NCBI GenBank assembly: GCA_028554755.1 | Contig: JAPTOF010000006.1 | Coordinates: 6,132,501-6,196,500 of the forward strand | Reading direction: 5' to 3' | Origin: Cordia subcordata | Taxonomy: Eukaryota; Streptophyta; Magnoliopsida; Boraginales; Cordiaceae | DNA length: 64,000 nt | Shown here: positions 1 to 64,000 of the stretch, piece by piece | How the letters are laid out: every line of letters starts with the position of its first letter | How positions within the stretch are numbered: the stretch's first letter is position 1 | Made by a program: the position numbers and the translations under genes | Notes under the pieces: generated by a model | The model's database searches: none | The model's input: the letters and a program-made list of their open reading frames with translations, nothing else | Told to the model about the DNA's origin: nothing

Positions 1-3000
1 CAAAAGCTTCATCATGAAGTTAAACTGGAGATCTGGTGAAGTCTTTGGTTGAGGCCAATTTGCTCCTTCTGGCACCTTGATGCATTTGAAGCCCTGTCCT
101 TTATACAGTTTAGTGGCTCCAGCATTGTTAAGATCACAGTGTAATGCAATGGCACGGCATCCCCAACTTCGGGCTTGAGTCTCTGCTTTAGCTACAAGCT
201 TCTTTGCTATTCCCTTCCTACGGAATTTTTCCCGTACAGCAACATTTGATATGTAAGCAATTCCTGTCCTGTGAAAGAAGAGAACATGTCTAGTTTCTTA
301 AAAGATCACTAATGCAAGTAAACTATCACTAGATCATGAGTAGATCCTAGACCAATATAGGCTAGACTTCTAGTTTGTGCAATGTATGCATAAAACCTCA
401 ATGCTTGACATTCAGGAACAAGTCTGACGTACCATTACATCCAAACTCGGTGAGATCTTACTCATTGGCAACCTATAATTTGTGGCTACAACATCAAATA
501 ATAGTTGACATATCTCTGTTGGTAATAAGGGCAGTGAAAACATTTTTAAATTCAAATTCACAGCCTAAGCTGCAACTATATGGATATGCACCTTGGATGA
601 TGAAATAAGCAAGACAACAAACAGATAAGAGACACAGCAGGAACTTCAAATTCAACAGTACTACCATGTGGGAAAACTATTTGGAGCTATATTTTCATAT
701 GTGAGATGCCAAAGTTAGTGCTTGTCTTTAATGATCTAAATGTCATTCAGTTGTCCTTCTGAATGGATAGCTTGTATCCTTATGAGCACAAACCACTTTC
801 CAGTACTATCTGAGAATTCTTAAATGCATCAAGTCACAAGATCCTGAAAACTTTGTTATTTATATCATAAGCTAAACGGAGCAGATTTTCACTTATCTGA
901 ACCGCCAAACAAAGAGAGATAACTTCTACAAGATGCACAATTCTTTCGGCCAATTCTTTCAGCCTTCATCCAAGAAAAGCTTTGAGTAACACAACTACTT
1001 GATGGTAATATAGTAGAAATCTTGGTGTCAGACTAAAATTAGAGATTTGAACTGTATGTAAGTTGCTTTTATTGGCTCCTCAAAATATATCATTTTCACT
1101 TGTTGAGGAAATTGAAGGTTGAAATACTGAATAACAAACTTCACAATTTCTGATTGCCCAAGTGGGAACAAGAGTAGGCTAAGGACCACGTATCTTTGAG
1201 GGAAGAGCTGCTACATAGAGACAGATAATGATAACTGAAGGAGATTTGTGACAAGCTATAAGTGGGGGAGCAAATTCTTCAAAGGGTTAACCACAGAATG
1301 CACCAAGTTATGAATAAAGCTCTGAACTCAACCAATACTTGGAGCATTTTGGATGACAAACAGATGGCTATGCATAGTTCAATTTCAATAGCAAAAGACA
1401 TGACCCTGAGATAAATTTGTCATAAAAAAGTTAATATTTTGTTGAAGCAAGTAAAAGAGTGATTGTTATATAATTAAGCTTGTAGCTTGACTTTTCTAGA
1501 AGATGCAAAACATACAAAAGAGAAAATATAAAGATTTAAATTGTTCACAATGTGAGTGCAGAAGATTAATGTTAACTCTTACTGCAACCATCTATTGGTA
1601 CCCCTCAAGCTCCCGATAAAGGAATAGAGCAGCAGTTGTAAAAAGGATTAATCCCTTTTTGTCTATATTCCTTCATAGAATGCTGACTTCAATGAAGATA
1701 TTTAACCATTCATAAATAGAAAGCTCATGCATGCCAATCACATTCTTTTCACAATGGTCAATGCCCATCCAATTTATTTTCTTATATATTTGTAATCTTT
1801 TTTAGCAACAAAAAACACCGAAATTTACCTATTACGCCCAAAAACTTCTCTTTTTACTGCCAACATCAACCTCAGTCTTCAAATCTCCAAGAGGTCCAAC
1901 TGATCTGCCCAAAGTACTAACTTACATATCCTCCTACATTTTATGTCAGCTGTATCTTGTGCAGGTAAATGCATCACTAGATGAGAAGTCATATTTATGC
2001 AATGCTATTAGGGATTTCAAATAGAAATCCAAAGAGAATAGAGAATTCACATGCCTGTACACTATAGAAGGAAAAAGTCCTATAATTACCTTCTCTGCCG
2101 CAGAGGTCCTTTCCTGGGGAGGAAATCAGCCACAGTATCCACTGTCAATATACCAGCTACATATCCTTTATTTAGACTAAATCTTCCATCAAAATCTCCA
2201 ATTTTGAGATCTTCACTCCCAAACAAGAAGGCATCTTCATCTGTGCCACCGATTACAGCAACCAGACAAGTTCTTTGGCAGCCGTAAGGTGCCGAGAATC
2301 CAAAGAGCATTCCAATAAGCCTGTCAAATCTCAGCACAAAATCCAAAGGGAAAGAATACTCAGGGAAGAAGGAACTACAATGCGTCTCAGCCACCTCCCA
2401 GCAGTCGTCCAGTCTGGCTTCCCTAACAACAATCTCAGGTGATGTAGCTGGGAACAAATCAACTACCTGACTAGCCCTACAAAGGCCTACATCAGAGCAA
2501 ATTATTCATTTTGATCAATTGCACATGCACATGACTATTCATGTTCACTTGCTTCTCTCTCTTGTACATTAACTTAAAATGTTATCAGTTATCTAGAGGT
2601 GCAATCCAACCTTTGTTTTTCTTCAACTCTACAAATTGACGACATCTGTAATATTACACCACGATGCGACACATATTTCAAGTTATACATTAGTGATGCA
2701 CCAGCAATATTTGAACATAGATCATGAAACAGTTAAGTTATCTGGTTTTGAATTCTTGTCTTCAGCTTGATGGGATTGCATTGGTTTGATGCCAGTCACT
2801 GTGAAAGCAGATGCTAAAAGGGAGGTAATCGCGTGGTGTGGGTAAAGAAACAAGAGAGCAGACCAGCACATTAAGCGCTAATGTGGTCCATGTGAGGAAA
2901 GAGAAACAGGAAAGCATTGAAGGGATGGGCATGACATCTTTCAGTTACAAAGATCCTTTAACTGTCCATCTCTGTATGCGTAGCTCAAAGGGTGGAATTT

Positions 3001-4299
3001 TTTGCGTGAAAGCCTTACTAATCAAGAAAAGGAATAAGCTCTTTCTAAGCTAAGAGTTTTCTTCTTTAACTATTCAAGGTACTTAATCAATTACAATGTT
3101 TTATTAAGTTTACAAGGTTAAAAAAGAAAAATTCACTAAGTTATGCAGATCAAGCCTGTAGCAGATTTCTATGCAACAATTTATGAAACATAGAGACTGC
3201 GTATAAACATTTTCTGCACCTTCTACAAGGGATCCACACTCTAGTTTTGCCATTTCATTCCAGGTAAAATGCAAAAAATTACTCAATGTTTTGCCAAAAT
3301 TGCTCAGTAGACCATGTCATACCATAATAATCTAATAACTCCTTTGCTATAAATATGTAGCTTAGTACGTCCTGCTTTTGTTAAAAGCATAAGGTTCCTT
3401 GCCACATTATTATGAGCTGTAGGAGTAATTAGATTATTATGGTACCACGTGCCTAATGTACATCTTCTGCAAAACACATAGAGGTGTGTTGCCCTTTACC
3501 CATTCATTTAATACAATTGCCTCCTCCTCACCAGCTGCAAACACCCAAATGTCCAATCTTTTTCCTTGAGTATGTTTCCCCAGCTGAATAAATGCATTGT
3601 TCAACAATCTCGCATACCTTTTTCTTTTTTTGACCACTCTCGACCCATTGACCAATGTATCATAAACTAATATTCTTCCAAATCGCCTGCCTAAGCAAAG
3701 AAAAGAAATAAAGGGAAAAAAAAGAAAAAAAGAAAAAAGAAAAACCAACAAAACCAGCAATGTTGCCTACAGGCTTCCTTCATTTTCAGCAGTACTAATG
3801 CTTCAAACTGGCATGTACAAACATTCAAGATTCTCAGAAATGAAAACAACCCATAAATCTACATATAGTTTGCGTGCTTTCCTGTGAGTCTGTCTGATGC
3901 ACAAAAGTGCAGTCTATAAGTTACTGTTTTAATAAGGTACCACCTGTAGTGATATCATAATTTTCCATTTTAAACCCATTATTACTAATAGTATCTCTGA
4001 CGAGACTAGTATCGCAAGCATAACAAATTGCCGAAATAACCAACACCCGATTATAAACCACTCTGAATATCACCTCCCAAAACCAATATGGGATGATTAC
4101 CTGATCTGATGAGAGAAGAAATGAAGAGAGAGTTTGATTGGTCATGGAGACAAGAGATCCTATATTGGTCCTTGTTGAGCTTCTTGCAGTTAAGATTTGC
4201 ACTACTTTTTGGGTTCAGAGTCAGAAAATGGCCAAGAAGACCATTTACAGTTGTTGTAGTTGTTGTTATGGTGGCCCCTCCTGCTATCAGCTGAGCCAT
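1..4299 (-). CDS. GNAT-family N-acetyltransferase, probably plastid-targeted (3' end off window)
   Basis: Exons (minus strand): 4299-4101, 2486-2090 and 268-1; phases agree (199, 397 and 268+ nt) and introns are GT-AG. The 288 codons in view contain no stop, and the frame leaves the window at base 1 close to the expected C-terminus. The start is the ATG at 4299 (MAQLIAGG), chosen because the upstream in-frame codons are CA-repeat. The Ser/Thr/Asn-rich first exon resembles a chloroplast transit peptide (inference). Exon 2 begins the acetyltransferase domain (IVVREARLDDCWEVAETHC). Exon 3 carries the acetyl-CoA pyrophosphate-binding motif RRKGIA within VAVREKFRRKGIAKKLV, then the beta-strand and NxxAxxLY-like region (LNNAGATKLYKGQGF). 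Plant GNATs of this layout acetylate protein N-termini or lysines or small amines; the substrate cannot be read from sequence. The exon 2 acceptor (gatgtag at 2487-2493) was chosen because it alone keeps phase; the pyrimidine tract is weak. Confidence 0.85.
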
Positions 4300-4330
4300 T
4301 TCCTTATCTGAGTGTCCGTACACGCACAGA

Positions 4331-4400
4331 CACACACACACACTTTCTCTGTCTTTTTCTCTCTCTGATTTCTTTTTGTGTGTGTGTGTGTGTGTGTGTG
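4331..4400. repeat. CA/TG dinucleotide microsatellites in the GNAT 5' leader
   Basis: A short (AC)n run sits near 4331-4342 and a longer (TG)n run at 4378-4400, separated by a CT-rich stretch. They lie just upstream of the GNAT start codon, so they probably fall in the 5' UTR or core promoter. Confidence 0.8.
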
Positions 4401-5713
4401 GAGAAAGAATACAAGGTTTAGTAGGACAGTTGTGAAATCTTGAAAAATGGGAAGAATGTTGTAGTACGAGATTCTTTTCTTCTTTTTGAGGTTTTTTTTT
4501 TTTTATTTAAGGTGAGAATGAAAGAAAGGAATTGGAAAAGCTGACTGACAAGTGACCCTTTTATTATCCACGTATTTTATGCATTTTTCCTTACCACTTT
4601 TGAGGGTCTTTTTTTTCCTTATAAATTTAACAGTTTTTCTATATTGGGAAAAAAATGTGAAATGGGAAAGCTCTAGTTTATCAAGAAGAGGTGTTTTATA
4701 CGTTCATTAATTCTTTGGGGTCAATAGAAGTCAACAGTGTTACGTTTGAATTGATTGACGCTAGTTTATAATTATTTTTCAAGACACTATCAAATAAGTT
4801 GTGACCAGTATATAAGTAAATGTCCTATCTATTATAGATGGTAATGCATAAACTTGGTCTATTAAAAAGAAAATTTTGAAAAGGAAATTGTTTCAAGAAA
4901 GAATATGAGATTATTGATACCTGATACCTGTCCTTCTCTTTCTCTCTTTCTTTTTTAATAGATTATTGATACATACCCTTCTCTTTCTCTCTTGTTTTAA
5001 TTTACTAAACAAAAAACTCCATATATAGGGTACGAGAAATAACTCAAGTTTTTGAAACTACTGGGAGTGATGCCCTGGATTCAAATTCTATGAGGGCAAG
5101 AAATTGAGTTAAAATAGTTTCAAAAAAGACAAGAAAAAAAAACCCACACACATTTGAAATCTTAAAAAATTCCGTATAGACGTACATATAGGTTTGTCTA
5201 TATATTTATATATGTACTTATATACCTTGATATCTTTTTAAGTTAAAAAAAGTCTAAATTTTATCGCATTATTGTTGAATTTAAGATATTTAGTGATTAA
5301 TTTTTCCGGTCAAAAACTATCAACCAGAAATAAGCTTAAGAACTGATTTGGTCTGCTATTCTCAATACAGGAACCAACTTGCTGTATAACCTAGCTATTA
5401 AGAGGAATTTTCTATAAAAACAACCCAATTGTTCAAAATGATCGAGTGATTTTGGGAGAATAGGGTGTAAGCTCCACATGCAGCGCCACTTAACCAGATG
5501 GGTGGTCTCGGAGGACTTTTCCCTATGGAGATGATACTGGCCTGCATGCAGTTCATGTACATGTACTTCAACCGATCCACTTTTGCGAACTAAAATGAAT
5601 TTTAATGCCAAAATAATGTTGCAAGTTTCAGCGTAAGAATACACATAACATTCCAGTAATATAACTTAAAAATGTCCTTTGCTTAAACTGATGAAATTGT
5701 TCGCTTCGTTTAC
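4401..5713. other. Intergenic DNA between GNAT 5' end and ERMP1 3' end
   Basis: About 1.3 kb. It contains poly-T and poly-A tracts, a repeated gatacctgatac/CTCTTTCTC segment near 4915-4995, and the presumed 3' UTR of ERMP1 near 5340-5713. The bases just after the ERMP1 stop (TTAG then GTAAAC on the minus strand) resemble a splice donor, so a 3' UTR intron is possible. Short open frames here show no recognisable domain. Nothing else is supported. Confidence 0.6.
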
Positions 5714-8700
5714 CTAAGGATTGACAGGCAGGCTTCTTAAGAAAGAAAAGGTGTGGGGAGATGTGGATTTTCCAAATAGACCACACCAAGGAGGAAGTTT
5801 TCGAAGAACACTATCTACTGCTGGAGTCACTCGGTCCAGATCCGTACGTAGTTTCAGAAGGGCGTGCTTCTTCTTGCCTTCTGTGTATGCCATCTGCGTC
5901 TGGTTTCTGACCCCGAAAAGAGTCAGACTGAACTTGGTAGGTGACTTCTTCCCTCCTGAAAACTGAATGATGTGCCAACCATCTTTGCTGCTCTTGTTGC
6001 CAATGGGGACCAGGACATCAGCATCATCTGCATTACATGCCAACAACCAAGGGGTAGTCTATATTAGACAAGCGGAAATCGCCTCCAAGAGCAATCAGCT
6101 TTTCAACTAAGCTATTTTAGGGAAGCAAGACTGGTGTTGTCAACTAAGAAAAAGCACAAAGGACACATAATCATCAGTAGCAGCAGGAAGTGAGAGGATA
6201 TAGATGCTGAGACATTTTACCAGCACAGGACTAAGCAAAAGGCAAAATTCCAACTTAATTGATGTGAATGTTAAATCTACCAAATAATTCATTCCAAATG
6301 AAAGATCATAAATATGTGAAAAACCTGTAAATAGTAGAGCTGATTTCTGATTTCCTTGTGGATAAAATATGATGTGAATGTTAAATCTACCAAATACTTC
6401 ATTCCAAATGAAAGTTTCTAAATATGTGAAAAACCTGTAACTAGGAGAGCTGATTTCTCATTTCCTTGTGGATAACTGTATAACACTCCAAACTTGCAAG
6501 CAAGACCAGTATCATAAACTTAAGTCTGACTATTCCGGCTCCAGATACACTGCCCCAAATTGCTTGCCCTAGCTATTACTTAAACATACAGTAGTCCCTC
6601 ATAAATCACTCACTTAACATGTTTGCATCAATGTGGAACATTTTAATCACCCGATGGTGAGGTTTTGACATCCTTGATCACTGAAGACCAACCAACCAAT
6701 GCAAGACTTGCAAGCGAGACTAGTATCATAAACTTAAGTCTGACTATTCGGGCTCCGGATACACTGACCCAAAATGGTTACCCTAGCTATTACTTAAACA
6801 TACAGTACTCCCTCATAAATCACTCACTTAACAGGTTTGCATCAATATGAAACATTTTAATCACCCTACGGTGAGGTTTTGACATCCTTGATCACTCAAG
6901 ACCAACCAACCAATGCAAGACTCTAAGGTAACTTGTAGGGGTCAAGAAGTGGCTCCCACAGCATTCACATGATTTGTCCTGCACAACACATCTCTCACAT
7001 CCGGCTAATGATAGGCTTTGATAGCATTACATCACACCCTGGGCCCAAAACCTCGGGCCTGCAAGCAAGGTTAATAGCATAGGTTTAAGCATAGAACCCC
7101 AACAGCCCAAACAATTAACCCAAATTAAACCTACAACTCACACTTAGTTTATCCCACAAATGTAGAAAATCATCAACTGAAACATGTTTTCCAAAGAGAG
7201 TCCAACTGGAAAAGAAAACAGAAAGATGACAAAGGAAGATATGCTCACGTCAGACTTGTCTCAAGACATCACAAAGAATGAAAAGTGGAAAAACTTCCCA
7301 GTTTCCATTCACCTGCACTTTCCCATTTAGAAAGGAGCAGATTAAGCAACAATTTCATGTTGTAAAGGTGTCCCCAATTTGTTTACTGAACTTTCCACTA
7401 CAATTTTTTATTTTCAGTATATGGCTTTAATCAAAAGATGATTTGAAGCAGCATGATTCTGTAAAGTAGATTGACCATATCCATGAAGACTTCAGTATCA
7501 AGTATTTATTTGATGATAGTACAATCTACACCCAGTGATCAAAGTCACCCGGCATATGTATATATATATATCCCTACTGTTCATTAGGTGGTCAAGTGTT
7601 AGACAAAATGTACTTAGTGCACGTATGTACATCCCTGCATGCATACAGATATAGATACTTATGTATTATATATGTATTTAACGTTAGATGGCAGAGAAGC
7701 ATTCGAGTCATGGGGAAAAAAGAAAAATAGAAAAAAGATGAGAAATGAATAACTTTTACAACCACCAATAGTACCTTTCAACTCGAAGTCCTCGACAACC
7801 TCAGTATTGATTCCAAGAGCCCAGCGGGTAGAACCTTTTGCATCAATAGAGACTAGTGTAATTCTGTCGTCCCCCTTACCATCACTCTCAACATGTAGGA
7901 CAGGAATGTCAGATCTGTCCCAACCAATTTCAAAACCCTTGTCCATCCAACAACCATACTTGACTGAAAAAGTGACAAAATCAAGAGGCTTATTTCTGCC
8001 GCAAACAAATTCTTCCTTCATATGTTCAACCTCCTTCGTCAAGTCTCCCGGAGTTGTTGAAAACAGAGAAATGTATGAGATTGGTTCTGGGTTTTCACCA
8101 TATTTTCCTGTTGTATCAACGACATGCACAACCTGAAAACCACAAATATTTTGTAACTTCTATTATATTAATAAACTTGTCAATGCTTCACTGTGAATAA
8201 AGCTAGATTACTTGGTAACATTAACTACCAAATGAACTGGAAAAGCTTAAAATATTGATATGAGGTACGAAATTCAAGAAACTCTTGAGATAAATTGTTA
8301 GGAAATTGGGTATATACAAAGAAAACTGCTTCCTTACTCATCATCAACAGATGTAGCTCTACTCCAGATGGGCTAGCTTATAAATTGGCAAACTACTTCT
8401 AAGCAACCAAAGTGCTCAGACAGGTGGACCAAGTGCTTATAAGTTCTGGTTGCTATGAAGATAACTCCTCTCCTACTTGCGCATTTTCTTCTTATATCTT
8501 ATGATAGTTTGACTGTTTGACCAAATGCATTTATATTAAAAAAAAACACTCCAATGTCTTGCATAAGTCTACCTCAAGCAAATGAGTAGCTGGAGCTTGT
8601 CGGCACCAGGCACTTCTTTTTGAAGCAACACCAAAGCACCTTGAAATTCTAATTCAGATGGAGTCATCAAACTTCCCAAGACCATTGAAATGTGACAAAG

Positions 8701-11700
8701 ATTAAGATTTGTAGATATGATACTCTTTTTCTTATTATCAAAATCAAAGACAATAAACCAATAAGACAACCGCGTATGTAACAGCTTAGGGCTCATTTCG
8801 ATTGGCTTTTTCAAAAGCTCTTTTTCTATAATTTTTGAAGAAAGTGCTTCTTGACAAGTTAAAATTTTTGGCTTTTGGAAAAAGCTAAATTTAAGCCTTT
8901 TCCAAAGTTGCAGCGTTTTTTGAAAGCTAAGCCAAATACTTGTTGCAAAAAGAATATGTTTTTTTAAGGAAAGAGGTGCTTTTCCATGGGGGGAAAACCC
9001 AATCCAAACAGGCCTTTTTTCAAAGTTGCAGCTTTTTTTGAAAGCTAAGCCGAATACTTATTGCAAAAAGAATATTTTTCAGGAAAGAGGTGCTTTTTCA
9101 TTGGGGAAAAACCCCAATCCAAAAAGGCCTTAAACTTTAAGATGAGGTGGTACAAATAAGATAAGCATCTTATTTTAAGGTGATTCTGCATACTCTATTA
9201 GTACTACAGTCTCCGCAATAACTATTTCAGAGAAAAGTCCTAGGCAAGACCGACAGGAAAAGAGGAAAACCAGTAAGCCCAAGTGCAGCTCTAAGAATCA
9301 TGCGTAATATGAGGGGCTATGTTAAATACAATAAAACAATAAGATAAACCCCTATCTAACAGCTTAAGCTTTTTGCTGAGCTGGTCACTTGGCAATAGGT
9401 ATATAGTAATGGCCAAATTTAGGAAGAAGAATGCATACATTTACAGCTCGTGCAGTATCTTCAGTAAATGGTGGGACCATGTCAACGAGTACCACACAAA
9501 GTGAAAGGCCAAAAATAAGACAGGTTACAACAATAATTGGAACTTTTGCACCTGCAAAATGACAAATATATTAAGATTCTTTATGATGAATAGTCTAATT
9601 GTTGTACCCCAAACAATTTGGAGGGGGGAAACAAGCAACAGAGTTAATTTTTGAAACAAGCAACAGGTTACTCGCAGACAAAAAGCTAGAGACAATAGCA
9701 TGATATTTATGAAACAAGGGAAGCAAAAACTATATGTGCTTAACCTACACCTAGTTTGCATTTGGCATTATGAAGATATAATCCAATTGTGAGATGATAG
9801 TGTCTAATGCAAAAGGTACTGAATCAATGATTTTTAGATCCAAATAGCCAGCTACAATGGTGTTATATAACCATAAAAAACTCTATTACTTGGATTTCAT
9901 ATGAAAATTATAGCTTGTTTGCAACAGCTGGACATAGGCTGCGCTCAAGATCAATCAGAATTAACATACAGCTCTCTCTCTCTCAAAAGAATGTACAAGA
10001 GATAGCACTTAAATCCATAATTTTGCTTGGACTTAAAGTTGTAAAAGATACATTCTTATGGAATGTGAGGTTTTCCACAATAAACTTCACCATGATAAAG
10101 TACCTCCTTACAGGACAAACTAATTTAAGCTGTAAGTTTAGATATTCGATGACCAGTTACTCTATTGTGTTAAATTATGTAACTCATATTTGAAGATCAT
10201 TTACCAGAAGAAAGCTATAAAACCTAAATTTCCATATAAACCTGGAGAGAAGAACAAAAATTTGTTAAATGTAAAATAAACATGGATCATGCTTTTCAGA
10301 CCGCTAACATCAACTTCAGATAGCTAATGAAGAAGATAGAAACATGGATTGAGAACCCTTTTTCCACTCTTTTGTCTCTTTAATACTAATATCTGCATAT
10401 ATCATCTAGCTTCATACCACAATTGGGGAAATATGATAAGGAATATTCAGTTAGTATAGTCAATTATTAGAAGCTTTCTATTAGGCAGTTAGTTAGTTAA
10501 ATAAAGGTGGAGCTGCAGTTAGTTACTTAACAGCTGGCATATTACTTGTAAGTCTATAAATACTTATCTACAACTACTTGTTCAGCAAGAATAGAATAAT
10601 AATATCATTTCTTTAATTCTCTTCTCTCTTCATGGTATCAAGAGCTTAGGCATCAGTCCTGGTTCTTTTTTTTTCGTCTTTCTTCTTCCCAGAGTGGTCT
10701 AGGGTTTGCGACAAGAGATCACCATTAAAACACCTTGTTTTCTGTTGCGATTTCAATCAAACCTTGGTCGAAGCTTCAGCTCCAGTGTGCGAAAACATCT
10801 ATCGGTTTGCTTTCTTAAAATCTCTTCTTCATCTTGAGTTTCGAGATCTTCTCCTCTGCTTCAGTTCTGCAGTTTCGCATGGCTTCTTCACCAAATTCTG
10901 GAATTTCAGAGGAGTTACCTCTTGGATTGAGGATTTTGATCCAAAATTTAGGTAATTTGGTTCCTACAAAGTTGGATAATACTAATTTCATCTCATGGAA
11001 GTCATGGAAGTCACAAATTTAGATAGCCTTGAGAGCAGCAAAGCTTTTTGATCATGTCACTGGTAAAGTTACATATCCTCCTTCAGAAATTTCTGATGAT
11101 TCTGGTAATTCCTGCCCGAATCCTGCATATGAATCTTGGCTTACACAAGATGATTCTTGAAATCATGTCCTTTTAACACTATGACACCTGCAGTATAGTC
11201 TCAAGTTCTTCACCTTGAGACTCTCATGAAGTCTGGACTACTATTAATCAAAGATACAACTCATTTACAAGGTCTCACATTTATCAGCTAAAACTCTAGT
11301 TACTTCATTTGTCTAAGGGCACAAACACTATGCATGCCTACTTAGATCATGTTAAATACATCACAGCTGGGCCTGCAAGTGTAAATGAGGTAGCGTGTCA
11401 AGAAGATTTAGTGGTCTTCCTCCTGAGTTTAACTCTTTTAGAGCTTCTATAAGAGTTAGATCTACACCAATTACTGTTACAGAGTTAAGCTCTTTGTTAA
11501 TATCTGAAGAGTTGCATCTCAAGATGGATAATAATCTCTCTATAAGTGATTCCACTGCTCAGAATGTGCATACTGCCCTAGTTTCTCAAACACAACCTAG
11601 ATGAGGTTCATCTAGGGGTAGAGGCAACTATAACAACAAAGGTGCAAGAACTGGCAGAGGTAGATGAGTTCAGATTTCAACTGCTAGTCCAGGGATTCTT

Positions 11701-14700
11701 GGTTCTTCTCCTCAGTTTCCTAATCAACAAAAATCTCTGTCTCAAGTTCAATCACGCTCTAATACTGCAAACAAGATTACTTGTCAAATCTGTGGTAAAC
11801 CTAACTACTTGGTTATCAACTGTTGGCACAGATTTGACAATGTCAAATATCAATCTCAAACTGTTAGTTTTGGTACTAGGAAACAAGTTTTTGTTGCTAA
11901 CACTGGTCAATCCTCAGGAGATTCTCAAACTTGGGTGCTTGACACTGGGGCTAATGCCCATGTTACTAATGATATGACTCAGTTACAGAATTTCCAAGCT
12001 TATCAGGGGACTGACTCAGTGGCAGTGGGCAATGGTCAAGCTTTGACTATACTAGGCACTGGGAATGGTATAATATCTCTTCCATCTAAACAACTTCTTC
12101 TTTCTCATACACTATATGTTCCTAATGTTTGTCACAATTTACTTTCTATTTCCAAATTAACTCATGATAACAATTGTACTCTTCTTTTTACTTCAAAGGA
12201 GGTACAAATTCTAGACAATGCCACCAAGGCAATTTGTACAAGGCCCCTTGTGACAGAGGCCTGTATAATCTTTCTCCATTCATCTCTTCTGCCACCAATC
12301 CTCATCAGTTTCTTGCTCAACTTCTGACTGCCAGAACTACATCTTGTGAAGATTTGTTATGGCATAAAAGGCTGGGTCACCCCACCTCTGCTACAGCTCA
12401 ATCTCTTTCCAAGCTCCTTTGTGTTAAGCTACCTATTAATACAATTGATTGTGCTTCTTGTTGTTTAGCAAAATCACATAGGTTACCTTTTCAGTTGTCT
12501 GCTACTGTTTCTTCTATTCCTTTTCAACTTGCATATATAGATGTTTGGGGTCCAGCTCCTATAGCATCAAATAAAGGCTACAAGTATTATATAGCTTTTG
12601 TTGATGATTATACAAATTTTGTATGGATCTATCCAATGCAATACAAATCAGAAGTGTTCTCTATCTTTCTTAACTTTTACAATCTGGATTTTACACAATT
12701 CCAAGCTTCTATTGGACTTATTAGGACAGACAATGGAACTGAGTTTGTTAATCACAAACTTAGGCAATTTTTGCAGTCCAAAGGCATAACACATCAAACT
12801 TCCTGTCCTCATACACCCTTATACACCTAAACAAAATGGCAAGGTTGAAAGGAAACACAGACATCTAATACAGACAGCATTAGCTTTGCTTCATAAGAGT
12901 AATCTTCCTACACAATTTTGGCTAGAAGCAGTCTCCATGGCAAACTATCTTATAAATAGAATGCCTACCCCAAAACTGTCCAATGCATCTCCTTATGAGA
13001 TGTTGTATGGCAATATTCCTGATTATCACATCATAAAAGCCTTTGGATGTTTGTGTTATCCTTGGCTCAAGCCATACACCAAAAACAAACTTCAATTCTG
13101 GTCCACACCATGTGTTTTCCTAGGCTTTTGTCCTAACACAAAGGGATATAAATGCTTATACATGTCTTCTCATAAAGTTTATATCTCCAGACATGTGAGA
13201 TTTAATGAATCAATTTTTCCTTATCCTCAGTCAACATCCACTGTTCCATTGTCTAATTTTCTTGATTCAGCTTCTGACCATTCTAGCTATATTACTACTT
13301 CTATTCTTCCTTCCTATTCTCCTATGTTCATTACTTCTACAAATCAAAAATCATCGCTTAACATTTCTAGTGATGCACAGTCAGAATCTCAAGAAACTCA
13401 TGTTTCTGTCCAGTCTCCTAATACTTAGCTCATGAACTCTTCCTTTAGCACTTCACAAAATGCTTCTGTTCAGTCTCCTGCTCCTCAGTCTATGAGTCAT
13501 TCTACTGCATCACATTCAGTGTCTCACTCTTCTGCTTCTCATCAGTCTTCACATCTAGATTCTAGAGCAGAAGTTTCTTCTTCTGAACCTTTAAATTTCT
13601 CTCCCTCTCCTAGTCCCTCCATTGATCCTCATCAACCCTTAGTACCTCCTGGTTACCATCCTATGCTTACAAGGTCAAAGACAGGTTGTTTGCCCCCACC
13701 TCAGTATCAACTTCACAGTTTGATTCAAACACCTCCTCTCACTGAACCTACAACATATAAAGAGGCAGCCAAATATGCTTGTTGGTTAAAGGCAATGCAA
13801 GAGGAGTATCAAGCATTAATTGATCAAAACACTTGGGAATTGGTTCCTCTGCCACCTGGCAAGCACCCAATTGGTTCTAAATGGGTGTACAGAATAAAAA
13901 CTCATGCAGATGGTAATGTGGCTAGATATAAGGCCAGATTAGTGGCAAAAGGGTACTTACAGGAGCAAGGTATTGACTATCAAAAAACATTTAGTCTTGT
14001 GGTGAAAAGTCAGACTATAAGGACTGTGATTTCTTTGGCTCTTCATAATAATTGGAGACTAAGGCAATTGGATGTGTCCAATGCTTTTTTACATGGTACC
14101 CTAGCAGAAGAAGTATACATGTTACAGCCTCAAGGTTTTGAGAATTCAGCTAAATCAAACTATGTTTGTAGACTAAAGAAATCACTGTATTGGCTCAAGC
14201 AGGCTCCTAGGGCATGGTATCATAGACTTTCTCAATTTTTGCATAGTCAGGGATTCAAAACAAGTACTGCAGATAGTTCTTTATTCATCCACAAAACTGC
14301 TGCAGATTACACTTTGTTTTTAGTTTATGTGGATGATATAATTGTCACAGGCAGTTCCAATGATTACATCAACCTGTTACTGCAGACAATGGGTAAGCAA
14401 TTTGCAATAAAGGACTTAGGGAGTCTATCATATTTCTTGGGCATTGAGGTCAACTATATGTCCCAGGGGTTGGTTCTACATCAAACTAAATATGCTAAAC
14501 AACTCTTGAATCAAGCTGGCATGGCAGATTGTTCATCTGTGACAACCCCTACATTGTCCAAAACCTCATTAAAGACTACTAATCAAGACACTCCTTATGC
14601 CAATGGTACTTAATTCAGAAGTCTAGTTGGGGCTCTACAATATATTACAATGACAAGGCCAGATCTGCAATTTGCTATTAATTCTCTCTGTCAACATATA

Positions 14701-17700
14701 CATTCACCATCTTTAGCAAACTTTGCTGCTCTGAAGAAAGTTCTGAGATATATAAAAGCTACACTGGGTCAAGGCTTATTGTTTCAGGCTGGTTCTATGC
14801 ATCTTCAGGCTTTTACTAACTCTGATTGGGCTTCAAATTCAGATGACAGAAAATCTACCTCAAGATATGCAATTTTCCTAGGGCCTAACTTAATTTCATG
14901 GTATTCCAAGAGGCAAAATACAGTAGCAAGGTCTTCTGCAGAAGCAGAATACAGAGCAATGGCTCATGCAGCTTCTGAACTAAAATGGCTTACATATCTA
15001 TTCAAGGATTTAGGCATTTCCACTACTGTCCCAGTTTCATATTGTGACAATGTATCAGTTATGGCACTTGCTACAAACCCAGTTTTTCATGCAAGAACCA
15101 AACAAATTGAGATAGACTATCATTTTGTCAGGGAGCAAGTTGTTTCAAAGGTATTGCAGTTATCTTACATCAATTCTAAAGAGCAAATAGCTGATATTTT
15201 TACTATGCCTTTGTCTCAGCAACAATATATCTTGCTCAGAACCAAACTACCCTTGGTGTCTTCCCCAAGATTAGTTTGAGGGGGGATGATAAGGAATATT
15301 CAATTAGTATAGTCAGTTATTATAAGCTTTCTGTTAGGCAGTTAGTTAGTTAAATAAAGGAGGAGCTACAGTTAGTTGCTTGACAGCTGGCATATTACTT
15401 GTAACTCTATAAATACTTATCTGTAACTACTTGTTCAGCAAGAATAGAATAATAATATCATTTCTTTAATTCTCTTCTCTCTTCAAAATACAAGGTTCAA
15501 TATTCAAAAGTCATGCAAAGTTTACCCATATATGTGTCTTCCTTGTAAGCTAAGAGCCATATGTAAGGTCATCAACTACAGCTCTAAACAGTTGCAATCA
15601 CAAAATTAAAAATGAAAAATGAAAAATAAAAAATAAAAATATTTTGAACACAGGAACCTGAATTGTGTATGTATGAAAGGAGATAAACCATTGTCAAACA
15701 TATTACAGCAGCAATATATACAGCAATAATTATGTTGCCCAACCACTCCGGAGTGGCACCTGGGTTCCTGCAAGCATTTCAAGGGAAGAATATGATCCAA
15801 ACCCTGAATGTCTGGACAAAGGTAAAGTACTAACTTTACAAACTATGTCAATCCTGATAACCATAAAATGAAAATGTGGTATGGTCATGATTAGTGATTT
15901 ATTCAGGCACATAAAGCACAGATATGCCTAACAACATACCACAGACTATATTTGTTACATTGTGATGATAGGATATCCATGATAAAGCTGATAGCAGGAC
16001 TTTTCGAAAAAGATAAAGCTGATAGTAGGGCAACATCTTTTCCTTCCTAGAACAATATACAACTCTAGCCCACTCCATGACATGATTGGACTCTGCTTGA
16101 CTGCGGAGAAACTACTTTAGCATTAACATTCTTTGACGAGTATGGCATACAGGTAGAGAAAACATTGACAATTAATTGCAAGTTCAATTGTGAAAGAAAC
16201 TGGCCAAACATGGAGCAAGACTTTGTCTAGCTAGGAAATGAAAGGATTTGCTAAGGGAAAGTTTCACAAGTCATCAAGCAAGTCCATTTTCTGTGTCTAT
16301 TTCTCATCCAACATGTGGCATATGCAGTCAATGAACATCTTCAGAATTCCTTTTACCCTGACATGATTATTTTGTTCTCTTTGTCATTAATATATAAGAA
16401 GGAGAATTATAAAGAGATCTGGCATTGAACTGTCATAATGTGACTAATGCTGAGCCAGATGTGAAAGATCAATTCAAGGATTGTGAATGATCCACCCATT
16501 AGAGACAAATGTAATCCCCAAAGTGCATTTTAGAAGAGGAGCCAGATTAGGTCAACCAAGCAAGGTAAGCTGTGAAACATCAGGAGGAAGAATTTCCTTT
16601 AATAGAAACAAAAGATAGTTTTCTTCATAAAAATTTGAAAAAATGAAAAATTCATCCTAGTGCCTGTTCTCCCATAAGCTACTGACACAACAGTGACCTG
16701 TGACCCTAAAGCTCCCAAGCTAAAAACTATCAATCGATGATAACATCCACAGGCAAGAAACAAAAGGGAAACTGAAGGTATCATAAAATTAGAATTTTAG
16801 ATAGCCAGAAATGCATCATTGTTTAATTCTGGAAGTTTTACCTGTCAAATCGAACTGTATTTCCAATTACCGTGGCTCCTAATCGAATAACCATGCCAGA
16901 AGTGATCAAGAATGGAACAGATAACCCCAGCAGCAAGGTAAAAGTTTTGAGTGGCTTTGGCAATCGTGCTGGTGATAAAGTTGCTTCAAGCAAGCCATCT
17001 AGAGATTGCAGAATTCAGATTAGATAAATGGAAAATTTCTGATAATTACTTGCAATTATTTTATCCAAATTTCCAATCATAACCAATGGTTATGATTGAC
17101 AAATTTTTGCCATGAGCTTCACATCCACTTTGATCACCAAACCTCCTGATTACCCAGAAGGAGATACTTTCGTATCAAAAAGATGAAGCATACGCTATTG
17201 ATAACACAATTTTTAATTTCTCCTCAAAAGCTATGCTAGGCAATTAAACGCATATAGCCTTACAGCATTATGTTGAAAAATAGTATATAAGAAATGCTTC
17301 CCACATAGACATTTAACTTCAAAACTGAAAATGCTATCTGGAATCATGGTTCACAGTCTGTTGCGTAAAGCCAAATTAACATTACCAGCTTACTAGAATA
17401 GACATAAATGTAAACTTACAAGCAAATGCTGGTGAGATGAGCCAAACGACAGCCAAATAAGAGGATCCAACTTTAAAATAGTTTCCCATCACCAAAAGAA
17501 TCAGCCACTGGAATGAACCTGCTTTAAATAACCATCTTTCTGCATCTAACTTGGCCAAATCATCTTGGACACGAGAAGATAAATTCCCTTTCTTTTTTGA
17601 GATAGTATTTGCCAAATATGTTTGAAGAAGAAAATAACCCAGATGTTGGCCAGTGAATGCACCCAGGAGAGCAGGTGCACCAAATAAACCAACCACCAGC

Positions 17701-20700
17701 CACGGACTTGAGACAAATGGAACTGCCGAAGAGGATATGAGTGGAAGAAAGCAGGCAACAGCTGTAGAGAAACTAATGGAGAACATCCACATAAGTATGA
17801 CACTCAAGCAAGATAAGGCTAACGATACCAGTGCAGTAAAACCACCCATCAGCAGTGACAATGACCATATCAGAAGTGATTGCATTATCACTGAATTATA
17901 GAGCATAGTGGCAAAATGTTGACGATAGACAATCATGTAAGTTCCCTGAGATTTTGGCACCATTCACACATGAGAAAATAGAATCGATACAAGATTTATT
18001 AAAAGTAATAAAGACAGGCGGCTTGAACTCTGCAGTGGTCAAGGAGGAAATCAAGAATTAAGGAATCCACTAGTACCAGAATGTCAAAGTATGTAGCAGC
18101 TTCCTCGCCAGAACTTCCACCTGATTCCACTGCATTGCTTTTAGGAAGATCAGCAGAGGCAGCAGCTTGAAGCAAAAAAGCAAGCATGTTGTCTCCAAGA
18201 TGTTGAAGAGAACCAGGTGTCAGAAGACTCAACTTATCATTCTGCATCAAAAGGGCACTTGTCTTTTAGCAATTAATTGACATGACTCAGCCACATACTA
18301 AGTAAACTGCTGATATCATTTATAAGCACATATTTACACCAACCAAATGAAAGAGTAGTTAACTCCACCATTGCTAAGTAGAACAGCTCATTGAATTGCA
18401 TTCAAAAAAGTCCTTCTAATAACAACATTTTTCGGTCTAACAAAATTATAGTTGTCTAAGTCTTATTTGGTTTAGCACATATCCCAAGTATAACATTCAC
18501 AATATGCTAATAACCTAAACAAAGTATCCCCACATTTAAGACAGAAAAACTTGACTCAACACATCAGCCATGAAGCAAGTCAAAGCAAGCATTGATACAG
18601 TGATGTTCCTCACAAAATTCCTATATAGTCCTCTCACTGCAGTTTACCACATTCTGAAATGTGCCTAGCAGACTTAAAAAAGTAAGCCTATATGGAGCTA
18701 GAACATTGGACCTGCAACTGACCAGATATTCAGCAGTAGCAAATCATTCTCTATGAATGGTACAAGCTACTAATGAGACAATCACTAAGAGTCATCCGTT
18801 TCACAAGAGTGTGAAAATTTTCTACAAATTCAACAATGGATCATGCAAAATGAGATATTCAACTTCCAATTCACTACTTCTGTAGCATACCTTTGTGTGA
18901 TACACAGCGGTTTTATCCACATATGCAAAGTCAAGGCCAGAAAGTCCAGCAACCTCTTTGTATATTTGGAAATCAGTTGCAGAGTTTATTGCTCCAGAAC
19001 CAAAGATATCCTGCCACTCAGTATTCAGAATATATACTTAAGAAAAGCGTCAGTCAGAATCCAGGTCTTAGTCCCCAGCCTGAGAGACAGTTCAACAGAA
19101 GTAATACAGGGATAAGAAGGGAATTAATAGAAGACAGATGCAGAACAGACCTGTGCAATAATTTGGGCAGATGGACGTTTAGCTACCTCAGCATAGGTCT
19201 CAATTGCCCACGGATAAGGGCCAGCCTATTACAGAAGAATAATTTTAACCAAAAAGGAAAAGAGTATCATGATAAAATAAGGTGGGGAAAAAAGCATCCA
19301 ACAAAATGAAATCTCATAATCCTTTCTTCCTCCAAGTCCACTTGAAAGCAAGTATACAGTTGATCAGTCAATAACAAAACAGAAGAGGAGACTAATGAGA
19401 AACCAAGAAAGAAACATCAAACAGCATCTTTCGATCATCAATTAGATCAGATATATGATATGGTTTGATGAAAGATAAGAAGCATTAAGATAAAATATTA
19501 ATTCTTTCATCAGTGTTATTACCCCATTAAGACCTGAATAAATTGAATCTGCTAATGTTAGCTCACTCCGACAACAATCATGTACAGAGGAAAAGAGAAA
19601 GAAATAAACTAAAGAAACTAGTAAATTTCAGTTTATATTACAGTACCTGGAAAATGGTAGATTTTCCTCCAATGCCCATGGCCTCCAAGTCAATAGCCAT
19701 TTGAATTGTATCACTCCAAGGATGCTGCACCATATGCAGTATTAATTTTTTACAAATATTATCACTAATGTAATTCTGAAAAACATTGCATGTTTGATGC
19801 ATCTCAGCTCTTATCTACTTCAGTTCTATAGCATGCAATTGCAATTATAAGCATAAAAACAAATGAACTTGAAGTTTTCTGGGGTAGTCCACAGAAAAAT
19901 ACAAATATCAATGTAAATTAAATGAAAAAGCAATGAGTTTAACAGAAAGAAATTACGCTGGAGAGAGTAAAGATAGACAGAGAAAACAACTTTGACTCTA
20001 GTTCGACTAACAATTTGATCTGCTTCACAAAAATCTAAGAACATTCCACAAGATGTGCCTTGAACTAAATTCAGTATTTGCTCGATCTCTTTGATATTGC
20101 ATAGATAGCAGGTGCATGCTTAAGTTTCAAGCTGGGCCAACATATGATTATATTTCCATACATGCTAAACACACTTGATGCAGGCAAAACAAATTGAAAT
20201 TAGCTCCCTCCATAACGTCAGCTTTCTATACCTAAAAGTCAATTTTACTCGTTCTGGAAAATACTGAGCTAACTCAGAATGAGACTCATCACTCAGCCAC
20301 CCCACACCATGCCTCTCATCCCTCCCCTTCCTTGGGGTTTCCCTTATTGAAAGCTAAAAGACATAGGCAAAACTTCATACATTAATTACCGAGTCAATTC
20401 TTTATTTCTGAAAATTATTTCTAGAGCATCAACAGAAAACAATGGATTAGACCTAAGAGCATTATTTTTTACACAAACTCCTTTGCTCTTTATGGAGCAT
20501 ACAAAGTTTGAAGTAGAGAAGGAAAATGCCAATATGCCCTAGCATACAATTACATGACAACAGCGCTTGAGAAAAAATTTTACTAGCTGAAGTTGACAGC
20601 AAAAGGACCACTAGATTACAGTGCATATAATTAGACAACAAATTCTGTGGATGCATGTGTTTTTTAAATGCAAAAAACCTGAGTTATAAAGCTGTGAGCG

Positions 20701-23700
20701 CCGGTCAGGCCCTCTTCTTCTCCAGTGTTAAACAAAAATATAACAGCATGCTTGAATCCATGAGCCCACTGAGAAACTCCACGAGCAAGCTCGAGCATAA
20801 CAGACACACATGAGCTGCAATCACCAGCACCTTCCCTAAAACACCAAGGTCAGAGAACTTAAGCTTTCTACTAAGCAAAGCTGCTGGAAACATCTGAGCC
20901 TTGAACTATGTGTTCTCCTTTTAACTTGATGATCAAAGAAAACAGAAGACCGTCATGTATTACACGCAAGTTTAAGAGGCCAAGGAATGAGGAAATGGTA
21001 TCAAACATAATCTTGCCAATTATTAACACCATGAAGGCGGAAAGTAGTACAATAACGTTTTTAAGAATTATGGGGTTTGATCTTAAAATCCAATTAGTCA
21101 ATAAGAAAAGTAGCTCAGGACCTTATATGGTAAACTTGAAGGGAAGAATCTCTACTACTAAAAGCAGCCTTTTTTTTTTGTCTTTTTTCTCTAGCTGCTT
21201 ATAACAAGAGAACTACAAGTGTGTTGTGACAAGTAGGCAGAGCAAAGTTACAGAAGAGCAAATGGAATGTTTTGTTTAGCGAATTGCACCAAGACACCTC
21301 TTCAGTGGACTTTTTGAAATGGATCAACTTTGCATACTAGACACTCTAATCCAGATAAAGGTATATGCACTTGTCCTACATATCAGCAGAACAAATAGAA
21401 CATATCCAGTAATTCAGTAATTCTATATGACACTTCTTAATAAGATTCTCTTGGCTCATAGTTAACAAAAGGTGGAAAGCATACAGATACATGGATATCA
21501 CAATCAGATATGTATCTTCTTTAAAAAAGTACTGATTCCCAAATGGTTTGGGATATTATAGCTGGTTCTTTGATTTAAACTTTATGCAACGTCACAACAC
21601 TTTGACACATTTTAGAGGATGAAATGACTGTAGCAAGATTTTGTAACAAAGATAAGCTTCTCAAAGTTGAGGGCGCCTCAAGAGGCAGGGCAATGAAGGC
21701 AAACTATGAAAGTAATTGACTTTATTACTCTAGTAAACCAAAGGAATATCTGTCTTACAATGTGAGTGGAGCTTAAAATTATTACCATGATGAACATCTA
21801 ACCTAGTGAATAAATTACTCATGGAAGGACACAGAACTCATCTTACACACTTTTACGTTGAGCAACAATACAAAACTACAACTAAGGCCACTTCACAGTG
21901 CTGGGAAAAATAATAAAGTGGCAGAACAAGCTTTAGATGTTGAGAATACCTACGAGGTAAAAACCCTTACAGCACTTTATTGTCAGAAAATACAATAATC
22001 TTCAGATTGTGAAAGGAAGGAAGCAATAATAAAACCACAAGGATACAAGATAACAGTAATGTACAAAAACCAAATGACAAAATTTATTGTTTACTCCTAT
22101 ATATTAAGAAAAACTAACCAATAAAAGAGACTTATTTCAAGACTGCAATTTATGTTGTCTTTGGTATAAGCTTATTATAAGATGCTTATCTTATTTAAAG
22201 TTTATAGAAAATGGCCTGGTTTATTTCTTAAGTTTTCATAAGATGCTTGTGATAAGATGTCTTATCTATAGTTAAAATAAGTCAAGAATGAATTGCATAT
22301 ATCTTACAAACAAAAAGTATGGTTCTTTTTGAGTTTGAGTTTTCATAAGATACTTGTAATAAGATGTGCTATATCTTATAAGAGAAAAAGAGACAATAAA
22401 CATCGCCTACTTTACATTAATAAGATAAGTATCTTATAATAAGATTATTCTAAACACAGCATTAAACCAAGAAATTACGTGGAGAAAACTGTATCGATGT
22501 GAGAGGAGACCAGAATTGCATTTTCTTTTCCTTCAGGTGCATATTTTGGTGAGATCCTTAGTACAATGTGGTTCAGATCAGAATAGACAAGAGTTTTCCC
22601 CTTGAAAAGGCCACTATTCAGATAATTTGCACCAGAGCTTGCATGGAAAAAGTCCACTTCCACATCAACCTCCCAGTGAGCATTTTCCTTAATAGTCTTT
22701 GATGCTTCCAGGACATACTGCAGCAAAAGCAGGATAATGAAAAGAAGCACATACTATGAGCAATACTAAATTTTGTACATTGAAGCAATAACACACTTCC
22801 CTGACGAGCTAATCTAGATAAAATTTCAATAGTATGTCTAAATCCAAACTTCAGAACTTCGCCACCCAAAAATTGAATAGTATAACTCTTGCACACTTCC
22901 TAGCAACTTTTTTCCATTCACACTTATTGAAGACAATAAATGTATAAGATAAACTATCAAAAAGTACTAGGTTCGAACCACCAGCTCAACCACCATAAAG
23001 AAAAGGACAACATGCAAGGCTCAATGTAGAAGAATCTTGCCTGCGCATGATCAGGTATGTCGAAGAAAAAATAAATAAATAAATAAGACAAAAACAATCC
23101 TAAGAGTAACAACTTAAGCTTTAGATGAGGCATTTAAGTTGTGTGGATTGGCTTTTTCATAGGAAAGCACATTTTTTTCTTGAAAAAGTCACATCATATT
23201 TGCAATACAATTTGGCTTGACGTTGAAGAAAAGATTAAACTTCGAGAAAAGCTCAACTTCAAATTCAGCTTTTCTTCAGAAGCCAGCTTCTCAAATGAGA
23301 ATTTTTTTCAAAAGTTAATAGAGGAAAATAAGAAGTACTTTTAAAGAAAACCAATCCAAAACGAGCAGACCACAAAAGAAGCCAGAAACTTTCATATAGA
23401 TGAATGTCATTAAAATCAATCTCAACTCAAATCAAGCACATCATCAAGATTCCATGGCAAAGACTCTTCATAAGAAGCAACAATAACTCAATAACCAGAA
23501 AGAAAATGCGGCATTAAAATCGGAATAAATGATTATCATAATCGTAGTACCTGCACAGCATGATCAAGGGCATCAGAAGCAACAGGGTGAGGGCCGAGTT
23601 CAGTCAACGCCTTAAGATGTTTCAAAGCCTCATGCTCGGAAAACCCCCTCTTCCCGGCCTGCTCCGCCGAGAGCGGCGGCGGCAACCGCTGGAACTGGTG

Positions 23701-23883
23701 GTGATAAACCTCCCAAGCACCATATACAGCAAGCACAAACATCAACAGCACCCCTCGTGCTGGCCTCTTAGCAGAAACCACCCCTCGCACATCATTACTA
23801 GCCTCCCCTTTTGATCCTTTATTATTATTATCACCATTGTTGCTCGATGATTTCTCTGAAGAATCCCTAACCCTCTGCTTCAT
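5714..23883 (-). CDS. ERMP1: Endoplasmic reticulum metallopeptidase 1 (ERMP1-like), M28 zinc peptidase, intact
   Basis: Thirteen exons: 23883-23551, 22717-22479, 20835-20679, 19724-19647, 19225-19151, 19010-18891, 18241-18077, 17945-17420, 16998-16842, 15767-15658, 9551-9439, 8132-7775 and 6027-5714. They total 2745 nt (914 aa plus stop) with all phases consistent and GT-AG introns. A transmembrane segment follows a Ser/Asn-rich N-terminus (residues about 44-62). The luminal M28 domain shows the family zinc and catalytic residues: H184 (SSHID), D196 (GAGDCSSC), E230-E232 (GEEEG), E257 (DLEAMG) and H332 (VYHTK). The large exon 8 plus exons 9-11 encode several hydrophobic helices, and exons 12-13 a C-terminal luminal domain. 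Known members are multi-pass ER membrane peptidases; the plant substrate is not known to me. The 6.1-kb intron 10 holds a copia retrotransposon in the opposite orientation. The ATG at 23883 opens exon 1. No coding lesion seen. Confidence 0.93.
6261..6475. repeat. Tandem duplication, about 110-bp unit (ERMP1 intron 12)
   Basis: The unit starting gatgtgaatgttaaatc at 6261 recurs at 6371 (period 110 bp) with a few substitutions and a small local difference near aaagatcat/aaagtttct. Confidence 0.85.
6493..6920. repeat. Tandem duplication, about 214-bp unit (ERMP1 intron 12)
   Basis: The segment starting cttgcaagcaagacc at 6493 recurs at 6707 (cttgcaagcgagact), both ending in accaaccaaccaatgcaag. 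The period is 214 bp and scattered substitutions show the duplication is not very recent. Confidence 0.88.
8796..9129. repeat. MITE-like element of the TTTGGATTGGCTTTT family with internal tandem copy
   Basis: Left end cgattggctttttc; right end ccaatccaaaaaggcc, an imperfect inverted repeat. The right part is itself duplicated with a period near 113 bp (cagcgttttttgaaagc, then cagctttttttgaaagc, each followed by ccaatccaaa). It lies in ERMP1 intron 11. No coding capacity. Confidence 0.6.
10434..10632 (+). repeat. 5' LTR of the copia element
   Basis: 199 bp, TG...CA termini. Compared by eye with the 3' LTR it shows about 11 substitutions and no indels (about 5.5%). A TATA-like string (ctataaatac) lies near 10554-10563. 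Confidence 0.93.
10879..15279 (+). pseudogene. Copia gag-pol polyprotein, broken by stops and a frameshift
   Basis: The gag start is the ATG at 10879. In-frame stops occur at 11020-11022, about 11158-11160, 11602-11604, 13426-13428 and 14611-14613. A short duplication near 12810-12830 shifts the frame inside integrase. Visible domains: a gag zinc knuckle near 11785-11830 in which the usual His is Tyr; aspartic protease DTGA at about 11941; the integrase zinc motif (HKRLGHP ... CASC) near 12362-12465 and the catalytic TDNGTEF near 12727; reverse transcriptase with YVDD at 14326-14337; RNase H with SSAEAEYRA near 14935; and the C-terminal ADIF motif near 15192. The multiple lesions mean it cannot produce a complete polyprotein. 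Confidence 0.92.
15287..15485 (+). repeat. 3' LTR of the copia element
   Basis: 199 bp, colinear with the 5' LTR and preceded by a G-rich polypurine tract. It is followed by the AAATA target-site duplication at 15486-15490. Confidence 0.93.
22162..22457. repeat. MITE with ~23-bp terminal inverted repeats (ERMP1 intron 2)
   Basis: Left arm cttattataagatgcttatc (22171-22190); right arm gataagtatcttataataag (22424-22443), one mismatch over 23 bp when the arms are aligned as inverted repeats. Internal aagatgcttgtgataagatg and related strings repeat the theme, suggesting a small palindromic element. A single related motif sits near 9155-9175. Confidence 0.7.
23141..23366. repeat. MITE-like element (GGATTGGCTTTT family) in ERMP1 intron 1
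   Basis: Left end gtgtggattggctttttc, right end ttaaagaaaaccaatccaaa, an imperfect terminal inverted repeat about 225 bp apart. Noncoding. Confidence 0.6.
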
Positions 23884-24108
23884 TTTTTTTATTTTATTTG
23901 TTCTTTTATCGAATTATTATTTCCAATTATAATTTACTTACCAAAGATAAATACTATTACAAACATCTGACAATTCAACATGTTTAATACCAGAAAACAT
24001 TTATTGTATAATAATAATAATAACAATATAGGAGATATTCTAATTTCTTTTTCTGGTTGTGACTATCTAGCTAGTGACTATATATCATTACTAGCCTCTC
24101 CATGGCCT

Positions 24109-24312
24109 GTCTGAATTGATTTTTTTTTAAATATTTTTTAATAATTTTGAAAAAATAATTTTTTTAAAAAATTAAAAATTTTGACTTTTAAAAAAGTGTT
24201 TTATTTAAATTTTTTTAAAATTTTAATTTTTTTAAAATTAAATCAAATAATTATTACAAATTTTAATATAATTTTTTAAAAAATATATTTTAAAAAAAAA
24301 TCAATCCAAATA
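24109..24312. repeat. MITE-like inverted-repeat element
   Basis: Left ctgaattgattttttttt and right aaaaaatcaatccaaa form imperfect terminal inverted repeats around an AT-rich core that can fold on itself. Confidence 0.5.
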
Positions 24313-24466
24313 TGTCATATTATTATTGTTTTGGCATTGAAATTGAGACATTATAAGAGCTGAATCGCGCCTGTGGACAAGAAAATGTCGTATCTTATGA
24401 TTTCGACCAGTGCGCGTGTGCGTGAACAAGGGAAAAAAAAAAACCGCGAGGTAAGCCAAGCGGTTC

Positions 24467-24670
24467 TTTTGAATTGGCTGTTTTTACGAGTGGATTTTTA
24501 ATAATTTTTTAAAAAGTATTTTTTAAATTAATTTTTTTTGTTAAAAAAGTATATTAGAGATTTTTTAAAATTTTAGTCTTTTGAAAGTTAAATTAAATAG
24601 TTATTATAAAAATTAAATATTTTTTAAAAAAAAGTATTTTTTCTTTTAAAAAAAATCAATCTGAACAGGC
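24467..24670. repeat. MITE-like inverted-repeat element
   Basis: Left ttttgaattggctgttttt, right aaaaatcaatctgaacaggc. Same family layout and length as the copy at 24109. Confidence 0.5.
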
Positions 24671-24673
24671 ATT

Positions 24674-24851
24674 AATTTGGATTGGCTTTTTTAGAGTATT
24701 CTTTTAATTTTTTTAAAAAATATGATTTCAATAATTTGAAATTTTTATTTTTGAAAATTTTTATTTGATTTTTTTTAAGTCCAGTCAAATAATTATATTT
24801 TTTAAGTAACAAAGTATTTTTTTGTGGGAAAAGAAATCAATCTAAACAAAC
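24674..24851. repeat. MITE-like inverted-repeat element
   Basis: Left aatttggattggctttttta-type end, right gaaatcaatctaaacaaac. It directly abuts the preceding copy, so this is an array of related elements. Confidence 0.5.
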
Positions 24852-24933
24852 CGAAAATGAATTACATGTCATGTTTTTTGGAAAAGAAAAAGAAACTACA
24901 CATGCCTCTTGCATGGATCACTTTTAAAATTTT

Positions 24934-25752
24934 GGGTAAATTGCACAGAACCATCTTGTGGTTTGTCATAAGTGTGTTTTTACTCCTGTAATTTAAAAAT
25001 TAGCTAGTTACCCCTTATACTTTCAAAAAGTAAAGCACATTAATCCCTCCGTTACTTTTTTCGTTAAATTTAACTGGACGCGTGGTACACGCGCTAGCCT
25101 GTGATTAGGTTTATTTTTTTTGTTGTTAAAGTTGGTTTTGGTCAAAAATATCCTTCCTTTTTTGTTCTAAAAAAACATTTGTAAGAAAAAACACTTGAAC
25201 CCTTGACTTTAGTTTAAAATATGTAAATTTTAACCAACTATATTATAAACATATTTGCATTTTATTTTGTTACTGCAAGTAAATATTTTTGCTCATCGAA
25301 AAATAAAAAGTAAAAAAAGAAATTAACCTTTACTGTGATTACAATCACACAATCACCGTCTTATTAATTAAATTAATTATTTAATTAATTTTAATTTATT
25401 ATTTGATTAATTAATTAATCAATTATTAAATTATTAATTAACTAATCAATTAATTATTAATTGATTAACTAATTATTAATTACTTCATGTTTCCAATTAA
25501 ATAGGGTAAATAGTGCTGAACCGCTCTATGGTTTGTTATAAGTACGTCGTATCCTCTTGCGATTGCCATAAGTGCACTGTTAGCTCCTGGGTTTGGAGGG
25601 TAAATTAGTCTTTTTACATTTTTCATTAGCCAAAACTAATGGAGTTAAAAAAAAATATAGGGGTGTGTGCTTCATTTTTTAAAAGTACAAAGGGGTAACT
25701 AGCTAATTTTTAATCATAGGGGGTAAACGAGGAGGTTCCTTGCAATTTACCC
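24934..25752. repeat. Long terminal-inverted-repeat (foldback/MITE-type) element, 819 bp
   Basis: The left end reads gggtaaattgca and the right end tgcaatttaccc, a perfect 12-bp inverted terminus. The inverted similarity extends imperfectly for about 130 bp (shared strings include aaaaattagctagttacccc on the left and its complement near 25690-25720). A third, internal partial copy starts near 25503 (agggtaaatagtgctgaacc). No protein-coding capacity was found, so it would be non-autonomous. Confidence 0.7.
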
Positions 25753-26099
25753 TTTTTTTTATATAATCTTTGACATTTTTTAATTTGAAACTTGTAACTT
25801 TTAAAATAAGGTAAACTTGAACTTCTTCTATGATTCAAGTTTGAAAAAGTTGTTTTCTTCATAAAAAAGGACGTTTTCATTAAAAAAATTCGAATAGACC
25901 CGATGGACGTACTCTACATTGTCTAGTCAAGTGAACCTTGAATTTGCAAAACTCAAACTTAAATTTTGAAGCATTTAACTCATAAGTTTCAATATTGTGT
26001 TATTTCAATTAAAGAACATGTTCTATTTCGATCGAAAACTTAACAAAAGTAATCTTTTTTGTGAATAGAAAAGTTATTCTTTCTCAATAAAAAGAAAAA

Positions 26100-27760
26100 A
26101 AAAAGGCATTTAACTCGTTTTTTCTCAGAAAAAAACGTACCTCATGGAATGGACCAGTGTGTGGGTGGACAAGTAACACACGCAACTCAATGGCTTTGAC
26201 CGCTATGCGTGTGTTTGTGTATGAGGTAGTAGTGAGTAGTGACTAACGAGTGCTCAGCTAAAGTCAAAAGCTGCAACCAGATGTACGACGTCATTTGTAA
26301 ATTTCACAAACAATTCTTGGTATTTATAGAAAAGTGTCAGTCCCACCCTTAACATTTTGAAAATGACTTAATTGGTTCTTAATATTTACAAGAAGAATTA
26401 ATTTGATCCCTATTATTGATTTATTTACACAAATTACCCACTTAATTCATAATGTTTTAAAAAAATGTCAATTGTGTCCTAATTTCAATTTTTAAAAAAT
26501 AGTCATGCAACCGACACATGACTGCTAGTTGGGTATAAAAAATTCATATTTCAAATTGAGCAGGCATATATAAATACAAATATATTCAGTGGCGTAGTCT
26601 AAAGTAAATCCATTTGACTCGTCGTCTTCTTCTTCTACTTCTTTTTTGGTTAAACTAGAACATTTAACTCATTTTTCTCAGAAAACATACCTCATGGTAT
26701 GGCCGGTGTGTGCGTGTACAAGTGAAAAACACAACTTAATGGTTTTGACTAGAGTGTGTGTGTGGACTAGAGTTGATAGATTATAAGGAGAGAAAGAGTT
26801 AAATGCCATTTTTATAAAAGAAACAATTAAAACGTTATCTTTTTTTAAATTAATAAGTTAAATGTCATAAAGGTGTTACGTTTTCAATTTTTGAATTTGG
26901 GTGCTTACTTTGGGGGGTTTGGAACCTGTGTGGCAAAAGTGGTGCCACCTAGACTTCAAGATTTTGAAGTTTGAATTTGGCTAAACTTTGAATTCTCAAA
27001 ACTTGAACTTTTCTTTTTTATTATTTTTTTGTAATTTTTACCATGTTCGAGTTATTTAAATTTGAGTTTTTAAAACTCAAACTTTTGCTTTCTTTTTTAA
27101 AATTTTTACTAACATCTAAACTCCAAAAAAAAAAAAAGTAAAAGAAAAAGGATAAATTGTTTTCAAAACTTGAAGCTGTGTAAAACTTAAAAAAAAAAAA
27201 AATGATGTTCGAGCTTTGAAAACTCAAGCCTAAGCCAAGTTCGGGGGAAAAAACTTTAACTTGTTGATTTTTTTTTTTAAATTGACATTTTGTTTGTTTG
27301 TTTTTTAAAATGGACATTTTACTCTTTTTTCTCAGATTATGAGGCATAGTGACTACGAGTGTGAATTTCACAAATAGTCTTCAATATTTATAAAAGTATT
27401 ATTTCATCCATAATAATTTAAAAATGACTTATTTATTTCTTAATATTTATAAAAAGGTTTAATATCTATTATTTTCACAAATGACCAACTTAATCCCTAA
27501 TGTTCTCAAAAATGTCAATTGCATCCCCTAATTTTTATCTTCAAAAGACAGTTATGTGACTGCCACATGACCCTATTAGTTGGGGACAAAAATGAATCTT
27601 TTGCAAAAACTAGGACCTAAATAAGACATTTTGAAATAAGAAGAATTTATTTGACTTTTTTACAATCATTAGTACCAAGCAGGTTAGTTTTGAAATAAAA
27701 GAGAAATGAATATAAATACAAATATACTAGTGATATAGTCTAAAATTGGTCTATTTACAA
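26100..27760. repeat. Degenerate duplicated intergenic block
   Basis: Segments recur in the same order: catttaactcgttttttctc at about 26105, a close variant at about 26660, and a third near 27313. Sequences near 26300-26600 (aaatttcacaaacaattctt, later tgtcaattgtgtcctaattt and the gacacatgactgctagttgg region) reappear diverged near 27365-27760. This indicates an old tandem or segmental duplication with a period of about 1 kb. Confidence 0.6.
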
Positions 27761-28144
27761 GAAGTCATGTTGAAGTGGGATAATCTTTTCTCGAACCTCA
27801 TATTTAGTGAAATTTTATGCACTATATTATCCTTTTACGTGAACGTATAAAAACTATAATTTTCAAATGAGCATTACTTACCTCTTATCATGAATGAGCT
27901 TAGTATAAAGAGTAGTTACATAGAAGAAGGTGGAACCAAAATTTAGTTATAACAAGGAAACACATTTAATAGTCCAAAAGGCATGCATGCCCAGAAATGG
28001 TAGCTAATAATATTTCAAGAGATTTCAATATTTTCATAGAAATTCATGCATTCTCTGAAACACGATAGTAATTGTAGCTCATAAGGTGTAGTTTTCCCAA
28101 AAAATGATTTCTATTGAAGCTCATAGGAGGTTGCTGAAGATTAG

Positions 28145-31100
28145 CTAGAGAAAAGACCAGTTAATAAAAGCAAAGGCGATGCAATGCACAGAACCTTCCT
28201 CATTCAGGACTCTCCAGGCAACGGCTTGCTCATATGAAACATAATGCGCCATTCGTGACAGACAAACTCCAGAAGATAGAAAAGCATAGCCCTGAAAAGA
28301 GAACGGTATGTTAGAAGCACTTTTTTCTCCTCGCCAACTCCCCTTACCCGAGAGAAAACCATTTTTCCCCTTTAAGAAGCATTATAGCCGCTAACAGAAA
28401 GAAAGGATCTATAGAATTTAGAGTTATGTGATTCTAATCTTCCAAATTACCCGCTGCATCACTGCTGGAACAACAGAACTCAGCGCTGATTTACCAGGCT
28501 CATCAAATATCTGATCAATTGAGATCTCTTGCAAGCCTGCTAGAGTTGTCTCCAGCATTGAAAGTCCATCTTGGTTGGCGAACAAGCAAAATGGAGTAAA
28601 CTACGGTATGTCATTCAATTGATTAGTAACAACAATGAGGATTCCAGCAACTGGAGCAAACCTCGTTTTCCCAGGCTCTATTGATTAAAAGTCCAACATG
28701 GATGTAGCATTTCAATTTGAAAATAAGAAATTTTTATGCTAATGACATGGTGACAGCAGCAGCTCAGTCCCAGGAGGTTTTCGTTTGTGTACTAACTGAC
28801 AATACTCTATTCCATGACATTATCAGTTTCTACTTTTATTTAAAGAAACCATAATTAACTTTTGTTGCCAAAGAAATCACGGGTGCCTCACGTTAGTGAA
28901 TCCCAGAAAAGATAAATTCAACAAAGATGGACCATACAAAGACTTGGTGCACAGTATGTAGAGAATATATCAAAAGACATGTCACAAAATCATGGAGAAG
29001 AAAAAAGGATGACCACAGAACTAGTGTTCCACCAAAATCTGGTGTTTCTACATTCACTTTAGCAAGAGGTTTGTTGCATGCAGAATTTTATAATCTTACC
29101 TCGAATGACCAACAAAGTATAGCATCCTGATGATGCCAGAGTCCCTCCAGTAATGAGCCACTAACTGAGGCATTGGGCCTTAGCAACTCGCTACCTAAAC
29201 TTGATCTGGATTAAATGAACTCAACAAAGTCGATTATACAAAGGAATCCAATGCCAAAATGACTTGTCACGACATTCCTAAATTAAAATGTAAAAATTAT
29301 TTAGGTAAAATGTATCCTATATAGACAAGATCATATAGTTTCAGTTTGTTCCTGATTATAGAAATGTAGAAAAAATCTTCTCCAGTAAAGAAGGGAACCT
29401 CCACCTACATTTGCATCAGAATCCAAATTACATTAAGCAGTTTTGCTGAGTCATGCAACTACATGAACCACTCCATATAATTGAATGTCAAACAGTGAAA
29501 AAGGCAAAAATTTCTAGATTAACAGATTTTCTAAAAGACTTCTCACAAATGATAGAGACAAGCAATTGTCTAGATCTGGGTTTTTACAGAAATGACTTAG
29601 ATTTGATGGAGCCATTAACTTGCCTATAACTCTCACAGATCATGTTAGCAAGATTCACAGCCTCATCAGAGTCTGCAATGAGCTTGATTCCTCTCTCAGG
29701 CTCTGATCCAGATTGTGTTGCTGTTTTAGCAACCTTCTGCACAATGGACATAACATGGTGCACATAATTTTGAGCTATTGTTGCAATTTCCTCCTGATGG
29801 TTCCTCTGAAAGGGGAACTGGAAAGCAGTATCAACACTGAACACGAGTTATTAACTGAAGATGCATTGTCAACAGGGTGGTTTCCAGCTGCACGTCCATT
29901 CATGTATCTTGGCAGATCTTTTGACCAATTAGCTGTCAAGGTGTCCTGCCCGTCATACAGTAAATATGAAGAATATGAGCTGAACATAAGAAAGCAAGAG
30001 AAAATTTAAAGTGACGAAAGCATAACTAAGCATTTTTAACCATCCCAATAATTTTAATCGACAACTGCAGAACATAAGCTACCAAAATTGTTTCTGCAAT
30101 TAAAGAGACGCTCCCATCAAGAGTAACACTTTGTCATCCATTAGGATAGGAGAAATTGAAAAAAAAGTAGGACTTTGATGAAGTCAAGCCATCTATACAT
30201 AAAATATTTATTCCATGGATAACCTCTACATCACCTGGAAACAGTTATTATTTGAAAGATTAATTCAGACTGAACCAGAGCGGGTAGTATGTCAAATAAA
30301 TTATCGAGGCAAGAGGAGAGGAAAAAGAGAGCACATTTTGTCCATGTTTAAAGAAACAGAAGGCCCAAGATAGCGGGTTGTCAATTAGTCCAAATACGCA
30401 AATTTCTCCTTACAAACACAAAAGCAACTCTAAGACATGGGTAGTGATTAATTCGTATAAGACTGTTCTGCTGCAGGCCAAGACTCAAAGCATCACTCTT
30501 AGCTTGAGAAACAGTACATAAAAGAGCACTGTCAATCCCAACTAAATTTAATAAAACAATTGTATATCAACTATATTGCTGTCATCTTCACCCTGGAAGA
30601 GGCTAAACAGAGGTGCTAATAGTTCACCTTCCAAAGTAAAACTGCTCAGAATAGATTCTTCACACATGGATTTGCAAAAGAGATGATAGACTCATTTCCC
30701 TTTTGAAGAGAATAATTAATAGTGAAAACATCTGATCTATGGAGCCTTTCTACAAGATCTAAAAATAGTCTTGTTGATGTGAGACAAATAGAAGTTCAAC
30801 AAACCCTTAAAGCATCTAGATTGAGAAAATGAAAAAGAGCTATATGTTTATCCTGAAAGACTGGATGCTGACTTGGGATGGCATGGCAATTACATCTTCA
30901 CCATCCAATGCACATGTGAAAATTTTTACAACTTTCTGCCTTTGAAATATGGCTGGAAGGCAATCAGGCGAGGTGAATCAGATATATAAAGTTTTTACCA
31001 AGAACATCACACAGTAAGATGATCTGATTTTATACTTAAAAACTCAACTGTTTTTGAGCTCAATGATAAGATGCGAAATCCAGAGGCTAATAGCATGGCA

Positions 31101-34100
31101 TTATCAGGGAGTGTTCTATCAATTGGAGCAAAAATCAGTTCTGAGCAAGATCCAATACAGTTATCTTCCATTCCGTTGCAAATCTGTAAAACAATTAGAA
31201 GTGTAAGTATCTTGTTTACATAGAAATGTTCAGTTGTTCATCATCCTATCATATTAATGACAGAGGTCACAGAGAGAATATATAAAAAAAAAAGGAAGAG
31301 AAAGACCGTCCAAAAAAATGTAAAACTTGAACAAGTGATAATTGAACCCGTGGCTCCACAATTTTCCTGGAAACATAATGCACAGTCACGCTAGTTAATC
31401 ATAGTGGATATTGCTTAGAAGTATGTTATCCATAACTAAATATTTTTGAAAGAGTAAACACTAATAGCTTATGAAAGGTACTATTCAAGATATCCCTATG
31501 AAAAATGAGGGGTATCATATACTAACGGGAAAAGAATTCTAGAAACTAGTATCCAAATCTTACAACTAATGGAAAAACCAAGACAGAGAGAAAAATAAGC
31601 TAAACTAAGTACAGTTAAAATAGATCTGCCAAGGAGCAAATTAACAACTTTCTGTGCTTAATTTACCGATAAAAATAGAAGAAGTTCCGAGGTAAATATT
31701 ATATGCTGACACTGAAACAAACCAAACAATGTCACGTAAAAGCTTAAGATATTAGACACGGAAATACATTATACCATATGCCTTAAAACATTGCCAGATT
31801 CCTTTTAAATGAATATAGAGGACTAAAATAAAGGCTACTGTGGGGACTTGATCGTAATACCTTTCTGCTTTGAGCTCATACAGAAGAACGATCTGTCTCA
31901 TCTTAAAAGCTTTCACTATAAGATTGAGAGATGTTGAATTATTCACTGTGTTCAAAGATTCAATACATTCTTTTGAAGAAGGACAAAATGAGTTCAAACT
32001 TTTACATATAAAAAGGAAAATGTAGGGGCTTACTTTGACCAAGCCAAAATTTATTATCTCTTTTCTGTTAAAAGTACACGCACTGTGAAGTGAGGATGTC
32101 AAAAGTAGGACCACGCATTTAAAGCCATCAACTGCCTAAGGTAGTGAGACTGATGGAACTTATATAAAAGGCGAAGCTTTTTCAATTTTCTAGATAAGGT
32201 AACTGGTTTTTGGCAAGGATGGTTTTAGATAATATAGTTTCAAAAATGATCTCTTATACACAACAAGAAGCAGGTAAGTCAGACACCAAATCTATTGAAA
32301 CTTCCCTCAGTGGATATCCTCCCTCCAAAAAGTTTTAAGGTTACCCTTAGGTTGAGAAAAGAGAAGTCATCTCATGTATATTCAAACATCTGAGCCAGTT
32401 CAAGCACTGGGGTCTATTGGTGACAAGGACTAATTACTACTACACAACACTCACTTGTATTCACTCTAGAGGGAGATATCTAGCAGGTAAAAGACAAGGA
32501 CGATCAGTGCCTAAATGATCAATATGCATGTATGTCCTGGAAAGAAAATAAACTAAAGAAAAGCCATTACAGCCACAATGACAAGGCTGAGATTTATGGG
32601 GAAACCAAACTAGTTATACAAGTATAAAATCCCAGACATAGTAAGGAGAAGGCATGGAGAAAAGGTCACGCATTATACATGCCTTTTTGCGCCAAAGTAC
32701 ATTCTTTGGGTGCAAGAATTATCCTTACCATTCTTATAGGGAAAAAGACATTACCGAAGGCCTATTGAAGAAAGAAAACTGAATAGTGAAGATGGAATTA
32801 TCAAGAGAAAGCTGATGAAGCACCTGCAAAAGATATATGGTTCCCCTGAAAGAGTCTCTCCAACAAGAAATCTGGCTCTCAACTTCAATTATTTCCAAAA
32901 TCTGGGATACAAAAACAACATAATTAAAAAGTGTATAGGAAAAGTACATATGAAAGAAGTAATCAAAGGAAAGAATATAGAAGTATGTCACTTGTGGGTC
33001 AGTTCTGGTCCTAGAAGGAGTAATCATGATGTCTATCAGTCAATTTTCTGCCACATTACTTTGTTACTTTAGGGACCTAAGCTCAACATAACACATGACC
33101 ATAACAAGGATAAGGAATTTACGTAATCTTAATCCTTTTTGCCATGCTTCAACCCCCTAAAATTTTGGTTCTTTGTTTTAGTGTGCGCCATTTAACTGCA
33201 GGTGAGAAAAAGATATTAGTGTTAACAAACCTCATCCTGATTAACAGTGTGCCCAAGACATACAACCGGATCATACAAATGCTTGCAGTTGAAACTAGGA
33301 GAGCCAAATGACCGAGCTTCTAATGATGCATCAGAACTGGTATCTGCCCAATGAGAACGATGATCCCTCAAAAGTCGCACAAGTGCTGCAGGGGAAACAC
33401 TCTCGTAAAGACATAAGAAATTGTGTTAAACTACTAGCTGTATGTATGATTCATGAGAAACTGTCTTCGGTTATTTAATGCAAGGAATATTCAGATATGC
33501 TGGTAAATTAATTTTAAAAGAAAATCTTATGGTAAGAACACATTAGCCTCCATTTGGCAACTTTATCTATGGATATTTGTTAATGCAAGGAGAAATCATG
33601 AGCTCATTAATTCATTAATGTTGTAGTTTGGCAGTGCTTTTGCTATAGACTTCTGAATATGCAAACTGGAAAGATGATTGGTTTCGAACACAAGCAACAG
33701 AATGTGGAACATTAACTTGCAAACTTGATTTTGTATACTGCTTCTTCAATTTTCGATGATGTGATGATATAGAGTCAGGAATTAATGCATTTCATTCTCA
33801 GCAAAGACGCTTCAAGCCATTCTTCAGGTGCAATAGGCATTCAGGTGACTCCTTCCCCACCCTTAAGCCAACTGTTGCTTTTGATTTGAAGGCAATTTCA
33901 TCCAGGTGTCAACTAAAAAGAGAACTTGGAATACCAAATGAGGTCTTAACCAAATTTCCCAGTGACGTCGATTCACACCTTAACTTCCAAACATTGTCTA
34001 CTTGCTTTGTTAAGTATTAGATTAAGCAATCCAAAGTTCAGATCCATTATTCCAGTATTAGATCAATCAATCTAGTAACTTTCTTTATGGAGATAGAATG

Positions 34101-37100
34101 ATAAGTATCACTTGATTTTAAAATACTGCACATCCCTTTATAGAGGAAGAAACAATGAGAAGTCCCACATCAGACTGCTATACGAAATATGGGCAAGTTG
34201 TATCATGAAATGCTAAGCTCAAGTAACAACTCCAGCAAGCCCTTTCGGCATAGTGAGTTCCAGGCCCAAGAAAGTTATTTCTCAAGCTATGACATAAGCC
34301 CTATGATGCAGTCCAGAATTTTATTATTTTAGTTAGTCATTAAAATTGGTTCGAATTTAGGATTTGTTATTTGTTATTTATTATTGAGTCCTAGTCATAT
34401 TAGGATTAGTTTATTACCTATTTTGTTATGGAAAGAGTTGGTAGAAGTTTTAGTTTCCTAATTAGTTTTAGATTCCTATTTAGTTTTAGTTTCCTATTTA
34501 GTTTTAGATTCCTATTTAGTCTTAATTTCCTATTTAGTTTTGGATTTCTAACATATATATAGGGGTGAAAGCTTTCATTGTTACATAACTTTTTAGAATT
34601 ATTGAATAATATTTACTTCTCTCTCCTAGGGTTTATTATCTGATTTCTTGGCTAATTTCAGCCTTGAAATTGAGCTCCTTGATTCTTCTACCTTCTTGTT
34701 TATGTTTTCCAAATTTCCGTTGCATTAGTTGGTATCAGAGTAATGTTTTTTTTTCAGCTAATTTCAAGTTCATGATGCTTTTAAGAAGAGGAAGAAGTTA
34801 TGTTGTAGCAGCTGGAGTTTTTCCCCCTGATCAACAACAATAAGAAGATGGAGGCATTAGTTGGTATCTGGAGTTTTTACTCCCTGATCAACAACAACGA
34901 CATGGAGAATTACAAGAGTTGAGAAAACAAGTTGAAGCCTTAACTCAGCGCCTTGCGCAACTTGAAACTCCAACTCATGATCGTGATGATTCGAAGGAAG
35001 AAATAATTGAGAACCTGTTTCATAATCGTGCACAACGACATGTGCCTTATGTACGGGAAGAACGAAAATGGGATGGAGGTTTTAAAATTGAAATCCCTGA
35101 ATTCAATGGAGGAATTCAAGCGGAAGAATTTATTGATTGGTTGGCTGCAGTTGAAAGGATATTTGATTTTAAAGATGTTCTTGAAAATAAAAAGGTGAAA
35201 TTAGTAGCTTTAAGATCGAGAGGGCATGCATCTGCATGGTGGGATCAACTTAATTTAACATGCCAAAGAAGGGAAAAGCCAAAAATTTCAGATTGGGAAA
35301 AGATGAAAAAGAAGTTGCATGAAAATTTTCTTCCTTTCAATTTTGTCCAAACCATGTATCAAAGCTTGCAAAACCTTTGTCAAGGCAACCGCACTGTTAA
35401 TGAATACACGGAGTATCAATTAATAGCTCGTAATGACTAATCTGAGAATGAGGAATAGTTGGTAGCAAGATATATTGGTGGGCTCAGGCAAAACATTCAA
35501 GACACATTTGCCCTACACAATTTTTGGACTATTTTAGAAGCGTTTCAATGTGAGTTAGTTGCAGAAAAATAGCAAAACAGGGGCAACAATCAGGCTAGAA
35601 ATAATCATGATTTTATGACCAGATTTGCAAGCCAAAGTCAACAAGGTCAAGGAAGGGGTTTTGACAACTGTGAGACACAAACAGGTGCACCAAAGAGTAA
35701 TTCAGCAAATCAAACAACTAATGCATCACCAAATACTAGAAATCAAGGTAGTGGTTCCGCAAATCGTTGCTACACGTGTGGGGATCCTAATCATAAATTC
35801 ACTGAGTGTAGAAAAAACAATAGCAGAGAAGGGAAGAATTTGTTCATGGAGAATGATGATCAAGAAAACGAAGAAGAAGAAGAAGAAGAGCCTATTCATG
35901 ATGAAAGTTATGAAGATGATGAAGCTGATATGGTATTTGGAGATGTTGGTGAGTCTCTCGTGGTCCGAAAAAACCTTATTGCACTGGAACAAGATTCTGT
36001 GGATAATTGGTTACGCACTAACATTTTTCACACTACTTGCACTATTGGTGGAAAAGTATGTAAGCTTATCATTGATAGTGGAAGTTGTAAAAATATTATA
36101 TTTGAAGAGGTTGTTTCCAAACTAAGTTTGCCAATAGAGTCATACCCTCAACCTTACAAGCTTGCATGGTTCAAAAAGGGGAGTGAGGTACCTGTTACTA
36201 AACAATGTCTCGTTCTTTTTCTGGTAATAAATACTTTGATAAGGTGCTTTGTGATGTTGTGGCTACGGATGTGTGTCACCTGTTATTGGGTAGACCTTGG
36301 CAATATGATCGTAATGCGAAACATGATGGTAGGAAAAATACTTATATGTTGTATAAAGGCAACAAGAAGATTATTCTAGCTCCTACTAAAGATGAAAGTG
36401 TGACAAAACAAAAGAAATCAGATTTTGTTAATTTTCTTTCTATGTCCAAATTTGCTAAAGAGTTGGAGGAATCTAGAATTGCCTTCACTTTGACTGGAAA
36501 GGAAATATCATCCCCGAGCGCTATACCAGATGAGGTGCAACCTATTCTTGATGAGTCTAGTGATGTCATGCCTAATGAACTACCACCAGGATTACCTCCA
36601 ATGCGAGATGTACAACACTGTAGTGACTAGATTCCAGGTGCAAGTTCTCCAAATAAAGCTCACTATCGGATGAGTCCAAAACAGCAAGAAGAATTGAACA
36701 GACAAGTGACTGAACTTTTAGAAAAAGGTTACATTCATGAAAGTATGAGCCCTTGCACAGTTCCAGCATTACTGGTTCCAAAAATGGATTGAAGTTGGCG
36801 CATGTGCATTGATAGAAGAACAGTTAATAAGATCATAATCAAGCGACAAAGAAGGCGATGACGACGACGACGTGTTGTGTTTGAAGTTGGAGACTATGTG
36901 TGGGCTATTTGGACACGTGATCATTACCCTGTTAGAGAATACAACAAGCTTAGTGCTCGGAAGATTAGACCTTGTAAGATTGTTGAGAAGATAAATCATA
37001 ATGCCTACCTCTTGGAGCTTCCTAATTATGTTACTACTTCAGATGTTTTCAATGTCAAGCATCTTGTTTCGTATCATAAAGATTAGGTCGACGATGGTGG

Positions 37101-40100
37101 TGACAACTCGAGGACGAGTTCTTTCCGCACCTGGGGAGACTGATGTAGCCCAAAATTTTATTATTTTAGTTAGTCATTAAAATTGGTTAGGATTTAGGAT
37201 TTGTTATTTATTACTGAGTGCTAGTTATATTAGGATTACTATATTACCTATTTTGTTATGGAAATGGTTGGTAGAAGTTTTAGTTTCCTAATTAGTTTTA
37301 GATTCCTATTTAGTTTTAGATTCCTATTTAGTTTTAATTTCCTATTTAGTTTTGGATTTCTAACATATATATAGGGGTGAAAGCTTTCATTGTTACATAA
37401 CTTTTTAGAATTATTGAATAATATTTATTTCTCTCTCCTAGGGTTTATTATCTTAGGGATTTCTTGGTTAATTTCAGCCTTGAAATTGAGCTCACTAATT
37501 CTTCTACCTTCTTGTTTATGTTCTCCAAATTTCTGTTGCGTTACCCCACCTTACAAATATGGGAATTGGCCCGGGGCATCAATATTAACTTAATATAGTG
37601 TGAATTGTAAATTTACTAATATAATAAACATAAATACCTGTACTTTTGAAAGAATATGATCACATTGCATTCTGGTTGTACAGGCATTTGAAAAAATGTC
37701 TGTCTATAGCTTTCTACTTCTTCTTTTCCACAACATACTATGATGACCAAACTTACCTTTTTCATAGAATAGCTAATCACTGCCATCACTGACATTTGTT
37801 GAATGAGGACCTCCATGAAATTATATTTAATCAAGTTTCACATGCCCTAGTGACTTATGTCTGGACTATAGAATAAGATGATCAGATTCTTTATGATTAT
37901 TCAAATCCCATCATACTTCTACGACAAGTTATATGCTATAAACTCCTGGTGCTTCATTCCATTGTTAATCCAAATGATTTTGGTATAGATTAAACAATAA
38001 ATCCAAAAAACTTAGTTCACAACTCACTTGAAGTAGCAGAGAGGCCTTCACACAAAGGATACCATCATATTTTGAATTGATGCCAAGATTCTTGGTTGGC
38101 ATGGTCAATGTGACCAAATCTTCGGAGGCATCATAGTCCATCAATAACCAACCATCATCAGTGAAAGTACTAATAGCATCATTGAAACCCTTACACATAT
38201 TTCCAAATAAATGACTCTGCAATGGAACATGATCTTGAAAACAAGATCACTACTGTAGCATATATCTATAAGAATAGGCTCTATCATCTATGCATAAACT
38301 TCTAAACGCTTCAATGAGAGAAGACATGAGTCAAGATTTTACCTGCTTAGTCTTTGGCTAAAAGATCGCAAACTAGGAGGCTTCATTCCATAAGGAAGTC
38401 GTAGTTTGCCACTCACTTCTTTAGCTATGAGCTCAATATGACACATTGCCTATAAGGAAAACTTAGTTAGCTCCTCAACTATGACAAGGGGTTTTCCATT
38501 TAGTTATTGAGAATGTAACTAAATAAATGATAAGTGCAAAAGTACTCGGGTCATACACAGGCATATGGTGCAACTAGTATATTAGGGGGAGACAAGAGTG
38601 AAGTGTGAGATATGGAAAAATAAAATTGGCAGCCTTACCGGTTTATCCTATCATTAAATATTATGCATGAGTGATAAGCATAATTTTTGACAAACCAATT
38701 GACTTCATGCAACATAGTTTAGAGATTGAAATTTGTTGCTGCAAATGATATTTGGTGGAATATCAGACTTTTGACGATATGCCCAGTGATCCTATAATTA
38801 GATGTTTCACTTGAAATTCTAAGCAGTAAGTGGTCTTTGATCAAGGCAACACTGAAATCACCAGATCATCTTCACTTCAATACAAGAATTTCCTCATAAA
38901 ACAAAAGAACAATTCTATTTAGTTTATCAATTAGCAAACAAACATCAAGAGGAAGAGCAAACGAAACCTGATTGGATGAGAAGAAACAATAGTTTACTAT
39001 GACAAGCATTCTGAGGTATTAAAATGGCATAACATAGTTTGACAAAATCTTTTGTGAATTATTTCCCTCTTTATGAAAATTAAAAATAAGAAGTGTATAC
39101 CATGTCTTTGCCAATCAAATAAACAAGGAAAGGCATAAGCAGTGCTAGGAGACTTCACTAGCAAATTAGCAGATAGAAATCTCTTGGCTAAAAGGATGTT
39201 TGGATTGGCTTATGGAAAATTTACTTAAGCTAATATGGCTTTAAGTAATTTTTTTTAAGTAATTATCTATTTGAATAAAAGTTATAATTATAAAAATAAC
39301 TACTTTTAACTGTTTGGTTAGTAACTTTAAAAGCTAACTTATATTGTCAAAATGACCATTAAAGACATAGAAATAGAATGCCAATTGAAAAAAAATGTAC
39401 GCTTATATAATTTTTGACTTTTTTTAAAAATAAATTATTAAAATATTATAATTTAATTTATGACTCATATGATATAAATATATAGATTATTAAATACATT
39501 ATGATACAAGACTTTGAAAAAACATAAATATTATAAATTATTAAAATATTATAATTTAATTTATGATTCATATGATATAATATATAGATTATTAAATACA
39601 TTATAGTACAACACTTTGGAAAAACATAGATATTTATATGTTAATGTTTCTAGTTCCTTTTAAAGATAGTTTAGGAATAGACATAAAATGGGAAGGAGAC
39701 TAGTAAATTAATTGATCAAACTTGTTTTCTTCTTGGTGCTTAAAGGCTAAAGCTGTAGAAAGCAAAAGCTTGGGGTGGGGAGATTTTCTAATTTTGCTTA
39801 AAGCCGCTTAAAAAACCATTTCTTTTTAATAAAACAAATGCATCTACTAGCTTAAATTGAGCTTTAAGTAGGTTTGACCAGTTTAAAAGCCAAACCAAAA
39901 ACCCTTTAAAATAGATTCAGATGCTGACTTGGCAGTCCATATTTAGGTCCAGCATGAAGTTAAATACAAACATATAATACTATCTAGATTCAACAATTGC
40001 AGTTACTCCAACCTCCTACCTATATAATGCTTAATTGTCAAAATCCTTCCAGTATATTTGTTCCCTCAAATATCAGAATGTAAAAATTTTGTTTGGAACT

Positions 40101-43100
40101 CTCATTTAATCTCACGCATTTTCCTGTTAAATGCCCTAAATTTAAAATTGAAAATAAAGAACTTCAACATTTTCACAGACAAATACCAAAATATAATGTT
40201 ATTTAGGGTGATTTATCACATATCTTGCTAAGAGGAAAGACCAGGAACCTAATAGTACTTGTAAAGACTAAAAGTACACTAAAGAGAGATTACTGCAAAC
40301 AGATGGATATGTCTTTGTCTGTATGATAGCCACAAGGAGAGTAAGACTGCTTGAATTTGTGAGGATCAGCATGAGCTTAACCAGAATAAAGGTTGTGTGG
40401 CTCTGATTGCAAAGCTAGCTAAAAGACTTCAGAGCTTTCATTCAACAACGGATCCATAGATACTGAGGTAGGAAAAAATAGAAACTCAAAAACACCAAGC
40501 ACTTACAGCAACAGTGAGTTTCTGAACCACAAGTTCTGATGACTCATAAAGAGGTTGAAGCACATAAGGCACAGATGATGCCTGAAGAGACAATGTTATT
40601 ACCAATTTGAGAAATGGAAAAGATTTGACATCCAAAAGAGTTAAAAATATGACCTCCAGATCCAAGTGGTCAACAATGTGCACCATTGATACTCCACCCT
40701 CACATGGACGAATTAGATAGCCACCGGCCAGCATATTTGCTCTTATGAATTCCAAAGAAGCAGGTGCATTTATGGGAACACTAGAACCAGATAATGATTT
40801 CTCACATACCTTGAGTGGCACCACCAAAATAAAAAAAAAAAGGAGGTTAGGCCGCAATCAGATATAGCCTATGATCAAAAACAAATATGACAAAAGTAAG
40901 ACCAATAATGACAATTTTTCTGCACAACTTCTTGATCAATCAGCTAAATTAACCTTAATGCAGGCTAACATCAGGTACATTTCATTTTTGCACTTTTCCT
41001 CTGATAGAGAGAAAGGTAATATCAGTTTCGGTGATGGAGGAGATATGACATAAATGAAAGATATGAGGGAAAAAGAAATTTTAGTAATGTCATAGTGCAG
41101 TTGAAGAATAGAGCCTTACATGATGGGTAAGACAAGCAAATTTATATACTCAATCATGTCCCCAGAAGAACTACTCTCCACCAATCAACCTACCTCATCA
41201 TGATAAATTTTCACATAGAAATCTAATTACACACTAATGGTGATAAATTTTCACATAGAAATCTAATTACATACTAATGGTAGACATTGGCTCTATTTAT
41301 AGGCGTCAAAGAAGAAAAAGATAAAATTGCTAGCCATAAACAGAATATTTTACTTGATTCTTCATCAGGCACCATAAAAATTGAAAGAATAATTGAGGGA
41401 GAAAAATAAAGAAATCACACTTTTCATATTGTAAAGGATAAGAATATTATGTCTCTTCTTATGTGGGAGAGAGACTTATTACATGATATTGTGTCCAGAA
41501 ATCAAATACTTATATTTTTCCAAAACTACCCTTGTCAATTTAAAATATTTGAAAGTAAACAAGTTTCTACTTCATTAAGTTTCTCCTCCCAATGAAGTAG
41601 AATCTTAAAATGGAAAAGTGCATGACACATCCCACAAAGGAAAAGTGCATAAGAGAAATGGGATAGTGGAAATATCATGCTTAAATAACGTAGCCACAAG
41701 GCCAACAACAAAAAAAAATTTCAACACTGAATTTATCATTAATTCTCATACAGATAAGCTTTCAAATGATGCAAAGACAATAAATGTCCAAAAGGGATAG
41801 CATACCACAAGGCTGCCATCTTCTAGAGCTGAAGTATATCTTAGAGTCCAAAAGTCACGTGCAGAAGCCAGGGTAGTTGGAGCATAGAACTGAGTGCAAA
41901 CATCAATACTTTGCAGAAATGAGAAGTGCAAGAACAAGCATAGTAAATGGAACATGAGAGAGAGAGAGAGAATGTTGGATTCAGTGGTGCTTAAGAAGAT
42001 ATTAAAGGAAAAAAGAAAAACTACTAATTTTCCTCACTTGCATGTAGAAAAACTACTAATTTTCCTCACTTGCATGTAGACTTGTTCAATTGTTCCCCCA
42101 TTTCTGGTGGGGTATTCGGCAAAGACTTCAAGTTTCCGACAATCCTGAGACCAAGATGTACGCTCCTTGAGGATTTCCATTATCTGTCAATAAATGCAAA
42201 TTAAATATTACAACCAGAAATTGCAAATTGATCAGATTCCATCAGGAGTAATTCATTATGGCCACTTCAAGGAAGTCTGCCAAAGGGCTCTATATCTACA
42301 TAAAGAGTTAACAAGTATCTCTTTCATCAGGAAGATCTATTTGGCAAGGCCCATATAGAAACTTTAACTTTCTTAAAGGAAAGAATTAAAATAGATGATC
42401 TCAATTAAAGCAAAAGAAATAAGAGAACACATGTGAACACATCTGCCCAATTCCAGTCTATTCATCAGAAACTCTAGGGCGAATTCCTTTTAGTAATATA
42501 TATGTTAGAGTTACCACCTCATCTAAAAGCTTAAGCTTATAGAGAGGATAGTGGTTTATTAATTTATTGTGTTAACACGCCTCCTCACGAGTAGCGTAAT
42601 TTGTTTAGAGCTTGCACGTGGACAATTTAATTAAAGGGGCGGTGGTAAGGATCGAACCTGTGCCGTTTGGCTTCCAGCTCTGATACCATGTTAGAGTTAC
42701 CACCTCATCTAAAAGCTTAAGCTTATAGAGAGGACAGTGGTTTATTAATTTATTGTGTTAACAATATATATCACATACACGTGAAGCAATTACTATTTCC
42801 TTTATTATATATCTGCAGGTAAATCCAAGGTGAAGAGAACTTTTAACAGAATCAGGCATCAGACAAGCAATGCTATTAAAGTAAAAAATTATGCAGCAGA
42901 GCATATGTTCTGCAAGATAATATTAACTCCCACAAACATAGAGTTACGATCCTTCAGAAGATGGAGTCAGCAGAGATAATGCAAATGCACAAGCATACCT
43001 TAATGGGAGCTAAAGGGATGACAGCGCATGCTCGTGCTGCTAATCCAACACAGTTATGAGAAACATAAACAATGCCAAAGGAGTCACAGCCAAGCTGTTG

Positions 43101-45923
43101 ATATATAAGCAAATGAGTACACAAGCAAATATGATAAGAGACTTTCAGAAGAATTATGCAGTAAAAACCTTTATCCCAGGGATGGGGATCCAGTCAATTG
43201 CATCTCCAGTAGCTTTCAAGAGAAATTCTTCCTTGGTTTTCTCAGCCAGCAAGAGGAGGCTGTAAAAGAGTAATTAGATTCACCCAGTCAATATTGTCTA
43301 CAACCTTCTAGGAGGAGGTTGTTATGGTAATCTAAAACTACCTTGTATCATCATCAGCAGTGCTTGAAATCCGAGGAGAACGGACTGCAGCTTCAGAGTT
43401 CAGCTCAGTACTGAGGGACGCTATCTATACAAAAATGATTACAAGATTATCGTTAGAGCTTTGGAAGAGTCAGCAACCCAACAAAGATCAAACTTTACCT
43501 AAAACAGAAGTGCCTTTATTGTCTATTCAAATGTAATACTGTTTTATGCTCTGCAGAGCAAATAAGAATGAGACACCCTGATATATTGAACTTATAATTT
43601 CTTAGGAAAGGTATCTTGGCCTATGAGGAGAGATCTTCACTTGTTTACAGAGGACTCAGCCAAAATTACAAATGTTGGCAATTATGAGGTGCACCCCCTC
43701 ACAACGGGGGTGCATCCTCTCGTGACAAGGGTGCTACTTTTTCTTTTTAACCAAAGAAATAAAAAATAAATTAGGGTGTTAAAAATATATGTAATCAGTT
43801 GTGTCATGAAACAAAGAAAATAAAACAGAGAAAAGAAGAAAGAAGAAGATAACAAAATCTATAATTGGTTGATCACTTATACAAAGATAGATATATTTAA
43901 TAACATCGTGGATTTTGACCAAAAAATAATAATAACATTGTGAATATTCAATGATTTCAAAATGTTAAGTCATGTTGGAGGATCATTATAAGATATGATT
44001 TTATTTACAGGGACTATAGCTATTTACTTATGTTTTTCATGTGTATTACGATGTCATTACTACATTAAATATTATGTATTTTCACAATCAATTCTTTTAT
44101 TTTGTACAAAACATAATAAATAAATGTGCCCCTTTGAGCACTAGGTCCTGGCTCTGCCCCTGTATACAATCATGTTATGTTAATGATGGTTTTTGGAAAT
44201 CATACTGACATGCTTCCTAAATTCCACAGATCAATTGTATTTAAAAAGGAAAGGAGAAAGAGAAAACCACTTGATTGCAACTATGTAAGGAATCTGGCAG
44301 TGAAATGATCTTGGTGGTTACTGAGTACATCAAGTAGCAATATAAATCAGATCAAAGGTCAGTCTTCAATATCATCCTCATCAAAAGTAAAACAATCAAG
44401 TAGCAAATTTTGACATTTGACATAGATTTTACATACAGATTGCCTCATATATATTCACTTTGATTGAGCAATTTATATTTATGATAAGTCAATGAATTCA
44501 ATTAGAATCACATTTGTATCCTGTCTAAAACATTACATATCTGATAGCAACGCAAATAGAGGAGGGAAAAATATGTCCTTACAGCTACAGCAGGAACAAG
44601 ATGCAAAAGCAATAATTGGTATGATTTATTAGATGTAATATAGAATTTAGTCAGCTAAACAGAAGCCCTTAATGTCATCAGATTACTAGCATCAGTGACC
44701 AAATTGATATCTTAACTAAACTTTACGTACATTTTGCAGCTGATGGCGTAAGCATTCATTCTCATACACCAGCTGTTCCACTTTTTTCTGCAGGTGGCCA
44801 TTTTCCTCCATCAATAATTTATTTGTCGCGGTTAACTTCTGGTTTATAGCCTGAAGTTCTACACTTTCTTTCCTCTGCTTTTCACGGCACCTGAGAAAAG
44901 GAATTAGAGAGATTAAAAGGAGCAGGACCAGTAAGACACCATACTACTCTATTCTCATCCGGAATATGAGAGAAACTAATTTGGAAATATTACTTCCTTC
45001 TATGAGAACAGGTAATGATATGGGTAATGAATTCTCCTTTCATTGTATAAAAATTAAAAAATTAAAAAATAAAAAAAAGGAGACATGGGGCTCTTCCAAG
45101 TTTAATTACTGTTAAAAAATTTAAGCAAAGATGGGCATAACCAAAATCCTAGTATTATCTGAATGAGATGTTAAATTATGGTGTTAGTTTACACACACAT
45201 GAATCATGTGATAATTCCTTGGCACCAACAGAAATTGGTCTCTTTTCTAGCAGTAGATTGAATGTTATAATAAGATTTAGAAACTGGATTCAAGTTTATA
45301 TTGAACTACAGAAAACTCGCTACCAATTTCCTTTCCCTTTCTGATCTACTAACATTAGTACTTAAAAGATCTGAAGCCATCACTGATGTTAGAACAAAAT
45401 GATAAATAATGACATTAATGCTTCACCAATTGGAAGAAATTATTTTGCAGCAAGGCATGAAAAAAGTGCTCAATGTTGTGGAGAATGAAAACTAGAAAAA
45501 CTGGAGTGTCAAAAAATTTGTAAAACAACAAAGTGAGCAAACTTTGTGATTTAAATCCGAGAGAGACATAAATGGATTGTTTCGTCTTGATGTTCAGTTG
45601 CACAACTAATCAAATCAATCCAAGCGCGTATATCCAGAACAACATAAGAAAAATGATCATTCCATTTGGCTTAGACCAATGACACCTAACCTGCGGTTTC
45701 GAAACCAGATTTTTATCTGCTTAATTTCAAGATTCTTAAGAATTGGGTAATCATTCAACATCTGCCGTCTCTGCATGCGAGTAGGATACTGACAGTCCTT
45801 GTACACTTTTTCAAGAATTTCAACCTGCTGATCTGAGTAGCGGGTATATTTTGCACTGGCCTTACCCCTTCCCTTGCTGCTCTGTTTGACATTGCCATCA
45901 CCTGCACTGCCTGTATTCACCAT
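28145..45923 (-). CDS. Class III HD-ZIP transcription factor (HD, leucine zipper, START, MEKHLA), divergent; frameshifted as sequenced
   Basis: Eighteen exons: 45923-45691, 44890-44731, 43424-43342, 43259-43169, 43094-42999, 42183-42070, 41889-41806, 40809-40654, 40581-40507, 38449-38343, about 38214-38028, 33401-33231, 32901-32824, 31183-about 31049, about 29945-29624, 29190-29100, 28600-28451 and 28291-28145. Family layout: homeodomain (residues about 24-85), leucine zipper (to about 131), START (about 155-370), MEKHLA-type C-terminus ending FAFINWSFL. Full conceptual length would be near 826 aa, normal for the family. HD-ZIP III proteins act in the nucleus in meristem, vascular and leaf-polarity development. 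Odd points: WFRN instead of WFQN (R75), degraded miR165/166 site at the exon 4/5 junction, a one-base frameshift in exon 15 (about 29826-29834) truncating the frame near residue 646, a displaced exon 11 acceptor and a GC-AG intron 15. Which paralogue it corresponds to is unclear. It may be a decaying gene. Confidence 0.85.
34304..34727 (+). repeat. 5' LTR of the gypsy element
   Basis: Starts TGATGCAGTCC and ends TTGCATTA. It contains a repeated ATTCCTATTTAGTTTTA motif (four to five times), one unit more than in the right LTR, which explains part of the length difference. Confidence 0.88.
34919..37086 (+). pseudogene. Gypsy gag-protease with partial RT and integrase tail
   Basis: The gag frame is open from about 34919 ([12 protein letters not shown]) to a stop near 35440, then resumes at 35615. 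A CCHC knuckle ([14 protein letters not shown]) is at 35768, followed by an acidic stretch. Protease is marked by LIIDSGSC with its Asp at about 36074. The frame then shifts near 36200 into a second open segment (36205-36630). Reverse transcriptase is reduced to its N-terminal portion ([10 protein letters not shown], an in-frame stop, then [11 protein letters not shown]) near 36760-36840. The next sequence, from about 36876, is an integrase C-terminal segment (VGDYVWAIW ... NAYLLELP) ending at 37086. A simple GACGACGACG stretch lies at the junction. Confidence 0.88.
37141..37543 (+). repeat. 3' LTR of the gypsy element
   Basis: Starts TGATGTAGCCC and ends TTGCGTTA; colinear with the 5' LTR apart from small indels and scattered substitutions. 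Confidence 0.88.
39198..39903. repeat. MITE-like element with internal tandem repeat (HD-ZIP III intron 9)
   Basis: Left end gtttggattggctta, right end aaaagccaaaccaaaaacc, imperfect inverted termini of the same family as those at 8796 and 23141. Inside, an AT-rich unit starting ataaattattaaaatattat near 39430 repeats at about 39532 (period near 102 bp). Confidence 0.6.
41201..41280. repeat. 40-bp tandem duplication (HD-ZIP III intron 7)
   Basis: tgataaattttcacatagaa starts at 41201 and again at 41241. The two 40-bp units differ at one visible position (acacac against acatac). Recent local duplication. Confidence 0.9.
42015..42078. repeat. 32-bp tandem duplication covering the exon 6 splice donor
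   Basis: The unit gaaaaactactaattttcc... occupies 42015-42046 and 42047-42078 with no visible difference. On the minus strand each unit contains CTACATGCAA followed by GTGAGG, so the exon 6/intron 6 donor is present twice, at 42069 and 42037. Confidence 0.9.
42503..42763 (-). mobile_element. TRIM (terminal-repeat retrotransposon in miniature), HD-ZIP III intron 5
   Basis: Two 75-bp direct repeats (42503-42577 and 42689-42763) begin TGTTAGAG and end GTTAACA, differing at one position. They flank 111 bp of interior. A 5-bp target-site duplication ATATA lies at 42498-42502 and 42764-42768. The complement of the interior next to the right LTR reads TGGTATCAGAGC, a tRNA-Met primer-binding site, so the element is oriented on the minus strand. 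It has no coding capacity and must have been mobilised by another retrotransposon. Confidence 0.88.
43084..43179 (-). promoter_or_regulatory. Degenerate miR165/166 target position (exon 4/5 junction)
   Basis: In HD-ZIP III mRNAs the miR165/166 site spans this splice junction and encodes PGMKPGPDS. Here the two halves read CTGGGATAAAG (43179-43169) and CTTGGCTGTGA (43094-43084), encoding PGIKLGCDS. Against the usual CTGGGATGAAG and CCTGGTCCGGA halves there are about six mismatches, four of them consecutive in the part that pairs with the miRNA seed. The site is therefore unlikely to be cleaved. Confidence 0.8.
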
Positions 45924-46537
45924 TTTCCTATTGCAGACTCCAAAAGAAAAGATACCTTGATACTTTGGAACCAAAAGCTATTGGTATTTCAAGCTGCTCT
46001 CGAGACTCTAAAAATACATTCGTGATTTCCAATTACAACTAGATGAGCACAACACCAAATGGTCATGTTCGAGCAAACTCTGATAAGGTGATTAAGGTTT
46101 GTGCACCAAAGATGCTCAGCCTATCCTTTTTTGGTTTTTATTAACCTAAATTTGTTGTTTGCTAGTGAAAAATATTGATTGTATATAAATCAAAACAAAC
46201 TTCATTGCTTCTTTTTGTACTGGCTTACAGAGAAAGTGAATTAAGACAAAAAGATATTAATAACTCCCAAATCAGAATTCAACATGTGTTGAAATCTGAA
46301 ATTAACTCATTAAATCAAAATCTAGACTGACTTGCCAAAGCTCCAAGGCAATCTTGATCATATTACTGTAAGATGGACTTGTACCATGCAGTTAATAGAG
46401 ATTCATCCATATTACACTAACACGCATTACACAATAATGTATATTTACAAGAGATTCGTATATATTGTACCATTTCTCCTCTACATTCCGTACAATCTCT
46501 ACATCCAGATACGAATAATTCATTGCGTAGACAGATG

Positions 46538-46605
46538 CATATGGTGATTTTGATGAGTTCCACACCACATTCATATGGTGATTTTGATGAGTTCCACACC
46601 ACATT
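46538..46605. repeat. 34-bp tandem duplication
   Basis: catatggtgattttgatgag begins at 46538 and again at 46572; the two 34-bp units appear identical. Confidence 0.9.
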
Positions 46606-47272
46606 CAATGTAGTTTATCATAGGGTACATGCACTCATCATCATACGCATACAAATCCATAGTAACACAGATAGTGCATACTGATACCAGATATCAGATG
46701 TTTGCAAGAGACTCGCCTTGATTACATCACTCTCTTTGCGACATATTCATCCATATTACAGGCAATGGATACCAAATGCCGTGAGCTTCAAGAGATTCAC
46801 CTCTATATTATCAATCTTCCTATCTCAATTCAAATAATCTCTATTTCCACATCTAAAAAAATCCTACATGCACTTGCGCATATATCAGATAATAATTTAT
46901 GAGAATCTTTGACTACATTCTGAGTCCTAAACAATGCAATTAGGGAATATAAATTTATTTTCCCTCTTTCTAGTTTTTCTCTTGGTGAAATTGTTTAAAA
47001 GCCAATTCAAGCTATATATCGGTTTATACTCGTCCGTGCAAATTTCTCAGCCAGCCTTAAAAGTATGATTCAAGATACGGATTTTCGATTCTTTCTTTCT
47101 TTCCTTCTTAAAAGAATAATAACGAATTCTTGGTAGAACACTCGTGCCCTCGCGCAGACACATTACAAAACATAAACGGGAGTCTAGCATCGTATGAATC
47201 CGATATACAAAACACCATTATAGTAAAGAACCTCCCAATTTATCTCTCTCCCTCACACACACACATATGTAG

Positions 47273-47276
<4 letters not shown>

Positions 47277-47309
<33 letters not shown>
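47277..47309. repeat. (AT)n microsatellite
   Basis: About 16 uninterrupted AT dinucleotides following a CACACACA run. Confidence 0.95.
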
Positions 47310-47313
<4 letters not shown>

Positions 47314-47530
47314 CATCTAAATTTTTGTATGTGATGGTATAGAAAAGGAAATAAAGTAGAAAAAATAAAAATAATAAGAAATTAACATTATTAAACAATG
47401 GAGATTTGCATCTAAAGCATACATGAATTGCATGTAAAGAAGATCCACGTATTGATATACACATATAAAACACAGATATCAAAGGTTAACAATTTTCCCC
47501 GTATTTATTTATTCTTTTAACGCCGATGAC

Positions 47531-47653
47531 ATGGAATCACCGGCGGAATTGGACGACGCCGAGGAATTGCTAACGCCATTTTTAAATTCTCAGGGTTGGG
47601 GGGTGAAACGTAATTTCGGAACTTTCTGGGGGTTAATCTTTAATTACTGGTAA
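47531..47653 (+). other. GC-richer 40-codon mini-ORF, possible orphan first exon
   Basis: An ATG at 47531 opens a 40-codon frame (MESPAELDDAEELL...) in a locally GC-rich patch unlike the AT-rich surroundings. A good donor-like string (TACTG then GTAAGG) overlaps its end near 47647-47653. I recognise no family. It could be the remnant or first exon of a plus-strand gene, or 5' leader sequence of the HD-ZIP III gene on the other strand. Coding status unproven. Confidence 0.25.
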
Positions 47654-48019
47654 GGGTGAGACTATACGTGAATTATATCTTGCACCTTTAAATATACCTT
47701 AGGTGTATTTGTCTGTTTCTCTAGTACCCCACAGTTATTTGTACCCTACAACTATTTGTCACTACCTCACAACTGTTAATTCAGCGATATACCTTACGCT
47801 GTGTACCATATAAATTCCAAAAACTGTGCTTTGGGTAAAATACTATCTTCGAATTTTTGCATGTTCATATGTCTACTAAATTATAATCAAAGATTAAATA
47901 AGGATGATATGCTATTTCTGAATTGTTAGGCTGATATGAATGTTTCTAAAAATAATGACGATTAATTTGTTTATATTTATGAAAGAAAAATGCACTTTAT
48001 TCTTTATATATTGTCAAAC

Positions 48020-49030
48020 TTGTATAAAATTCTATGTGTTCTAAAATTTACTAATATCCCTCTATGCTATCAAAAAACGTTGTACAAAATTCTCTAATTT
48101 TTGGGGACAATCGTAGAACGCTCTTTATGGTATAGGGGATATTGTATAACATTATTTATAGAACGGGGTTCATTAGCGAGTTTTAGAATCATAGGAGATT
48201 TTACACGGTTTTGATAAAATATAAAAGTAAAGCACATAAAAAAGAATTCATTGACTGTTTTGAGATAATGAAGATTAAATTACAATATATAACAGTAATA
48301 GGGACCTATGATATAATTAACCTTATAACTGAAAGGTGAACACTGAATAGTAGTCCAAAGAGAAAAAAATGTCATTACCAGTCAAATAGTAAATTCTTAA
48401 AAAAAAAGAATGATTTATTTAAAAAAATAATAAAATAACAATTTTGGCAGGTTCACTACATTAAAATATTATAAGAAATTACTAATAAATTTTACAAGTT
48501 CTAGACAAATTATGCAAATATTGTCTAAATTTGCAATAAGTTCTTTTTAAATGTCTACAAAATGTACGCAACAAATTTTATTTATATCTATATCTATATC
48601 TATATCAAAATATAAAGTAATGTTATTATCGTATTTGGTCATGCCACGTCTCATTTTGTTGTAGCTTATTTTCCCTTCAAAACCATCTTTGCAATTAACA
48701 TTTATAAAAATAAAATAATTTAGTTTACAGAACAACCTTTATGGTAATTATGTATATGGTTACTTATATATAAGTATATCAACTCAATTTAAAATTCAAT
48801 TGACTATTATGAAACTATCTTTATATGATAAATAAATATTATATTTTAAAGTCATTAACAATTAATTTTTAGAAAATGTATTCACATTACGAATTGAACA
48901 AATAATCCCTTATAGTATAAGAATATTTAACAAAATCTCTAATTTTTGGGGGTGATTGTACAATATTCTTTATAATGTAGGGGTATTGACAACATTCTCT
49001 ATCGCATGGGGATATTAACAAGTTCTGAAA
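48020..49030. repeat. Dispersed direct repeat pair
   Basis: Sequence near 48050-48190 (caaaattctctaatttttgg, ctctttatggtataggggat) reappears diverged near 48905-49025 (caaaatctctaatttttggg, ctttataatgtaggggtatt). The copies share direction and are about 880 bp apart. Origin unknown. Confidence 0.5.
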
Positions 49031-51770
49031 TTATTGAAAACTAAAGTATACCCAATGTAATACAATGGGAAAAATGTGTATTTTTAGTGTCTTTATTTAT
49101 TATCGATGTTCAACTTTTACATGTTATGTGAGGATGGAAACAAATTAAAATTTGATTTTTGGTAAATTTTTAATACTAATCATATTTTTATGAGCGATTT
49201 CAATAATTGAATTAAATATTTGAATTGAGAAAGTTGTTGGAAATATTAATAATAAACTATTAAAAAATTAGTTTACAATAACAAAAAATCTAAAAGGGAA
49301 TCAAATTAGAATTTAATAAGTATATTATAAAGAATATGAAATGAACAAAGAAAAACTATAATAAAACTGCAGACTGAATAAAGTTGAAGCCTGAATTCAA
49401 TTGAATGTCCTTTAAGCTTTATTGCTTCGTCACAGCTGCTATAGGGCTTTAATAGCAAAAGCCTCATAGGATACAACAACACAAAGAAAGTAGAAACTTT
49501 TGAACTTTTAGTGCTTAATGTGTCTCTACTATAGGAAACTGCAAATGATAAACTTATACAAGACACATATGATCTAACTAAGGAATAGAAGAAGACATGA
49601 TTCTTGGTGTGCGTGTGTGCGTGTGTTTTTTTTTTTTTGGTCTTGTTACAAGACCATTATATATGAGTGCTGGAAGAGATCAAGACTTCAATGTCTGATT
49701 TATAGAAAAATTTCAATAGTTGCAAAACCCCCAAACAATAACACATTCCAATATGATGAAGAAATTCCAAAGGTCTCATAACCCTTAGAATTCATATCCA
49801 AGTTAACATGGAGGCCAAAGATTTTAAAATAATGATGAGAAAAACTCTAGCTTCTCATTCACTTCTAACAAAAGTAAAACTAGAAAATGATATGATAAGA
49901 AAAATATAATAAAAAATTTGAATGTTATTTTTATATGGCAATAGTAATATTAATTGGTATTTAATTGATCAAAATTAGGTAATAATCTATATCTATGTAA
50001 TAATAACATATACAAAGTTGTTCCACAAGATAACATGTTATGATTGCTATGTCAAGTGATTGTTACTATGACATGTCAGCCTTTTTTCCTTTTTAAATGG
50101 GCTAGTGGGTTGTAATTAATATTAAAATATTAGTATGAAACTATCACAATTAATTAATAATATTATACATATGTATGTATGTATATTTGTATGTGTGTGT
50201 ATATATATTATAAAGTTATACTTTAATTAAACGTAACGAACTCTTTGAATGTCACACAAACTTAAAAAAAAGAAAAGTAAAAATTGAATTATATATTCTT
50301 GCAAATATAATATACAAAGTGCAACTATCATTTGTGTTCCAATATAAGAAAAAAAGACTACAATATCATTTAAATTACAAATTAAAGTTAATAAAATAGT
50401 TTATTTATATAATCTAATTAAGAGAAAGAGAAAAAAAGAAAAAAAATTATATAGGGTAGTAATTATTAATGTCTACTAAAAATTATTTAAAAAAACAAAA
50501 TAATGTTAAATAAGTACTAAAGGAAAATTGAAAATTTTATAATATTATAAAATATTTAGAAAATATAATAACAAACAAAGTGAGTGAGAAGAAAAAATTA
50601 CAAAAAAAAATACAAAAGTACTAATTTTAAATAATAGCTTCAAGTATTGGAGAAGTTCTTTAAAAATTCCTATTGACTTTAAAAGATTTTAATATTATGT
50701 TCTAATCCTAATGATTCGATCAAAATTTTGAATTTTTTGGATACAACATAAGCCAATATGAGAGAAAATATGATTTAAATTGTACAATTAAATTGTATAT
50801 TATCACAAATAGTAATGTACAAAGTAAAAAAAGTCATCAATTTTCAATTATAAGAAAAAATTATAGTATCTATAAAATCACAAGATAAAGTAGCCAATGC
50901 AATCCAAAGAAGAGAAGGTAAAAAAGAAAATAATATAGAAAATATATAAATACTGATTCCAAATAAGACTATAAAAAATGAAGAAATAGTAAATAAATAA
51001 ATAAATCTGTATATAGTTAACCCATCAAAATTTAAGAGGCTTTATGTGATACAAGCAATCATTTGATTAACTTTTGTAGGTATACTTATATTAAATAGTT
51101 TTCAATACTAACAAATCTATATGATCACTACAAGTCCTTATTGTTTTCTTTTTAGTTTTTAAGTTAGCCCATTTCAAAAGATATATATTCAAATCACTCC
51201 CAATTATTTTTTGATCCATTAGTCCCTACCATTAACTATTTAACAAAAAATGGCTGTTATAATTTTATAAATTCAGTAAAAAAAATATTTTGAACTGTAG
51301 CAATTATTAAATAAAATAATTGAGATTCGTTATTGTATTAGTCAAGTAAATACCTATAATCATGACTAATATCTAAATATGAGAGTGTTATATTTATATG
51401 ATATCTAATTAGAATAAGTAAAAATGCACATAAAATCACTTTTATAGATATTAAGAGAAAATATGAAAAACAAATGCATAGAAAACCTACCTATACCCTT
51501 GTGTATGTATAGAAGTGTAGATTAAAATACTTTGTTGGACAGAAGAGAGAACTTAAATAATGACATATAAGATGTATTAAAAGGGCATGTACCTTCTTTT
51601 ATATAAAACATAGATTTTATACAACTCTGCAAAACATTGAGAACGAAATGCATTTCGCTCTTTAGTTTTAAACGTAAATATTCAGTTTGCAGTTGAAAAG
51701 AAGGAGAAAGAAGAAAGAAAAGGAGAAGCACCCTTTTGGACCAATTCTAATGGAGACACTCATCCAAATG

Positions 51771-51952
51771 TATGTAAACTTGTGATTATCAGAGAAATTG
51801 TCATAGCTTGAATATGTAGATATCGAGTTACAAGAACGTTTTCAACTTTTCATTAATTATTTATGTAAACTTGTGATTATTAGAGAGATTGTCATAGGCT
51901 TGAATGTGTGCATATTGAGTTACAAGAACGTTTTCAACCTTCCATTAATTAC
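51771..51952. repeat. 91-bp tandem duplication
   Basis: tatgtaaacttgtgattat starts at 51771 and again at 51862; both units continue through gagttacaagaacgttttca with several substitutions. Confidence 0.88.
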
Positions 51953-52336
51953 TTATCACCTCTTGACCGCACGCCAACATGGTCAGTTTTTACCGCATAT
52001 TTTATTTTTGATTCCAATTTTAAAGCTATTTGCATTAAGACACTTTTTGAAGCAATAGCTTCTTCATTGATTTTGCTAATTGAAGGGAATAATACTACAA
52101 ACTATCAGCCCTAAGCAATTAAGATGATTATAAATTACAGAATAACTTGGTAAAGGAATATGAAAAGAAAGCCAAATAAGTCATGTACTAAAGCACTGCA
52201 AGTATCAACTCATGGAGTTTTACTCCAATGTAAACTTATTTTTCATTTGCTTTAGTCTTGAAGAAGTTCAAATTTTGTTCATTTGAGTATGCAATTTCTG
52301 CAAACTTATTTCAGCTTCTCACTTTGATTAACTTAG

Positions 52337-55300
52337 TCACTCATGGAGTGTTAACTCCATTGTAAACTCTCTGCCAATTAGCATAGACAGCTGTGAGATC
52401 TCCACATTTAAATTTTTGTATCTATCAAGCTTCACTCTTGGCAACAAGCCACCATGCAGATTTCCAGCCTTGATATTAACAAGTGGATATCTTTTTGTCT
52501 TGCCAATCCTTTCTACTCCAAGGATAGTAACCTTAGTTATGATCCACTTCTGGTTTAGAGCAAATGCTCCATTTAGAACTTTGGAGCTAATAATCAGCTT
52601 ATTTCTCAGAATGGTGCTGTCGAATTTTATCAGACTCCATTGTCCTCCATCTGCAGCCATTTCAACAACTTCTCCATCATCCAAGAAAACTTCACCAGCG
52701 CTGTTTCCGCTACTGCTGATGGCCACCAAAAGCTCAAACGGAGTCTTTCGTGCTGCTTGTGTTGTCATCGCTTCCCCTTGCATCGCTAAAATATTTCCTT
52801 CATGAATATGCACATTTATATGATCAGGTGGTGTATCAAGCCTGACATTTTTCCCCGGCTGGACAATCACAGAATTTGAATAGTTGAAAAGATCAAACCA
52901 TTTTCCAGCTGGGAAATATGCATCAACTGAATCTGCTCCCGGCTTCAGAACAGGGGATACCATTACTCCCTTACCAAGAAGAAACTGTGAGTTGATTCCA
53001 TATGTATTAATGTCCTGAGGAAACGAGAAGAAAAGTGGTCGTGCAATAGGGATGCCTTTAGAGTGAGCCTCGAACATTAATGTATAGAAGTATGGTAATA
53101 GCCGAGAACGGAGGCCAAGCACCTTCCTGGCTGATGCAGCAACCGAGTCCCAGAGATAGAGCTCTTGACGCAAGGTCCCTTTTCCAGAGTGGTCTCTAGC
53201 GAAAGGATAAAAGGCCCCTAGCTGCATTCGATAAAAAAGTGATATTAATCTATGTTTCATTTGTGAAACAAGAGCAGGTTTTTGTTCTTTCTGTGAAAGA
53301 TCCAGGGAAGGAATTCCTAGTAAAAGTATGTTAGGTTATGGTTCAAAGTCCAAGCCCATACAAATTAGGAAAGAGTTTTAATGAGAATTAAAATTCTAGT
53401 TATGGTAAGAGTCTTAATTATGGTAGGATTGATAGATGAGGAAATCCTTTGTCTTGGAGGACAAGGAAATCTCCTCTATAAATAGGACTCTTGTATTAGT
53501 CGTATAAAGTGTGTGCCTTAGGACCACACCCCATGAGGGGTGTGGGTGAGAGAGAGAGCCTGAGAGCATCAAGAGTATCTTATATTCGTTCTAGTCCTGT
53601 TGAGGATAGAACCGTTATAAGAACTCTGTAGGAGAGGGTTTAGATTTTTCTGTCCGTGCAAAAAGTCATCACCCGAGTTGTAATCCCATTATTGTTGCAT
53701 AGTGAAATTTATCCCAGAGGGGATCGTGGACGTAGGCAGAGGGCCGAACCACGTTTAATTATGCGTATTCTTTTCTCGTTACTCGTGCTTTAATTCCGTT
53801 GCGTGCTTTAATTCCGTTGCGTGAGAGTGTGTTATGCGTCCTCATTTTCCCAACAAAGTATATGCTTTCCAGTAAACATGAAAGGAAATAAATGAATCTA
53901 CCCAGGTGGAAACTATGTACACTATGTGCTTGAAAATTCCATTTTAGAAATCATTGAACCAAGAAAAGGGAGATAACAAAATCTGAGTATTGTCTATTAT
54001 GTCTTCAGTGAAATAATCTCGTGAATTGTTCAAGAACTCAAAAGTTTTTACCTGAATCCAACGCCTGCAGAGTTCTTCGGTGGTGTCTCCGTTAAAGCCA
54101 CATATATCAGCTCCAACCACAGGAATCCCAAACAATCCAAAATTTAATATGCTAGGAATAGTGTAAGCTAAATCATCCCAAGTGGCAGCATTGTCTCCAG
54201 TCCAGTGTGCTGTGTACTCGCCAGAGCCCACAAAAGTAGATCTACTAAGCACAAAAGGTCTTTTACCTGTTACACTGGCTAATGCTTCATTGGTAGCTCT
54301 AGATTCCAAGAACCCATAAAGATTATGAGCATTGTACTCTGTGATGTTGCCGAAATGCAACGCGGTAGCTGGGATGGTTTTCTCATAAATGGGCCGTCGA
54401 CTTCCAGAATTGTTGATTTTATAGGGAGGGTTATCGAGTGTAGAAGAAGGAGAGGGAGGAGAGGTGATGAAATTAGATAACTCATTCATGTCGATCCAGA
54501 GGCCGTCGAAAGGTAGAAGATCACGGAATATCCTGATTTCATTAGTCCAAAATGTTTTGGCCTTGGGATGAACAAAGTCAGGGAAATAGACTTTTCCAGG
54601 CCAAACTTCACCAAGATAAGGTACTCCATCACGTTTAATGTATATATCACTCTGCATCCCTCGTACAAATGTCTCATAAGTTGTATTAACACTGATTCCT
54701 GTCACGAGACAATGATGTTACGGATGCTAGACAGAATGCCGTCAGCAGAGTCAGTTCCCCCAAGGGATTTATAGTCACTCAAAAAGCCAATGTATCAATA
54801 TGTAGTATATAGAAACTTACCTGGATCCACTATAACTACATATTTCTGCCCGTTTTGGTGAAGTGTATCAACAAATTTCTTCATCCTATCTATAGGAAAA
54901 TTAACAGGATCAAGAGTGAAATCCTTATAGCCATCCATGTAGTCAATATCTGTCCACATAACTTCAAGAGGGATTTTAGCCTTTGCATACCCAGCAACTA
55001 CATTCTCCAGATCATAGACATCTTTGTAGCCATAGCGGCACTGGTGAAATCCTATAAACATCAAATTAACAACGATATATTTGAGAAAACCTATTGTAAG
55101 ATTTGTATCAGGCTCACAATCACACATGGAGGAAGAAAAATCTTAGAAGAAGATGGGGCACACAAATCTAAACAAATAATATTGCCTGATTCTGGCTCAA
55201 GGAAAAGCATTTGGACAATTCGAAAACCATTGTTTTCAAGAACATGAGTTGTGAAACCATCTTTAGTAATGGTACTATCAATTGCTCCCATCCAGTTCTT

Positions 55301-57034
55301 ATTTTTAAAACCCTCAAAGAGTGGACAAGGATTATAGAATAGTTATAGTAAAACAAGCATGATATTCATCTACCAATTCTAAGTTTCATAGTTCTTTGGC
55401 AGCAAATGTTTTTCCCTTTTTTTTGGGACAAAAGTAGAATGTCAAGGTTTATAGTCATATCTTATCTGCGTATCTGTTTATGCATTAGTACCTCATAGCA
55501 TTTTCATCTCTTCTTTAATTTGATAAACACTGGACCTCAGGCATAATAAGATTGGTATCTTCTCAATTATGCAAAAAATGATACAGTTCCAGGACTAAGT
55601 CTTGAATGAATTCTACTCACAGAGTTTCTATTGATGTGATCTCCGACCACCACATATAGAAACATGAGAAATGGTCTAGGTAGACCAATTCCTTAAAAAA
55701 TTGGTGAAAGGGAGAATTGCAGGTCAGGCAGTTAGCTAGAGGATAATTCAGAATCAGCGGACTAGCAGCACACAAGAAACAATAAGTACCTAATAAGCAG
55801 AAGTGAGCCGATGAAAATGAAAGAGAGATTGCATTATATCTTTAACTTTCTAAGCTTACCAAAAGACCAGTATGGCATAGGTGTTGGGCGGCCAATGAGC
55901 TGAGTGTATTGATCCATCACCATTTCAGGCGTGGGGCCAGCAAAGAAATAGAAATCGAGGATTCCACCGATCACTTTATAAGTTATTCTATCCCCAGTAT
56001 ACACAATGTCCATGCCATTGCTATTCAGCAACAATGATCCATGAGTGTCTCCACTAGGTGATCTGACATCCATATAAAAAGGGTGGGAACCATACAAGTT
56101 GACATCAATATTAGCACTTGCAATGTCAGCATTCCACATTGTAAGTGTCTGGTGGGGTTCCAATCTTAAGGACCCCTTAGTATGCTCCCCAAGGCCATAC
56201 AAAGAGGACCTATCAAGTGGCAGTGCGGAGGAAAGTAGGAGGTACTGGTCCTTGAAGACAAGAAATGTGCCAGGGTCATCTCTTTTTGGAGAGGTGTCGA
56301 ATAGGATATCACCTGATGAGCGACGACTGACTGTAAAGCCGAATGGGGTGGTATTATGCAGGGCAAATACATGGTCAGAGACCGGGTCAGAGAGGAAATA
56401 GTCATCTTTCGGTGATTGTACTTGTTTGCAATACGGATGGTTGTTCTCTGGGAGGATGCGGTGGGGAGAGTGAACCCGACGAGGGAGGATCTCTTGCGGC
56501 ACTTCCCATCTCTGGTGATCTGCATCTGTGACTTTGATTCTTAAACGATCTTTCGTCTCCAGGCTGCAGAATGGGGAAGGCTATGATATGACATGTTTAG
56601 CTAATCAAATTGTAAACTGCAGTCATGAAATACAATCAAAGCGAAACGAAAACCAAACTCTTGGTGATTACCAAGTCTTTTTCCGAGCTTTAGAGCCCTT
56701 TTCTGCTACTGTTTCATCAAATCAATGAAATTACTGATACCATATAATTAAATCATTTACCAAATATAACTTACCTGGCTACAAGACTCAGGTTCTCAAC
56801 ATCAGGTCCATAAACTGAGGACATCTTGATGAGCTGAAGATGGGCAGTCAACGACTTCCCTGAGTGGTCAACGCTGACGCATTTTACAGTGTAACCATAC
56901 CCAACTTGTTCACCTTGTATTCCAGCTTTTGCTGCTACAACCAAGAAAGCTATAATCAATCCATGGGAGAAGACATGGAAGATTGTAAGATTCAGAAGTT
57001 GCCAAATATGGAAAAATGGAGATATTGTAGCCAT
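52337..57034 (-). CDS. Alpha-glucosidase, glycoside hydrolase family 31, secreted, intact
   Basis: Five exons: 57034-56775, 56563-55860, 55051-54821, 54698-54052 and 53221-52337. They total 2727 nt (908 aa plus stop), GT-AG introns, all phases consistent. The start is the ATG at 57034 (MATISPFF). A hydrophobic signal peptide (about residues 1-37) implies secretion to the apoplast or vacuole. GH31 features: GFHQCRYGY and [10 protein letters not shown] in exon 3, the nucleophile Asp in WIDMNE (about D468) and the acid/base Asp in HWTGDN (about D567). Substrate-shaping GADICGF and the beta-rich C-terminal domains follow. The enzyme hydrolyses terminal alpha-linked glucose from maltose or starch oligosaccharides. 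It resembles the plant acid alpha-glucosidase group (Arabidopsis AGLU1 type) more than alpha-xylosidases, which read WNDDDHMDG at the corresponding place. A solo LTR lies in intron 4, and a dead tandem copy lies 3.3 kb upstream. Confidence 0.93.
53329..53855 (+). mobile_element. Solo LTR (copia-type) in alpha-glucosidase intron 4
   Basis: 527 bp beginning TGTTAGGTTATGG and ending CATTTTCCCAACA, flanked by a perfect 5-bp duplication AAGTA (53324-53328 and 53856-53860). A TATA box (ctctataaatagg) lies near 53473-53485 and the transcript-end region holds ggatcgtggacgtaggcaga, both typical of plant copia LTRs. A 17-bp segment (gtgctttaattccgttgcg) is duplicated near 53785-53822. No internal region remains, so this is the product of LTR-LTR recombination. 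Confidence 0.9.
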
Positions 57035-58586
57035 GTTGAGAAGACTCAAGTTTACACTGGGTATATATGTCCTTGTAAGAAAAGATTATCTTATCTTGAA
57101 AATCATGACACAATAGGATCTTGCTCTTTGACAAAGTCCACTCGTCACATGCTTCAAAATCATGCCCACGGGGGAGAATGACTTTTTTCAAGTTCATAGT
57201 CCACATTGACGACCCCGGTTCGATTTCTTAGTCTATTCTGTAATTATTCATATGCAACTAGTAGCCTATCAATGTATTGGGTCCGTAGTCACCAAATCCA
57301 CAACAAAGTCATGGTACGAATTCAGGTACGGCGTACACCGATTAGGAGTTTATAGGATACATTGGAGGTAAACTTCTTTGGTATGCTAATTGGATTTATG
57401 CTGTGTGCGGTACGCTAATTAGGTTTATGTTATGTTACGAAGAATTATTAGGTTAATTTACTAAATTAATTATGTGGAGCAGTTATATATTTTGCTCACT
57501 AATTGCTAAATTACTTTGCTCCAAAATCTAAATTTAACAGCTAAAATAATTTTTTAATAAGTAATATAAACTTTAAAATAAAGAATAAAACTAGCATTTT
57601 AAATTGGCCAAACAAGAAACTAAAAACAGACAAAGATTTCAAGTTGTTATTCTCTTCCCATTTTTCTCTTTTGCTAGACCTCTTGGCAGCTTAGTTATTC
57701 GAGTCTCTAATTTTGGCGAACTAGAAATTGAATCGTAGTGTTTCGGTGTATACATATACCGTGACTTGGGATATGTAATCTGATACGTGATTTAAGAGAA
57801 TCTGAATGAATCTAATAATTATTGAATAGGTCTAATAATTCAGGATATCTTAAGAGCACAATAAAAATGATAGAAAAACTTGGCATTATAAATTGACCAT
57901 ATATCTTTTATAAAGAAGTTTGGTTTAGGAAGCACCGACTCACTAGCTCTGCATAACAGCGGACAATGGTTGACTGGAAAGTCCTGAAGATTGCATATCA
58001 ACGTGCACTCAAGTTTGCTTGGCCTGCATTAGCAGCACTTGCTCATTCTTCTGAGTGTGCTCCAGTTGGCCTATAATGGCGTTCGCTATCCACTTGTTTG
58101 CGTAATACTATCGTGTGACACGCACTATTATTTGTGATAGTGCTTTGATACTATTTGCAACCTTATTTGAAATCCAATAGAAAGTATTTTCACATATCAT
58201 AGCTGACTCTCTTGATCTCAGCGCGGAAAGATACTGATCATTGCAAAAGATATGAACCATAGACATGTTAGAAAACGTGGTACTTAAATTTGACGATCAA
58301 TATGAACAGCAGAATCATGATAGATGTATTAATTTACTTATAAAATTCCTAATTACGGAGATTTATATGAAATTTAAGAACGAAAAGTTATGTTAATTCA
58401 TAGACTCTTTCGTGCATACTGCTACCAAGAACTTTAATAAGTCCATTCATTAGTCAAGCATTGGAGTATCCTTCATGTCTTGGAAGGAGAGAAAAGCTCA
58501 TTTGTCCTGTAAATATTCTAGACAAGCTTACTCAGAAAATTTGCAATAAAGGGAGTCCATTCAATTCACTCACTCTTTGAAACAAG

Positions 58587-58845
58587 TAGAAAGAATTCCG
58601 AGACACCTTAGACGCAGATTAGAGGTAATGGGTTTAAACCATTGGATCATTTTGCTCGGATAGAAAGAATTTTAAGGTGCCTTAAGTGCAAAATTAGAAG
58701 TAATAGATTTATGATTGAATCATTTTGCTTAGATAGAAAGAATTCTGAAGTATCTTATATGTAGATTAGATGTAATAGATTTAAACCTATCTTATATGTA
58801 GATTAGATGTAATAGATTTAAACCACTGGATTATTTTACTTCTAA
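58587..58845. repeat. Tandem array, ~74-bp units decaying to ~37-bp
   Basis: Units start tagaaagaatt at 58587, 58661 and 58734 (periods 74 and 73). The last unit is followed by a shorter repeat (tatcttatatgtagattaga twice). Units contain (g/a)ttagaXgtaatXg(g/a)ttta and the copies are diverged. Confidence 0.85.
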
Positions 58846-58918
58846 GACATTGAAACCATTATATTCAATTATCTTTGACGGTTTTATTATATTAGTGTAA
58901 TAATTTTTATTGGTCAAT

Positions 58919-59245
58919 GTTACAACATATAAAAAGTCTCATATGGATCAATTAATTTTTATGATGAAACGTCAGTGATTTTTTACGTTGAGATGGAACT
59001 TGGATTGTCTTATGGCCCGGAATAGGGTATGGACCATGGACCACCACGACTCAAAACAGATGCAATTCAACTGCTTGCAAGGATGGGTCACCACGTGAAT
59101 AGATGTGTACAATGGACGAGCTTGAAGGGTCATACGTGCATACACAAGAGACTAGGCCAAGTCCCAGCTCTAATACCATGCAGAGAATTACTAATATTTC
59201 ATTATAAAAATTAATTAGTCCAAGTGAGATTTTTTATATGTTGTA
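58919..59245. repeat. Inverted-repeat element of unknown class
   Basis: Left arm 58919-58970 (tgttacaacatataaaaagt...) is the imperfect reverse complement of right arm about 59195-59245 (...attttttatatgttgta), about 50 bp each. The interior carries cagctctaataccatg next to the right arm, closely similar to the primer-binding-site side of the TRIM at 42503. It may be a rearranged TRIM-like element. Noncoding. Confidence 0.55.
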
Positions 59246-60352
59246 CTAGTCAAAATGTAAAATTAGAAAAAGAAAAGCTTGTTAAACTTCAATTTAGTTT
59301 TTTGTATTATTGAAGCATGAATGAATTTTTAAAATATTCATTGCAACACTATCTTGCACTTTGCATCATCACTAAAAGTAGTGAAAGAATTTTGTTCATC
59401 TTCCAAAAATAGTAGACATGCATAAAACTCATTGCATTTACAATTCTACAAACCCATGCTACATCATGCATCAAAATTCATTTGTATCTACTATTGGACA
59501 AAGGAGCCAATGAATCACTTGCATTAGCTCCTTGAAAAAGCAAATGAGTCAAACTTTGATATTACTTCTTTGGCTTAGTAAACATATAGACTCACTAGGC
59601 TATATGAAAACCAAAAGATAAACTTATTTTGGTCCAACAAACATGTTTTACTAATATTATATTGACCTACATAAAGGGAGTAGTCATACTTGGCCCACCA
59701 AGTACACACACATTACAACGATAATCCTAAAACTTGATTGATGAGAAAAGAGGACAATCATGAATCAACCACTACCAACTAGCATCCAAGTCAAAAGATC
59801 CATATGTCATCATTATAATACATGACACACACTTGTTGGACAACTTCCAAAAAAGCCATAAAAATGGCAATCCAAGAAACAGAAATTGCAATTGAAATCG
59901 CAACCTAAGAAACAAAAATAATAAAAAGGTGAGAGAAGGGCTTATCATCCCAAACTCAGAAAGCTTGGATAAAGGTCCCTTAACGCTTTTAACAAGACAA
60001 TTTATCAACAAGCAAAACCATCAATTATAGTATAAGCACAACTAGTAGAGAAAACAAATGGCCAAGCTTACAACAAAGATTGTGAGAACCCATGCCAAGA
60101 AACTAAAGTTAAACAATAGCAACGTCCCTAATGGAAAGCCAAGAGCCTGTAAACAAGGTCCTTATTTTAGATCTGATAATAAAATTTGGAGCATAAACAA
60201 AGCCAAACAAAATGCAATGGACCCACCAAAAGACAACTGAAAATATAAGAAAAAAAGATGACACTAAGAGAAAAAGTAAGAAAAGATGAAAACAATCCCA
60301 AACCGTTGCGCAAAGTTAGATCAGAAGATGACAAAGTTGATGGTCAATAAAA

Positions 60353-63705
<3,353 letters not shown>

Positions 63706-64000
63706 CTGCACAAGGGGGAGTGCTACGATAAATCCATTCAAATGAAAACAAAACAATATTCGAATGAAAACAAAACAATATTATTCAAATTTAATCAACT
63801 TCCTGAAACTTAATGACTGTTTTCTATGACTTATTTACTAAATTAATGAACCAAGATCTCCCCTTTCACCACAGCTCTGTGCACTTGTCATAGAGTCAAT
63901 TCTCTAATAATCTATTGTACGGGGGAGGTGACAAACTAATAACTTCCAGAGGTTTAAACATACAGTACGTAAACCAAACAGAAGACACATGCTCACTGAT

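What the first reader, a model, noticed from the sequence alone, without database searches (positions are those of the whole stretch)
43084..43179. HD-ZIP III gene that has lost its miR165/166 target site
The miR165/166 site is among the most conserved regulatory sites in land plants, and almost all HD-ZIP III genes keep it because it encodes PGMKPGPDS. Here the same exon 4/5 junction encodes PGIKLGCDS. The nucleotide site has about six mismatches, including four consecutive ones opposite the miRNA seed. If expressed, the gene would be free of the polarity-defining miRNA. It is either a miRNA-independent class III paralogue or one released from constraint.
Basis: partly seen in the sequence, partly recalled or inferred. 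Interest (0 to 1): 0.78.

Follow-up and report, generated by a model that had tools for sequence, protein, structure and literature searches.

The report
Decaying REVOLUTA-like gene lacking miR166 site
A flowering plant carries a fast-changing extra copy of the leaf-polarity gene REVOLUTA that has lost the microRNA switch its relatives keep, most likely because the whole copy is wearing out rather than because it gained a new, microRNA-free role.

Summary
A minus-strand 18-exon class III HD-ZIP gene (45923-28145) encodes PGIKLGCDS across the exon 4/5 junction. The spliced site scores 12.0 against miR166 (recalled canonical sites 2.5-3.0; usual cut-off 4), and no synonymous coding of PGIKLGCD scores below 8.5. 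Of the 144 relatives listed, 139 keep PGMKPGPDS; the other five differ at one residue.

What is new: the gene belongs to a second, old REVOLUTA clade, seen here only in grape, Nyssa, Cornus and the window. Its end branch is 1.19, against 0.19 and 0.28. The site peptide is no more changed than the rest of the protein, so the site went with gene-wide relaxation. The homologous frame is broken at the exon 11 acceptor and in exon 15, and the exon 6 donor lies in an exact 32-bp duplication. Yet no in-frame stop occurs where about 13 were expected under neutrality, so decay looks recent. Cryptic acceptors would still give a 788-codon open frame, so a working miR166-free factor, with homeodomain Q50 changed to R, is not excluded.

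RNA data would decide. The species was not identified.

The parts
45691..45923 (-). Exon 1: start codon and homeodomain, including WFRNRR (Q50 to R)
44731..44890 (-). Exon 2: end of homeodomain and leucine zipper, heptads intact by eye
43342..43424 (-). Exon 3: linker
43169..43259 (-). Exon 4: START domain; ends ...IPGIK, first half of the former miR166 site
42999..43094 (-). Exon 5: START domain; begins LGCDS, second half of the former miR166 site
43084..43179 (-). Interval of the finding: spliced site 43179-43169 plus 43094-43085, penalty 12.0 against miR166
42070..42183 (-). Exon 6: START domain
42014..42077 (-). Exact 32-bp tandem duplication that duplicates the exon 6 donor; use of the second donor shifts the frame
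41806..41889 (-). Exon 7: START domain
40654..40809 (-). Exon 8: START domain
40507..40581 (-). Exon 9
38343..38449 (-). Exon 10
38028..38189 (-). Exon 11 in the conserved frame; the acceptor at the homologous position is one base out of frame; in-frame cryptic acceptors at 38214 and 38169
34304..37543 (+). LTR retroelement inside intron 11; repeated stretches 34304-34727 and 37141-37543, 90-97% identical
   Evidence: polyprotein-like plus-strand frame at 36862-37083 (named from recall)
33231..33401 (-). Exon 12
32824..32901 (-). Exon 13
31049..31183 (-). Exon 14
29624..29945 (-). Exon 15 with a one-base frame break between 29832 and 29829; cryptic in-frame acceptor at 29817; donor reads AG|GCAAGT (GC-AG intron)
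29100..29205 (-). Exon 16: MEKHLA domain
28451..28600 (-). Exon 17: MEKHLA domain
28145..28291 (-). Exon 18: MEKHLA domain, normal C-terminal end and stop codon

Best explanation
This is a divergent, decaying copy of REVOLUTA from a second REVOLUTA clade that arose early in eudicot history and survives, in the data seen here, in grape, Nyssa, Cornus and the window's plant. After the duplication the copy drifted under weakened purifying selection. On the branch to this plant it accelerated strongly, lost complementarity to miR165/166 among more than two hundred amino-acid changes, and has recently begun to lose its reading frame (shifted exon 11 acceptor, one-base break in exon 15, duplicated exon 6 donor). 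If transcribed, its message would escape miR166; splicing at the homologous positions gives a stop at codon 416, leaving the homeodomain, zipper and START but no MEKHLA, and probably exposing the message to nonsense-mediated decay. Shown by computation: site loss, clade, acceleration, frame breaks. Inferred: the order of events, low or no function, and that site loss follows relaxed constraint.
For: Penalty 12.0, and 0 of 9216 synonymous codings of PGIKLGCD at 4 or less. Clade win+Nyssa+Cornus+Vitis 100/100; end branch 1.19 against 0.19 (Nyssa), 0.28 (Cornus) and a median of 0.063 over 39 chosen rows. Without the window row the clade Vitis+Nyssa+Cornus is still 100/100, and one clade of all Cornales copies is rejected, p-AU 3e-72. 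Site 9-mer no more changed than average. At columns at least 98% constant in 130 canonical rows the window differs at 133 of 419, Nyssa at 79 of 418, Cornus at 82 of 418, Vitis at 44 of 418. Two frame breaks and a duplicated donor. The neighbouring alpha-glucosidase copy 1, joined by eye to 908 codons, shows no frame break, so a high indel error rate is unlikely.
Against: No in-frame stop in 821 codons where 12.6 were expected if the 207 amino-acid changes had been neutral. Changes on the window branch still avoid family-constant sites, 82 of 339 against 125 of 271 at variable sites, p 2e-8. Both frame breaks can be bypassed: exon 11 by acceptors at 38214 or 38169 or by another exon 10 donor at 38417, exon 15 by an acceptor at 29817 or by several internal introns; two of these together give a 788-codon open frame. 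The tree program warns that the place of a row as long as the window's is unsure. No expression data, and the window's genome could not be searched.
Confidence: 0.68

Rival explanations
1. A working, miR166-independent class III factor. The exon 11 and exon 15 acceptors have moved to 38214 (or 38169) and 29817, the protein is about 788 residues, and the changed homeodomain (Q50 to R, 19 of 47 family-constant positions changed) gives it altered DNA binding.
For: 788-codon open frame with acceptors 38214 and 29817; no stops where 12.6 were expected; zipper heptads intact by eye; constraint still visible; position 50 is Q in 143 of 143 listed relatives with a residue there; 19 of 47 changed in the homeodomain.
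Against: The exon 11 rescue at 38214 uses GAG directly behind a CAG acceptor that leads to a stop; the one at 38169 removes conserved residues; the exon 15 rescue removes about 43 residues. The duplicated donor could split splicing. The branch is far longer than in its sisters. Homeodomain constancy is already loosened in Nyssa (12 of 47) and Cornus (11 of 47).
Confidence: 0.2
2. The gene is intact in the plant; the two one-base frame breaks are assembly errors, and only the miR166 site loss is real.
For: Both breaks are of one base, and everything else in the gene is open. The neighbouring alpha-glucosidase copy 2 also holds a stop and frame changes, which could share that cause.
Against: Alpha-glucosidase copy 1, joined by eye to 908 codons (its splice sites not checked by script), has no break. 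The long branch and the donor duplication do not depend on single bases.
Confidence: 0.09
3. The site is kept through a diverged endogenous miR166 or an alternative junction.
For: None found.
Against: Positions 1-5 all lack Watson-Crick pairs to miR166 and miR165, and no near copy of the recalled exon 5 start with 3 or fewer mismatches lies in the gene. The same miRNA must still fit the plant's other class III genes (inference; those genes were not seen).
Confidence: 0.03

Closest known systems
REVOLUTA (REV) clade of class III HD-ZIP genes (Nyssa P0017, Cornus P0050, Malania P0004)
   Same: Domain order HD, zipper, START, MEKHLA; 18 exons, as reported for grape class III genes (PMC5609062, passages); 52-54% identity
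   Different: No miR166 site, Q50R, long branch, frame breaks
Second REV-like clade: Nyssa sinensis F0562_026007 (P0002), Cornus florida REVOLUTA-like (P0003), Vitis vinifera P0121
   Same: Same clade at 100/100; shared residues by eye such as EVFA in all four and IMEILK in window, Nyssa and Vitis, not Cornus
   Different: Their site peptides PGMKPGPNS, PGMKPGLDS and PGMKPGPDS can still be encoded by targetable sites (172 of 4096, 24 of 6144 and 72 of 4096 codings at penalty 4 or less); their real codons were not available
Grape VvHDZ21 (chromosome 13, 841 aa, best match REV; PMC5609062, passages)
   Different: Reported there as not detected in ovules of two cultivars but expressed in somatic embryo stages
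Paralogues that lost or gained a miRNA site after whole-genome duplication in rice (PMC2567346, passages incl. part of the abstract)
   Same: 17 of 29 duplicated pairs with only one miRNA-targeted copy, through gain or loss
   Different: That text does not mention miR166 or HD-Zip

Membership tests
Class III HD-ZIP | Homeodomain, START and MEKHLA in one protein | tested here: met
   Pfam PF00046, PF01852, PF08670 above cut-off, on a read-through with X at two frame breaks
Class III HD-ZIP | Leucine zipper directly after the homeodomain | tested here: met
   Alignment columns after [11 protein letters not shown], heptad leucines kept, by eye
Class III HD-ZIP | 18 exons with a junction inside the miR166 site | tested here: met
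   Gene model; 18/17 exon/intron in grape from PMC5609062; the position of the junction in other genes is recalled
Class III HD-ZIP | miR165/166 complementary site encoding PGMKPGPDS | tested here: not met
   Penalty 12.0; 139 of 144 listed relatives keep the peptide
Class III HD-ZIP | Intact open reading frame | tested here: inconclusive
   Broken at exon 11 acceptor and exon 15 in the homologous frame; open with cryptic acceptors
REVOLUTA second clade | Groups with Nyssa, Cornus and Vitis copies, apart from canonical REV | tested here: met
   100/100 (long-row warning for the window); clade kept without the window row and AU test against a single Cornales clade
Functional miR166-free regulator | Expression and activity in the plant | not testable with these tools
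   No RNA or degradome data for this plant

The most novel reading that the evidence does not exclude
A flowering plant keeps a translated REVOLUTA paralogue that has left miR165/166 control, re-sited two splice acceptors and changed homeodomain position 50 from Q to R, so that it acts as a polarity-independent class III factor with altered DNA binding.
Probability: 0.18. Interest if true: 0.72.

Novelty: new variant of a known kind. Interest (0 to 1): 0.42.

Why it matters
The miR166/HD-ZIP III pair is an old and conserved regulatory pair of land plants (recalled; its presence in Marchantia is in PMC10721683, passages), and none of the 144 relatives listed here shows a comparable change at the site. 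A second REVOLUTA clade that keeps targetable site peptides in grape, Nyssa and Cornus but has lost the site in the window's plant offers a natural series: does miRNA control go before, with or after protein function? Here the evidence says it goes with gene-wide relaxation, which is a useful caution against reading every lost miRNA site as an innovation.

Tried and rejected
Rejected: a near copy of the recalled exon 5 start that would restore the site, at 3 or fewer mismatches; another miR166 site of penalty 6 or less in the unspliced window; one clade of all Cornales copies, i.e. a recent Cornales-only duplication (AU test); faster change at the site than around it. First taken as plain pseudogene evidence and then weakened: the two frame breaks, because cryptic splice sites exist.

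Led nowhere: Rfam and tRNA scans of the window (0 matches to 4227 families at gathering score, 0 tRNAs). Placing the species: the alpha-glucosidase tree puts the window loosely among asterids without firm sister, the HD-ZIP tree next to the Nyssa and Cornus copies. Searching the window's own genome: not answered. Literature on loss of the miR166 site in class III genes: in the listings (titles and starts of abstracts, capped lists) I saw nothing that describes this clade or such a loss; beyond listings only the passages were read. PMC5322543, on duplicate divergence at miRNA sites, holds none of my four terms and was not read.

Limits: nucleotide sequences of relatives were not available, so no dN/dS and no real site scores for Nyssa, Cornus or Vitis. 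The homologue searches scored 7991 candidates, found 1614 and listed 120 each, so further clade members may exist and the 144 are the best-scoring rows, not a sample. Of 144, 14 rows were dropped before the 130-row canonical set: P0001, P0060 and the three clade members by name, nine for length outside 825-850 aa. The tree used 38 of the 144, chosen by me, and that used 29. The stop expectation uses the window's present codons and a 2:1 transition weight.

Full report
Observation. The finding lies in a minus-strand gene. Exon 4 ends ...IPGIK and exon 5 begins LGCDS, with GT and AG borders. The spliced 21-mer was scored against miR166 (letters checked in PMC5286673, passages) and miR165 (recalled). 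The penalty is 12.0 and 11.5; three recalled canonical sites give 2.5-3.0 and 2.5-3.5. The soybean variant miR166z, whose register is shifted by two bases, finds no site either (best in exons 1-10: 11.0). In 60% of 200 plain shuffles of exons 1-10 the best of all positions reaches 12.0 or less, so the site is no better than the best chance site in such a message; taken at its own place it is still a recognisable remnant. Duplex energy is 0.46 of a perfect duplex against 0.85 for the recalled canonical site. Over all synonymous codings, PGIKLGCD cannot score below 8.5 (0 of 9216 at 4 or less), whereas PGMKPGPD (72 of 4096), the Nyssa peptide (172 of 4096) and the Cornus peptide (24 of 6144) can.

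The gene. Exons were placed by conserved protein positions and splice signals. Eighteen exons run from the start codon at 45923 to the stop codon at 28145. Pfam finds homeodomain, START and MEKHLA. Of the 144 relatives listed, 139 keep PGMKPGPDS and the five others differ at one residue each. The homeodomain motif WFQNRR reads WFRNRR; position 50 is Q in 143 of 143 relatives with a residue there.

Kinship. The best match over nearly the whole length is a Nyssa sinensis protein (57%), with a Cornus florida protein at 54% and canonical REVOLUTA proteins mostly at 51-54%; the top score goes to P0001, a Cinnamomum protein whose START region is repeated (sequence). A profile of window, Nyssa and Cornus raises Nyssa and Cornus far above the rest (1782 and 1751 bits; P0001 1580, next 1391). 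A likelihood tree joins the window, Nyssa and Cornus copies (100/99) and these with a Vitis protein (100/100), apart from canonical REV of Nyssa and Cornus; the pair Nyssa-Cornus within it has only 92/60, and the program warns that so long a row is hard to place. Without the window row the clade stays at 100/100, and holding the Cornales copies together with Cornales REV is rejected (108 log units, p-AU 3e-72). A fast tree of 144 rows (143 database proteins and the window) finds no further members. Grape has two REV-like genes, VvHDZ11 on chromosome 6 and VvHDZ21 on chromosome 13 (PMC5609062, passages). From recall, chromosomes 6, 8 and 13 of grape form one set of the ancient core-eudicot triplication, which would date the clade; this was not tested. 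In that paper VvHDZ21 was not detected in ovules but was expressed in somatic embryos.

Rate and constraint. The window's end branch is 1.19 changes per site; Nyssa 0.19, Cornus 0.28, median 0.063. The site 9-mer has 3 changes; the mean over all 9-mers is 4.08, in START 3.1, and 80% of all 9-mers have 3 or more. So the site peptide did not change faster than the protein around it. Two results go against simple long-standing decay. Where Nyssa and Cornus agree (610 sites) the window differs at 207; neutral change would bring about 12.6 stops with them, and none is present in 821 codons, P about 3e-6. From these numbers (my arithmetic: 3 divided by 0.061 stops per change) at most about a quarter of the changes can have come after constraint ended. 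And the 207 changes still avoid family-constant sites (82 of 339 against 125 of 271; p 2e-8).

Frame and splicing. The exon 11 acceptor at the homologous place is one base out of frame, and exon 15 has a one-base break. Spliced at the homologous places, the message stops at codon 416. Acceptors at 38214 or 38169, or an exon 10 donor at 38417, would pass the first break, and an acceptor at 29817 or several internal introns the second; with 38214 and 29817 the frame is open for 788 codons. With 38214 alone it stops at codon 647. The acceptor at 38214 competes with an adjacent CAG that leads to a stop; the others remove conserved or linker residues. The exon 6 donor sits in an exact 32-bp tandem duplication, and use of the second donor shifts the frame, with a stop at codon 286. 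Assembly error is a possible source of the two one-base breaks. Against it, the neighbouring alpha-glucosidase copy 1, joined by eye to 908 codons, has none; for it, copy 2 has an in-frame stop and frame changes of its own.

Reading. The most economical account is an old REVOLUTA duplicate that lost constraint by degrees, lost its miR166 site as part of that, and is now losing its frame. The finding is real, its claim of a lost site is sound, and the expectation of a polarity-free regulator is possible but less likely. Decisive data are transcripts, degradome reads and the coding DNA of the sister copies.

Noticed in passing
window 60356-63722 (minus): A second alpha-glucosidase (GH31) copy beside copy 1 (about 52340-57037) has an in-frame stop at 63401-63399 and at least two frame changes; its four long stretches are 79-88% identical to copy 1 in DNA, so the window may hold two decaying duplicates.
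   Followed up: partly
window 11668-15276 (plus): Copia-type LTR retrotransposon polyprotein in several adjoining open frames (named from recall of the motifs).
   Followed up: no
window 34304-37543: LTR element in intron 11 of the HD-ZIP gene, LTR stretches 90-97% identical, so perhaps inserted fairly recently.
   Followed up: partly
window 42502-42763: 76-bp direct repeats, 99% identical, flanking about 110 bp in intron 5; looks like a small mobile element.
   Followed up: no
window 29620-29626: Intron after exon 15 appears to use a GC-AG pair with the donor AG|GCAAGT.
   Followed up: no
window about 15500-23913 (minus): A gene that looks like ER metallopeptidase 1 (from recall of the protein in the frames; not searched).
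   Followed up: no
P0001 (Cinnamomum micranthum): Annotated ATHB-15 protein of 1170 aa contains a long stretch with its START region twice, probably an annotation or assembly artefact.
   Followed up: no
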